Below, in pieces: positions 1 through 64,000 of a DNA stretch of 64,000 bases. A program made the translations under genes and the position numbers. This DNA is from Phlyctochytrium arcticum. Taxonomy: Eukaryota > Chytridiomycota > Chytridiomycetes > Chytridiales > Chytridiaceae. Location of the stretch: the NCBI GenBank assembly GCA_025602905.1, contig JAHLKI010000022.1, positions 1 to 64,000 of the forward strand, in the 5' to 3' direction. Under the pieces are notes generated by a model. It was not told where the DNA came from. It saw only the letters and a program-made list of their open reading frames with translations, and ran no database searches. Position 1 is the first letter of the stretch. Every line of letters begins with the position of its first letter.

Positions 1-3000
1 CAAAGACATTTCGTTCACGCAATGAACTTAACTCGGAAAAGATAGCTTTTCTCCACGATTGCCATTCGGGAGACGCTCTCGCTTCTTCATACGAAGAAGG
101 TATCTTGATCTCTTTGTCTCGCACGCTCTCCAGCGTGTTGTCTTGCGACTGAGAAGCTTTTGCTAGAACAGCCTTTGCTGACTGAATAATCACTTCTTGA
201 GTGAAGCTGCTGGGCTCGTCGATCTGCGGCACGTCGACACCTTCGACAGGTGTTTGCTGACCAGGAGCTACCTGGTCCGATCCGTTGGTTATAGATTGTT
301 CGACGGATTCCATGTTTGTGCCCGCAGAGACATTTTCTTCACTCCCCCTCGAGCCTGCAGCCACTATGCGCCGCTGTCGCGGTTGTTTGTCTTTCGATCC
401 TGCAGGGCGTCCCCTTTTTCGTCCCGCAACGGGAGCAGTATCGCGCGCTGGTACAGCGTTGGAGGTGGGCAAGACCTCCGGCATATTGTGAGATGGGGGG
501 AGGAACGGAGTCGTAGTGACCCTTGATGTGTTGACGAAACCGTCCGGGGTATTCTGCGCAATGCGCTGAAAATCCAAAATCTGTTGGACGGCCGTCTCGC
601 TCTCCTGCGTCGGAGGATCATGAGGAATGAAGCTTGGATTTGGGGAATCAACTGATCTGAACATCCGGATGATTGTTTCAGTGTCAGTTTTCGCACTAGC
701 TGCCCCTAATGCCCCCAAAAAGGGGAATAATTCATCATCGAAGAGGCAATCGGGAAATCGTGCCTTAAGGAGAATGCCTGTTTCAGGTGCCAGATAGCGC
801 ACAATTGATGGGGAATCAAATCCAACATAAATGCCAAGACGTCGTTGTGGTCCCATCTTCTGTCGCTTCGGTGGTTCTATTGGAACCCAAACCGCGCACC
901 CGAAAGTTTTCAAATGAGCGACCGATGGCGGGCGCCCGTCCTTCAACTCCATAAGCGATACTTGTGTATGAATTGCCGGTCGGTAACGCAGGAGTTTGCC
1001 AGCATGCAAAACAGCATGACCCCACGCACTAGCCGGTAAATTTGTCTGGAGAAGCAAAGGACGCGCGATCCAAACGATCCTCTTGACCAGATTTTCAGCA
1101 GCACCATTCTGCTCATGCACATAAGGAACAGAATATTCCGCTTTGATGCCGGCAGCTTCACAGTAGTTGAGGAAGGTAGCACTCATGAACTCGGCAGCAT
1201 TGTCCAAGCGGATGGTGCGGATGGGGTTGTCTGGGAAATAACCTTTGAGCTGAGAAACGGTGGATATAATGCGAGCGCAGGTCAAGTTCTTTGATGCCAA
1301 AAGAAAAACTTCCGTAAATTGACCAGTCGCATCGCCGATAACTTGAAAGTATCGAAAACTGCCGCATGGTGGCTCAAATGGTCCGCACACATCAGAAAAT
1401 AAATGACTGAGAAACGCCGGTGGTGAATACTTTGTCTTCTCAACAAAGGGTTGCCGAATCAACTTTCCTTCCGTACACGGGATACATAGGCAGTGTTTGC
1501 CAGCAGCTGTCGTAATCTTGTGGACGGATAATGGGCAATCCCGTAAGGCGCTAATCAGACGTCGCATCATGCCTAACCCCGGGTGCCCCAACCGCGTATG
1601 CCATAATTGATACTGGTTCAAAAGAGTTGTATTTGCTACGACGGCGTTTATGTGTACAATAGAGGCACCTTGTTCTACGGCTACCGCTACAGGCTTGACG
1701 ATGGTCTTATACAAGAAATTTCCGTTGTTGGTAAATCGTTCAAGACGTTCCATTCTACCTTGCGGGTAGATTTTGACCAGCCAGAAAGAGTCTTCTCCCT
1801 CTTCAGCAGTTGCATCCTTGAAGTCCTTGTAGCCGCTGGCCGCAATCGATCTGACGGAAATGAGGTTACGGGGAGAGTCTGCACAGTAAAGTGCATCCGG
1901 GTCGGAAATGACGGTCCCGTTTGGTAACTTGAAAACAGCATGTCCACGGATGCCAATGCCTTGTCCCGCAATTGTGGTGAGGTTAAAAACCTCCTCCGGG
2001 CGTAGTGTCTTGAAAAATTGTTTGTCGCGCAAGACCGTGTGGGTGCTTCCTGGGTCGTAATATGCTGTACATTTGCTAGTGTCATTGGTCGTTGAGGAAG
2101 AGTTGATGGATGCGTCAATCATATTGAAACATGGATCGTCCGAGAACTCAGCAACTGCAGGTGCTGCATCAACAAAATTTGCGATCATCAAATTTGCCCC
2201 TGGGTTTCCCTGTGGATAATTGTTGCCATTCTGGTTGCCATTCTGGTTGCCGTTCTGATTGCCGTTGCCCTTGCTGGCTTGCAACTCCCTCCAGAGTTTC
2301 TTCACATAGTACGAAGCTTCACACCTCTTGGCAATATGTCCTTGTCTGCCACAAGCAAAACATTCCCCGTTGGCATCTTTCTTGTTGGACGAATGGTTGC
2401 GATTATTGTTTTTGTTAGAGTAGTTGCGATGATTGCGGTTGTTGTTATTTCGTTGCCATTTCCCTTTCTTGCCCGACTTGCGGCCTGTAACGGAGTTCAC
2501 TTGTGGAGTAGCATTGGTGGTTGTCGGAGTGGGTGGCTTGATTCCGCGGTCTTCCTCGGCCTTCAGGCGGTCTGTGTCCCGCTTCATGTCTTTACGGATC
2601 GCATCCATGAGCTTGTCAAACTTCGTGATGTTCCGATAGACATTTGAAGCCATGTTGGTAGGCAGACCCGACAGCGTTTTTTCGATCAAGAGTGCTTCAT
2701 CGCAAGGAATCTTGCAGGTAAGCATTCTTCTCTTGAGGTTGAAAACTCTCTCAGTCCAGGCATCGACGGTATTGAAATCTCCGAAATGTAGCTTGATCCA
2801 CTCTTCTTCTACTCCCTTTCGGAGTTCAAGCGCTATCTCTTGGTATCTCTCTGTTATCGCTGCCCACAGAGCCTTGCTGGTTCTTTCAAACTGGAACCGG
2901 GCTAACGTTGGCGGGGCTAGGTGAAGGCGTAGGAACAGTAGAACTTCTTGGTCCATGCTTGCGGTATTGGCATCAAGGTTCACAACGTAGGACGATAACA

Positions 3001-3175
3001 GTACTCTTGTAAGGTTTCGTGTGGCGAGCACTCGTTCAGTATTGTCTCTCCATTGCGCGTAGTTGTTCCCTTCATAGTCCAGTAGGTCATACATAGGGTT
3101 TGGCAGTTTGAAGATGTCAAAAATGGGTCGAGACATAGCCGGCATAGCTGGAGTTGCAGACGTGCTATCCGCCAT
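1..3175 (-). mobile_element. Ty1/copia gag-pol, partial (cut by window edge)
   Basis: One uninterrupted minus-strand frame runs from an ATG at 3175 to base 1 (about 1058 codons) and leaves the window. Seen in order: a gag region; a CCHC knuckle (CFACGRQGHIAKRC, residue ~270) after an Asn-rich basic stretch; a protease-like DPGS (~372); the pre-integrase HTRLGH motif followed by a CxxC; an integrase core with Asp (FSDVCGP), Asp (RLDNAAEF) and Glu (NGAAEN); a Pro/Ser-rich linker; and the first residues of a copia reverse transcriptase (WQSWRKAIFSEL) at the edge. The order gag-protease-integrase-RT defines Ty1/copia. No stop or frameshift is seen, so this part could be recent and coding-competent. 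RT and RNase H lie outside the window. Confidence 0.95.
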
Positions 3176-3180
3176 AATGG

Positions 3181-3430
3181 GTGGTTAATGGATGGTTAAA
3201 CTCAATGGGAACTGAGGCTCTTAATCTGAGTAAAAAACTCGGATATCATCGTTCCGGGAGCACCTCAAGGCTCCCAATATATACAGGAAACATAGGTCTA
3301 TGTGATACATGATGAAAGACATAAAGCACAGCAATGATGTAGGAATGCTGTGCGAACGGCCAAGGGTCACCATGTGGTGGTATCCGTGGTGCTCAGGAAT
3401 GACACCTGTCAGTGGCAGACGCGACACTAT
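3181..3430 (-). repeat. Putative copia leader and 5' LTR region
   Basis: Read on the minus strand this stretch lies just upstream of gag. TGATATCCGAGT at 3248-3237 matches 9 of 12 bases of the initiator-tRNA primer-binding sequence TGGTATCAGAGC typical of copia elements, so the LTR should end next to it. A TATATATT box lies near 3280 within the presumed LTR. The outer LTR end is not defined because the second LTR and the target duplication are outside the window; a TG near 3427 is one candidate. The boundary is inferred. Confidence 0.45.
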
Positions 3431-5974
3431 CATAATCATTCTTGTCAGTCTGACTTTTGTCCAAAATTATCAAGCGATACCGCACTCGAAAAATTCGAGT
3501 ATATCAATGACATTCATATCAAATATTGTCTTCAGAGTCCATTCGTTTTACACAAACTGAAGACCCGTTTGCGTGCTCTTAAGCATCGCAAAGTTGGAAA
3601 AAATCTTTATCGCACCGAGTATGCTTATTCCGAAAAAGGGAGCCTAGAGCAAATTGGCCGATTGTGGGCTAGAGGACTGTCTCTTCAGAATCTCCAGGCA
3701 AGAGATAATCACTTTAGACAGTATCTAGCAGCAGGACGGTACCATGATATAGACCAAGTAAACTCTATATTTACTTTAATTGCTCATCTCTTTAAACAAC
3801 ATTCTATCACTTGTGATGCTCTAACTCACTATGTCGAAAATCGCTCTACTATCTTAACAGAAAAAAAAATTGACAAACAAGCGGTCGTTTCCATGATGCT
3901 TTTTGCTGGGCGCAAAATTGATGACCCTTTCTTTTCTGAAATACACTCAGTTATTTACACCACACTTTGCCCCATTCTAAAAAACGAGTATCCCGACATT
4001 TGGGAAAAAGTCAGAACATCCCGAGATGCTACTATTAAGGGCAATCGCGAAGGTAGTTTTATCGCACAAGTAACCCAAACCCTCGAAAACAAGGTGACAC
4101 TTTTAATGGATCAATTCTTTACCGATAGGGGGTGGTCGGTTGATGTTCTAATCTTTGATGGTGGAATGATTAGGAAAAGAGAGGGTCACGATATGACCCA
4201 AGAATTACTTGATGAATGCTCACAATTCGTATTTGACAACTGTGGTATTCATATTAAACTGGCGGAAAAACGACTCGTTGTATCTGATGCGTTTTTGGAG
4301 AAATTCCGTTTGAAGTATGACCCTTTGGAGGAAGAGGATGATGATGAAGAGGATGATGAAGAGGAGCCACCCAAGAAAAAGCAAAAAGAAGATGTTGATT
4401 TTGAAGCGTTGCGGGATTTACCATCTGGCAAATGGAAATATTTCGATTTCAAGCGACTTTATGCTCCAACACATCTCAACGCCGCAAAATGGTTTATTGA
4501 AGAACAAAGTGCCGATAGTATCATGAAACATACGAGCGGTTTTCTCTATATCCTCGGGAAAGACAATATCTGGCGCGAGTATGACACTATTGGAGCAAGT
4601 GACTTAAATATTCAAGTTGCCGAAACTCTTGTGTCCTCCTTTAAATCTCTTATCCAGGAAGCAGAGGACGATATGCAAAATGTCAACGACCTTAAAGATG
4701 TGTTTAAAGTGTTCCAACGTACGATCGAAATGAATGATTTCTCTGGAAATGTGGCTAAAAATGTCGATAGACTCTCTGTTAAAAACGACAATTGTATCGA
4801 ACTCTTTCTTTCAAATCCTCATCTGTTCGCATTCACCGATGGCGTTTACGACCTTGTTAAAGGAGCGTTTCGTCCTTTTGAAGCCAAAGATTACATTTTG
4901 CACACTTGCGGCTATCCTCTCCCTAGCGGGGGAGAAGTTACGGAGATTCGAGAGGCAATCTCGTCATTCTTTGCAAGCATCTTTCCATGCGATAAAATAC
5001 GAGACTATCGTATCGCTCAACTTGTACGATGTTTATATGGAAAGGTTGTCGAAGAGTCCTTGTACGTACAAAAAGGAGGGGGGCGAAATGGAAAGGGAGC
5101 TGAAACCACGCTAATTACATCTACTTTTGGGACTTATTTCTACTTTATCAAACCTGAAAATATTACTACTCGCAGCAAAGGTCAACGTGATGCCCCAAAT
5201 GCGCAAATGTTTAACTGTTTTGGTAAGAGATACCTCGCTACTTCTGAACCTCAAGTTGGTCAATCTTTTGCTTCTGATGAAATTAAAATCATTCGAGGAA
5301 ATGACCCTTATCCGGTTCGGACACTTCACGGCAAACCTCTTACGTTCCCTATGACTGGCGCTCTCCATATTCAAACAAACGAAGATCCAAAATTCGACCG
5401 TATCGATACTGCTATTGCTCTTTCGGCGAAAATGATTCCTTACACCGTTACATTTGCAGAATGTAATGATGAAGAAGAGGATGAGGAAGAGGACTTGGCT
5501 CTGCCAAGAGGCTCGCGCAGCGAGCCAGAAGAGGCCGTCCAAATGGATGATGGTGAAGATGATCAAATTGTTCGTCAAGTTGATCCAAACCTTAAAAGAC
5601 TTTTCTCCTCTCCAGAATATCGAGACACATTTATTCTCATACTAATGAGATTCTTTAAATTAAAGTTTGTAAAGAAAGATGGAAGTTTGGATCTCTCGAT
5701 AAAAGTTCCAGAGGAGGTCAATGAGTACACGAAGAAGAATCTGGTGAATTCTTTAACAGTTGCGAAATGGTTCAAAATGACTTACCAATTGACAAACAAC
5801 CCCGAGGACAGAATTGAAGGAACTGCTATATATGATAAGTATCTGGCCGATAATGTTGGATCCACAAATCTTTGTGAGCGAAACACATTTTACAAAGAAC
5901 TGAGAGCGGTAGTATCGGAGAAACGAACAAAGACGACTCGATACTTTGTAGGGATAGAATGGAAGAATGAGTGA
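3350..5974 (+). CDS. TV-Pol-like polymerase fused to D5-type SF3 helicase (virus/plasmid-like replication protein)
   Basis: An 874-codon ORF. N-terminal third: a motif-A-like DIDQVN (residue ~134), a Lys-rich helix (KKIDKQAVV) and a motif-C-like VLIFDGG (~269), the arrangement expected of the transposon-virus polymerase family (TV-Pol, family A-related). An acidic tract followed by PPKKKQK (~326-347) could be a nuclear signal. C-terminal half: a D5_N-like region, Walker A GGGRNGKGAET (~575), GKRYLATSEP as the Walker B region (~625), then IKIIRGNDPYPVR and the sensor Asn in HIQTNEDPKF. Together these define the SF3/D5 helicases of large DNA viruses, virophages and related mobile elements. The first ~35 residues look random and probably come from copia LTR sequence, so the native start is uncertain or displaced. 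The DNA is more AT-rich than the neighbouring genes. The helicase call is firm; the TV-Pol call rests on motif order. Confidence 0.85.
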   Translation: MRTAKGHHVVVSVVLRNDTCQWQTRHYHNHSCQSDFCPKLSSDTALEKFEYINDIHIKYCLQSPFVLHKLKTRLRALKHRKVGKNLYRTEYAYSEKGSLEQIGRLWARGLSLQNLQARDNHFRQYLAAGRYHDIDQVNSIFTLIAHLFKQHSITCDALTHYVENRSTILTEKKIDKQAVVSMMLFAGRKIDDPFFSEIHSVIYTTLCPILKNEYPDIWEKVRTSRDATIKGNREGSFIAQVTQTLENKVTLLMDQFFTDRGWSVDVLIFDGGMIRKREGHDMTQELLDECSQFVFDNCGIHIKLAEKRLVVSDAFLEKFRLKYDPLEEEDDDEEDDEEEPPKKKQKEDVDFEALRDLPSGKWKYFDFKRLYAPTHLNAAKWFIEEQSADSIMKHTSGFLYILGKDNIWREYDTIGASDLNIQVAETLVSSFKSLIQEAEDDMQNVNDLKDVFKVFQRTIEMNDFSGNVAKNVDRLSVKNDNCIELFLSNPHLFAFTDGVYDLVKGAFRPFEAKDYILHTCGYPLPSGGEVTEIREAISSFFASIFPCDKIRDYRIAQLVRCLYGKVVEESLYVQKGGGRNGKGAETTLITSTFGTYFYFIKPENITTRSKGQRDAPNAQMFNCFGKRYLATSEPQVGQSFASDEIKIIRGNDPYPVRTLHGKPLTFPMTGALHIQTNEDPKFDRIDTAIALSAKMIPYTVTFAECNDEEEDEEEDLALPRGSRSEPEEAVQMDDGEDDQIVRQVDPNLKRLFSSPEYRDTFILILMRFFKLKFVKKDGSLDLSIKVPEEVNEYTKKNLVNSLTVAKWFKMTYQLTNNPEDRIEGTAIYDKYLADNVGSTNLCERNTFYKELRAVVSEKRTKTTRYFVGIEWKNE

Positions 5975-5995
5975 ATCGGGGATTGATGAAGAGGG

Positions 5996-6376
5996 GTGAC
6001 AGTTTTTCCAAAAAGGTGACAGTTTGGTGACAGGTAAAAAAAAAAACTGTCACCACTCGATACATGTAGGAAAATACAAATTTATTAATAAAGTTGTGTA
6101 GTGTTTCTATGAAGGGAAAAAAAAGGTGACAGAAATGACAGGTTTTTTGTAAGTTTTTTTTTTGTATAGAATTTTTATGAGTGAGCAGAAGTTCACAGAA
6201 CGTGTGAACTACTTATCACTAGTCTAAAAACTATATCCCCAGGGACTTTACCTCAAAAAAACTGTCATCTCTGTCACCTACATGTAAAATGGAGGGAAAT
6301 ATATAATGAAAAGTGTCTCTCACTCGAGACGTGGAGTAAAAAAAACTGTCACCAAAAGTGTCACCAAAAGTGTCAC
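5996..6376. repeat. GTGACAG/CTGTCAC repeat array (possible origin iterons)
   Basis: Within 381 bases directly after the helicase stop there are seven exact copies of GTGACAG or its complement (5996, 6016, 6027, 6047, 6126, 6271, 6346), plus near copies at 6136 (TGACAG), 6262 (CTGTCAT), 6359 and 6371 (TGTCAC). Both orientations occur, often extended as GGTGACAGTTT or AAACTGTCACC. An inverted pair TACATGTAGG (6061) / CCTACATGTA (6278) flanks the middle, and A-runs surround many copies. Repeats of this density beside a replication helicase resemble iterons of plasmid and viral origins. The function is inferred. Confidence 0.6.
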
Positions 6377-6471
6377 CGTTTTTTGGGATGATATCGATAT
6401 GTAGAAGTTGCAGAATCGGGACATTCAAATATGACACACAGAGGGGCATAGCAGTATCGGGGGGTAATATC

Positions 6472-6503
6472 GATAATCCTGATGATCCTGATGATCCTGA
6501 TAG
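6472..6503. repeat. Three 9-bp direct repeats (GATGATCCT type)
   Basis: GATAATCCT, GATGATCCT and GATGATCCT follow each other at 6472-6498, ending in GATAG. TAATATCGATAA-like sequence lies on both sides (6466 and about 6519). They sit between the GTGACAG array and the small ORF. No function is evident. Confidence 0.5.
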
Positions 6504-6622
6504 TATTGCGAGATTTCGTAATATCGATAACAGAGAATGTTATAAAGGTTTTGAAAGTCCCGTAAAGAGGCCGCTCCATAGCGGAGAGGTCATTCGACAA
6601 TATCAATCATCGCAGGAGAAGA

Positions 6623-6973
6623 ATGGAAGCGACATTTATTGAGAAGAAGGCGGAAGAATTGATAGACTTGGAACATTCCGAGGAATACCGGAAAGCATCA
6701 ACACTGATAAAGCGACATGCGACAATCTTGGAAAAGGTCAAGACACACATGAAGGCAAAGGGAATAACGGAAATAAAGATTAGGAAAGTTCGAATATTGA
6801 AACATCTGCGATTCGATATAAGAAAGACGAGGCGAGTAGATGGAAAATCTCTACCATTGGAATTACAAGAACAGTATACAGTGGAGACGGATGTGTGGTG
6901 GAAAACGATAAATGTATTAGATATGAAGGAGATAGTGGATAATATAAAACAGGAAGAAGATGTATCACTGTAA
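6623..6973 (+). CDS. Small basic hypothetical protein, 116 aa
   Basis: ATG at 6623 opens a 116-codon frame, rich in Lys, Glu and Ile, with predicted helices and no recognised family. It is on the same strand as the polymerase-helicase ORF about 650 bases upstream, separated from it by the repeat array, and shares its AT-rich, short-codon look, so it may belong to the same element. No Cys or His clusters, membrane segment or signal peptide are seen. A small DNA-binding or accessory protein is possible, but nothing in the sequence proves a role. It could also be a chance ORF. Confidence 0.4.
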   Translation: MEATFIEKKAEELIDLEHSEEYRKASTLIKRHATILEKVKTHMKAKGITEIKIRKVRILKHLRFDIRKTRRVDGKSLPLELQEQYTVETDVWWKTINVLDMKEIVDNIKQEEDVSL

Positions 6974-7128
6974 AAATATTTGTACATGTAGCGGGGAGAT
7001 GTGAATAAAATCAAAGTGAAAATACTTCGGCGACCCGATGATGGATGATGGATGATGGATGTAGCGAGAATATTCTTCGCCGACTTGTAAGGTGTGAAAT
7101 TTTGACAGAAGAAATTTGTGAATTTTCT

Positions 7129-7396
7129 GGAAGTCCCGTATGTGAGCGTATTACACGGTGTAATGAGCGTATTACACCGGTGTAATGTGGAAGTCCCGTC
7201 CCGTGACAAGCGGCACCACTCGATGAAATATGGAGAGGGATGATTCATGATGTGTAAGATGGCTCGATGTTTGATGGAGGCGACCTTATCATAAGGTCAC
7301 ATAGTGGAGAAGCGGCCTTATAATAAGGTCACATAGCGGGCTTCACAGTTGCCGCATAGTTGGCCCATAGTTGGCGCATAGTTGGGTATAGTTGGG
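7129..7396. repeat. Palindrome- and direct-repeat-rich region
   Basis: GGAAGTCCCGT occurs at 7129 and 7189. Between them two GAGCGTATTACAC.GGTGTAAT units include a perfect 16-base palindrome (ATTACACCGGTGTAAT, 7171-7186) and a 15-base near copy (7150-7164). GACCTTATcATAAGGTC is a perfect hairpin (7282-7298) with a diverged copy at 7315-7330; both are followed by ACATAG. Four tandem (G/C)CATAGTTGG-like units span 7354-7396. Before them, at 7035-7060, lie GATGGAT repeats. The density of dyads is unlike the flanking DNA and suggests an element terminus or protein-binding region; this is inference. Confidence 0.55.
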
Positions 7397-7404
7397 ACCG
7401 GCCC

Positions 7405-7517
7405 TGTGATAGTGCACGCTAGTTCTTTGACCGAATTTTAGTATATGCACGTTAGTTCTTTGACCGAATTTTAGTATATACTAAAATTCGGTCAAAGAAC
7501 TAGCGTGCACTATCACA
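7405..7517. repeat. Inverted repeat with doubled left arm (possible TIR pair)
   Basis: The left arm (7405-7445) starts TGTGATAGTGCACGCTAG. A shortened second copy follows directly (7446-7477), then the inverted arm (7478-7517), giving a palindrome centred at 7477/7478. The second copy and the inverted arm pair with one mismatch over about 31 bases; the full outer arm pairs over about 40. The inverted arm also encodes the last residues and the TAG stop (7483-7481) of the minus-strand ORF to the right. This looks like two facing terminal inverted repeats or a tail-to-tail junction. No further copy was found in the window. Confidence 0.6.
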
Positions 7518-9058
7518 AACGAGAAGGATAGAAGGGTAGAAAAAAGATCTTTCAGATGAGAAACCATTCTGGGAACAACATCGTCCATCGCCTTCTCCAA
7601 GGGAAGCGGTGCACTGGACTTCTCATCATCATCTTCTTCATCATTGTCATGATCATCCGTCGGGATCGGAAGTCCGCGAAGCTGGAATTCGCGTTCAGTC
7701 ATCTCTGCCAGCTGCTTGAGGGCAGATTCCCCCCTCATGGCTGTGATAAGGAACGCTTTCCGGGTCACTTGATCGTTGGTATCATAAAAGCGGATAGCAG
7801 CGCGAAGGATGGAATGAAAGACCTCTAGGTCTTCGCTGGAAAACGTGGAGAATAGGACAGAGACGAGGACATCCTGTGGGAGGTGGGCCGGCAATTTCTC
7901 CAAGAGGGCGAGCTGGAATAGGATAATGTTCACGTAATTCTTCTTCTCCAGACGGGTGAACAATGGGAAGAGGCGCTGCAGACACATCTTGATCTGACCA
8001 AGATCACCGCTGGCTAACAAGTATGGGCAGTCCACGGAAAGAGGAATAGCCTCCTCAAAAACCCACAAGATGGCATCGATCATAGCCTTGCGGACGGGTG
8101 TAGCGTCAGGATGATTGGCCGCCAACTTGTAGGTTTTTAGAAGTTCCTCTCGACATTCTTGCCATGCGGTCATGGCAAGGGCCAGCATAGCTGTTCTGCG
8201 TTTAGGTCGCATCTTGATTGGCGTGGTGTTCTCAATCTCGGGGTACCCAGCAATCCAGAGGGGATGAATCAGCGTCCAAGCATGTATGAGGATGGCCTCT
8301 TGAGAGTTGAGTGATACATGCATCAAGTCGGGTACTGCCAGTACATGTGGTTGTAAAGCCTGGTACTTTGGGGATCTGAGAAGCTTGTTGACGTACATCC
8401 ATACGTAAAAATCCCCGGCCAGCACAAAGGACTGTTTGTGTGCAAGATCCTCGCCAGGATAGCCTACTTTGGACAGAAAAGCCTCTATGTTGTCCATGAC
8501 GGGCTTAAGGTCATCAGCTGACTTCATGGGATTATTATCGTTCCCGATAATATGGAAGTCTTCCTGAGATGCCGCCTTCGTTGCCATGCTATAAGCATAC
8601 ATTTTCTTGGAGAGAACTTCGCCATTGCGCAACTTGGCATAGCTTTCGCTTCCGGGGCCTTCGATGACCTGGGGGATCCACGACACGTCCTGCAGGAGAG
8701 AGGCATTCAAACTTCCAATACCAGGGGGAAGTGGTTTGAGGTCTCGATGAAGCTTCACTGCATAGTTGGCAGTTGTTCTTGCGCTCGTAAACTTGCCTGG
8801 CGCATTAGCTGTGCTTGGTATGGCGCGAATCTGACACCAGTGAAAATCGTCAATCGTGACTACAAGAAGGGGGTTTGTTTGGAGAATGTCCTTCACCACG
8901 GCTTCTTGCCACTCCAGGATTAGATCGTTTGAACGGGCAACCGACTTTGACGGATTGTAGCAGATCCCTACTCTCGAAAAGTATCGCTGCAGGGTATATG
9001 ACTGACCGATCATCTGCCGTCCAACGATTCGTTTGATATAGTCGCACCTCCTATCCAT
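7481..9058 (-). CDS. DUF6589-like transposon-associated protein, 3' ORF
   Basis: A 525-codon minus-strand ORF. Landmarks: VVTIDDFHW near residue 65; a GDFYVW...VPDLMHVSLN segment in the middle; RLEKKNYVNIILFQLALLEKL and EDLEVFHSIL toward the end; an acidic linker; and a hydrophobic C-terminus encoded by the inverted repeat. The order acidic-His motif, (P)xxxHxxxN, K/RxNYxxxL and DxxxxH resembles DUF6589-type proteins common in fungal mobile DNA; this is a pattern judgement. It overlaps the upstream ORF by 49 bases in another frame. The two could be one gene with a frameshift, joined by an unusual intron (GTGCGAC... near 9045 to an AG near 8970), or separate overlapping genes. Confidence 0.5.
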   Translation of the reverse strand: MDRRCDYIKRIVGRQMIGQSYTLQRYFSRVGICYNPSKSVARSNDLILEWQEAVVKDILQTNPLLVVTIDDFHWCQIRAIPSTANAPGKFTSARTTANYAVKLHRDLKPLPPGIGSLNASLLQDVSWIPQVIEGPGSESYAKLRNGEVLSKKMYAYSMATKAASQEDFHIIGNDNNPMKSADDLKPVMDNIEAFLSKVGYPGEDLAHKQSFVLAGDFYVWMYVNKLLRSPKYQALQPHVLAVPDLMHVSLNSQEAILIHAWTLIHPLWIAGYPEIENTTPIKMRPKRRTAMLALAMTAWQECREELLKTYKLAANHPDATPVRKAMIDAILWVFEEAIPLSVDCPYLLASGDLGQIKMCLQRLFPLFTRLEKKNYVNIILFQLALLEKLPAHLPQDVLVSVLFSTFSSEDLEVFHSILRAAIRFYDTNDQVTRKAFLITAMRGESALKQLAEMTEREFQLRGLPIPTDDHDNDEEDDDEKSSAPLPLEKAMDDVVPRMVSHLKDLFSTLLSFSFVIVHASSLTEF

Positions 9059-9786
9059 GGTATGGGCTTCATAGCAGATGGAAAAATAATTTTTCTCTTC
9101 ATGCGGTCCCTGTAGACCACGGATTGAAGTGGTGTGTCCTTGAAGCCAATCGAGGTGGCCTTGAGCTCGTACAGACGTGGGTATGCCGCAATGAATCCAT
9201 CGACATCGACAAAGGGATTCCCGTCGAAAGGACGTTTGATAAAGTCCAACATGGCTTTATTCAAGTCATTGACCGTTGCGGGATCCTCTTCATCCGGTTT
9301 CGAAGGAGTGATAATGGTGATGGCATCCAAGTTCTCCGGCTCATCATGATCAACCATTATGACTACGGCTTCATCCTCATCTGCATTTGCTTCCGGCGAT
9401 TCATCTGGTACACTTTCCACAGGTCGGAAGAATCCGTATTTATACCATCGAGATCGACACCCTTCGCAAGCATACGGGGCAGCGGCCCTACGCGCAAGCT
9501 GAGGCTTCACACCATTCATCGCCAGCTTACCGAGCTCGTCATATCCAAACTTGTAAAATCGTGAGGAGTTCTTGGTCCCACAACCAAAACAGCCGGGTAT
9601 AAAGTACCACTTACCGTTCTTTCTTCCAGGCACTTCATAGAACCAAACGCGTGAGCCTACAGCCTGAGGATTTCCGAGGTTCAAGAAAAAAGGCAAATGA
9701 CGAAGGAATTACGATCAGTAGACTGTAGCGGCGCTTGATGTTCAAGTTGATCAAGATGCCCATCTCACCTTCCTCTTCGGCGGCAT
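9010..9786 (-). CDS. Zinc-binding N-terminal part of the DUF6589-like gene
   Basis: Best read as two exons. A short first exon (9786-9769) encodes MPPKRK, the donor is GTGAGA and the acceptor CCTCAG, and exon 2 starts at 9663 and runs to a stop at 9010. The product (~224 aa) has two CxxC pairs (PGCFGCG and ACEGCRSR, about 45 residues apart) that could form one zinc site, then an acidic region and a helical tail. The basic start suggests nuclear targeting. Without the intron the ORF would have to start at a TTG, which argues for splicing. It leads straight into the 3' ORF in a shifted frame, so together they probably were one protein of about 750 residues. Confidence 0.5.
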
Positions 9787-10281
9787 GCTGTCACTTGCGC
9801 GTCGGAATACTAAAGATCCTGTCAGAAAAGGTTCGGATAAAGTCACAGAGTCTCCTTCCCATACCGGTTGAGGTGAGTTTCGAGAGTTTACTGGAGGTGT
9901 GTAGTGCAAAAGATCGCGTGGAAATGGACAGATGGTGAACGAATGGTTTGCAAAAACGTACAGTAAAACGGCCAGGTCGGATCAGCTTACTTAATGCTAC
10001 AATGACTGTGCCTCCCTATTGTAAAACTCGGGTTGCGCTGAGAAGTGCTCTGTATAAATACATGTATGTTTTTGGGGATCTTTGACCAATTCACCATTTT
10101 GTCACCACTGGGTCCACCTAGAGCATCCAGACGTAGCACATCCATATGGACTGTTTGATGTGAACGCAGATTTACCAACTTTCATTTCAGAGTATGAGAG
10201 TCTGGGATACAAAATACCCATAAATCTGCAGGATGTATGCAATGTGTTCGACGTGTGTATTGCAAATCGCGACAGAATGTT
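9787..10281. other. Intergenic, no gene recognised
   Basis: 495 bases between the transposon-like gene and the LAMTOR4-like gene. Only short ORFs occur, none with a recognisable family, codon pattern or splice logic. No tRNA or repeat is seen. Confidence 0.6.
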
Positions 10282-10932
10282 TTAAACCGGCTTTTTGACG
10301 ACAAATATGCCTTCTTTGTCGATTGTGATGACGAGGGCCGTTGAGCCTATTGCCACTGGAGGAGAGATGGAAAACAAGTTTAGATATATCAAAAGAATGC
10401 CATGAGTAAGATGACTGAACATACCTGTGATTCTCTGGACAACACCCTCGTCCCGCCGCGTCTCCGAGTCTTCATCTGCCTTGACTGTTGCACCACCCTG
10501 GGCTCTCCGACCCATCAGATCTGATTTGTGACTGGACTGTGAGGATGGGTGATGAATGGGGGAGGGGGGCGGGACCGAAGAGCCAGAGAAAGAGTTGCTG
10601 TGAGCTTTGGAATTTGATGCGGGACGCGCATGTGATGATGAGGATATACTGTGATTGGTGGTAGTGCTATTCGTAGTATTACTGTTGCTGCTGCTGATGC
10701 ATACGCGCCGGGCATCGTTGATGAGGGCTAGGATGGTTGCGGGTGTAGTGGTGTCTGATTCAAAGTCGCCGGTTGCCTAAACGACGTTTGTGTTGGTGAG
10801 GTTTGACAAAAGTGGAAGCTTGAGTGTGGAAAGTTGAGTACATACCTGCAAGATGGCGCCCGAGTGAGAGAGGACGAGAGTGCCTGTCTGTGAGGGCACC
10901 GTATTGGATATAGACGGGATGTTTTGCGACAT
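10282..10932 (-). CDS. Ragulator subunit LAMTOR4-like
   Basis: Three exons: 10932-10846, 10776-10425 and 10355-10282, with GTATGT donors and TTTAG/CCAG acceptors, giving 170 aa. N-terminus GTLVLSHSGAILQATGDFES and C-terminus VAIGSTALVITIDKEGIFVV match the two conserved halves of the small LAMTOR4 roadblock-like fold, a component of the Ragulator scaffold that anchors Rag GTPases and TORC1 to the vacuole or lysosome. Between them lies a Ser/Asn/His-rich insertion of about 75 residues, absent from animal LAMTOR4 (~99 aa), which makes the protein unusually long. It is divergently oriented to the histidine kinase gene, about 940 bases apart. The family call rests on the two conserved ends. Confidence 0.75.
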
Positions 10933-11874
10933 ATTGTTGTTATTGTCGTTTGGTGCAAGATGTGTCTGATGGGTCTATGCTCAGATTTCACCAAGGACCG
11001 TCTGTCTAACCCTAAGCTCTGCGTAATCTAACCCGTTCAAGCCAAATGACTGAAGATCGACTCTTGTTGGTTGGGTGACACGCTGGTTGCGAAAAACCCA
11101 CGGATCGCCGGTAGCAGCTTTGGCGGCTCGGCCTGGGGCTCGGCCCTTTCTTCTATTGCGGGGCTCATAAGTAAAAAAACCTTTCAGCACCGAGCATATA
11201 CATATACATACGCTGGATATATCCCATTCGAGTATGTATATATCACAGATATCCAAGATGAGAAGTTATTCAGAATTCCAGAGCCAGACTCTGACTGTCA
11301 TTGCTCGCCTTGAAATTGACGCCGTGATGACGAGTGGCTACCGCATCAGAACAAGTTATAATACCCAGGGCTCGGTTCCAGCCATTCGTAAATCATATAT
11401 CGACATTCATTCAAAAAGTTGCGTTGGATTTATCTACTGTAGGCAAGAAAAGTGTTGTTAAAAGAAATCTGTATGTTTGGTTGCATCGCCAAAGAAGAAC
11501 GCATCACAACCCTAGCTTTCTTCCCGACCCCAGACTCTCTCGCAAAAGCCTTCTTCCCTGTCTTCCCCCAGCGACGTTCTGAAATTGGGCAGAGCAACAG
11601 TGACTTTTTTTTGGGTTTCCATCTTACGTGAAAGGACTCTGAGCAGCGTTTTTGCTACGGGTGTGTGGTTTTGGATTGGCACGCTGTAAAACCGAGCGGG
11701 ATTTACTGCAGGCGCGAGAATCGACAACTGGAACGATACAGAAAGGACTAGTACCAAGGACTATAACAAAAAGTAAAAGAGCACGACTTGAATCGCATGA
11801 TGGCTTCACCGTTCTGACCTTGTTCTTTCTCCTCATAGCCTGTGTGGTGCGGAACGGAAAAAGAGATCAGCAAC
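10933..11874. other. Divergent intergenic region (LAMTOR4-like / histidine kinase)
   Basis: 942 bases with no supported gene. It must contain both promoters. AT-rich TATACATATACATA sequence lies near 11200. Short ORFs in several frames show no family features. Confidence 0.55.
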
Positions 11875-14800
11875 ATGTCAACGAAAACAGAATCAATAGC
11901 TGCCGCAACCTCTGGCTCGTCAATACCACCCAGCTCTCCCCCATTTTCCCCCAATCCTAATCAACCATCAACATCTGCCCTCTCATCACCCACATCCTTG
12001 TCACTCCCCGCATTAGCCTCGCCAACGGTCCCGCCCCTCTCCAATCACCACTTCTCAGATGTCTTTAGCATCAGCAACCGCCCTTCCCCTCCATCCCGTT
12101 CCCGCTCCAACCACTCCCGCGACTCTTCCCTTTCTGCATCATCCCCCGCTCTAGGCTGTATGCGAAATCCCCATCTTCCCACTTCCAATGCCCGCTCCGT
12201 CTCATCATTGAGCACGTCATCTAATCACACCTCCACTAATGCCCTACAATCGCGCGGCCACTCTCATCCCGCTGGCCAAGGCTCAACTCCATCAAACGGA
12301 TCTGGCTCGGTAGAAGGCGGAACTTCCACTTCAAAATCATGGGAACAGTTTCTTCAGCAGTACGCTCTGGGCAACTTTGCCAATGATCGCACACCTGCAA
12401 AACCACGCAAGCCTGCCCCGTTCTCAGAAAAGTACATGCCCGCACCCATTCCACCTCCCGAAGTCGAAGGGCCTCGCCGACGGGCCTTGTACAAGTATCG
12501 CAAAATGCTATACAATCACAACCCGGAATTCGCCGATATTCTCCACGTCACCCAGCACATTTTCGGAGTCGAACATGCCTTTGTACGTTGATCATCGTCT
12601 CTACCTTATCTACCCTCAAGCTAATACCATCCATTAGATATCCTTCATCTGGGGAGAATCAGCATTGACACGGAACGAGACGTGTGACTTTTCATTCATG
12701 AATCGTAATTCGTCCCTCTGCGCTCACTCTGTGCTCTTTGAAAATGCTGGAGGAATGGTTGTTTTGGATATGGCCAAAGACTGGCGATTTGAGAAAAACC
12801 CCAATGTCACGGACGCTCCCTTTATCAGGTCATTATCTTTACTACTGAATATCGCTTTACACAACATGCGCTAATGATCCAAAAACAGATTTTACGCTTC
12901 ATCTCATCTGAAATCTCCATCAGGATACACCATAGGTGCGCTTTGTGTCACGGATAGTAGGCCCCGAACAGAATTTTCCGAGGAAAGCGTCAAAGAACTA
13001 GAGCGCTGTGCCAATCTTTTGATGCGAGAACTAGAAATGAAGACTCTGCAATTTGAAATTCAAGAGCGAGACCGGCGCGAAGACGCTCTGGCCGAGTTTT
13101 CTCAGGCAGCGCTGGTGGGCCAACTCCCCAGTCTCCCCGATTCCTACTCGCTCGCCTGTTCACTCATTGCCCAAAGCTTGGAACTCGAATACGTGTGCAT
13201 TATTGAGCCAATCGAGAATAGCGAGCATAATGATGAATGGTCTCAACAGAGTTTTCATGCCGTTCCTGAGCGATCGGGGGTCAATGGCTCCAAACGTGTT
13301 ATTCTCGGGAGCAACCTTCCCGAACTCTTGAACGCCACTGTAGATTTGACTTGCCCAGGGACCTACGATTTGATCACCGCGACTAGCGATTCAACATCCG
13401 GAACAGAATTCTCATATCCATCAAGTGGCCCCTCATCCTCTTGTCCCAATTTCCTTCAAGGCCTAGATATCCGTGCAGGCCTAGCTGTCCCCATCCATCG
13501 TGGTGCATCCTTTGCCGACGATACGGCAGTTTTGGCGGCGTTCACGACAGACGAGCGCCGATTATTCGATGCATCCCAAATGCACTTTTTGAGTACGTTT
13601 GCAGTCAACATTTCGGCAGTCTTGCTCAAAATCAAGGCCGAGGCTGCCAATACTACAAAAATGGCTCTCATGGGCTCGGTCAGTCACGAACTACGTAAGT
13701 TTTGCAAAACGTTTTCTTGCATTTGTGATTCTAAACAACGTCAATTTGCAGGAACACCCCTCCACGGCCTTCTAGGCGTTTCCGAGTTACTCAGCGCAAC
13801 CCCACTAAGCAGCTCCCAGGAAGTATTCGTATCCACCATCGAATCCTGCGGAAAATCCCTCTTAGGAATCGTCAACAACGTTCTCGACGTTGCCAAACGC
13901 TCTGGAGCCCGGAAAGCCTTGTCTGTGAAAGACATTGATTTATTCGGGTTGCTGCAAGAAGTGATGGATGCCATGACGGCCACTGTGGATCCGGAGGTGG
14001 AGTTGTTGTTGAATGTGCAGGTTCCACCGGATATACGCCATGTCCGATCAGATCCGAATGCGATTCGGCAGACGCTTATTAATCTAGTCGGGAATTCGCT
14101 CAAATTTACTGAAAGAGGATTTGTGCAAGTCAAAGTATCCACGCTAAACACCCCCCATCCCCATCGAGATCTATCCGCCGAGGAGTCAACACTTGCAACA
14201 ACGGCAAATCTCCGGTTTGAAGTGATTGATACGGGGAGCGGGATCAGTCCCGCCTTTCTCCCTCATCTCTTTAAACCCTTTTCTCAAGAAAACCCCATGA
14301 AGCAAGGTGCAGGCCTCGGTCTCCTCCTCACTCGCTACATGGTCGAATCCCTCGGGGGGCTCCTCACCGTCGAAAGCACGCTTCATTCGGGTACCCGGTT
14401 CTACTTTGACGTCCGGATGGAGGTGCTATCATTGGGATGGGATCGGACTGCCGCTATCCATATGGCCCGGGAAGCGAGTGTGGAGAGTGTGGGTGGGAGT
14501 GCTGGAACGACTGGTGACGGGCACGATGATGGAGTGGCCGAGGACTGGGCCCTACTCCGCCTGGAAGGAATTCCTGTCACGGTTCAATTGGGAAATCAGA
14601 AATTGGCGGATACCCTTATGGGGACGTTGGAGCGGTGGGAGTTGCCTGTTTCCTCGACACCATTTGATCCGACTGCTCCTCCTTCTTCTCCTCAAGATCA
14701 CCATATCGTTATAGTTGATTGGACGAGTCCATTACTGGCTCAATGTCTTGCCCCACCTTCAATACCATCGTCATCATCACAACCATCATCATCCCGCAAT

Positions 14801-15634
14801 AAACCCCCCGCCATCCACATTCTACTAATTTCATCTCTGGCCCAACACGCCCAATCCTCCGAATACCTCCGCCACCACCTCCGTAACCCAAACGCCACTG
14901 TCGCTGTCCTGACCAAACCCGTCGGACCCCTAAAACTAACGACGGCTTTAGCCGCCATGGTCCGATCACGTCTATCCTCTACGTTGCCGCCGGCGCGGTT
15001 GGGCAATCGATTGAGTGTGATACGGTTTGAAGATATTTTGGAAGATGATCATCAACCTGTCATTGCTGAGGGGGCCACAAAAGAGATTGAACCGGAACCA
15101 GATACCCATGTCTCAGTCACGATGAAACCCACTCCGGAAGTACCATCACAAGCTTTAACTCCACCCACAACCGACCCCGCCACACCCACCTCACCTCCCT
15201 CCCAACCCACCACTAATAATACAACCCACCCACCCCTCCTCTGCCTTGTAGCCGAAGACAACGCCATCAACCGGATGATCCTCTCCCAATTCCTCCACAA
15301 ACTCGGGATCCACTTCATCATGGCCGAAGACGGCCAACAAGCCGTCGACGCCTACATAACCTCCACCTCTTCATCCAACCAACCCTACGATTTCATCCTA
15401 ATGGATATCATGATGCCCGTGCTAACCGGCAACGAAGCCATCCGTAAAATCCGGCAATTAGAAGCCAACACCCGACCACGATCCATTATTATGGCTCTCA
15501 CGTCACTGAGTTCGAAAGAAGATAAACGGACCGCGTTTGAAGCTGGGGCCGACTCGTTTTTGACCAAGCCGATTGGGATGAAGGGGTTGAGGGGGGTGGT
15601 GGAAAAGTATTTTCCGGGGCGGATAACGTCTTGA
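11875..15634 (+). CDS. Cytosolic hybrid histidine kinase (GAF-HisKA-HATPase-pseudoREC-REC)
   Basis: Four exons: 11875-12582, 12638-12828, 12889-13694, 13752-15634 (1195 aa). The last intron (57 nt) is in frame without a stop, but splicing restores the exact H-box SHELRTPLHGLLG (~565). A Ser/Pro-rich N-terminus precedes a GAF-like region. The HATPase has an N box (NLVGNSLKFTERG), G1 (DTGSGIS), F (FKPFSQ) and G2 (GAGLGLLL). A receiver-like segment at ~840-970 lacks a clear phospho-acceptor. The C-terminal receiver (~1061-1190) keeps the acidic pair (AEDN), the acceptor Asp in LMDIMMP (~1118), the Thr in ALTS and the Lys in LTKPIG, so phosphorelay should be intact. There is no transmembrane segment, so it is probably a soluble sensor that would need an HPt protein such as Ypd1; the ligand is unknown. 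Confidence 0.93.
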
Positions 15635-16003
15635 AAAAAACGGGACTTTTTTATTACTGTATATTTGGACATATGCTATCTTGTATTTTTGTGCTTTTGC
15701 TCGCCTTTTCTTGGTATTTAGATTTAAGAAGGATTTTTGTTTCTGATGCTCACACTGGCGATATTTGTTCGAGGAAACTAAAAACACTTGGGAAAATTTT
15801 GGGAAAGTTTGAGATGGTCTACACAGCCACTCTCTAACTTTTTTGGATTTTTGGAAAACTTTTTTGGAAAGTTGAGACTTCTGACATTTTAGAACGGTAA
15901 ATAGTTTACCTCTTCAGCACATCAGCACAAGGAACAAGCTGCCTTTCTTTAGTTGCATCCTTCTACCTGGAAATCCTTCATAGGCACAATTTCAGTGAAA
16001 AGA
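15635..16003. other. Intergenic, no gene recognised
   Basis: 369 bases between the kinase stop and the methyltransferase ATG, AT-rich with T-runs (15840-15860). It presumably contains the 3' end of one gene and the promoter of the next. Confidence 0.55.
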
Positions 16004-16954
16004 ATGACTCTAATGGCCGACCACCACCCCCAAGACGACGAGCGCATTCCGGGCGAACCTCTCTACCCCCAAGTCCAACCCGAAGCCATCCACTCTTCAT
16101 CCTCCATGCGGTCCAACTACAAAAACTACGGTGTAGAAAGCTACTACGAATCCGTCGGCTCCACCTACCGAAACCTCCACGACAGCAGTGTTCGGGCGCT
16201 CGTCAAGACTTATTTGGAGACGTGGGCTATGCATACACGGGCAGAGGGGGGAGGAGGGGATGTGTGGGTTTTGGATGTGGCGGCGGGGAGTGGGGAGGTT
16301 TCGGTTGCGGTGAGGGAGTGGGATGAGGGGTGGAAGGCTAGAGGTGGGATTGGTCGGTTGGATCAAGGGCCGGGGGCTAGGAAGGCTCGGGCCATGGCTG
16401 CCATCAAGGCCAGTGAAGCTCAACACAATTCGGTCAACAATGGGGCATTGGCTTCCGAATTGTCGTCTTCGAATACCGTATCTTCAAATACCCCATCATC
16501 CCATCTCCCTACCATCCGCATCTTGGCCACAGATCCATATACTGAATCCGCCTACAACTCCCGTCTCTCACCCAACGCTCCCCCCCTCCTCCCCCTCTCC
16601 TTTATCGAAATCTCCCAAGGCGGCATTCCACGCTCCCCAACCCCCACATTCACCCACGTCATCATCTCCTACGCCCTCCATTTAGCAACAGACGATTCAG
16701 AGCTTTTCGCTCTTTTGTACGAATTGTCGACGCGGGCACAGTGGTTACTTGTTATTGCGCCGGGGAAACGGCCTGAAATAAGAGAGGGATGGGGCTGGGA
16801 ACGGTGGGATATGGGACGGTGGGAGTTATTGGGCGGGCGGGGAGAGGCCAAAGGTTCTTCAAAGACGAAAAGTGTTTCAGAGTGGATCGTGGATAAGTCT
16901 CGGGCCAAAGTATTTAGAAGCTCGAATTACCATATGCATACATACAATGAGTAG
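16004..16954 (+). CDS. Class I SAM-dependent methyltransferase-like protein
   Basis: Single exon. The first ATG is at 16004 (a second at 16013), giving ~316 aa. The glycine-rich SAM loop is WVLDVAAGSGEVSVA (~85); after a low-complexity insertion, RILATDPY supplies the acidic motif II; FTHVIISYALHL resembles motif IV; LLVIAPGKRPEI fits motif V; and RAKVFRSSNY ends the fold. This is a Rossmann-fold methyltransferase of the kind widespread in fungi with no assigned substrate. No targeting signal or membrane segment is seen. The insertion between motifs I and II (about 70 residues, Gly/Ser/Ala-rich) is longer than usual. Substrate unknown. Confidence 0.75.
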   Translation: MTLMADHHPQDDERIPGEPLYPQVQPEAIHSSSSMRSNYKNYGVESYYESVGSTYRNLHDSSVRALVKTYLETWAMHTRAEGGGGDVWVLDVAAGSGEVSVAVREWDEGWKARGGIGRLDQGPGARKARAMAAIKASEAQHNSVNNGALASELSSSNTVSSNTPSSHLPTIRILATDPYTESAYNSRLSPNAPPLLPLSFIEISQGGIPRSPTPTFTHVIISYALHLATDDSELFALLYELSTRAQWLLVIAPGKRPEIREGWGWERWDMGRWELLGGRGEAKGSSKTKSVSEWIVDKSRAKVFRSSNYHMHTYNE

Positions 16955-17349
16955 TAGCAAAACTTCAATAAATTCATTCGGTTCTGTCATCTTGAGCGGA
17001 TATGATAACGTAATCCAAAACTCCGCTGTTTTTACTTTTAGACCCTCGTCTGCAGACTCAGTTTGCTGAGGATAACAGGAATTCCGCGGGCCTAAAATGA
17101 GGCGCATCACACAGATGTGTGTCCAATCACTATTCCCAGGAACGATCACTCCTATGTCACTTTTTGAGGGTCGGTCATGGCCCAGGGTGTGCCATGAGAA
17201 AAAGTATAAAGCGGACCATTGCCCCCTCCTCCGTCCCCGGACGACTTTTTGCCCCCCCTGATTACAACTTACCAATCTACTTTATTGATCGAGAAGGATT
17301 GTAACATTCATCCACTTTTGACATTATCAGAAATCGCATTTTGCCCAAG
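16955..17349. promoter_or_regulatory. Promoter region of the arrestin-like gene
   Basis: 395 bases without a gene. TATAAA at 17205-17210 lies about 140 bases before the ATG at 17350 and is a plausible TATA box, followed by a C-rich stretch (17221-17260). Assignment is by position. Confidence 0.4.
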
Positions 17350-20300
17350 ATGGCCGCTGTAGCTAGTTACTGGAATACCAATCCGTTGCATGTAGTACCT
17401 GAACAGAACCATTACAACCACGGCAAAGGTGTCGCCGCCCCGTCCTCTCCTCCAGCTGGACTGCTTCGGATCGGAGGTTCATCCATCACATCTCTTGATA
17501 ACCTACCCGCTCATCATCCCGACGGTCCGTCGTCGCCTGTCGCCGCGAGCCCCAACATCAAGAGCACGTTGGGAGAAACCCCCAAACCGGCTTCGACGAC
17601 TGCCCAGGCCGCAGCTGCAGCAATGTCCTACCCGGCCACCATGGAATCCGTCAACTCATACGACTCATCCATGTCGACCCTCTCCACGCTGCTGGATGAC
17701 CTGGCTCGCAGCAAGAATGGCGCGGCTCCTGCACATGCGGCATGCGGTGTGAAAGTTGAGATCCAACTGGATCGGACGGTCTATGTAGCCGGAACGGGGG
17801 CCAGCTCTATGGCTGCTGCTGGACTTGCTACAATGGGGGTGGGAGCTGGAGCCGGAGTAGTGACGGGGAGAGTGATTGTGACTGTGGGCAATCACAAGGT
17901 CAAAGTCGGACGCGTTGATATAGAATTGTTGGGATTTGAAGGTATGATAGTTGCCTACCCATGACCGGATAAGCGCATGACTTATGAGATGTCTACAGAA
18001 ATGACGGGAAAGTCCCGATCCGCCAGCAGCAACCGACGAATTCTCCTCCACCATGCGTTGAGTCTCCAAAACCCGTATCTGGCCCCTACCTCTCTCGTCA
18101 TCCCAGGAACCCCCGACGAACACGGCATGTGGATCGCCAAAGCCGGTCGGCACATTCTCGAATTTGGCGTGCCTACTGACACGGGGGCCCAGTATAGTGG
18201 TGACCCCGCAGCAGCGTCTGTTGCAGTCAAAGGAGCTGCGCCAACGAGTGCGGATCGACGACTGCAGGTTCTAGTGGAAGGCAATTACCCGCTTCCGTCC
18301 AGCATTACAGAAAAAGAAGGAAGGATCCAGTATATCCTCCGCGCAACGGTACACCTAAAAAAGCTTCGGTCGACCAAACCGCATGCACCTTTAGTCACCT
18401 GTGTACCCGTTATGCTGCTCGAGTCAGCACCTTCAGCCTACATTGGTTTCGCCAACACGACCAAATTTTCCTCCTCCCGAGCTGCAGCAGCGGGACCTAC
18501 TGCCGTGACCAATGCGGTGATTGGTGGAAAATACTGGTTTGGGGTCGGACGAAAAGGAGAAGTCGGGTTGGGAGCTGCCGTCCGCTTACCAAAACACGTT
18601 GATGGCGCCCTGATGTCTGCCAGCGAGTCGGGAACCACCAGCAATGGCGGAGGTAGCTGTTGGGCTGCGGGTTCGGTCGGTTTTGTGGGAGTGGATGTTT
18701 CTAATGAAAGCGCGCGAAAGGTATGTTTCGAGTATCTGTCCTTTTTTGCAAAGACCTTTTTGTGTAACACGCGATTTCCCTTTTTGTGCACGCTATAGGT
18801 GGAAAAGTTGAGTCTCCGTCTCATCCGCCGCACAAAGACTTTTCTCCCTGATGAATCGCCTACTGGTCCGGCAGGTGCCGATGCTATGAACTCAACCACG
18901 ACCACCCTCGTCTCACCTACTTCTAAAACTCTCCGTCCCATTTCATTTTCCCGCACTGTTGTTGCAAAGCGCACCTGGAAAGTAGGCGGAGTCCTAGGAG
19001 TAGGAGCTGGTGGATGGGAAGGCGTGCAGAGCGGTGAAAAACGAAGTATTGTTGTGGAATTGGGAGTGCCGGTAGGATCCCTGCTTTAGCTTACGTGAAA
19101 CATCTCATCTGATGACGGTTCAATAGCTTCATTGTCGGTCAATTCGTTATGGGACTCTGTTAGACGTTTCGTATGTCCTCCAGGTATCAGTCAAGCCCCG
19201 TGGGTATGCTCCACTTTCCGTCGAAATGCCGGTTACTATTCTGCATCCCGCGTCTCTCTATAGCAACTTACCTGCTATATATCACAAAGATTTTGAGCAG
19301 GCGCCTGCCAAGCGAGAAATTAAACCACAGCAGGTGCAAGTTCAACATCCTTCTCACGTAGCGACTCCCTTCAGTGCTCGTGTTGAGCATACCAACGCTC
19401 CTGAAATGTTTGATGTCGCACCTGCCGTGGAACATTTCGGTCCGCGAGCAATGCAGCAAAATGAGCCTTTTGCGCAGGATAACACATTGAGAAGACCAGC
19501 AACGATGCATATCGATCAGCCTCAGTCTCCCAGTCAATCAGATGTTGCTAGGGCACACACGCTGGGGCATGCATACCATGGATTGCCGCATCACCAGCAG
19601 TATCATGCATCCTCCATGTCTTCCCTCAACCGCGTGCAGCAACAGCAGCAACGTGATGGCCAACACCCACAAGCGCAGCATGTGCCGCACCCACCCTCAC
19701 CAACAACGGCAGCCTTAGCGATTTTCAATCGCCAAACCCCCACCCGCCATCAATTCATAAACCCTGGTCACGTTCGAAACAACTCTCAAGATCATCAAGA
19801 TCATAATAACGTGCACCGCTCAAACACCCTTCCGAATGAAGCATACCGCCCCCAGTCGCAACAGACCCACCGTTTGTCCCAACATTATGTTCAGCCCGGC
19901 GAACAGCGAGAGCTAGGTCGGCATCACTCTCTGCGTCAGCCCCACAATGAAACTGACACGCAGGGCATCATCTCAAGCTCGTCTTCCAATCAATCTGGAG
20001 ACATTACTGAGGTAAACGCGGCGGCGTTGCATCAACCCCATCATTCGACATACCACTCCTACCACCGATCCTCTATCGTGCATTATGAGCCTCAGGCTCC
20101 TCAAACCCATTCAGCGGACGCCCACGGTTCAGCATCTCCGGCTTCTACCACTTCACACAACCACAACCAGCGCGAACCGGAATCCGCACCAGCACCCTCT
20201 ACCCCACCGGACAATCCTCCTTCCCCGGCGGCTCAGATGCAGTTGCTACGTAGTAGCGTGAGTCTTGAGTTGACCAAGTCAGGTGGGTATGATGGAAATG

Positions 20301-20362
20301 CCGATGGAGATGAAATCTCCAAGACCATTGATCGATTGTTTGAAAATTTCCCTGGTGTGTGA
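17350..20362 (+). CDS. Arrestin-domain trafficking adaptor (alpha-arrestin-like)
   Basis: Four exons: 17350-17941, 17999-18720, 18799-19071, 19127-20362 (940 aa). The N-lobe begins ACGVKVEIQLDRTVYVAG (~137) and continues with VDIELLGFE and GRIQYILRATV. The C-lobe contains IRYGTLLDVSYVLQVSVK and LSVEMPVTILHPASL, the signature strands of arrestin C domains; the last intron was chosen because it restores this segment. The N-terminal ~130 residues and C-terminal ~330 residues are low complexity, the latter rich in His, Gln and Pro. No PPxY motif that would recruit a Rsp5/Nedd4 ligase was noticed, unlike many yeast ARTs, so how it engages ubiquitination is unclear. Expected role: endocytic sorting of membrane proteins. 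Confidence 0.85.
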
Positions 20363-20621
20363 AAGAAAGAAAGGGTATTCTCAAAAGTTCTTTTTCGTGT
20401 AAAGAACATTATGTACCAATGTACAATTTTTTGAAATATATTTGTCTGTTATTCATTATTTGAGCTGTAAAGTAGAGAGGGCGATAGTCTGCCAACCGAC
20501 TACACCGATGGGCAGGTGCGGGGGTGATTACGCGCGGTTTTGTCTCATGTCCCGGAACGAAGAAAAGCATGTATTCTATCACACAAACAATGTGTTATTC
20601 TGTGATTTGATAGTACAGTTG

Positions 20622-22271
20622 TTAGGCGGTTATGTCACAAAGCCCTTCCAACCTCACATCGCAATTCGCCATGCCCAGCCCTCCCCCAGGATACAGTACA
20701 GGACACTGCCCCCCTATTGTGGCCGCAGTCTTTCCATCAAAACCCGAAATCCAAGTCAACGCCTCCAGCTTTTCCCCAACCCGCACCATCTCGGTCATTT
20801 GCATATTAGCAATCACTCCACCAAGTGATGCACAGATCGACGCCGCTTGCTGATAAGGGGCGGGATGCAAAGAGCAGTAGTATCCCGTACGCTCGCCCCC
20901 TGTTCCTGGTCTTCGGCGGAAGCGGGCTCGACAAGGAGAGAGATTTACCAGTCGATTTGGCGTAAACACTTGTCCATTGGTGATTTGGTTTTTCAAACTG
21001 GCTTTTGTCATCAACCGAACGAGTTCTGCAACTGACGATGCGTCATCAGCTCCGGCCCATCCCGCTGCTAGCCACGACACAATTACTCCAGTAACGAAAG
21101 GGGATGCCATACTTGTCCCAGATTTGGAGACATAAGAGGAATTGCTGGTTCTACTGTATCCCGCGCCGTAAATATCCACACCCGGTGCGAAAAAGTCGAT
21201 ACACGTCCCGTAGTTGGACCATGCAGGCTGATAATCCCCAAGGTCAGCCCATCCAGACGCAGCAACCGTGATGGCTGCGGGAGCAGAAGCAGGTGACTTT
21301 GTCGAGCACGCTTCAACACCTTCATTCCCAGCTGCGCAAACAAAGGCAATGCCTTGGGCGGTTGCTGACTCCACCAACTGATTGATTGCCTCCATTCTGG
21401 GCCCAACAAGTGAGAGGTTCACTACAGTCCGACGTCGGGGAAGTGTGGGATCCTGGCTATCAGCGGCAACTCGTGCCTTGTGTTGATCGGTTGCTGCCTG
21501 TATTGCAATCATCGTATTAGACATGGTACCGGTGCCGTCGCATCCCAAGACACGCATATCATACAAATTAACATTTGCTGCAACGCTACTACGCACAATA
21601 CCAGCTGTTGCACCGAAAATGGTGGATGCTACATGAGTTTCGTGACCGGAGCAATCTCCCTCAATTCCATCACCGACCAGATTGAGCATAGGGACAACGT
21701 TTCGTCCAATGAATTCGTTATGATCAGCAGCTATGCCGGAGCCGATCACATATACATCAACCACCACATCGGGTTTTCCGGTTACCGAATTGTTGCTAAC
21801 TGTAGGGTAAGAGGAAAATGTCGACCGCTTCCCGGAGTATTCCATGCCCTCAACAAATATTTGCGCCGCTCGCTGCCGGGACCATAATAGAGTATCTGGA
21901 GCTGTAACATAGTTCCACTCTTGAGATTCTACAATCACGTCCTCCTCGATGCGGATGCTGGTGTTCAGCAGAGTTCCCAGTTTTGCAAAATCTACGTGCG
22001 TGATATCATCCACAATTAGAAAACTGTCTGACTTTGCCATTGGTTCTTTCCCAGCAGCCATGACGCGGTGCTCCACATCCACCATTGACTTGTACGTCGG
22101 GTTGACCGAAGGTGGTGTTGAACCGATATCCCTCGGTACATGTTTTGGGTTGACCTGCGGGATCAGGGAGATGATGTAGCGCTTAGCTGGTGGGGTGTCA
22201 TTCCCATAGACTCTCTTCAAAAAGAGGAAAGAATAGACAGCAATCCAGAGAAACCGATATTCAGCAAGCAT
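20622..22271 (-). CDS. Secreted S8 subtilase lacking the catalytic Asp, with lectin-like tail
   Basis: ATG at 22271 gives MLAEYRFLWIAVYSFLFL, a signal-peptide-like start; the upstream in-frame extension has only a TTG. An I9-like propeptide segment (RYIISLIPQVNP) precedes the S8 domain. The His block reads SGHETHVASTIFG (usually GHGTHV), the oxyanion Asn is in AAGNEG, and the Ser is in SGTSMASPFVTG (~386). The Asp block reads VYVIGSGIAADHNEF where the family has VYVIDTGI..H.EF, so the catalytic Asp is replaced by Gly. The C-terminal ~100 residues carry spaced Cys and a YQQAASICASLGG...LTWISGFDG...C...C pattern resembling a C-type-lectin fold. Single exon, 549 aa. Likely secreted; protease activity is doubtful. 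Confidence 0.85.
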   Translation of the reverse strand: MLAEYRFLWIAVYSFLFLKRVYGNDTPPAKRYIISLIPQVNPKHVPRDIGSTPPSVNPTYKSMVDVEHRVMAAGKEPMAKSDSFLIVDDITHVDFAKLGTLLNTSIRIEEDVIVESQEWNYVTAPDTLLWSRQRAAQIFVEGMEYSGKRSTFSSYPTVSNNSVTGKPDVVVDVYVIGSGIAADHNEFIGRNVVPMLNLVGDGIEGDCSGHETHVASTIFGATAGIVRSSVAANVNLYDMRVLGCDGTGTMSNTMIAIQAATDQHKARVAADSQDPTLPRRRTVVNLSLVGPRMEAINQLVESATAQGIAFVCAAGNEGVEACSTKSPASAPAAITVAASGWADLGDYQPAWSNYGTCIDFFAPGVDIYGAGYSRTSNSSYVSKSGTSMASPFVTGVIVSWLAAGWAGADDASSVAELVRLMTKASLKNQITNGQVFTPNRLVNLSPCRARFRRRPGTGGERTGYYCSLHPAPYQQAASICASLGGVIANMQMTEMVRVGEKLEALTWISGFDGKTAATIGGQCPVLYPGGGLGMANCDVRLEGLCDITA

Positions 22272-22421
22272 GATGAGAGGCTTTCTTAGTTGGGACCGGT
22301 ACGCACTGAACCACAAACTGAACCATAGGGAGCATTAAGCTTTAACCTTAAGTGTCTTTCCCCCATCCATGGGAAGCTTGAGATTACTCAATCCTGCGTA
22401 TAAACAAACGCAAATCTGGTG

Positions 22422-25109
22422 TCACACGCTGCGTCGGCCCTCTTCCAGCCATTTACGACACCAGTCATCGATTTCGTGGATCTTGGAGCCTCGGACTGTG
22501 GGTATCACTTTGCCAACACCCCCTTTGCTAGCTGCCAATGTCGTTATAAACTCTTGCAGCTCATCGAAACTGCTATGCTCGCTGTACGGCAGGGGTATGG
22601 TCGAGATTGGTACAGATTTGGTTTTGATTGGGCCTACAGACGGCGTAGACCCCCGTCTGCTCTTGCTTCCTTTCGCCTTGGGTGGCATTTGTTGGACATG
22701 AATTGTACTATGAGATGGTCTCAATGATCCCACGTGGTAACGTTCCAATGGTCCAGCCGGAGCATTGGCAGATGGTCGATATGTCCAGCCTGTGGGCCGA
22801 ATACAGATGACTGCATCGAAGCCTTCGCAAAGCTTGTGATGCATCATGTAGTCTTTCACCTCTTCTGCTTTTAATCCACGCATGGACACCACATGCACAG
22901 CTGAGTCGTATGGTGCGGTTGACAACAAACCGGTAAGCTCCGGATCGTGAAGCGCATGCAATACTCGTCTCTTCTCGCTGCTTGTAAAGATCGTGGTTCC
23001 AAGGGCTTTGGCGATAGCAACAAAGACCTTCTCTTTGCCGATTGTATATGATCCGCACAATACCAATGTACGGCTTTTCTGCTTGAGCGTACCGTCTGTT
23101 GATTTCTTCAAACCACCTACTCCATTAAGGCCCGTCCAGCCGACCCATTTTTGAAGCATTGAAGCAGCAGCATTTTGTTTTCGGGCAGGGCGTGCTTCGC
23201 CACCAGACACCACGACATGCTGCACGGTTTGCCCCAACATGCAAACACGATTTGTCAACTCCACTATTGCTTCTACTACCTCTTCCTGAGACGGAAATCG
23301 ATGGGACGGTCTGCAGTATGTTGTGTCCAGATATATTATATCCAGTCGACCAGCTCGAACAAGCGGATGTTCCAAATGTGACTTGTGCGCACGGAAATCC
23401 CCCGTGTGAAGATATCGCAGTAGTTTCCCACCACTAGTGGGGATCTCAAAAAGGAATAAAACTGCTCCCGGGCAGCTATGAAAAACATATGTCAGATCGC
23501 GTTTGGTTCCCAAATATCCCTGTTTACATACTGATTGGCATCAATGAGTGTTACTCGATTGCCCATAACCTCAACGGGCGTTTCCATAGGTAGCTTGATC
23601 ACAAACTCCGGGTTCACGCGTAAACGTTGAATAACTAGATTGCCAGTGGCAACAGAACAATATATTGGGCCGTAATTGAAGTTCTTGTTTAATCCCCCGT
23701 AATGATCCGCGTGAAAATGGCTGGGAACATATGTTCAGTATCATTCTGTCTGTGCGAGTGTAGTTATGCTTACCTTAAAAAATACGCTTGAATACCTTCA
23801 ATTCTCCCATACATGAAGGCATCCACAGAAAAAGTGGTCTGAGGCATTTTTTTGTACCATGGACACTTGCGCCCCGGAGCTATCGGGAATCCAGTACCTG
23901 TGTTCCCCGTGGGAACAACTGTATTGCTTTCCTCTGGATCGTTCGGTTCAGGACTTTCCCGACTTGTATACGGTTTCGGAGTCAGTGTTGCCGCAATGTG
24001 TTCCAGAAGCCGTTCTGCGTTCGCCAGCTTATTGGCGTCGCCCGACGTTGTGGTACTTGCGGCAAGATCAATTGCATTCCACAATTGTTCCTCCTCCGAA
24101 TCTGCCTCTGAATTCCAATCGGCGAAAGGGGTATCGTCATTCTCTACCTGTGGTGAGCAGTTCCTATGCTCCTTCAAATCGTCAACAAGTTTGTCACCGT
24201 CTTCACATGGAATACTTTTTCTGGCGGCGAAATCAACAGAGTGATCCTCCTCAGCCTCAACAAACTTGTCAATATCATCATCAAAGGTGTTTTCTTTGGC
24301 GCCCCCGTCTATTGAGTCGTCCTTCCCAGTTTCAGCCTCAACAAACTTGTCATCATCATCATCATCATCCCCAAAGGTAGCTTCTTTGACGTCCATGTCA
24401 GCAGAGTAGCCTTTCTCAGCCTTGTATATCGGGTGAATTTCGACCACAAGCTCTGAAATAGGCTCTGGGGGTTCCGGCGAAAATATGGTGGGCGGCTTGA
24501 CATCTCTAGCGCATTGCTCAGTTGATGAGAGGGAATAATCTATTCCAGAATCTTTCTGTTCCTCAAGCGAAGAAGCGTTTTCATCTTCATTCATGGGTTC
24601 GAGACTCGCGATGTCAGACTCTATCGATGGATGTTGAACCATTGCATAGTCTCTCGGGCTTTCATCGCTGGCATTCTCTAGGGGAACGTCTCGAGCATCA
24701 ACAGATCCATGGATAATTTTATCCAAACAACGATTAACATGAAGTGTAGCCTATTGACCGAAAAATGGCAATTAGTTTACTAAATTTACGTACATCAGGT
24801 ATGAGCACGAACTTTGTTGGTATCGCATCCCAGATCAGTTGCACAGACTGGACAGACAACTGACGTGAACTTCCCAACCATGTTCTGGAAGCTGGTCTCC
24901 TCGACTGAATCTGTCCCTTTGCTTGGCCCCCTACTTGCTCCGAAAAAATCCTCGATGGTAGACCCATTTCGAGTTTGCCGCGACTTTTTCGTTGTGTTTC
25001 CTGTATCGAGGGGAGAGCTTTTCAAACCTTTTTTAGGCCGGGTTGAATCCTTTGCTTGCTGGTTGTCATCAAGGGAAAGCTTCCCTTCTTTCCTCTTCCG
25101 TTTGTCCAT
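22422..25109 (-). CDS. PSO2: DNA cross-link repair nuclease SNM1/Pso2
   Basis: Four exons: 25109-24813, 24750-23774, 23720-23532, 23475-22422 (838 aa). A UBZ4-type zinc finger spans the first junction (CPVCATDL ... HVNRCLD); this donor (GTTCGT) is the least certain. A long acidic linker follows with repeated DKFVEAE units. The metallo-beta-lactamase/beta-CASP nuclease begins with SHFHADHYGGL (the HxHxDH metal motif, created by splicing AG|C), then DANHCPGAV, LHTGDFRA, YLDTTYC, VLCGSYTIGKEKVF, IRPTGW and PYSEHSSF. All expected metal and beta-CASP residues are present, so it should be active. Known role of the family: 5'-exonuclease in interstrand cross-link repair, in the nucleus. Confidence 0.95.
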
Positions 25110-25454
25110 TCGAACCCGCAGTTCTCAACAGTGTCAAAATTTCCAAAAAAGGGTTGAAAACAATATGGATTAGTTTCCAATACTCATTACCCCCGGTCCT
25201 TAATCTTCGCTCGTATAGCGCAGGGCTAGATATATAGGTTTGCCGAAAGGAACGACTTCAAGACCTTGAATCGTTGCGGAACGGTGGCAGCTTCTGGCAG
25301 TTGAGTTTTGACTTGCCAATTGACACTTCCGTTCGGGTGGCTGTGTTGTTAATTTCATTACGTTTCGAATTCGAATAACTTTAGCCTGAACTTTAGCGAA
25401 CACCTTTTGGACCGTCAACAAAGATCAACAATTCACACACGAACACTTGCACCA
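25110..25454. promoter_or_regulatory. Divergent promoter region (Pso2 / acetyltransferase)
   Basis: 345 bases between two divergent start codons, with no gene inside. No clear TATA box was found on either side. Confidence 0.4.
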
Positions 25455-26096
25455 ATGGCGGATAAGAAGGCAGTTACGATTCGGGATGCTCGTCCAGAGG
25501 ATTGTGCCCTCATCAGAAAGTTTGTCTACGATCTGGCGGTCTATGAGAAGGCCCCCGAGAAGATGCACGCTACGGAAGAGCACTATCGCAAGACAATCTT
25601 TGGGGATCACCCATATGCCCACGTTGTATTCGCAGAGGTTGACGGCAAGGAAATGGGCATGGCTCTTTACTTTTTCAACTACGTAAGATTTGGTTTTTCA
25701 TGTCATGATTGTTTGCGCCGTATCTCATTGTCTCATATGATAGTCGACTTGGGAAGGTCGTCCAGGACTGTACTTGGAAGATCTTATTGTGAAAGAAGAG
25801 GCGCGAAAGGGTGGAGTTGGGACCGCTTTGCTCAAACACTTGGCCAACATTGCAGTGGAGAAGGAGTGCGTTCGGATGGAGTGGGTCGCGCTCGATTGGT
25901 GGGTATCCTGTCTTTCGGAACTTTTACTCCGACTCGTTTCCCTTTACAAACCCAATGCTGATACTTCTGCTAATCTCTCAGGAACACTCCTGCTATTGAC
26001 TTCTACGTACACAAAGTCAAGGCTACACCACTGGACGAGTGGAGGATATTCCGCCTAACTGGAGCGCCCCTGAAAGAGTTTGCAAAGGGCGAGTAG
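25455..26096 (+). CDS. GNAT acetyltransferase of the SSAT (diamine/thialysine) family
   Basis: Three exons: 25455-25682, 25744-25898, 25982-26096 (165 aa, close to the ~170 aa of the family). TIRDARPEDCALIRKFVYDLAVYEK opens the GNAT fold. LYLEDLIVKEEARKGGVGTALL contains the acetyl-CoA loop (R-K-G-G-V-G), and WVALDWNTPAIDFY is the conserved C-terminal signature shared by spermidine/spermine and thialysine acetyltransferases. Splice junctions restore both signatures. Expected reaction: acetyl transfer from acetyl-CoA to an amine of a polyamine or thialysine; which one cannot be told. Cytosolic, no targeting signal. Divergent from Pso2. Confidence 0.9.
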
Positions 26097-26307
26097 GGAC
26101 TACTATGTAGTTTACCACCTGAGACAGAGCATCGAACATCCCTATATACGTAGATATGTACGATAGTTGTTTGGTAGATCGATATTATGGTTGTCATCAA
26201 CAATGGCCCTTTCTTCTCGAACTATTAGCGCAGTAGGTCAAAGCTTTCGTGATTTGCGAAATTTCAGAATTATTTTGAACGTTTTGCAAACGATTTCCAA
26301 CACAGAA

Positions 26308-26784
26308 ATGGCCACCAACCTCCTTACAAACCCTCCGCCCATACTTCGGGTGAGCTCAGTTCTCAACCGAGACACCAAAAACTATGGGAAAAAGCATCTG
26401 CTGGACGACTCGGACGAAACGTGCTGGAATTCCGAGCAAGGTTCACCCCAATACATTGCACTCGAGTTTGCAGACCCGGTGTCCGTCCACTCTCTTCATA
26501 TCATGTTTCAAGGGGGTTTTGCGGGAAAAGAGTGCGAAGTTCTGGGCGTATTAGCGGGGCAGATTGGTGGGGCGGTCGCAGAGACTGAGAGTGGTCTGCC
26601 TGATGTGTGGGAAAAGCTCATGGACTTTTATCCGGATGACAACAATCGTACACAAGTTTTTGAAGTGGACGAGTCGGGGCGAATAACATCTTGGCGAAAG
26701 TTGCGGATAGTTTTCAAGAATAGTACAGACTTCTATGGACGAGTGACGATCTATAAATTAGGCCTGCTGGGTATCCGCATATAA
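26308..26784 (+). CDS. NR2C2AP-like F5/8-type (discoidin) domain protein
   Basis: From ATG 26308 the product is 158 aa and covers one discoidin-like domain: RVSSVLNRDTKNYGKKHLLDD, DETCWNSEQGSPQYIALEF, MFQGGF, DFYPDDNN and TDFYGRVTIYKLGLLG. These match animal NR2C2-associated protein almost block by block. A possible earlier ATG (26203) would add 35 residues that look like untranslated or intron sequence (a GTAGGT...ACACAG pair spans it), so the later start is preferred. The family's molecular role is poorly known; in animals it binds a nuclear receptor. Here it is a small soluble protein convergent with the NELF-C/D-like gene. Confidence 0.85.
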   Translation: MATNLLTNPPPILRVSSVLNRDTKNYGKKHLLDDSDETCWNSEQGSPQYIALEFADPVSVHSLHIMFQGGFAGKECEVLGVLAGQIGGAVAETESGLPDVWEKLMDFYPDDNNRTQVFEVDESGRITSWRKLRIVFKNSTDFYGRVTIYKLGLLGIRI

Positions 26785-26937
26785 TGCGCTCGACTGATGG
26801 AGGGCACTGTTTCCAAGGAACGGCCTTGGAATTGTCAAATGTACATACATAATTTAATTGAAAGTACATAGTAGTGAAAGATTTACATAGCAGTAATTTG
26901 TTAGGGAGTAGAGATTGGAGCGCATCATCAGCCGCAG

Positions 26938-28777
26938 CTACCGCTCCAGAATATGTGACCGTACTTCATTGAGCAATTGTATTTCCAAATACGAAAGTGT
27001 GTCCTTCTGTGATAACGCTAAATCTGGGTTGGGTTAGTTTTCAATTTTCACGATTCGAAACGGGAAAGAAAGTGGTCCATACTGATGAATTTTAAGACAA
27101 TTTCATATGTTTCACTGTATTTATCTGGTGGTGGGAGAGATTTTATTATTTTAACCAGTGAAACAATGAACATGGGCGGATATGGAGCATCGACTGCAGC
27201 CAAAATCTGTTCAGAGTTGAATAATGAGTGCGGGTGGCAACTGTTGGTTGAGTGGGTGTAACATACGTGAGTGATGAAGTGAGTTCGTATTGACTCGTCG
27301 AGCTCCTCGGCATGATCGGAAAGGTAGTTCAGTACGGAAGATACGTATCCAATTCTGACTAGCAGGATCAAGTGGTCGACCAGCTTTTGTTTGATGTCCA
27401 TCTGGAACCCAACGGTCAAGGTCAGATTGCAGTAGAATGTTTGAGAATAAACTGTCACGTACCGTCATAAGAGGATCCTGCGACTCATATCCTCGCTCCA
27501 GTAAATCATACCAGAATTGCGCAATAGGTTCTCGAGTGAAAGGATGGTTTATTGAGATCTAGATGGCATAAGATACATCATTCCCGCGATAGATGGCTCA
27601 GCGATAAATACCTCATCCACAAGATTAAATGCGGCTGGGACCTCTTCGCGAAGCATGGACCACTCATAGAAGTCGCTGCCGCTTTTGAGAACGTCTGAAA
27701 TCCAACTCAACAATGCCATGGATGTCATGGGATTTCTGGTTGAAACGTGAGTTTTCCTGGCTTTGCCCATGAAAAAAATTGGGCACTTACTCTGTGGCCT
27801 GCAAAAACTCTGATATGCTGTCTTGGATTTGTGTCATGGATGTTACTTTTGATGTCAACTTGTCCAGACTCTGTAATGATGCTAGCACAGTTTTGAATTC
27901 CTCGGTGTTCGCCTAAACAGATGCCGTAAGTAATTTGATTCTTCAATTATTGGACTTTGAACGTACAGCTTGCGAACCCTCGCCCTTGCCTTCCATAACA
28001 GTCGCTGCATAAGCTAAAAGCCATAACTTCTCGTCCAACAGCGATGCTGACCGCTGTGGCGTGAATGTGTCGCTGATCAAAGCGTCTTTGGCGAAGATTG
28101 TCAGTGTGATTTTCCATGCCTCATCAGAAAAGAACTAATACCTATGAAAGTTGCGTCTCGCAGGAATGTACATGATGGTGGACTTGTAGAATTGTAGTTT
28201 TGATAAAGCTTTTGCGATATTTAGCGTGAATACACTCAAGTCCTTGAACGATTTTGCTCACCTTGGTGATATCACCACTTGTTGGTTTCTTGTCCCGCTG
28301 AATGCTAATCAACGCCTCTACCACATCTATCACTGGGATTCCGCTGAATTTGACAGCCTCCGTAACCATCAACGCCCTGAGGAACCGCCAAGCATCAGAC
28401 TCTCCCTCCTTTGATATAAAGTGTTTAAGCAAACAAAACCTACTCTTCGCTTTCACCTAGGCCTGCTGATAGGTCTTGTGTAATCCGTTTCAGCATTTGA
28501 CCCCAATACACCCCATCTTCCGATTCTCTTGTCAAGCCCGTCAGGATGGACTGAGCAATCAAATAATTGTGCACATTCTTATAGCAAAGTGGCTGCAATG
28601 CAATAAGTTGTTAGCCAGCTAACAATCGTCGAGAAAAGTGCCAGAATTTGGTAGCCATACCTTCAGCTCCGTCGAGATCCAGTTTCCTATGTCATTCTCC
28701 GAGACGCTTTTCAACGCCGATACTTTTGCCACAAACTGACTGCAAAACTCTGCGGTATTGTCCGTTACCGAAGCCAT
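26938..28777 (-). CDS. TH1/NELF-C/D-like protein, N-terminally short
   Basis: Eleven exons traced by frame: 28777-28661, 28592-28457, 28401-28262, 28208-28142, 28085-27967, 27912-27791, 27735-27612, 27558-27463, 27401-27267, 27206-27083, 27017-26938 (419 aa). Diagnostic blocks: LWLLAYAATVME, TSMALLSWI...FNLVDEV, KLVDHLILLVRIGYVSSVLNYL and AAVDAPYPPMFIVSLVKII; these follow the C-terminal two thirds of animal NELF-C/D. In animals this is a subunit of the negative elongation factor that stabilises promoter-proximal Pol II pausing. The ATG sits in GCCGCCATGG and an upstream stop closes the frame, so the ~170 N-terminal residues of the animal protein are missing here. The second intron boundary is the least certain. 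Confidence 0.75.
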
Positions 28778-28975
28778 GGCGGCTGTCGAGAGTTGATCTG
28801 ATCTACTATGTCGGTTTGGGAACTAAACTATCAACCAGAACTCAACCCCACAACGACCTCGATCTCACTGCAAGTACATTTCCGCGACTCGTTCGGGTAA
28901 ATGAACTCGTGTGTCATGAAGCGCAAAATGTTTGGCACTCCGAAATTCTTTCAAGGCGTTTGAAGACAAGGAGCA

Positions 28976-29937
28976 ATGGCACCCATAGGTCAGTAACTTG
29001 CTAGAACCACTAGTAAATGGTATTCTGATTCGCCTTGGTGTCTTTTTCTTCCAGCGATTCCGCTCGAAATTACGGTCGATCGCTATTACATGACTTCCGT
29101 TTTGAAGGGTATGAACCTTCATCCGTCGACTATCGACAGGAGTCATGAACCAAAACTAATATAATCGAAATCCAGCTCTCCTTCACTCTATCCTCTTCCA
29201 TCGCCGCTTCACCTCCGAAATGCCCCAGGACGTTGATCTGGACAGGCTAGATATCACCTATGTGCGGTTGGATGTTGTTCCTGTTTGCCCCTTGCGAAAA
29301 GTCTAACGGATGTATGATTCATTAGGCCAAGTTATCTGATCCAGAGGTAGAAACCATTGTCGACGAGAAAGTTCGTCAATTTGATCGGGCCATGGAGCCG
29401 GGAGCAGGGAAGAATAAAGGACAGGTATGGGATCCTGATCCGCCAGATCATAGTCACAAGAAGTGTAACATTCAAAGCAAAGATGGCAGTCATGTTCTTC
29501 GAGCGTCGACCAAAGAAATCCTGGTTTACCAAATCTGAAGAGGAAGTTTGCTGGGAGGTATGGATAATGTTCAGTCAAGAAGCTACCTCCACCCCTGTTT
29601 TGACCACGACGTTCTAAGCAATGGGTGCTCACAATAACGATTCACACGTCTCGTACGGAACGGGAACAGATTGACGCACGCCGTCAAATACAAAAAGACT
29701 TGGTAACAGTCCTACAAACCATTTCTCAAGTATCCAACGAACAAAAAGATCACATTCCTCCCATTGTCAACAACGACCCGTTCCCATTCCAGGTACGTAT
29801 TTGCTTGAGCAACAGTTGCCTTATCTGCCTCATGCATATGTTCCTAGATTGTTGTTTCGTCCAATGGGGATGCATCGTGGACGTCCATGTTCAAACAAAT
29901 GATCACATCTAATAGTCCATGGTCAAATCAAACATAA
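28976..29937 (+). CDS. ATG101: Autophagy-initiation HORMA protein ATG101
   Basis: Seven exons: 28976-28988, 29055-29108, 29176-29273, 29326-29424, 29483-29557, 29619-29792, 29848-29937 (200 aa; animal ATG101 is ~218). PLEITVDRYY, LLHSILFHRRF, DRLDITYVR, MAVMFFERRPKKSWF and EEEVCWEQWVLTITI match ATG101 in order, and the C-terminal NNDPFPFQIVVSSN...WTSMFKQMI completes the HORMA fold. ATG101 pairs with ATG13 in the ULK/Atg1 kinase complex of non-yeast fungi and animals; budding yeast lacks it. The third donor (GTTGTT) is weak, so the residue next to TYVR is uncertain. Its ATG is only 198 bases from that of the divergent NELF-C/D-like gene. Confidence 0.88.
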
Positions 29938-30208
29938 CAAGCGACCCTATTTGTAGATACTCCATCACCTGTAAATACGCCTTCTTTTTCCCTCGTAGAG
30001 TGTACATACTGTAATTTGAGATTTCCAGCTGTGTCTTTCGCAAATTCAAGTCGTTTTACCGAAATACATGACAACACTGTCAATGATACGCTGCAAGACT
30101 TATTTGAGTATGTACAGATAGTATAGGGTGTCAATTGAGATTAAAAAAATATGTATAAGAATAGATAAGAAAGAATAATTTAACAAATATCCCACCCCAT
30201 CAACCACA

Positions 30209-32689
30209 CTAAGACCCCGAATTCAGTATCCGCCCCTCGGTCGGCAAACTCCGCTCTCCCAGCGGTATAACTAGCCACAAAAACTCTCCGGCCTCCGAGG
30301 GGGTGGTAGAGATGTGGGTGGAGCGGTGCGGGAATGTGATGGGTGGAAATGGTGAAGAGGGAAACGCGTTGGTGGGGTTGGATTGGGGCAGGAAGTTCAA
30401 AAGTCCGGTTGGGAGGGACATGGGGAAATTAAAGGTGGGGGTTGATGCGTGGGGGAGGAACTGGAATGGGTCGGCGAAAGGGGTGGTGGTTCCGTTTATA
30501 TGTTGCTGCTGCTGCTGCTGCTGTTGTTGGGGGTACTGATGCTGCGGATGCAGGTACTGCTGGTGTGGGTGATGTTGCTGTGGTATGGAGGAATGTTGTG
30601 ATTGCGGGTGCAGATGTGTTTGTGTCTGGGGTTGTACTTGCGGGGAAGGGTGTGATGGGGGTGGAGGTGGAGGTAACTGGGAATGGGATTGTGGTTGGGA
30701 TGGCCGCTGTTGTTGTTGAGATTTTTCTTGGATGTCGGGTGATTGGAATTCTCGGGGAGAGTTTTGGGATAGCATGATGGGAGAACGGGTGGGAAGGGAG
30801 ACGGCAGTGGATTGAGGGGAAAAGTTGAATAGGCCAGATGCTAGCGGTGAGGGGAAATTGATGCTGGCGTTGGATTGGGGGGACATGTGGAATATGTCGG
30901 GTGAGGGTGCCGCGTATGCGTTCGTTTGCTGTTGCTGTTGCTGCTGATGATGTTGATGTTGCAGTTGTTGATGCGGTTGATGCTGCTGTTGTTGCACTTG
31001 TTGCTGCTGCTGCTGCTGCTGCTGGTGTTGTTGGGGGGGAGGAGTAGCTGATGGAAGTCGCTGGTCGCTTTGAAACTGATACTGCTGCAACAGATTTTGC
31101 GACTCCTGTTGCTGCTGTTCCTGCTGCGGCGGCGGACCAGTTGGAATAGCCGATTGCTGCAACATGGCCATCACCTCCTCAAACGATGACTGCGCAAATG
31201 TGTTGACAGGTGGTACCTCTGGAGACAGCGAGAGGGTCGTCGCGCGGTCGTCGGACTCTACCTTTGTATCGGAATCAGTGACCAGATCAATGACCTGGGC
31301 TGGGCTCGACTGCATTGGGGTTGACTTAGATGTCAGCTCCGTCTCCATCGAAGCCATAACGGGCCCGGACATAGTGGGTATCAATGGCGTGGCTGGTGTA
31401 GTGATCCCATCAGGCTTGGGTCCAATGGCAATGACCGGTTTCGGAGGTGCAGGCCGAATCGTGACGGGACAGGTGACGCAACGCTTGGGAACTTCCTTCC
31501 TTTTGGGTGCGTCCAAACATAAATGGGCCATTCCTCGTTTGACACATCGTCCACAAGGACGAGCTTCATCGCACGACATGTGTGCTTTGCGACAAAGAAT
31601 ACACGCCTGGCACACTTTGCGTCGCTTGCAGTCTTTCCGGGACGACCCTGTGCTTGGTCCCGCAGACATTGTGCTAGATGTAGGGGTAGCAGATTCACTG
31701 TCACCCAATCCGCCACTGGTATCAATTGTCATGGACTGTACAGACGACTCTCTTGCGTGCGTGTGTTTGACCGTCGCGACTGGAACCGCCGGTTTTTGTG
31801 AAGAAGCCATGGCCGCCAACGCGCTCAATAACAAGTTCCCACCCGGTTGCTGCGCATGTTGTAGTAAGAACTGCTGCTGCTCGGGGGTCAGTATCGACAA
31901 GGGCGGAACATTCAGTGACGGGAGCTGTTGATGTTGTTGTTGTTGTTGCTGCTGCTGCTGGTTGTGAAGGGGTTGAAAGAAGGAGCCCAGTAAGTCGGCG
32001 GTTCCCGACGCGGGTGGTAAGAATGAAGTTGGCGGAACGGGCGATTGAACAATTGGCTCTCCATCCAGTCCGACCGGGCACCCCTCAACCGTCTTGCGCG
32101 CAACATCCAACTGTTTACGCAATGCGGCAGTTTTCTTCTTAACCTTTCCAAGCCCGGTAAGTTTCCTGGTATCACCATCACCATCCCCATCATCAGCTCC
32201 TTTAGCAAGGTGAGATCCTTGGCCAACCTCCGACGCAGCTCCTCCATAGTCCTCGGCCGGTCGTTTCCGTGCCTGATTCTGCTGCTGAAGTTGAACTGTC
32301 GACTCCTGACCAGTCGAATGAGCCGAGCTCTGTCCACCTAGCATCAATCCCGCACTCTCAAGCGCATTATTTTCGACAAAATCCCGAAACATGGTATCCA
32401 AATCCTCAATCTGCACGACGCCCGGAAAAGTCGGTAAAAACAAATCCTCCATCCCAAGCTCGCCGGTGCCCATCATGACCCCGCCCCACCCCGATGCCCC
32501 CGACCCAGGATGTCCAATTGAGCTACTTGAGGCATAATCCAATGGGACATGTGCGGGATGTTGCTGCTGTTGTTGTTGCTGTTGCTGCGGCTGGGATTGG
32601 GAGGGGGGTTGAAGGAAATTTCGGGCGACGTTGGCAGGTAGACCTTGCGGGTTCCCACATCCCAGCCATCCCTCGCCCACTGGTTTCAT
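30209..32689 (-). CDS. AcuK/Ert1-like Zn2Cys6 transcription factor, copy 1 (poly-Q)
   Basis: ATG at 32689 (the longer frame starts at a TTG), single exon, 826 aa. The zinc cluster ACILCRKAHMSCDEARPC..CVKRGMAHLC (~355-386) has the CxxCxnHMSCDxxRPCxRCxKR signature of the AcuK/Ert1/Rds2 group that controls gluconeogenic and non-fermentable carbon genes in other fungi. It is preceded by a helical Gln segment (LSILTPEQQQFLLQHAQ) and followed by a long Gln/Pro/His-rich tail with several poly-Q runs. The PAS domain expected downstream of the cluster in AcuK/Ert1 proteins is not recognisable. It is a tandem paralogue of the gene at 34530-36305, with matching N-terminus (GEGWLGCGNPQGLPANVARN). Confidence 0.88.
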   Translation of the reverse strand: MKPVGEGWLGCGNPQGLPANVARNFLQPPSQSQPQQQQQQQQQHPAHVPLDYASSSSIGHPGSGASGWGGVMMGTGELGMEDLFLPTFPGVVQIEDLDTMFRDFVENNALESAGLMLGGQSSAHSTGQESTVQLQQQNQARKRPAEDYGGAASEVGQGSHLAKGADDGDGDGDTRKLTGLGKVKKKTAALRKQLDVARKTVEGCPVGLDGEPIVQSPVPPTSFLPPASGTADLLGSFFQPLHNQQQQQQQQQHQQLPSLNVPPLSILTPEQQQFLLQHAQQPGGNLLLSALAAMASSQKPAVPVATVKHTHARESSVQSMTIDTSGGLGDSESATPTSSTMSAGPSTGSSRKDCKRRKVCQACILCRKAHMSCDEARPCGRCVKRGMAHLCLDAPKRKEVPKRCVTCPVTIRPAPPKPVIAIGPKPDGITTPATPLIPTMSGPVMASMETELTSKSTPMQSSPAQVIDLVTDSDTKVESDDRATTLSLSPEVPPVNTFAQSSFEEVMAMLQQSAIPTGPPPQQEQQQQESQNLLQQYQFQSDQRLPSATPPPQQHQQQQQQQQQVQQQQHQPHQQLQHQHHQQQQQQQTNAYAAPSPDIFHMSPQSNASINFPSPLASGLFNFSPQSTAVSLPTRSPIMLSQNSPREFQSPDIQEKSQQQQRPSQPQSHSQLPPPPPPSHPSPQVQPQTQTHLHPQSQHSSIPQQHHPHQQYLHPQHQYPQQQQQQQQQHINGTTTPFADPFQFLPHASTPTFNFPMSLPTGLLNFLPQSNPTNAFPSSPFPPITFPHRSTHISTTPSEAGEFLWLVIPLGERSLPTEGRILNSGS

Positions 32690-34529
32690 CTTTTTTGCGT
32701 GTGAACTTGTTGGACCGGCCAACCAAGACTTTCTTGAGCCAAAAGAAGTTCAGGAACACTCGGAATCACTATTTCTGCTGTCTTGTCACAGAGTAGGAAG
32801 GCACCAATTCCATGTGTCTCGTCCTGAAAGGTCTCGTATAAATGCCGGAAAGTTGCCAAAGTTGTCGATATTCAAGCTTGGGTAGGTGTGTGTTCCGGCG
32901 GTAAAGTGTAATGCAGTGCCCAGACGGCCGACAACAGCCGAGTTTATAAACTCTTGGGTAGATCTAAATAGTACTTGTAACCTCCGTTTCGACCTCTATC
33001 CTAGCGCAAGTCGTCTAATGCACAACAAAAACAAATGTAAAATCCTTCGGCTCGCCATTCCGGAAACCGCCAAGAGGCAACTTCCATTCCGGTGGCTGTG
33101 CTGACACTGTATGATAAATCATTCACTGACATTCAGATTGTGTTTCCCCAAGTGTTTCCCCCAAATAAAAGAAGTAAAACGACCCAGCAGAAGGCCATAT
33201 TATCCTGATCCACAGTATTTCAGAGGGCTATGATCGGGTACGTAACAGCAGTCTATTGATCTTATGTGCGCGTTCTGTAATATATAGAAAAAACGGTATC
33301 AACCTCAAATCATCCAAAAAATATCCGCATTGTCTTGACGATGTGTTTGAAATTTGTCTTTACAATGTGATTTTGGTGCCTAATCGAAAACGGAAGGCAA
33401 GTGAAGGAAAATGATACGGAGTTAATTTGGTGCGTGGGAATCCATCTTGCTGTGTTTATTTCCCTGGGGAGTTTCCAACTTGGCTGTAAGAATAGTGTAA
33501 TAAGAGGGTGCCCGAAATTATCGCAAGAGTGATGATGGAAAATTTTGCCATTACGTGCAAAATATATACCACGTAAAGTTATTCGCACGACCTGTCACTA
33601 GAATTCACGAGTCAGATGCCAGGTAAAGTACCCCCCTGGTAGGTCTTTGTAACAATGGAAGTCAATGAAGAGGAAATATACGACGTAAGAACATAGCAAT
33701 CTATTGAGTCGCGGATAGCATCTTGATTAGATACAAAAAATCAATAAATGAAATGAGCAAGCAGCCTATAGATGCAGGCCGTCCGCGGCGGGATAATGCG
33801 GGTTTTGAGCCCACGGCGATTTCAGGTGGAAAGGCCCGTCACGGCAAGTTTCAATGACAAGCAGCCGTGGTTGACATCGCTAGGCAAAGCCGTGCTGTTC
33901 CACATGAAATAGCCGTGGTTGCATGTGGGAAACGGTGAAGACCTAGAACTTCCTTGAATCTTGTGGCGTGCCAGTGCTGATGTTGCCAACAAAATTGTTC
34001 CCAGAGGAGCTGCTGGCATCCCGTTTCTCGAAAGACCGACAGCCAATCCGCTCGTCCTTCTGGTGCAGCATTAGATCCGAGCGCACTGGGATGCGGGACT
34101 TGCTGGGGCGTTTTCCATCAGATTGGTATATCGATACTCTGTCGTCCGCTGAATGTATGCGGCAACCGATCAACGTTTTGTAATTACGTCTTGAATTGCT
34201 GCTTCAGTAGCGAGAATGGGTGGCAGGTCAATTACGCCGTAGGCGTAGCAATTGTGACAGGTGGGGGAGTTCGCGCGGCGGCGGGTCAACGGTCTTGGAT
34301 GAGGCGCTTGTGTGAGGAAAACCACAGGCTAGATAAGAGTGTATCGCATACCGTCAGTCACAACTATACCCAAACTTTTTGTCGTAGAGCATTCCCCATC
34401 ACAATCTAGGCAGGAACTGAATACGAAGTCAAAACGAGATTGTTCAATGTAATACGCACCAGGACAATCTGAACATTATTTGCAAGGGTGCATATGTATT
34501 CCACTGAGCTCCTGCAGCGCATGCGACAC
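32690..34529. other. Long intergenic region between the AcuK-like paralogues
   Basis: 1.8 kb with no gene that could be supported. Short ORFs (for example 33968-34183 plus and 33822-34046 minus) overlap each other in conflicting frames and match no family. The start of this region presumably holds the promoter of copy 1. No tRNA, transposon end or clear repeat was recognised. Confidence 0.5.
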
Positions 34530-36305
34530 CTACATCGACAGCGCCAGCGCTGGATCAAACATCTGTTGCAAAAATCTCCCATGGCCGACATCGCGAACGG
34601 GAGCATGATGTTTAGTCATTTGTCGGAAGTACGAGAGCCCCGTGTTGAGATGATGAACTTGTGCATCCAAATTCTGAATGCGATGCATAAGTGGCCTGAG
34701 TCGGGCCTCCAGAACTGCCTCAAATTGGGACATCATGTGAGAGTCATATGAGCGAGTAGGCGGGGGATGATTCTCCGGAAGACGAGTTTGGAAAATACAA
34801 GACGATTGATCAGATAGGACTTGCTGCGAGAATAAGCTATCGGTAAAGCTAGCATGGTGAGGGAGAGGCAAGTCGACATCATCTCCCTCTTGTCCGTCTT
34901 GAGTGTACAGAGAGCGATGACCGAGTGAGTTTTGTGCATTGAGGTGAGGAGACGCCTGATCCGACGTCGTGAGGTTGTCATCATCGTCGTCAGCAGCCGC
35001 CGCGATTGCCGGATGTTGAGACAGTGGGACATCATCGTCGTCAACCTTGGCACCGAAAAGTGCCGACATCGCGGGAATCAAAGAGGTGGCCGCTGTAGTG
35101 ACCTCATCAGGTTTGGGTATAATGGGTATAATGGCAACGGCCGGTTTGGGGGGTGCAGGGCGGATGGTGACGGGGCAGGTGACGCCACGTTTGGGATCTT
35201 CCTTCCTCTTGGGCGCGTCCAAACATAAATGGGCCATGCCTCGTTTGGCACATCGCGAACAGGGACGGGCTGCGTCGCACGACATGTGTGCTTTTCGACA
35301 TAGAATACACGCCTGATCCACTTTGCGTCTTTTGCGGTCTTTCTGGGACGATGCCGTGCTAGCAGATTCGCCATCACCCACTACTCCACTGATACCATTT
35401 GCTAAAGGCTGTACAGTCGACTCTCTTGCATGCATGTATTTGACCGTCGCAACCGGGACCGCCGGTTTTTGCGCAGTAGACATGGCCGCCAGCGCATTCA
35501 ACCATAAGTTCCCACCCGGTTGCTGCGCATGTTGTAACAAGAACTGCTGCTGCTCGGGGGTCAGGATCGACAGGGGCGGAACAGTCAGATCCGGCAGTTG
35601 CTGTTGGTTGTGCAGAGATTGAAAGAATGAGCCAAGTAAATCTGCGGTCCCCGACGCTGGTGGTAAGAACGAAGATGGTGATTGAACAATCGGCTCTCCA
35701 TCCAGTCCAACCGGGCACCCTTCAACCGTCTTGCGCGCAACGTCCAACTGCTTTCGCAATGCGGCAGTTCTCCGCTTGACCTTTCCTGCCCCCGTCAGTT
35801 TCCTCGTATCGGTATCATCTTGAGTTCCTTTAGCAGTATGATCATCTTGTCCACTCTCTGCCAAATTCTCATCAAACGCCAAAACAACTTCAGATGTAGC
35901 TTCATACTCCTTAGCTTGTCGCTTCCGTCCCTGCTGCGGCTGCTGAATCAGCGACTCCTGACTACTCGACTGACCCAGATTCTGTTCGTCCAGCGTCAAT
36001 CCCCTCCGGATGCCATCATCATTCCCACTACTCTCGACAAACTCCCGGAACAGGGTATCCAAATCCTCAATCTGCGGTAGAAACAAATCCTCTATTCCCA
36101 GCTCGCCCTCTGCCCACAATGCTCCGGATGCGGGATGTCCAATAGAGTTACTTGACGCATAATCCAATGGGACATGAACGGGCTGTTGTTGTTGTTGCTG
36201 CTGCTGCTGAGATTGGGAGAGAGGTTCCAGGAAATTGCGGGCAACGTTGGCGGGTAGACCTTGCGGATTTCCGCATCCCAGCCATCCCTCGCCCACAGGT
36301 CTCAT
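34530..36305 (-). CDS. AcuK/Ert1-like Zn2Cys6 transcription factor, copy 2
   Basis: 591 aa, single exon. The same N-terminal block as copy 1 (VGEGWLGCGNPQGLPANVA), a shorter poly-Q, and the zinc cluster ACILCRKAHMSCDAARPCSRCAKRGMAHLC (~327-358). The shared middle block is followed by a tail quite unlike copy 1: no long poly-Q but acidic DDDDD/DDDD runs and a C-terminal heptad-like segment (MSQFEAVLEARLRPLMHRIQNL) that could dimerise. The two copies therefore share promoter-proximal and DNA-binding parts but differ in the C-terminal effector, as expected after tandem duplication and divergence. Probably nuclear; targets unknown. Confidence 0.88.
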   Translation of the reverse strand: MRPVGEGWLGCGNPQGLPANVARNFLEPLSQSQQQQQQQQQPVHVPLDYASSNSIGHPASGALWAEGELGIEDLFLPQIEDLDTLFREFVESSGNDDGIRRGLTLDEQNLGQSSSQESLIQQPQQGRKRQAKEYEATSEVVLAFDENLAESGQDDHTAKGTQDDTDTRKLTGAGKVKRRTAALRKQLDVARKTVEGCPVGLDGEPIVQSPSSFLPPASGTADLLGSFFQSLHNQQQLPDLTVPPLSILTPEQQQFLLQHAQQPGGNLWLNALAAMSTAQKPAVPVATVKYMHARESTVQPLANGISGVVGDGESASTASSQKDRKRRKVDQACILCRKAHMSCDAARPCSRCAKRGMAHLCLDAPKRKEDPKRGVTCPVTIRPAPPKPAVAIIPIIPKPDEVTTAATSLIPAMSALFGAKVDDDDVPLSQHPAIAAAADDDDDNLTTSDQASPHLNAQNSLGHRSLYTQDGQEGDDVDLPLPHHASFTDSLFSQQVLSDQSSCIFQTRLPENHPPPTRSYDSHMMSQFEAVLEARLRPLMHRIQNLDAQVHHLNTGLSYFRQMTKHHAPVRDVGHGRFLQQMFDPALALSM

Positions 36306-36670
36306 TTTTCTGCGAACGAAGACCTTCTTGGAACCAAAAGTACTTCAAGAAAACCGAAATCTTCGAGGAAATCTTCGATCCGGTGGCTGTGCTGACACTA
36401 AGAATCATGTGGCGCAGTCGTGTACTGCGCGGTGGGAACCCTGGTGGGAACCCAGGTGGGAACCGAGAACCGTGGTCCGTGGGTTGTGCACAGGATGTGC
36501 AGGGATGTGCGTCCGGAAGGACCAGAATATGAAAACGACCATGCATTATTTTCTATCAACAAATTTAACCCTTTTTACACATAAAAGTTTAAATTAAGCA
36601 AATGAACGGTAAGAAAAACAATACGCAAACTTGATGGGAATATATGTGTGTAAAGAACGGCCATATCAAT
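36306..36670. other. Intergenic, no gene recognised
   Basis: 365 bases between copy 2 of the AcuK-like pair and the RING gene stop. Contains the tandem GTGGGAACC units at 36431-36462 (about four copies). No coding evidence. Confidence 0.5.
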
Positions 36671-39600
36671 CTACCCCAGAAATACAATGACAGCAGCGGG
36701 GAGTCCATGGCGTTGTTGTTGTGTCGGATCTTCAGGTGCTGCTGGTGCGGGGGGTGAGGTAGACGATTCATCGGTTGATGGACGTGATGTCGTGGAAGAA
36801 GAAGAAGAAGTGGTGGGAGGCCGACCCGTCACACCGCTGGGCAGCATATCCATTAATCGACGTAAGAACCCTGCCCGACGCGGTAAGGGGGATGGAGCGG
36901 AAGGATTGAGGATCGGATGAGAGTTGAGGAGGCTGGCGCCCAGAGGGGTGCTCAGCGGGGGGAGGGTCAGTGTGGGATCGGAAGGTGTCGAGGACGGGTC
37001 CCGGAACAAGGAAGGGTGCGGGCTTGATAGTGGGGGTGGGGGTGGCCGTGTCGGGTGTGTCGGGAGCCCCGCTCGGTGTCCAGTGGTATTGGCCGCTGGC
37101 GCAGCATTCGCAGCATCGATAATGGCCTTGTCACGACATAGGGGACACGAGTTATGGTACTGGGTTAACCACTGGTCCAGACAATCCCGATGGAAACCGT
37201 GCCGACATCGCATAATTCGGAGTTTATCCTCGTCTTCGTAGGTTGTAAGGCAAATCATGCATTTTTCGCGCGACGAGGACAGCATGTCCATAATGCCCCA
37301 GGTCGCAATATGGTCCTTGCCGGGCTTCAGTGAGGGTATGGCTGGGTCGGCTCCGAGTAGGGTGGTATTTGCGACCGTGATCGGCGTTGGGTCCACTTCC
37401 ATTGGAACGGACGTTGCATCGTCATCAGCACGGCCTTTGCCTTTTACATCCAGCGGGTTGAGCATAGACTCGGCCTCATCCGCGAAAGTTGCCGCGTCCT
37501 TGCTAGACCAAGTCACAACCGGCAACTGTTCCTCCACATCAGCAGCTTCGGCATTGCGCGGTCGAGCGGGTCCCAGAACCTCAGCCAAGCGCAAAAGTTC
37601 CTCATACGTCATACCGCCGCCGCCTGCTCCAAAGACTCCGCCAGGCCCACTCATGCCAAGGCCACCGCCCAAACCACCACCTGCAAAGATACCAAATCCA
37701 CCACTGTCAGGACCGCCGGCACCGCCTACAGCGCCCACGATATCTAGACTGAGTGTACCGCCCAGTAATCCTCCAGGGCCATTCATAGTGCCGTCGCGTA
37801 ACATGTTGGTGACCAGTTGCAAAATAATGGTGATGGCGAATTCTTCAACGAGATTGCGGCCACCGCCGGGTCCTCCGCCGCCAATGGGATTTACTAATGG
37901 AGGTCCTTGACCATCAGCAGGTTCGGCTCCCGTATCGGTAGGCGGGTTGCCGCCCATCGCACCAGCCATTGCAATCAGCTCAGGGGGTGGACCTCTAGGA
38001 TCAAACATAGGTTGGGATGACTCGGACAAGGGTCGAGTACTTTGCTGTCCATCAGAAGCATGTGTACCGGTTGCCGAAGTGGGTGCACCGCTACGAGCGT
38101 TTTCCGCTCCCATGCCAAAAAGAGCACTCATGGTTTCTTCCGCGGCCTGTTGCACCGATTGCTCGTCCATACCAGCTCGACTCCCGTCTCCCGCTGTAGT
38201 ATCAGAATCCATGGAAGTTCTCGGGCCATTGGCAGCAGGCATGGCATGCATTCCTAAAGGCAGGGACGCAAGCAGTTCTGCCAAAGACTGCGGCGCAGTT
38301 CCAGCCGGTGAAGTGGGGGCTCCACCCGAGGGAGTAGGTGCGGTTTCAGAAGCAGGGGAGGCAGCCGTCCCAGCAGGTGCCCCTACAACGGACCCATCGG
38401 CATTGCGCTGTGGGATAAAGTAAATCATGAATTGGATGCTTCGTCGCGGCAATGAATTTGGCGCAGCCTCCGCGCTTTCATCCTGAGATTCATCTGAATC
38501 TGATTGCACTTCGGGCTCAGGTGCCCTCCATGCATTTGCGGCCGCTGTGCTTCGAGGCGACGGGAGTGGAACTTCTTGTTGCTGCTGTTGCTGAAGATTG
38601 GCAGAGTCATTCTGACCTGGTTGCTGGACAGGAGTGGTGTCAGTACCCCAAGGGCCACCGAACGCGATTGGAATCGGGATTCCGATGGGAGATCTCATGG
38701 GCATTCCAATGGGTATACTTCGAGCAATACTGTCGGAATATCGGGGAACTCTTGCGCTGGTGGGGCGGGGAGGGGCAAAGAGGGAGTCAGCAAACGAACC
38801 GACCCCTGCGGAATCGGAGGCCGTTCCACCAAGATCCCCGAGGAGTTGACTGCGCATGCTCGACTCTGATTGAGACTGCACATTTGACGGAGCCACCGAG
38901 GCGGGAGATGGAAATGCAAAAGTTTGGCTGGTGGTAGCAGGTTCTGAGACAGGATTGGTACCTGATGATTCTTGAGTAGATGTCGTTGAGCCAGCAGTGG
39001 CAGCTCCTGTCGCTGTGGTCCCAGGGGCATTTCCATTTGGTCCACGCATGGCACGTCCAATCAATATGAGCACAGGAACTGGGCTTCGCCGCCGGGGGGT
39101 AGCAGTCGCGTCCGCGCCTTCACCTTCCGGTCGTGTGCCACTCTGCCTGCCGCGAAGAGAGCGCAAAAATGTAGCCAATCCTGCTGGCTGGCCGGGAGTG
39201 CCACTTTCCTCATTTGCGTTCGTTCCAGTGTTCGGTCCAGCGCGCGGTCGTAACATGTTGAGAATGTCTGGGAATCCGCCGACCATTCCTGGCACAGTTG
39301 GCCGTCCTGAGGGAGCACCTGGCTGCTGCCCAGGAGTGGTGGTGGCGGATGCCGCACTATTGGCCGCCGTAGAGCTTGTAAATGAAGCCGCTTCACTTTC
39401 AGGTTGCCCAGCCATAGGCATTCCCAGCATGATGGCTTCCATGAGGGAACGCACAAATTGTCCCGGCGACATGGACTGCGCTGCCTCGTCTGGTAGTGAA
39501 GGAACGGTTTGCGAGCCACTGCCACTGGTTCTCCCGGAGCCAAAGAAGCTAGAGTAATCAGGGGGTGACCGATGATTTGTCCAATCCATGGCGGTAGGAC

Positions 39601-40290
39601 CAGATTCAGAATTACCAAATAATTCATTGAAGCTTGGAAGAGTGACTGTGTGAAAAGCAAAAGAGCTTATGTTAACAATGCTTGCGGATGTTGGCCAAGG
39701 GAAAACTTACGATCATCTCCTTCATCATCACTATCGTCATCATTGTCGCCATCATCTACATCCATCATTGCATCGTGAGTCGCGGCAGCTGAGATGGTTT
39801 CGGCCACCGACATGGGTTCCTCGGTCAATGCGGCGGATGAGGAGGCGGATTGTAGACGGGGCTCTGAGGAAGGGGCTTCCAGTGGTGATTGACGCATGGT
39901 GCGAAGCACTCTGGAGGAGCGTCGCTCGGCAGCTTCACCAAATGCCCGGCCCCGCACGCCCGCTGCCGGGCCAGAAGCTGCTGCATACTGGCTACTGCTA
40001 CTGCTGCTACTGCTACTACTGCTTGAGCTGCTGCCTCCGCGGCGGGGAGTAAAGGGGGGAAGTAGCGGCGATCCCATCATTTGCCTGCGTCGCTGAGAGC
40101 GGAGAGCAGTGTTGCGGTGAACATGGTCATGGTTGGCACGAGGTGGACCGCCTCCAGACGGCCCAGCAAGCTCGGCTAGTCCTCTTTCTCCTACTCCTAC
40201 TCCAGCGTTCTGCTGCTGTTCCGGGAAAGGAGGGTTACGGTTTGAAGAGGTGTCAGCAGGTGGGTTGCTCGACGAGAATTGGTTTCCCAT
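36671..40290 (-). CDS. Large RING-H2 E3 ubiquitin ligase-like protein, possibly N-myristoylated
   Basis: Two exons: 40290-39711 and 39645-36671 (1184 aa). The start MGNQFSSSN fits an N-myristoylation signal (Gly2, Ser6). Most of the protein is low complexity (Ser, Gly, Pro, Ala). Near the C-terminus (~988-1032) a complete C3H2C3 RING-H2 is present: CMICL, then MRCRHGFHRDCLDQWL and CPLC, with the conserved Trp. A Gly-rich stretch and a helical segment (NLVEEFAITIILQLV) precede it. RING-H2 proteins recruit an E2 to ubiquitinate a substrate; a lipid-anchored membrane location is inferred from the start only. The substrate is unknown, and the long tails match no named family. Poly-Ser lies at the end of exon 1. 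Confidence 0.85.
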
Positions 40291-41287
40291 GGCTGCGGGT
40301 TTTAGCTTGACGAAATGCCGCCAATCACGTACGGCTGATCTCTGTGTCTTTTGAGGTTGGGTGGGTAATATGACAGCTGAATATTTTTTTGGGGACTTGG
40401 GTAGCGGGCGGTTATGGGTGGTAGCTTGACAGGTTGCGGGGCCCGTCACTGCAAACTGCAACGTTAGTACGAGCGAAGATGCCTTGGAAATGACTGGTTG
40501 CCTTACCGGCGACACGTTTTTTTTGCCTCCTACCTTACGAGTTCTGGGACTTTGAAAACGAGGAGAATAAGGAGGCCGTGGCCGTGGTGAGCCGTGGGCC
40601 AGGGATATGAGCTGCGGGTGATGGTGGTGGTGGTGGGTAATGGAAGTGTCGCCGTGAGCATTGCGTCGGTCGCTGGCCGGTTTCAGCAAGCGCGTCCAAA
40701 GATGGTTAAATGACTTGCTAACGGGATGACCAATCAGATTTCAAGATCGGATATACGCACGGCGCCTGGATATAGATGTTCCAGGAGCTTCTTTGTTACA
40801 TATGTTCGAGTATGCACGCCAAAGCAGTCAAGAAAAGTTTCCAAAGAATGCAACTTTATCATGCCCATCATCCTCTTTTATGTTATGTACATCCGTTTTT
40901 GAAACTATCTGCCTTATTTACACAAAATATCTCAATGTATCAAAAAGCTTTCCGGCGGGATGGACCCAGAGCAAGACAATGCCTGCCAGTCCCCGCTTGC
41001 AAAAAGCACGGGCAACATGACCCCTGTCTTGACAAGTCGTTGTAATCATCATACCATGGGCAACTATACCCCACCGCGGTTACCTGACCTGCCCTCTCAG
41101 GGCAATATTCCCACGCCAGTTACTAGACGTGTCAGATTTAACACCGATCTCGTGTATACAAAGTACCCTCACTGAGCTCTGCACCAAGTTGTCAAGGCGC
41201 TAGGGAAAAGTATTGTGGTAACGTCAGCACTTGCGGACGCTCGTTCCAAGGTTTTTAAGTACACAATCTGAATCAATCGACTCTATA
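40291..41287. other. Intergenic with the 5' arm of segmental duplication A
   Basis: About 1 kb between the RING gene and the first F-box gene. From about 40740 onward the sequence is a diverged copy of 43635-44146 upstream of the third F-box copy. A short ORF (40960-41175) is not conserved as an ORF in the other copy, so it is not called. Confidence 0.6.
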
Positions 41288-42663
41288 ATGGCCAACTCAA
41301 GACTACCAACTGAAATACTGGCGAAAATTGTGGACGAGATTGATGACACCAAAACTTTGCTTGCTCTAAGCTTCATATCTCATGCTTGGCATCAAGTTGT
41401 CCAATCAGTCCTGTATCGCTCGATTAAACTTTGGAACGTTAATCGTGTTCGTCCCCAACTTCAGCTGCTATTGAGAACGCTCGAAAACAAACCACAACTG
41501 GCAAATTTTGTTCGAGAGCTAAAGGTTAGAGGATTCAGCCAAAGTGCGACAACCGCTTCACGTATTTCTCGTGAGGTTTATGCGGAAATATCCTCGTTCG
41601 CAAGTCAGTGTCCCAACCTGTAAGTTGCGTCGGCTGTTTATTCAATAAATTGAGTTGAACCAATCCTTTTTAATAGTGCAAGGCTTACTTTGAGATCATG
41701 TATGCAGATGGGAGACCAGGACTTGCTTGGCATCGTGGAAAAGTGTACATCCTTGGAAGAACTGTCTATAGCCGGTTGCTGTATGATCTCAAGCAAGGGT
41801 CTTAGCATGATCTTACCCTTTTTGAAAAATGTGCGAAAGCTCGATCTTGCCGAGGTCCTCAACCTTGGTGATGATGGCCTTTGTGACATCCCCAAAATGT
41901 GCCCACTACTGGAAGATCTAGACTTGTGGAGAACAAGGGCCACGCCACCCGGAGTATCCTCTATCATGAAGCTCTCCCCAAAATTAGTGTCCCTCAATCT
42001 GTCGAAACAATGTGGAATTAATCGTTTGGAGATGAGAGCTCTCAAGAATGAGAAGCCATCGCATCTGACAATTACCGTCCATGACCTTCATGACGATCAC
42101 TGGGATTCTTACAGCTTTGATTTAGAAAGCTACTACAACGAGTCGTGGGAGTTCCAAGACTTTGGTAGGTGGGATGACCATGAATGGCACACTTCGGATT
42201 ATGACTATTCGGATGATGAGAGAGACGAGGAGTTGGAATGATTCCAATGACCTCCTATGAAGGCAGTCATTTGTCGGCTCTTTCGCAAGTGAGGAACGGG
42301 CATCGTTGGGAGTTCAATACTTCCAGCAAGAGATAGTTGATGCAAATAGTACAGATTCATAAATGAGTATAGGTGCACATGATACAACAGCACCAGTTTG
42401 GAAAATTTTAATTTTTTTTGCATAACACATCGAATCTTCTTTACCCTACATCACATACATCGCCAAGCAGATGAGGTGAATTTTTACGTAGTCTGCTATT
42501 TTTTGGTCGCTATCATAAATCAAAATTGCAACTCTTTGCCCGGTTGAACATTTTAGCAGCGATTTCTTCCCCAGCTGCCGTATAGGTTGGATTCTAGCAC
42601 CCCTCGTTGGTCGAGCGGAAACAACACTACTATGTCAAATACGCTTGTCTACACAGCGGCAGA
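40740..42663 (+). repeat. Segmental duplication, unit A (F-box copy 1 with flanks)
   Basis: Starts near ATATACGCACGGCGCCTGG and ends near ACACAGCGGCAG. Promoter, both exons, intron and about 400 bases of downstream DNA align by eye with 43635-45493 in the same orientation, with scattered substitutions and small indels. Confidence 0.8.
41288..42241 (+). CDS. F-box/LRR protein, copy 1
   Basis: Two exons: 41288-41619 and 41677-42241 (298 aa). N-terminal F-box: SRLPTEILAKIVDEID...LLALSFISHAWHQVVQSVLYRSI. Exon 2 holds cysteine-type leucine-rich repeats: DLLGIVEKCTSLEELSIAGC, LPFLKNVRKLDLAEV, IPKMCPLLEDLDLWRT and KLVSLNLSKQCGI, then a repeat-capping KPSHLTITV and an acidic Tyr-rich tail (YDYSDDERDEELE). 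F-box proteins link substrates to SCF (Skp1-Cullin1) ubiquitin ligases; here the LRR would bind the substrate. The intron position is the same in all family members. The substrate is unknown. Confidence 0.88.
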
Positions 42664-42696
42664 CCCTCGGTCCAAGTCGGTAAATCGTAATCACTG

Positions 42697-43496
42697 TCAG
42701 CATCCCCATCTGTCATCATCGTCGAACCCCCGCCAGGCGACCCAGTGAGTAATTGTGAGATGCGGTGGCTTCTTTTTCATGATAGCTCTCATCTCCAAAA
42801 AATTAATTGCCAAATTCAGAGACATCAAGTTGGTAGCAAGCTCCATGATCAAGGATACTCCGGTTCGCGTGACCCCTGTCCATGTCAAGTCTAAATCTTC
42901 CAGTAGCGGGCACATTTTGGCGATATTTTCAAGACAAGCATCATCAATTTGGAAGTTCTCAGAAACATCGAGCTTTCGCAGATTTTTCAGAAAGGGCAAG
43001 ACCATGACGAAGCGCTTTTTGGTGATTTCGTCGGACTTGGCTATAGACAGTTCTTCTAAAGATGTGCACTTGGTCTCGGATCATGATACATGCGGTGAAA
43101 TCAAGCCTCGTACTAAGGATTGGGTCAACTCAAGTTATCAAGTGCAGTGCACAGCTATAGGCAAACTTACAGGTTTAGACACAGACTTGCTAGGCTGGCT
43201 AGGTCCGCAAAAAGTTGATTATGACCTTCCGGACCCGGATAACACGATGGGACGTTCAGCTCTCGAACGAAACTTGCCAGATCCAGTTTTTCTTCAAGTG
43301 TTTTTAGTAGCAGCCGAATTCGAGAGGGAAAGTGCCGATCGCCCCGACTGCCAATCGAGCGGTACAGACGTAGTTGGGCAACTTGACGCCAAGCATGCGA
43401 TACGGAGCTCAGAACAAGCAAAGTTTTGGTGTCGTTATCGATCGCCCCCGCGATTTTCGCCAGTATCTCATTCGGGAGTCGTGAGCCGGCCGTCAT
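42697..43496 (-). pseudogene. F-box/LRR copy 2, frameshifted
   Basis: Exon 1 (43496-43171) encodes a normal F-box (SRLPNEILAKIAGAID...HAWRQVAQLRLYRSI) and the usual donor and acceptor follow (exon 2 from 43112). Just after the GACCA of exon 2 (minus strand, about 43070) some 23 bases present in copies 1 and 3 are missing, removing the codons for DLLGIxxK and shifting the frame; the spliced frame then stops after about 35 codons. The original LRR frame remains open downstream (LPFLKNLRKLDVSE, MCPLLEDLDL) to 42697. It is therefore a recent pseudogene or encodes a truncated F-box-only protein. Confidence 0.75.
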
Positions 43497-44040
43497 ATCG
43501 TCGATATTAGGTACGGAATACTCGGAGGGTCTCAAAAGTTGGACGGTTTCAAAACTTGGAGCGACCTAATTGACAGCTGTCAACTTGACATGGTCTGTGC
43601 CACACATATCCCGTTGAAGGCTAAATGACTGATTTAGAGATCGTATATACGCAAGGCGCCTGGATATAGAAGTTCCAGCAGCTTCTTTTTTTTACATATA
43701 CTCGAGTAGTATACACTCCAAAGCAGTCAAGAAAAGTTTCAAATGAACGCATCTTTATCATGCCCATCATCCTCTTTTATGTTATGTACATCCGTGTTTT
43801 GTAACTATCTGCCCTACTGACATCAAATATCTTAATCAATCAAAAGCTTTCTGGCGGGATGAACCCAGAGCAAGGCATTGATGCCCAAGTCCCCACTTGC
43901 AAAAGCACGGGCAATATGACTCTTTGCTTCGTTGTAATCATTACACCTTGAGCCCCCACGCGGTTACCTGATCTGCCCTATCAGGGCAATTTTCCCACCT
44001 CAGTTACTAGATGTGTCAGATTTGACACCGACCTCATGTG

Positions 44041-44047
44041 TATAAAG
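44041..44047 (+). promoter_or_regulatory. Putative TATA box of F-box copy 3
   Basis: TATAAAG about 106 bases before the ATG. The corresponding position in copy 1 (41153-41163) reads GTATACAAAG, so the box is altered there. Confidence 0.35.
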
Positions 44048-44146
44048 TAAACTCACTGAGCTCTGCACCGAGATGTCAACGATAAGTGGTACGGCAGCAG
44101 CACTTGCGACATTCGTTTACAAAGTCCTCGGTACATAATCTGGAAA

Positions 44147-45081
44147 ATGGTCGACTCCAAGACTGCCGTCCCCAGACTGCCGACTGAGGTACTGGCGATA
44201 ATTGCGGGCGAGATCGGCGACGCCAAAACCTTGTTGGCTCTGAGCTCCGTATCTCATGCTTGGAATCAACTTGCTCAGCCGCGTCTGTATTACCGCTCGG
44301 TTGTATTGAAGAACATATTTAATGTTCCCCCCCATTTTCGGCTGCGATCAAAAACGCTCGGCGAGACACCAAAATTGAGAAGTTTCATTCGGGAGCTGAA
44401 GCTCATACGATATCCCAGCTATTCGGGAATACCCTCGTTCGCAAGTCCGTGTCCCAATCTGTAAGTTTGCTGGCTCGTGATTTGATAACTTGAATTGACC
44501 CAGTCCTTCTTAATAGTAGGAGGCTTTTTTTGCAATCATGTACGGAGATGAGAGAGCAGGACTTGCTTGGCATCGTGGACAAGTGTACATCCTTGAAAGA
44601 ACTGTCTATAGCAGGTTGCCGGAAAATCACAAGCAACGGTCTCGTCAAGATCTTGCCCTTCCTTGAAAACCTGCGAAAGCTCAATGTTACCGGCGTCTCC
44701 AATGTTGATAATGATTGCTTGCATGACATTGCCAAAATGTGCCCACTACTGGAAGATCTAGACTTGGGGACCACGAGCGTCACGCGAACCGGAGTATCTT
44801 CATTCATGCAGCTTGCTACCAACTTGACATCGCTTAATCTGTCGAAACATGTTGGAATTAATGATTCGGAGATGGAGGCTATCATGATGAAGAAACCGCT
44901 GCATGTCAACATTACTAGCTATGACCATCTCGACATTTATTATGATGATGACAACATTGATTCAGACATGGATCTCGATGACTTCGATGTAGATGAAATT
45001 GATGAATACCACTTTTCGGATTATGACTATTCAGATGGTGAAAACGAGGGGAGTTGGTATGATTCCGATGACCACCTATAA
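44147..45081 (+). CDS. F-box/LRR protein, copy 3
   Basis: Two exons: 44147-44460 and 44517-45081 (292 aa). F-box RLPTEVLAIIAGEIGDAKTL...SSVSHAWNQLAQPRL, then LRRs EQDLLGIVDKCTSLKELSIAGC, LPFLENLRKLNV, IAKMCPLLEDLDLGTT and NLTSLNLSKHVG. The acidic tail is longer than in copy 1 (Asp/Tyr-rich, ending in SWYDSDDHL). Closest to copy 1, from which it differs mainly in exon 1 and in the tail. Predicted SCF substrate receptor; no substrate can be named. Confidence 0.88.
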
Positions 45082-45493
45082 AGGCGGTCATTTATCGGTG
45101 CTTTCGCAGGTGGGGATTGGGCATCAATGCCTTGCCTTGAGTTCAATCCTTCCAGCAAGAGACAAGTGGTGTAAATAGGGCAGATACATGATGAGTATGG
45201 GTGGCCATGATGATACAACAGCACCAGTTTGGAAATTTTTAATTATTATTCTGCATAATACATCGAGTCTTCTTTCCCTTCATCACATACATCCCAAGCA
45301 GATGAGGTGAACTCTTACGTAGCCTGCTATTTCTTGGTCGCTATCATAAATCGAAATTGCAACTCTTTGCCCGGTTGAACATTTTAGCAGCAACTTCTTC
45401 CCCAGCTGCCATATAGGTTGGATTCTACCACCCCTCGTTGGTCGAGCGTAGACAACAATACCATGTCAAATACACTTTCTTACACAGCGGCAG

Positions 45494-46248
45494 CAAAGAC
45501 TTCTCTTTTTAAATATTTCTAGAAGAAGATCTACTATTAGTGCCTTTGGACTTGTTCTGTCCTTGCTATTCATATATTCTTTTAACTTCCTTTCAATAAT
45601 CTTTTCCTTTGCTTTGATTTACTTCCAACCTTGCTTGTATCTTCTAATTCGGCTTCTTTTAAGATGTCCGCATTCTTACGCTTTTTTCGGCCATACTCTC
45701 AGCTCTATCCCTCCTGTTTTCTTCCCGTGCTGTTGCTTTCCCATAGTTTTCTTTACCCTTAGTCTGATGTCCATCAGTATGTACCATATTTTGTTTCTAC
45801 TTTCTCTGCCTTGTTATTTTTTTCCCTGCTATTCTTTTCTTTTGCTTTGGCCGTGTTTGCTGGTAACCTACCTTCTTTTATCTGCTTTGCTGTATTTTTC
45901 TTTGGCTTACATCGTTGATCCAAATTTCCTTCCTCAGGCTTGCTGAATTATTCATGTACTCGGTCCTACAGTACCTTTCTTTTGCCTTACATTGCGCACC
46001 ACGGCCAAGTTTCTTCCCACATGTTTCCCTTGGCTGTCCGTGTGTGACCCGATGTACCTAGCCCATTTGCAATCTGTTTGGGATGTATCTAAAGCATTTC
46101 TTTTTTTGCCGAACAATGCTAACTCGTCATGGGCATTACACAGTGGCACACACATTTATGTACGTACTGTACTTAATTTCCAACTATCAGTACACTATTT
46201 ATACCAAATATGCCCAAGGCAAGGCAAATGCCTCATGGCAATTCGTCA
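45494..46248. other. Intergenic, pyrimidine-rich, no gene
   Basis: Between the convergent copies 3 and 4. 45560-45950 is strongly T/C-rich on the plus strand, which produces a 127-codon hydrophobic ORF by composition alone. From about 46080 the sequence resembles the downstream flanks of copies 6 and 7 (near 47900 and 49400). Confidence 0.55.
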
Positions 46249-47108
46249 CTATCTATCCCACATCCCTCGTTCGAAGTTGGTAATTTTGAGATGCGAGGGC
46301 TTTTCCTTCATGATAGCTATCATCTCCAAATCTTCAATTGCATAGCATTCCGACAGATCGAGGGCTGTCAAATTGGATGCAAGAGCGATGATAGAGGATA
46401 CTCCGGTTCGCGTGATTTCTGTGCGCTCCAAATCTAGATCTTCTAGTAGTGGGCACATTTTGGCAATCTCACAGAGGGAATCATCAGAAATAAGTAAGGT
46501 ACAGGAAACATTGAGCTTTCGCAGATTTTTCAGAAAGGGTAGGACCTTGACGAAGCCCTCGCTGGTGATTTTAGAGCACCCGGCTATAGAAAGTTCTTCT
46601 AATGATCTACATTTTTCCAGGATGCCCAGCAATCCTTCATCTTGAAGCCTGGTGTTATCGCCAAGATCAAGCTTCGTACTAAGTATTGGGTCAAGTCAAG
46701 TTATCAAATGAACAGCAGGTCAACTCACAGATTTGGACACAGACTTGCCATGCTGGCTATATCCATCCAAAGTTGATTATTTCCGTCATTTACGTTTAGC
46801 TCTCGAACGGAATCTGCCAGATGCAATTTTTCTTGGAGCGCCTTTAAAGTCTGCTCAATTCGAGAGCAAAATCGATCAAAAGATTCTAGACGAGATTCGG
46901 CAAAGCGAATCGAGCGGTACAGACGCGGCTGCGCAAGTTGATTCCAAGCATGGGATACGGAGCTCAGAGCACACAAAGTTTTGCGGTCGTTGATCTCGCC
47001 CGATATTATCGCCAGTATCTCAGCCGGTAGTCTGGGGACGGCAGTCTTGGAATCGCTTGAATTTGAGTCGCTTGACTCAAGCTCCGGTGATATCCATCGA
47101 ATATGCAT
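46249..47108 (-). CDS. F-box/LRR protein, copy 4
   Basis: Two exons: 47108-46729 and 46678-46249 (269 aa). A 20-residue Ser/Asp/Glu-rich leader not seen in the other copies precedes the F-box (RLPAEILAIISGEINDRKTL...VSHAWNQLAQPRLYRSI). LRRs: EGLLGILEKCRSLEELSIAGC, LPFLKNLRKLNVSCT, IAKMCPLLEDLDLERTEITRTG and NLTALDLSECYAIED. It ends soon after KPSHLKIT, lacking the acidic Tyr-rich tail. The frame is intact across the conserved intron. Confidence 0.87.
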
Positions 47109-47264
47109 GCCGAAAGTGGTTGTCGAGATTTATGGGACGTATTGCAGGTTTGCGTGCAACGACCCTCAAAGTTGTCCTTAGCTAACCTAAAAATTCAAAT
47201 GCCTCCTGGAAATGCATCTCCTTACACATTTTTAACATGCACCAAAGCCACAATGACAAAATAG

Positions 47265-47295
47265 AGAATTTCTTGGCGTCACCGCGAGATACTGA
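47265..47295 (-). repeat. Duplicated 3' fragment of U2 snRNA
   Basis: TTCTTGGCGTCACCGCGAGA with the preceding AAAATAG recurs at 50544-50573, where it is the 3' flank and last stem of the U2 gene. Only the end of stem IV is present here, so it is not a functional RNA. It lies upstream of F-box copy 4, just as U2 lies upstream of copy 7. Confidence 0.65.
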
Positions 47296-47620
47296 TCGTG
47301 TCAGACTTGGCCTAGATCCTATCCGACTCTTTTTTTGATTTTCGAAGACTAAGTCACTGTTTCTACCGCTTAACTACTGAAATGTTGAGGTTGCTCCTGG
47401 ACCCGGCTTTCTTTGTAACTTTGACTCAAAGTCAAACTAATCGCTCCAAAAATACCGGAGGAGGTGTACCCAAGACCAATTGCAATCTGCTTGGGCTGTA
47501 AAAATGTATCATTTCTATGGAGGAAATCAAGATTTATGGTAAATACCATGTTCTCTTGTTCGTGGAAGGGTGTGATGCAAAATGTTTACTGGCGCTGTTT
47601 ATCCTGGCCGCTACACTCAG

Positions 47621-47728
47621 TTATGTTACGGTGCTCAGAACAAGCAAAGTTTTGCGGTCGATCAAGTTGTCGAGTTTGCCCGCAATGTTCGCCAGTATCT
47701 CGGGCGGTAGTTTTGAGCCAGCCATCAT
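47621..47728 (-). pseudogene. F-box fragment (copy 5)
   Basis: From 47728 the minus strand encodes the first 35 residues of the family (AGSKLPPEILANIAGKLD, KTLLVLS) and then stops with TAA. No LRR exon follows. The match to other family members ends within the F-box at about 47610, so this is a truncated relic of a duplication. Confidence 0.75.
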
Positions 47729-48039
47729 AACGTTCGATTGATGGATTTAAATCAAGTAAGGACAATTTTGAGGGTAGTCCAATCGGCGAAGGTGACTGCA
47801 TGTCATAATGCTTATTTGTCTGAACATGAAATACATAATCGAGAGATGTGGGGAAAAAATAGACATCATTCTCCAAAACTCTGGTGTACGAAAGGTTTCG
47901 ATGCACAATGTTTCCGAATAGTGCTCATTCATCATGGCCATCACGCAGTGGCACACACATTGATGTACTTAAATCCAACTATCTGCACTATTTACACTAA
48001 ATAAGCCCATGGTAAAACAGTGCCCTACAATCATCGCCA

Positions 48040-48883
48040 TTATGAAGACTCAACCAAACCCTCGGGGGGACTGCCATCGACGAAAAGATCGTTGTACCTT
48101 TCTACACAGCCATTGACGGCAATTGTGAGATGCGATGGCCTCCCCTTTAGGATAGCTCTCATGTCGGAAGGTGTTATCTCCTTATAAATGCTCCACAGAT
48201 CGAGGAACTTCAAGTTGGTAGCAAGAGCCATGATGGCAAGTACTTTGGTTCGCTCGGCAGACGTGTTCCCCAAGTCTAGGTATTCCAATAGTGGGCACAT
48301 TTTGGCGATCTCACAATAGCAATCAAGGTCAAAAGCGGTGACGTCGTGGAGATCCAACTTTCGTAGATTTTTCAGGAAGGGCAAGGCCTTGATGAAGCCC
48401 TTGCTTGTGATTTTGCAGCAAGTAGCTATAGACAGTTCTTCTAATGATTTGCACTTTTCCAGAATACCCAGCAAATCAGGGTCTTGAATCCAGAAAGTCC
48501 AACCAAGATCAAGCCTCTTACTGAAAGGATTGGGTCAGCTCAAGTTTTCGAATGAACAGCCGGTAAACTTACAGGTTTGCACACAGACTTGCTAGGCTGG
48601 CTATTTCTGCAAAAAGTTTAGCGTGAAACCTTGAGAAGTCTAGCTTTCGAATGAAACTAGCCAGATGCGGCTTTTTCTCGACAGTTTTTAATAGCAGCTG
48701 AAGTTGAGAGGGAAAGCCAGAGGAGTCCAGCAAGTAAATGGAGCGGTACAAGGTTGGTTGGGAAAGTTGATGCCAAGTGTGGGATACGGAGCTCAGAGCA
48801 AGCAAAGTTTTGACGTCTTCGTCGTCGATCTCGCCCGCGATTTTCGCCAGTATCTCAGTCGGGAGTCGTGAGCCGGCCATCAT
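48040..48883 (-). CDS. F-box/LRR protein, copy 6
   Basis: Two exons: 48883-48573 and 48520-48040 (263 aa). F-box SRLPTEILAKIAGEIDDEDVKTL...SHTWHQLSQPTLYRSI, then LRRs DPDLLGILEKCKSLEELSIATC, LPFLKNLRKLDLHDV, IAKMCPLLEYLDLGNT and NLKFLDLWSIYKE, ending in a Gly/Glu/Ser tail. An upstream in-frame extension is open, but the double ATG at 48883/48880 corresponds to the start of the other copies. Very similar to copy 7 around the intron and exon 1. Confidence 0.87.
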
Positions 48884-49599
48884 ATCGTCGATATTAGGTA
48901 CGGAATACTTGGAGGGTTTCAAGTTTGAGCAAGTTAATTGACAGCTGTCAACTTGACATGGACTGTGCCACACGGTTATATCACATTGAACCATCGATAT
49001 TCGCGAGACGACTCGCCGGATACGTCTCGTCCAGCACTTTACGAACAAGATGTTATTCAAGATAGACTCGTGAGGTGATCCGCATATCGACCAGATAGGT
49101 GCAACATCCGAGTAGGCAAATACGAGCAACCAGTGGAAGGTACGAGCCACATGTACAAGGGAACACGATAGGAATGATTTGGTATGTTTTACACTCTGCC
49201 AAATCACTGGCGCGGCCAGATGTCAAAAGCATCATGTAGTCGACAATGAGAACTTAATCTTATCGAGCAAGTACGTATCAGTGCCAAAACTAGGTTTTTG
49301 GTAGTAAAATTACTAAATCCGAGATATATAAATGAGAGACGTGTCAGACTCCAAGCTCTGCTCCAAGTTGTCTCGTTCATGAAAAGGTGTCAATGCAAAA
49401 TCTTTCATGCTTCCAAATGATTTCTTGCATCATGGCCACCACACTCATTTATGTACATGCTGACTTTCCAACTATCTGCACCATTTACACCAGATATCTC
49501 ATTCAAATGCTTGCCAGCCACGGAGGCCCGACTCATGACCACATTCATGGCAAGTCGTCGGACTTATTCCAATCCCCGTCATTATCATTATCCGGATAT
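48884..49599. other. Intergenic between F-box copies 6 and 7
   Basis: Holds the promoter side of copy 6 and the 3' flank of copy 7. The TGTCAACTTGACATGG...CTGTGCCACAC segment near 48945 is shared with the upstream region of copy 2 (near 43575). No independent gene is supported. Confidence 0.55.
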
Positions 49600-50416
49600 T
49601 CAGCGCCAGACCCGCTCACTAGCGCCGGGGGGGACATGGTCACATACGGTAATTGTGAGATGGGGCGGCTTCCCCTCCATGATAGCTATTATCTCCCAAT
49701 CATTTATTCTATTCCTTGATAGATTGAGAGACGTCAAGGTGGTAGCAAGCTCCATGATCGACCATAATCCGGTTGGCGTGAAGGCTGTCCACCTCAAGTC
49801 TAAATCTTCCAGTAGCGGGCACATTTTGGCGATTTCACAAAGACAATCGTCATCAAGGTTCCAGACCCCGGAAAGATCCAGCTTTCGTAAATTTTTCAGG
49901 AAGGGCAAGGCCTTGATGAAGCCCTTGCTCGTGATTTCTTCGCAACTGGCGATCCGCAGTTCTTCTAATGGTCTGCACTTTTCCAGGATACCCAGCAAAT
50001 CAGGGTCTTGAACCCGGAAACCCCAACGAAGATCAAGCCTCTTACTGAAAGGATTGGGTTAGCTCAAGTTTTCGAATGAACAGCCGGTAAACTTACAGGT
50101 TTGCACACAGACTTGCTAGGCTGGCTATTTCTGCAAAAAGTTTAGCATGAAAACTTGTGAAGCCTAGCTTTCGAATGAAACTAGCCAGATGCGGCTTTTC
50201 TTCGACAGTTCTTGATAGCAGCTGAAGTTGAGAGGGAAGGCGAGAGGAGTCCCTAAAGGTAATCGAGCGGTACAAATGCGGTTGAGCAAGTTGATGCCAA
50301 GTATGGGATACGGAGCTCAGAGCCAAGAATGTTTCACGGTCGTCGTCGTCCAGGTCGTCGTCGATCTCGCCCGCAATGTTCGCTAGTATCTCAGCCGGTA
50401 GTCTCGAACCGGCCAT
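49600..50416 (-). CDS. F-box/LRR protein, copy 7
   Basis: Two exons: 50416-50097 and 50044-49600 (254 aa). F-box SRLPAEILANIAGEID followed by an Asp-rich insertion and FLALSSVSHTWHQLAQPHLYRSI; LRRs DPDLLGILEKCRPLEELRIASC, LPFLKNLRKLDLSGV, IAKMCPLLEDLDLRWT and TLTSLNLSRNRI. Short basic end after KPPHLTITV. Nearest neighbour of the U2 snRNA gene, about 140 bases away. Predicted SCF adaptor. Confidence 0.87.
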
Positions 50417-50555
50417 GTCGCAGTCGCTCGAGTCAGATCAGGTCGTCCAATGTCAAAAGTGTACACATTTTCACTCATCACATCTCCGATACATATTGCT
50501 GAATACACTCACAAAAGGTGTGCACATTTTTTTCATCCTTTAAAATAGTAATTCT

Positions 50556-50741
50556 TGGCGTCACCGCGAGATAGTGCAATACGCGGGACACCGGTGCCGG
50601 CCGCCTAGGGCAAGCCCATCAGCAGCCAGCGAGCGTCAAAAATTAGTTTGATAACAATTGTCCACAATGTGAACAGATTCAGTTATCAGACTGAATAGAA
50701 CAGATACTACACTTGATCTTAGCCAATAGGCCGAGAGGATT
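50556..50741 (-). ncRNA. U2 spliceosomal snRNA
   Basis: The minus strand begins near 50741 with CTCGGCC and GGCTAAGATCAAGTGTAGTA, the invariant U2 5' region containing the branch-point recognition GUAGUA (complement of 50705-50710). Stem IIb (GTTCACATTGTGGAC), an Sm site (CTAATTTTTGAC, 50646-50635) and a stem-loop IV with loop TATTGCACTA follow in the right order. Length ~186 nt fits U2 of other eukaryotes. U2 pairs with intron branch points during spliceosome assembly. The ends are set by comparison with known U2 and may be off by a few bases. Confidence 0.95.
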
Positions 50742-50776
50742 AAGGAAAACCAGAGGGGGGCCGGGGCAGCGCCTGC

Positions 50777-50783
50777 TTTTATA
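50777..50783 (-). promoter_or_regulatory. TATA box of the U2 gene
   Basis: TATAAAA on the minus strand lies about 36 bases upstream of the U2 5' end, the spacing expected for a fungal snRNA promoter. Confidence 0.55.
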
Positions 50784-51015
50784 GGATTTCGGACGTACTG
50801 TGCCGCTGGAAAAACGTAAAAGTGCGCTGATTGGCTGGCGGTCCAGACAAGCCACTACGCGCAGCAGAAGTTCTGTTCCAACCTCCAAAGATGTGATCCA
50901 AAGATGAGACTTTGGGAGTGAAGTGTTTAGAAGAAGAATTTAAGATGTATTTACAAAATGCCAAAAATCCGCTCGTAGAAATAAAAGGTCATATATGCGG
51001 TGGAGCCTGCCACTT

Positions 51016-51951
51016 CTAACTTATGACCAACCCACCCAGTCGATGCTCTGCGCTAGCTACAGCATCCAACAGGTCCCAAGCAACCAAAACTTCCTCCAAT
51101 CCCTGCGCCGTGCAGATCCCGCTCTTTTTCCAAGTCGGGCATTCATCCAGCGCCCTCATCACGGTTCCTTTCAATACCCCTCCGCAATATGACAATAGCG
51201 CTGGAAGGGCAACCTGATCGAATGCGGCGTCTGCCAAATGACTTTGGATTTTGCAGTACTTGACAAAAGGCTGCCGTTCCGCAAGCTGCTCTAGCAATCC
51301 ATTGACCACGCGACATTCCTCGAGCTGATTCTGATATAAATGTACGACCACTACCGTATCGGGCGCCTCGTCGTCAACCGCTGAAAGATAGTCATCTTCT
51401 GATGTGAGCTCTATGACTTGTCCAAATCGTTGTTTCCGTGACGCAGAAGCCAGCTCCGACAGCCTTTTTGCCCGATATTCCTTCAGGTATTCATCTTCCT
51501 CATCCGCCTCGAGCTTTTCCAGGAGCTCTTCGGGTTCAATTTCCTCGGCATCGGTTCCAAAGTTGGTTGCTTGATCATTGGCCACCTGGCGTGCCAGCCA
51601 GCCACTCTTCATCCCCTTGATTGAATAGCTACTCAAAATGCGCTGTTGTTCCAAGTCTCGTCGAGCTTTCTCCTGGCGTTGATGAAATTTGTAGTCTGCC
51701 ATGACACCCTTTGGCCCTGTTTTAGCTCCACCTATATCCAAGTATTGACGCAGGGCAGCATCCGACATGGCACGATTCTCTGCCGTGTTGAGTACTGGTT
51801 GGTTATCGACTTTGCTTGCGCCCTCGTCGTCCGAGTCCCGGTCCGAGTCGACATCCGAATCGGGTTCGCGGCGGTCTCCGACTTCCAGGTGACTTTCCAC
51901 TCCGTTTTGGCCGGTGATGGCTCGCAACAGCCGCTCGTCAAAGTCTGCCAT
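51016..51951 (-). CDS. Phosducin-like protein (PhLP1 type)
   Basis: Single exon, 311 aa, ATG at 51951. GPKGVMADYKFHQRQEKARRD is the N-terminal helix signature (TGPKGVxxD), followed by an acidic linker, EDEYLKEYRAKRLSEL, and a thioredoxin-like domain (GQVIELTSEDDYLSAVD, VVVVHLY, FVKYCKIQS, LPALLSYCGGVLKGTVMRA) without a redox CxxC, as usual for the family. Phosducin-like proteins act with the CCT chaperonin to assemble G-protein beta-gamma dimers. Acidic, cytosolic. The start region is rich in Asp/Ser, which could be CK2 sites (inference). Confidence 0.92.
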   Translation of the reverse strand: MADFDERLLRAITGQNGVESHLEVGDRREPDSDVDSDRDSDDEGASKVDNQPVLNTAENRAMSDAALRQYLDIGGAKTGPKGVMADYKFHQRQEKARRDLEQQRILSSYSIKGMKSGWLARQVANDQATNFGTDAEEIEPEELLEKLEADEEDEYLKEYRAKRLSELASASRKQRFGQVIELTSEDDYLSAVDDEAPDTVVVVHLYQNQLEECRVVNGLLEQLAERQPFVKYCKIQSHLADAAFDQVALPALLSYCGGVLKGTVMRALDECPTWKKSGICTAQGLEEVLVAWDLLDAVASAEHRLGGLVIS

Positions 51952-52127
51952 TTCTCACGTTGTTAAAGGAAACTGGGGTGTATGTAAATGTCGTTTGGTT
52001 GGGAAACACGTCGTGAGTTTATGCCATGACCCCGCGTGCGGCTCTGCTGCGCAAGTGCAAGCGAAGTGACAGAAGGGTCAAGAAAGGCCGAAAGTAGAGC
52101 ATCTTATGAAGACATTCTACCACCAAC

Positions 52128-55100
52128 ATGTCCCTTTTCGATCAGTTCGAGAATGAAGAGGCTGCCGGTCCAAACTTTGTAAACGTCGACCGTCGGAAGG
52201 AGCTGGAAACGAAATTAACACCCGTGATTGTACGTTGATAAACAAACGATTCGCCGTCGTTGCTCTGTATCGGTATCAACACATTTTTCTCACACAGCTC
52301 GAACAAGGCTATGTCAGTACACGAGTTCAGTCGCAGGAGCTTCCGATGTTCTCGCTGGATCGGGTCCAGTTTCCCTTTCCAATCACACATTTGGTTGCAC
52401 TGGCAGTCGCGAACAACATGTTGGTGTTTGTAATGGATTCGGGCACATCAGCCACAGGAAAGGATGCAGCATCACATCAGAAAATATATCGGATAGATCT
52501 TGGAAAATCTGATGCTATAGCCGGTATAATCCTCGCGTAACGGTTTGCATTGATCGCAACTAGAACGCATTACGCAGAATCGGATCTCACTGTCCGGCAA
52601 AAGGGCGACCGCATCAAAAATATCTTCCTTGATCCTACAGCCAAGCATTTGCTGATCACAACTACTCTCGGTGATAACTACTATCTGTACGAAAAATGGA
52701 AGAAACCGCGGATTTTGAGCAAATTTCGGGTAATTTGGCGGCATCAGCGCTGGTGGAGAGTTATTAACCAATTTCTTAGGGCATATTGGTGGAATCTGTC
52801 GCTTGGGGGCGACCGCGCAGTGTTATGGCAGAGAGTACGGGAGTCATGCTCGTCGGTTCCCAACAAGGCCATATCTTCGAAGCCGAGATACATCCAACAG
52901 AGGAATTTTTCAAAAGGGAGGAGCGGTATTTTCGCCAGGTCTCCAAGATTCAGCCTATTCACTTGTTCCGAATCGACTCTGATGCATTTATTTCCCTCTA
53001 GGTCTACTCTTTGCACGAGGGGGCTATGCCAATTTGTAGCGTACGCTACGAGCAGTTCCCAGCGGACCCTAAGAAATATGTTGTCTTTGTGGCCACCCCC
53101 ATGCGCTTATATCAATTTATCGGTACGGCAGCGGAAGCCGAGGCGGATAAGAGCATGTTTGGTGACCTGTTCCGGATGTATGATCTGCACAGTGCCAGTA
53201 AGTTTAAGGGATGTTTTGACGTGAAAGCCCGGAAGTTGATCCGCATATTTTTAGACTTCCAAGAGATGCCAGGTGTCTTAACGCGGTCTGAAGTACAATT
53301 TTGGAGTCCGTTTGTACAAGATTCCGGATATCCGAGTTTACCAAAGACGTTTGCCTGGATGACTGGTATGGACGTTCTCTATACTCTCGGTGAACATCAT
53401 TTAAAGTATCTTGTAGCGGCTGGCTTGTATTGTGGTGATATGAGCTTCGGTTCACAGTCCATTGGCGACAGTCTCACCAACAATGCACAATTACTCCCGT
53501 AGGTGTTACATCGGCTATTTGACCCTTGCTTCGTTACTCACAAAAGCCTGACTCAGATACCCCCAAGGCACCAAACGCGAAGAACATGGATCACCAAGCG
53601 ATCAACCATACCCTACCTCAGATTACCCGCTTTCAATCAACGTTACCGAGTTCCATTACCTACTATTATACAACCATTCTCTGAAGGGAATCAACATCCT
53701 TACGAGCGAAGTTGACTTTGAAGAACAGATACCTTTGGTAAAATTCATCTCATACTGTTTCATCATCATCAAATTTGTCCTCACATCTCTGGAAAGGAAT
53801 TTGACGAGGTTGTTCAGAAGATCACGGTTGATGTAGCAAAGTCCACGTACTGGGTTTTCACCAATTTGGCACTCTATGAGCTGATAATCACCGACGAAGA
53901 CCGCGATGTTTGGAAAGTGTATCTGAACCGCAAAGCCTTTGATGCCGCGTTAAGCTACGCAAAGGTATATAGTAGATCCATCTTCGAGAGTGTGAACCTT
54001 TCTAAATCTTGCATAGACTCCAGCCCAGAAGGATCAGATTATTACTGCTCGGGCAGAATACTATTACACACAACAACGATACATATTATCCGCGACCTAT
54101 TACGCCCAATCCATCAGCCTTTCTTTCGAAGAGATTGTCCTCAAGTTCATTGCCAAGGACGAGCGGGAAGCCTTGAAACACTACTTGCAAAAGAAATTGG
54201 AAAGACTTCGATCCCAAGATGCCACACAAATCACGTTACTCTCAACTTGGCTTGTCGAGATCTTCATCAATAAGTTGAATGTCCTTCGCGATGAGATTGT
54301 CGATGCTGCTCAGAGCGTTGAAGCTCTAACCAAGGCTGCAAATACCGATGAGAGCCTGGAAGAGGCGCGATCATTGAAACAGCGGTTGGAAGAGGAGGAA
54401 CGGCTCGCCATCGACGACTTTCGTCAATTCATAAGGAAGTACAACGTACGTTTTAGCAAACAAAAATCGGACTTTGGGGATTATTCAGACTAACACGGAC
54501 CTATAGAGTCGATTGGACAAGGAGACAACCACCAAAATCATCGCAAGTCATGGCAGAACTCAGGAACTATTGTTCTACTTGGAGCTTATAGGAGACTACG
54601 ACCGGGTGATCAGTCATTGGGTGCAAGAGAAAGAGTGGTTGACTGCTTTGGAAGTTCTATCGCGTCAGGTGGGAGTTTTCTCAACCTGCTTCACTTGGCG
54701 CTCCTTCTTACCTACTTCCATTCAAAGAGCTCCGTAGAATTTTACTACAAGTATTCGCCTGTCTTGATGCAGCAGGCTCCATTTGAAACCGTCAACGCCT
54801 GGATTCGCCAACCCAATATCAACCCGCGACATTTGGTTCCTGCCTTGCTCAAATATGACGCTTCAAGATCCGCCGGGCTCAGAGGAAACGAAGGACAGGT
54901 GCGGGCGAGATCCCTTTACGTCTTTTGATTCTGTGCTAAGCGAGTCAATCCAGAACCAGGCAATTCGTTACCTGCAATACGTAACCCAGAATCTTCATAA
55001 TACGGATCCCGCCGTCCACAACTACCTACTTTCTCTTTACATATCGCAATCAAATCCGCAAGATCAGTCGTCTCTCCTCGCTTTCCTGACATCTCAAAAA

Positions 55101-56305
55101 GAAGATCCACACTATGACCTTCAATACGCTTTACGGCTGTGTAGTCAGCACGGACTAACGCAAGCATGCGTACATCTATATGGTGCCATGAATTTACATG
55201 AGCAGGCTGTGGAATTGGCCCTCAAGTTCAATGACTTGGAACTGGCGGAAATTAATGCCAACAAGCCTCATCCGGATGATGAAATTTTGAGAAAGAAGCT
55301 GTGGCTGCGAATCGCGCGCCATATCATTGAGGAGCAAAAGGACATCAAGCAGTGAGTTTTCTCTTCTGTTGTTCTCTGTCTGCCAGTATTTATCTCTCAA
55401 TTTAGGGCATTGTCATTTCTCTCACAAACATCGGATTTGCTCAAGATAGAAGATATCCTTCCTTTGTTTCCAGATTTCGTCCTCATAGACGACTTCAAGG
55501 ACGAGATTTGCAATGCTTTGGAGCAGTACAATGAGCATATTGAGGAACTGAAGACGGAAATGGAAGAGGCTACGCGTAGCGCGGAAAGCATACGATTGGA
55601 TATACGTGAGCTCCGAAATAGGTACAGACCTTGTGTTATGGAGTTTTAGACCCACGACATGGTCGCTAATGGAGAGCAACAGGTATACAGCAATCCCAGT
55701 GACCGAAGTCTGCAGTATCTGTCGAAAGCCTCTGCTCACGCGGCAATTTTACGTGTTCCCATGTGAGCACGTATATCATGCTGACTGTTTGACAAAGCTG
55801 GTGAGATTTACTTCCTCATTTGAACTTTTTACAACTGCTAACGTTTATCAAAGATTGTGAAAGAATGTACTCCCGCCAAAGCTAAACGCATTCAAGATCT
55901 TCAGGAGCGGCTCACGGCCGAAATCGCTGCTCGGCGCGCCACGGTTCAGGAGGATACGGGTTCAATGCTGGCATCTGCCATGCTCGGTATCCGCCGAGCC
56001 AGGGGTGGAGTTGGGACCGATGTCGGATCGGAGGGAGACAAGCAAGGAATATCGGGGGCCATATCTACCGGAGTTGTTTCTACAAATCGGGGAACACCCG
56101 AGAAAATAAAGGTACGTAGCACACCCCTCCGTGAGTGAAGGTCTGGGATCTTAACCATGCTTTTTCTGTCCTGTAGGAGGATCTAGATGAGCTTGTCGCG
56201 TCCGAATGCCCCCTATGCGGCGATCTTATGATCAAAAGCATCGATAAGCCATTTGTTGGACCAGATGAAAACGAGGTCGTCCAGTCTTGGTCTCTCATGT
56301 TATAA
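52128..56305 (+). CDS. VPS18: Vacuolar sorting protein VPS18 (CORVET/HOPS subunit)
   Basis: A many-exon gene (about 15-17 short introns). Exon 1 is 52128-52229 (MSLFDQFENEE...). The N-terminal propeller includes ELPMFSLDRVQFPFPITH and FLDPTAKHLLITTTLGDNYYLY. Pep3/Vps18 signatures: NFQEMPG, KTFAWMTAAGLYCGDM (after splicing), VTEFHYLLLYNHSLKGIN, YWVFTNLALYELIITDEDRDVWKVYL and RKAFDAALSYAK. A helical clathrin-repeat region follows, and the end carries a RING-like domain: CSICRKPLLTRQFYVFPCEHVYHADCL with a distant CPLCGD in the last exon. The family acts in tethering at endosomes and the vacuole, where its RING end binds partners. All landmarks are in order, so the gene looks intact. Internal exon edges were not all fixed. 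Confidence 0.93.
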
Positions 56306-57551
56306 CATAGATTTCCACATATCCATCTTGCCTCCACCTTATTCCTACCGCTTTGTAGAGCATTTTTGTACATATAGTCGCCGAAGGATACCGCCGCGCC
56401 ACAGCTTAATGGTTAATCCCAAAGCATGTTTGAGTATCAGCCATATTACGCCTTATCATACGTGCAGTCTTAGAAGTAATCAGAGCCTGCACACGGTGTT
56501 TGAGTATATCAGCCAAGTACCTCATGAGGTGCGCGCATAGCTATGGGATGGGCATTAGAGGGGACAAATTTCGTGAATGCTATTGGGATTAGATTTCATT
56601 TTCAGGTCGATACAATGCACAGATAATTAAGAATTGCAACATTCTGATACATGGTCAGGATCTAGGGAAAAATTGACTTTGTACATATAGTGAGTTCTGG
56701 CATTTGGGACTTTCCTCTTGGAATACGTTCCAGCCTCTTTGATATGCACGGATATCTCTCCAGATATCTATTGGAAAGTCCCCGTAGACTTTCCACTTCT
56801 TGGATGGGGAAGGGGTATTTCGACGGTTCTTTCCGGTATGAAAGTGCCGGATAAGCTCCCCCGCATGCTGGGCGTAATACAGAACCACATCTAGATCTAC
56901 GGACCCTGTCGGCGACATACCTTGGTTGTGATGTCAATTGGAAGTGGTTATCCAATCGCTTCAGGATTTCTCCCGGCTTAGTCTTCTCGTTTTACCAAAT
57001 ACAACGATGAGAATTCTTCGGTACAATCATCACAAATGATCCATACCGTTCGCGTCGGATACATTACTGTTGAAGTCACTCACCTCCCGGGAATAGCGTG
57101 GGAAAAAGTGGGGATGAAATGACTGCGTTTGAATATGATAAACATACTGAAACTTGCGACAAAGAAGAAATCCATTTACTCTGATGCCGTGCGGACTTGA
57201 TCTTTCAGTTTATTTGCCGGGGAAGTCAAATTCCTGCAGCAGCATTTTTGGTAGGACGTCCACTGACAGGGTTGACAAGAGATCGCCAAAGAATGTGCTG
57301 TAGCGACTTTCTTTGCGAGCTGAATACGGGGCGAGTGAGACTCCACTTTCCTGCGTTTTAGCGGGGTCAGCACAGATGGTCTTCGCTTTATGAACTTGGA
57401 TGAGGAGGCGGCAAATCAAATCCCAAAATTCCCAGCCAAATTCAAATCCCGATCGTGTCATGTGACCAGCAAATTGACGGAGATTTGGGAAATTTGGGCA
57501 AAACGACTTTTTGACAAACCGTTGCGCGGTAAATCAACAAACTCCAAGAGG
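56306..57551. other. Intergenic with a doubtful coding-like stretch
   Basis: 1.25 kb between VPS18 and the TilS-like gene. On the minus strand 57080-56655 contains protein-like pieces in three frames (RTVWIICDDCTEEF, PGEILKRLDNHFQLTSQPR, VVLYYAQHAGELIRHF...DIWRDIRAYQRGW) that no ordinary introns join. It could be a decayed gene. The rest shows nothing recognisable. Confidence 0.4.
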
Positions 57552-59553
57552 ATGGCCTTGCACAGCCCAATAATACGCTCCCACTTCCAACGTGCGTTAA
57601 AGCAGATTATTCTCAAACCCGATGAATCCATAGGTAAGTTCCTCCACTTTGTTGGGGGATCTCGTACTGATTCGATCTTTGTTGTTTATAGCCGTTGCCG
57701 TTGGCGGAGAAACCAAGAGTCTAGCGTTGCTTCATTTATTGAAGGAAGAGCTGGGGGCGAAACGACTGGTAGCCTTTTCTGTGGACCATGGATTGCAAGA
57801 GGGAACAACAAAAGAGGTGGAAGCTGTTGCGGAGAAGGTGAAAGCCTTAGGTATGATGACGATGTTAGGAGATGTTTCAAAAAGAGAGTGTTGCTCATGC
57901 ATGATCAATACAGGCATTGAACATCATTCCATCAAAGTCGACTGGTCTCAGTCGGGATCTGGGTTCCTGGGTGACCGCTATGACCCACCGCTTGCCCCGT
58001 CCGTTCTCGAAAACCCATCAACACTATCCTACTGGTCCCGCGGGGAGATTGCCCGTAAAAGACGATATGCTCTTTTATCACAAGCATGTCGCGAACGGTC
58101 CATTTCCAATCTATTTGTGGCGCATACATTAGACGATCAAGTTCGGATTGGGATCAACCGCTTGAAGAAAAATTCCGGAGTGGATGGGCTGAATGGGTTA
58201 CATGCTGTCAATGGAGAGGTACCAAACGCTTCAGCTTTGGCTGCTAGGAAAGTTCGATTGGTCCGACCACTTTTGAGTTTCACCAATGTGAGAAATTACC
58301 CATCTTCCGTCCCATTGTCGCACTTTTGACAAGGTTTACATAAACAGGCACAAGCAGCGCAAACATGCGCAGAGGCACAACTGACACCAAATGACGCGGA
58401 GAATCCGCTCATGTTTCCGCCCACCATTGACTACGGTCCAGTGTTTGAGAAAGCCGAGAAGCTCAATGAAGAGCTGGGCGACCAAAGTCCGCTCAAGGCT
58501 TTAACCCGGAAATCCTTCGCGAAGGTTATGGAACATATGGGAGTTCATAGCCGGGCACTGCGTCTGAAAGGTAAGACTGCGCGTCCCAAAGTCAATTTCG
58601 TGGCGTGTGTCTCACTCTATGAACCTTTAGTTCGGCCCATCATAGAAGACAACACGGTTCGGGACCCACCCACCGGCACATGTTTTCTGCAAGTCCGTGC
58701 CCGCCGTGATCGCATATCCAGTCACTGGATCGGCAAACCGTATATAGCCGACCGCGTCCTCTCGAGTGTCATCAAATGGGTCGGAAACGGCTCAGTCAAC
58801 CCATCCTCCCATATCCCCAGTCTCCTCCGCACCGAAATCGTAAACTACTTTAATTTCAAGGCCAAAAGGGTCACTGGAGGCGGAGTCCTACTTTCCCCAC
58901 CCCGAGCATCACAAACAGGAGCGTTTGTCTGGATCGCGTCAAGATGTCCTCTACCCAAAGCCAACCGTCACAGCAATCACTTGATTCTAAAACATGGACA
59001 ACGCGGAATATGGGACCAACGCTTCTTATTTGCTCTCGACCTTCCACCAAAGGCCGAATCCAGCGATACCTATCTTGGAACGCCTTACTCAGATCTGAGC
59101 TTCGTCGTTCGTCCGTTCATGGAGGCGGATTACAAGCATGTTTTAGCGCGAATGCGCGCGCTACCTACCACAGAATGGGGTGAAACCGTGCAGCACGCAG
59201 TAAATCACTACTGGAAAAAGATGCCCTCTGCCGCCCGCGAAACCATTCCCTGCATTGCACTACTCAACCCATCTCAACCTGAGGACACGTCCCATGTGGT
59301 TGCCATACCCTCATTATCGGTCAATTTGGAGCCGCAGCTCTTGGACATCAAATTCAGTTTTGCCAATCATTACAGCGGGGTAGAGAAGGATGCATGGGAG
59401 ACAGAGTTTCGGCTGATTGATTCCGATAAATTGAGTAAAGAGGAAGAGCGGCTCCAGACGGATGTTGATATTGCAGCTGGATTTGGAGAGATTTTGGCGG
59501 CGGTCAAAGGAGGCAAGGGGCGGGAATCGGATCGCGCAGATGCAGCGTCTTAA
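57552..59553 (+). CDS. TilS-like tRNA(Ile)-lysidine synthase homologue with degenerate ATP site
   Basis: Four exons: 57552-57633, 57692-57850, 57914-58287, 58348-59553 (606 aa). The fold follows TilS: AVAVGGETKSLALLHLL at the PP-loop, LVAFSVDHGLQEGTTKEV, YWSRGEIARKRRYALL, AHTLDDQVRIGINRL, GVDGLNGL, VRLVRPLL and a long C-terminal region. But the PP-loop SGGxDS is replaced by VGGETKS and the usual DDQAET reads DDQVRI. In TilS these positions bind ATP and attack the cytidine, so classic catalysis is doubtful. Bacterial TilS makes lysidine at C34 of tRNA-Ile; organelle versions exist in eukaryotes. No clear mitochondrial presequence, though the start is basic. It may be a divergent eukaryotic type or a pseudoenzyme. 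Confidence 0.78.
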
Positions 59554-59794
59554 GCTTCAGATGGTATTTAAGCGGTTATCCGTTATTTTTGCGGGAAACC
59601 ATAGACAACACTTGTACATATTTCATCACATTCATCCCGTTCAGTTGCAGCCAATTATTCCGATATATTCAGAGAGCCCTCCAGATTGTTGTTTGTGATG
59701 AGACAGGCTTTAATTAATTGCACTGAGTAGACATACATTCTATTAAAGCATTACGTGAGCACGCTATGACACTGTCCAGGAGGCTGCTATATCC

Positions 59795-61874
59795 TCATAT
59801 CCGCTGCTTCCCCACCCCCGGCTTAACCCATGGTGGTCTCCGAGTCCGCGATCTCGATGCTTCACCATTCTGCTCAATCTCATGCTGCCATTCCAGGATC
59901 CGGTACACGACTGCCTCGTAAATAAATTTGTACTGCTCGAGTGTCTGTACCATGCTGACCCGGGCTTCCCGAAACTTTTCTACCGATAAATAGACCAGAT
60001 CGGTACTTGGGTCCAATTCTTGAGAGTGGGGGGATGTGGACAAAGATGACGTCTCAGCTGTGATGTCGCTGCCGGGGTAATGTTCGAGAAGGGACAGGAC
60101 GGTATCGATGGCACAAAATGTTCCTGTCCGGCCACAGCCTGCACTGCAGTGGACGACCAAGGGTCCGACGGGTCCAGATGATTCTGAGCGTGATTGGAGC
60201 TCACGTACCAGATCCATTACGCCAAGGACACTGTATGGACTACTAGCACGATGATCGGGCCAATTGAGAAAATGGACTTGCCAAAGTTCGCGCGTTGTCG
60301 GAGAAGCTTGGTGATGTGATGAATGGGACAAATGAAGTCGGCGGATCAAGACAGCGCCTTCAGATGTAGATCGCTCTTCCAAGAGCTTAAGATGAAGCCC
60401 ACCGAGGTTGTTAAAGTCCAAGGGCTGCTCCGTGGAATCGGGCCAATAACGGTCACATTTTGTACGCCCGCGTTCCTCTTCTCTGGTCAGCATAACAATG
60501 ACGCGTGAGTTTTGTTCCCACACCATTTGCCAAAAGTCGCCGAACGTATTGCCTAAAGGTCCTTGCGACGTTATGTACTTTGAAGTCCCGGGGAAGCCGT
60601 CAACGTGACTGGCATTAATATAGTTGCTGTTCTCCGGAGCTGATGGCTCTTGCAAGATGACGCGCGATCCGTCAAACGGAATTATGTCAAAATACCGGTT
60701 TCGACGCATATGATCACGTTGCTGAGCCTGTTCCAAGCTGTAAGGGCTGTCTCTCTGTGTTTGACCTGCCCGGATGCGATCTGATTCAGATGCCTCAATC
60801 TCGCGATATTTCTGTTCAAAGTATCCGGACACCCCTGATCCTAACTCGTATATCTTCCGAATCCATGGCGGTATATTGCTTGGCTCCAGCATGGGTACTG
60901 CCGAGAAGACATTGCCACCAACCTGCGTGCCGGCAGACATTGGAGATCTTGGCGGAAAAAAGGGTCTGGAAACTCCAGCAATATTTAGTTTCGGAGGTTG
61001 CAGATTAGGGTGATGATTGGCCGCTGGGGTAGTTTGCGGTGGGGAGTTTGCTCCAGCGGATGCAACTCCTGTTCCTTTGCTGTCCCCAACACTTTTACTA
61101 TCGCTTGTGGAAGAAGCGAACCGGGACGAGGCTCTGTTTGCAGCGGCTCGCGCCGACTCGGTTGAAGCAGCCGAAGAGCGGCGGCTGGCGAGTGATCTTT
61201 TGGAGGGAGGCCTATTATGAATAGCGGATGATGCGTCAGATGAGAAAGAGAACAGTGGTTGGTGAGTTTGGAGTGAAATGTGAGTAGAAATGGGCCCGTA
61301 GATCGGACAAAAATATGTTCGAAGTCGGATAAACAAAACGCGACATAACCGGACGGTCCACCATCTCTGTCCACCCACTATTTGACCTCCTAACATTGGT
61401 CCAGGAGTGGTACAAGGCGGAAAAAGTGGTATTGCACTGAACTACTGTAGGAAAAACTCACCCCAAGCTAATATTTGCGAGCGTTCCGGCAAGTGTCGTG
61501 GCCGTAACTGGGTTTGCTGCTGACGACGAAAGCGACGACAGCGGCCGAGTACTATGATGGGTGCTAGAGGAGATGTTGGGGAAAGTCGTTGTTGTTGTGG
61601 TGGTGGTGGGGGGTTTTGTATTGGGTGATGCGGCGGGGTTGGATTCGGCAGCGGGAGGCAAGTCGTCCAGGTGAGATTGTGACAGACTCCCCACGACAAC
61701 AGCCAATGGCTTGGTCAAATCGGTGGCACTTGCGGGCCTTTTCACACCCTCAACGTCTGCGTTCGTTGCTGTTTTTATGCTGGGTACTGGCGGTTGCGAA
61801 AGTCGAGGTGCTGGGGATTGTGGTGGTGGTGGATGTGATTTCGTCCACTCTGGCCGGGTCGCCGCCGTCCCCAT
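59795..61874 (-). CDS. Classical protein tyrosine phosphatase
   Basis: Two exons: 61874-61462 and 61211-59795 (609 aa); the 250-nt intron is longer than usual here but joins in frame and has a CTGAC branch-like site near its end. The N-terminal ~250 residues are Ser/Thr/Pro-rich. The PTP domain has NRYFDIIPFDGSRVIL, NYINASHVDG, YITSQGPL, FWQMVWE, the WPD loop (LNWPDHRAS, ~456), the active-site loop VVHCSAGCGRTGTF (Cys ~491) and a Q-loop-like MVQTLEQYKFIYEA. All catalytic residues are present. Substrate unknown; fungal relatives act on MAP kinases and other Tyr-phosphorylated proteins. No membrane segment, so probably cytosolic. Confidence 0.92.
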
Positions 61875-62696
61875 TACTGCTTGACTCTTCCTCCGACGTC
61901 GGTTTGGATGACAAAAATAACTCTACGACCGTTCGCATGAGCTGACAGTTACTCTTCCTACCATTCCCTGGATGTGTTTACCTTGCTTGGAATTTGGGTA
62001 ATGTCGTGCTGTGACTTTACTAAAGAAACGCTAGGAAAGCGACGAAGCATTCCTCCACAAATTTTCCTGTACTGGACCCGGCTATCACAACTGTACCAGA
62101 AGGTTGTTCTCTGCTTTGACGGTGTCTCTAGCGTCGTCTTACGCTCGGGTCCTTTCTCGGGGAACCGGGACAATCAGGACCAGGGTTTGGCCGAAGACCA
62201 GAATATCTACACCGCTCCCTGCTCACTGACCAACTCCTGCGGGTGCAAAAGAGACGACTTGCCCGTCGAAATCTGCCAAACCTCCAGCCCGCGGCGGCTC
62301 ATGATGTTGTTTCGATGGATAGTTAGATGTATTACAAGTTCAGGCCATTAAAGTAGGCTCAGCTCACTGACCAACACATGAAACGGATCTCCTTCAAACA
62401 AAAAGTTCTATTATTCTTGATAGTTCTGCTCCAGCGATTTGCTTGAAATTTTGCTCACGTCACGGAATTGCATCCAAGAACCAGGTGGCTGGCATTCTAT
62501 ATTCTTCGCGCAAGGGTGAAACCAGATGTGAGCGGAGATGTGAAACAGGGCAACGCCCACACCAAATGGCAAGGCCGCTCGGACAAAACAACCATAAAAA
62601 TGCATCTTTATCTGTTCAAAATTGTATCTACAATGAATATGTACTTTGTTATCGAGGCAGTAGGGAAGAGGGTCAGGACGGCGAAAGGAGAGGAGA
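61875..62696. other. Intergenic, no gene recognised
   Basis: About 820 bases between the phosphatase start and the TFIIA stop. A 125-codon plus-strand ORF (61974-62351) has no family features and no conserved composition. Presumed phosphatase promoter on the left. Confidence 0.5.
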
Positions 62697-63843
62697 TCAC
62701 CACTCAAAATCGCCTTGAGCTTTGTTAAACACATAGTCACGGCCATTGACTGTGATGATGCCGTCCTTGAGCGTACACTTCCACTTATTCTTCACACGAT
62801 TTACCTTTTTGTACGCATTAAATAATGTGGGCAAATGCCAGGGGTGCGATATGGAGACTGACCTTTTCGTACTGACACAATATTATGTGCGACACGTCCA
62901 CATTCTCATCATCTGAGTCTTCGTCATCCAGATCTGAGCCGATTCCATCCTCGTTATCATCCTTGCACCATACAATGAGCCATTTGCGCCGGAAGGATCA
63001 AAAAGCGCAATAAAATACCTCGTCGTCCTCATCATCGTCATCATCTACTCCATCGACTTGACCCAAAGTCCTCCCCGTCGACAATTTTGATGACCCTGCT
63101 GATGAGTCGATCGAGTGTTTTTGTTGCCAAAGCTGATCAACCAAACGGTCTATGTCCTAAATTTTGGTGTCTTTTCAGCATTTGCCCCATCAATCAGAGC
63201 TCCGAGGGATAACCCACCTCCTGCGTCAATTCCTTGCCCTCAGTTTCCACCTCTAGAACCCGCTGCTTGCCTGCCCGCTTTTTCCTCTTTTCGTCCCCAG
63301 TGCCATCATTTTGTGGGATTCGATAAGCGTCACTTGATGCACCTTCCACTGGCGAACCAGCATATTGGGCTCCTCCAGTGTATATGTCGGCCCCCGGATA
63401 CGCAGCGCCTGCCCCAGCTCCATCATATGGCCCATATCCATCGTCAAAGGCTTCCTTAAAGTCAAAGTCTGCGACTCTCATTCCAGCAATTTTCCGCTTC
63501 CAAGTCTTCAAGATATTCGGATTCATTAATATGATGATACATTTGGAAAATGGCTTAAAAGAAGAAGCACCTGTCTGAGCTCCGCAAGGACATTCTGGCC
63601 AACGCCCATTTCGGCAAACGTGGCGGCTACCTTCTCGCAGACCTCGTCAATGACATAAGTGTAAACGCTGGGCTAAAAGAATAGCAATAATTGAATGAGA
63701 AATAATATTTCATATGGTGTATGTGGACAGGAATAACAAGGCGGTGTAAAGACTAACTACGGTGATATCCCTTTGCTCCGCCCTATCATTCTCGCCTAAG
63801 CGAAGAGCGTTGCGAAAGAACGTACCACAAGCTGATTCGACAT
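62697..63843 (-). CDS. TOA1: TFIIA large subunit (alpha/beta, Toa1)
   Basis: Six exons: 63843-63826, 63672-63571, 63505-63218, 63156-63019, 62961-62863, 62804-62697 (250 aa). N-terminus MSNQLVPSVYTYVIDEVCEK and NVLAELRQTWKRKI form the four-helix bundle half. A Gly/Ala/Tyr-rich spacer follows, then a QVDG...DDDDDEDDE acidic stretch and the C-terminal beta-barrel half IILCQYEKVNRVKNKWKCTL, KDGIITVNGRDYVFNKAQGD, ending in FEW. TFIIA binds TBP-DNA and stabilises the Pol II preinitiation complex. The spacer is short, giving a compact protein. All exon phases are consistent. Confidence 0.95.
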
Positions 63844-64000
63844 GACTGACAAACTTCCACGAACGAGGCCTCCGTAAGAGTTCGCTAGCAAGAGCGGTCG
63901 GTGGTCAGGTAGAGTCAGGGGCGGGCAGACAGAGGGTGTCTCCGCCAAAGAATGAAACGAGGCCAAGATGGGAAAATCGTTTTTATACGTTGGCGGCAGG
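63844..64000. other. Upstream region of TOA1 at the window edge
   Basis: 157 bases with no feature besides the presumed promoter; no second gene can be seen before the edge. Confidence 0.4.

Follow-up and report, generated by a model that had tools for sequence, protein, structure and literature searches.

The analysed window comprises the first 64 kb of contig C22, starting at base 1, of the 31.5-Mb, 91-contig assembly of the chytrid Phlyctochytrium arcticum, in agreement with the fungal host that a first-pass annotation had assumed from the letters alone. The following features were assigned at and around its left end:

1..3226, minus strand: copia-like internal region, cut by the contig start (by eye, from sequence)
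3227..3447, minus strand: LTR of the copia-like element, inserted into the replicase start codon
3449..5974, plus strand: TV-Pol–SF3 helicase coding sequence, native codons 2–842 plus stop, by comparison with other copies
3452..4285, plus strand: TV-Pol domain, family A DNA polymerase fold
3740–3763, plus strand: TV-Pol motif A, YHDIDQVN
4157–4159, plus strand: Asp of TV-Pol motif C
4514..4918, plus strand: D5_N domain (Pfam PF08706, 32.6 bits, cut-off 22.4)
4769..5971, plus strand: SF3 (D5-type) helicase
5075–5098, plus strand: Walker A motif GGGRNGKG of the SF3 helicase
6623..6973, plus strand: small ORF of 116 aa, no family
7405..7517: right terminus of the element, with perfectly complementary 42-bp arms, an extra 33-bp half-arm between them and outer ends TGT...ACA
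7518..9708, minus strand: DUF6589-like gene (E 0.045, below cut-off), its 3' end interrupted by the element terminus

The open frame, described at the outset as an AT-rich run of 874 codons unlike its neighbours, was confirmed as such within the window (3350–5974, plus strand), as the longest stop-free run in 3448–5974 reached 841 codons compared with at most 178 in 1000 shuffles, and the GC content was 0.40 for 3448–7517 versus 0.49 for 7518–64000. Alignment with the other copies starts at position 3448, at which point most of them read ATGTCTGACTTTTGTCC. The window copy is thus damaged by a copia-like insertion, the native ATG having been lost to the LTR while codons 2–842 were kept; a complete 842-aa replicase frame is found at locus L021. 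The genome holds 24 other matches to the LTR, several of them paired at a distance of about 5 kb, and the copia-like gag (label by eye) begins at about 3175 and is read leftward. Elsewhere in the window, inspection by eye revealed several F-box/LRR-like paralogues on both strands (41654–50058) and a tandem pair of paralogous genes for glutamine-rich Zn2Cys6-like regulators (30209–36344).

The frame encodes a replicase in which a family A-type (TV-Pol) DNA polymerase, presumably active, is fused to a D5-like SF3 helicase. This fusion had originally been read from motif resemblance and was borne out by fold comparison, by the D5_N profile and by ten TV-Pol residues conserved in 35 of 35 alignment rows. 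Both catalytic aspartates of the RRM-like palm are present in the window domain, and R89, found in all 35 rows, was assigned to the template-contacting beta-hairpin from its position ahead of motif A only. For the RxxxK motif of the fingers, K142 is likewise invariant (35/35), and the residue four positions earlier, in a gapped region, is Lys in the window protein but varies among the other rows. On the helicase side, D5_N, an SF3 core with Walker A and the sensor Asn were all identified. The profile searches that the first-pass annotation had proposed thus supported its D5_N assignment above the cut-off, whereas no profile named the N-terminal part a polymerase. In a tree of 33 rows, none of them a named virophage or NCLDV polymerase, the seven chytrid polymerase domains formed one clade with a support of 100/99. 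The TV-Pol part gave no match in the INPHARED phages, and with the replicase alignment as query against IMG/VR, the best 80 of 237 confirmed loci matched in the helicase part only.

A tblastn search of the own genome with the window protein returned 55 segments. Sixteen close loci of 81–100% identity, some of them fragments, were counted on C22, C16, C1, C5, C43, C67, C4 (two), C17, C3, C2, C6, C24, C25, C45 and C32, a count that omits C-terminal pieces of 34–49 residues and matches to residues 1–55, which correspond to the LTR. A second set at 31–41% identity matched chiefly in the polymerase part. Nine of the twelve ATG-bearing loci examined were uninterrupted (824–846 aa) and three were broken (L028, L030, L033). 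Diverged replicase pairs gave dN/dS values of 0.15–0.22, and the window copy differed from L021 by a dS of 0.006 with a ratio of 0.45 that rests on few changes, so that both halves of the earlier suggestion that the gene is either young or under selection hold. The L024 and L025 replicases showed no difference in the dN/dS comparison, and the two loci differ by one mismatch in 4190 bp through to the palindrome's end, beyond which the flanks are unlike, indicating recent movement. Comparison of twelve right flanks of 300 bp (a thirteenth, L032, was left out because its sequence runs in reverse through a nested element) revealed likeness for L030 and L033 only, which are 98.7% alike over 9 kb including the flank and therefore look like a segmental duplication. 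Taken with the copy numbers, these unlike flanks corroborate the mobile origin that the first-pass annotation had inferred. The possibility that C43 and C67 represent one locus assembled twice was rejected, as their right flanks differ. Several copies lie near contig ends, a placement that may reflect assembly breakage; subtelomeric targeting was discarded, as no telomere repeat was found in the six contig-end sequences examined and a repeat-broken assembly is equally likely.

In sister elements about 25 kb long, genes for an rve-chromodomain integrase, a double-jelly-roll capsid protein and an A32-like packaging ATPase are flanked by a palindromic terminus on each side. The integrase yielded 70 segments in the genome (for the L039 protein, Chromo scored above cut-off and rve, at E 6e-7, just under the Pfam cut-off), the capsid 57 and the ATPase 40, the latter matching Pox_A32 at E 6e-4 (L039, below the Pfam cut-off) and the PHROG terminase large subunit at 4e-7. 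Using part of the other gene lists, 50 of the 57 capsid segments were found to lie no more than 12 kb from the start of another hallmark. A structural model of the Spizellomyces punctatus capsid homologue (pLDDT 79.4) matched PBCV-1 Vp54, Sputnik MCP and PRD1 P3, and on this model the sister elements encode a double-jelly-roll major capsid protein. From its right end, the 25.1-kb element on C4 (900741–925880) carries TVpol, a 340-aa ORF, integrase, capsid and ATPase, an order that excludes about 13 kb at the far end; its capsid gene contains one in-frame stop.

The 340-aa ORF is conserved in 14 segments, and ORFs of 132–145 aa, alike by eye to the 116-aa ORF of the window, recur at the corresponding position in several sister elements. 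Candidate penton ORFs in L041 (near the MCP gene) and L039 gave no Pfam hits and PHROG matches at chance level only. L041:775–1401, between the integrase and capsid genes, holds an ORF with HNH_3 above and AP2 just below the cut-off. No relatives were confirmed in IMG/VR with the capsid as query. A chitinase inside the C4 elements was considered and rejected (0 of 6 GH18 segments). At G000:C10:387218–417298, a terminus of a 44-bp type, an integrase, a capsid and an AEP-like segment were noted, with a GH18 chitinase domain 29 kb from the terminus whose membership of the element is unproven. Upstream of degenerate integrases, L021:1–150, L023:9062–9448 and L032:2377–2922 share a start, MTTIWFQLTTANGK..., which by eye we take to be a Crinkler-like N-terminus; its recurrence in three copies suggests a host-type gene that either belongs to the amplified unit or was formerly its target.

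Comparison of replicases between elements revealed that L038 and L039 are 89% identical over their first 324 residues and give no significant alignment beyond. The helicase type also changes, with PF19263 in L036–L038, D5_N in the window protein and D5_N below cut-off in L039. At the extremity of contig C24, a TV-Pol gene has an element with the same right end inside it. Following a similar promoter stretch, this element encodes an 870-aa ORF that combines a different N-terminal half with a PF19263 helicase. Relatives of this N-terminus occur at eight close and four distant places, itself counted; it looks AEP-like by eye only, as no Pfam, PHROG or PDB match covers this half. The 24.8-kb element on C4, beside the 25.1-kb one, resembles its neighbour in capsid, integrase and ATPase while lacking a TV-Pol match, and near its end a Prim-Pol domain (PF09250, E 1e-10, L026:2–397) marks a further replicase type. 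From these alignments, whole replicases, or the helicase half alone, appear to have been swapped among otherwise closely related proviruses, and such swapping within one genome would represent module exchange caught close to the event.

The sister copies carry the same kind of right terminus as the window. A full terminal palindrome was recovered in 15 of 20 regions (14 by scan, L036 by motif), L021 has half a palindrome only, and for L028, L038, L039 and L040 none was found in the stretch fetched. The pattern ATAGTGCA-N20-50-TGCACTAT occurs at 54 sites in the genome compared with none for the reversed control pattern, and 12 of the 14 sites whose letters were inspected are perfect palindromes. 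Three elements span 24.3–25.1 kb between paired termini and others 4.6 to 43.8 kb. Where both ends of element-sized pairs were inspected, four of five pairs were identical (C3 and three on C4, the exception being C2), which is weaker evidence than it looks because some palindrome types recur in several elements. Among ten distinct termini (12 rows), 99.3% of cells pair, compared with 21–51% in slid versions of the alignment; since the rows had been picked as palindromes, the informative part is that in 15 of 36 pairs both partners had changed. Hairpin folds of six termini gave z values of −12 to −21. A 44-bp terminus type (letters from C4; by length on C9) flanks elements whose capsids are 26–27% identical to the query, so that palindromic ends seem to be old in the group. 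A search of IMG/VR with the terminal pattern gave at least 120 loci, and as none of the 121 matches listed was perfectly palindromic and mean pairing was 0.52, these were read as chance. By eye, the DUF6589-like frame of the window diverges at the palindrome from a similar C-terminus in L036, and two elements lie at different positions in two similar DUF6589-like genes (window 7518–9708 and L036:6972–7784). A 74-bp near-perfect palindrome of other sequence (TGACACAGTGCACG...) at L024:2478–2551 may mark the end of elements of yet another family.

Gene set, folds, copy number, purifying selection, palindromic ends and recent movement are all direct observations on this family, and the capsid-bearing sister copies sharpen the original reading of a virus- or plasmid-type replicon into that of an endogenous polinton-like virus (PLV). 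We regard the PLV or PLV-derived identity as highly probable, and assign a probability of about 0.85 to the full explanation that window 3448–7517 represents the right-hand end of a polinton-like (MELD-type) DNA virus, or of a close derivative, integrated in the genome. In the mechanism that we propose, the helicase would open the linear genome, the TV-Pol domain would prime and copy it, the palindromic ends would fold back such that the extreme termini are completed without a protein primer, and the integrase would insert the element at new chromosomal sites through its TGT...ACA ends. Both the repeated half-arm of the window terminus and the halved palindrome of L021 have the appearance of errors in fold-back copying. 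The hairpin-replication step itself is a tentative proposal that we consider rather improbable as it stands.

Alternatively, the palindromes may be symmetric TIRs that serve solely as integrase recognition ends, with replication proceeding by a circle or another priming route, a view to which we give somewhat less than even odds. The right ends examined have outer ends TGT...ACA, TG/CA being usual for rve-type ends, and a chromodomain integrase is present in the elements. However, an integrase should require the outer bases only, whereas the inner arms vary between elements yet still pair, and the extra half-arm of the window terminus and the halved L021 palindrome are what fold-back copying errors might yield.

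A similar weight, not far below an even chance, falls to the possibility that the window holds no independent virus but a capsid-less derivative, consisting of replicase and ends, that spreads via the proteins of complete relatives. In the window copy, capsid and integrase genes are absent from view, its left side lying beyond the contig start. Among its nearest relatives, several possess a degenerate integrase and, in the flank read, lack a capsid gene, and the copy may therefore belong to a derivative line mobilised in this way: a chromodomain piece precedes a short integrase core in C16, C24 and, by homology, C5; no capsid match was found within 12 kb of C1:1529570 or on C24 and C16; and the C5 copy sits in a 9.1-kb interval between palindromes. 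On the other hand, the two C5 end palindromes are unequal in length, the C16, C43, C67 and C17 contigs stop 0.5–2.7 kb upstream of the gene, leaving their left sides out of view, and capsid-gene elements at both C4 loci, C3, C2 and C6 hold close relatives of the same replicase.

Perfect palindromes of 50–60 bp are also resolvase-like substrates, and a telomere resolvase related to tyrosine recombinases, for which the conserved 340-aa ORF would be the candidate, could cut them to leave covalently closed hairpin ends. The C-terminus of this ORF resembles, by eye, a tyrosine recombinase box, but the label was dropped as neither Pfam nor PHROG profiles gave any recombinase support. The HHS box is missing in two near-identical copies among four aligned ORFs, and the integrated ends retain both arms; we consider this explanation very improbable. 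Finally, that the frame is a cellular replication gene, the case that the first-pass annotation had named as refuting its reading, or that viral sequence contaminates the assembly is so unlikely as to be negligible despite the copies near contig ends, since some of the 16 close loci lie deep within Mb-scale contigs, the twelve right flanks are mutually unlike save one pair, the window terminus cuts the DUF6589-like gene and replicase relatives exist in Spizellomyces and Powellomyces, the cellular gene having been rejected on own-genome copies, these relatives and fold comparison.

Returning to the endogenous PLV, the many capsid-bearing elements, the several open replicase and capsid frames and the two recently moved replicases make the existence of a living chytrid dsDNA virus a testable question, and the palindromic ends point to a way in which small viruses lacking a protein-primed polymerase might complete the copying of a linear genome. 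As a speculative possibility to which we give rather low odds, we put forward a capsid-encoding eukaryotic DNA virus lineage with perfect palindromic telomeres, hairpin-assisted protein-free end copying by a family A-type polymerase and swapped replicases or helicase halves.

With respect to known systems, palindromic repeats near both ends have been described for the virophage DSLV3 (PMC10301787), where, compared by description only, they occupy asymmetric positions; apart from this remark, a literature search excluding most subscription journals found no title on palindromic PLV termini, and a search for P. arcticum with 'virus' found no related title. The TV-Pol family as described in PMC2579912 shares the conserved Arg, the Asp active site, the D5 helicase fusion and the family A fold, and differs in that the helicase type changes between P. 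arcticum copies and the RxxxK Arg is not clearly present here. Both TVpol-S3H and AEP-S3H fusions have been reported from PLVs (PMC12220804; PMC12721341). Cryptophyte PLVs resemble the present elements in their TVpol-S3H replicase, rve integrases and lineage-specific expansions, whereas their TIRs measure several hundred bp and the word 'palindrome' is absent from the main text (PMC12220804). According to the abstract of PMC10640383, no dsDNA virus infecting fungi was known as of 2023. Bellas and Sommaruga reported an integrated PLV in S. punctatus and capsid genes in Allomyces, proposed dsDNA viruses of fungi and noted a chitinase in the S. punctatus PLV group (PMC7805220). A deposited capsid, 'hexon [Powellomyces chytrid fungus MELD virus 5]', for which our literature search found no paper, is 64% identical to the P. 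arcticum capsid, compared by protein entry alone; together with the S. punctatus PLV (PMC7805220), it indicates that chytrid PLVs are already known. The S. punctatus PLV likewise comes from a chytrid host, with an MCP (SPPG_02195) 67% identical and a replicase (SPPG_05087) 44% identical over 95%, this replicase and the capsid protein SPPG_05090 lying on equally long contigs. In contrast to the one element reported there, the P. arcticum genome holds many, and while TIRs were reported in seven fungal and oomycete elements (PMC7805220), those of P. arcticum are distinguished by palindromic ends and swapped replicases.
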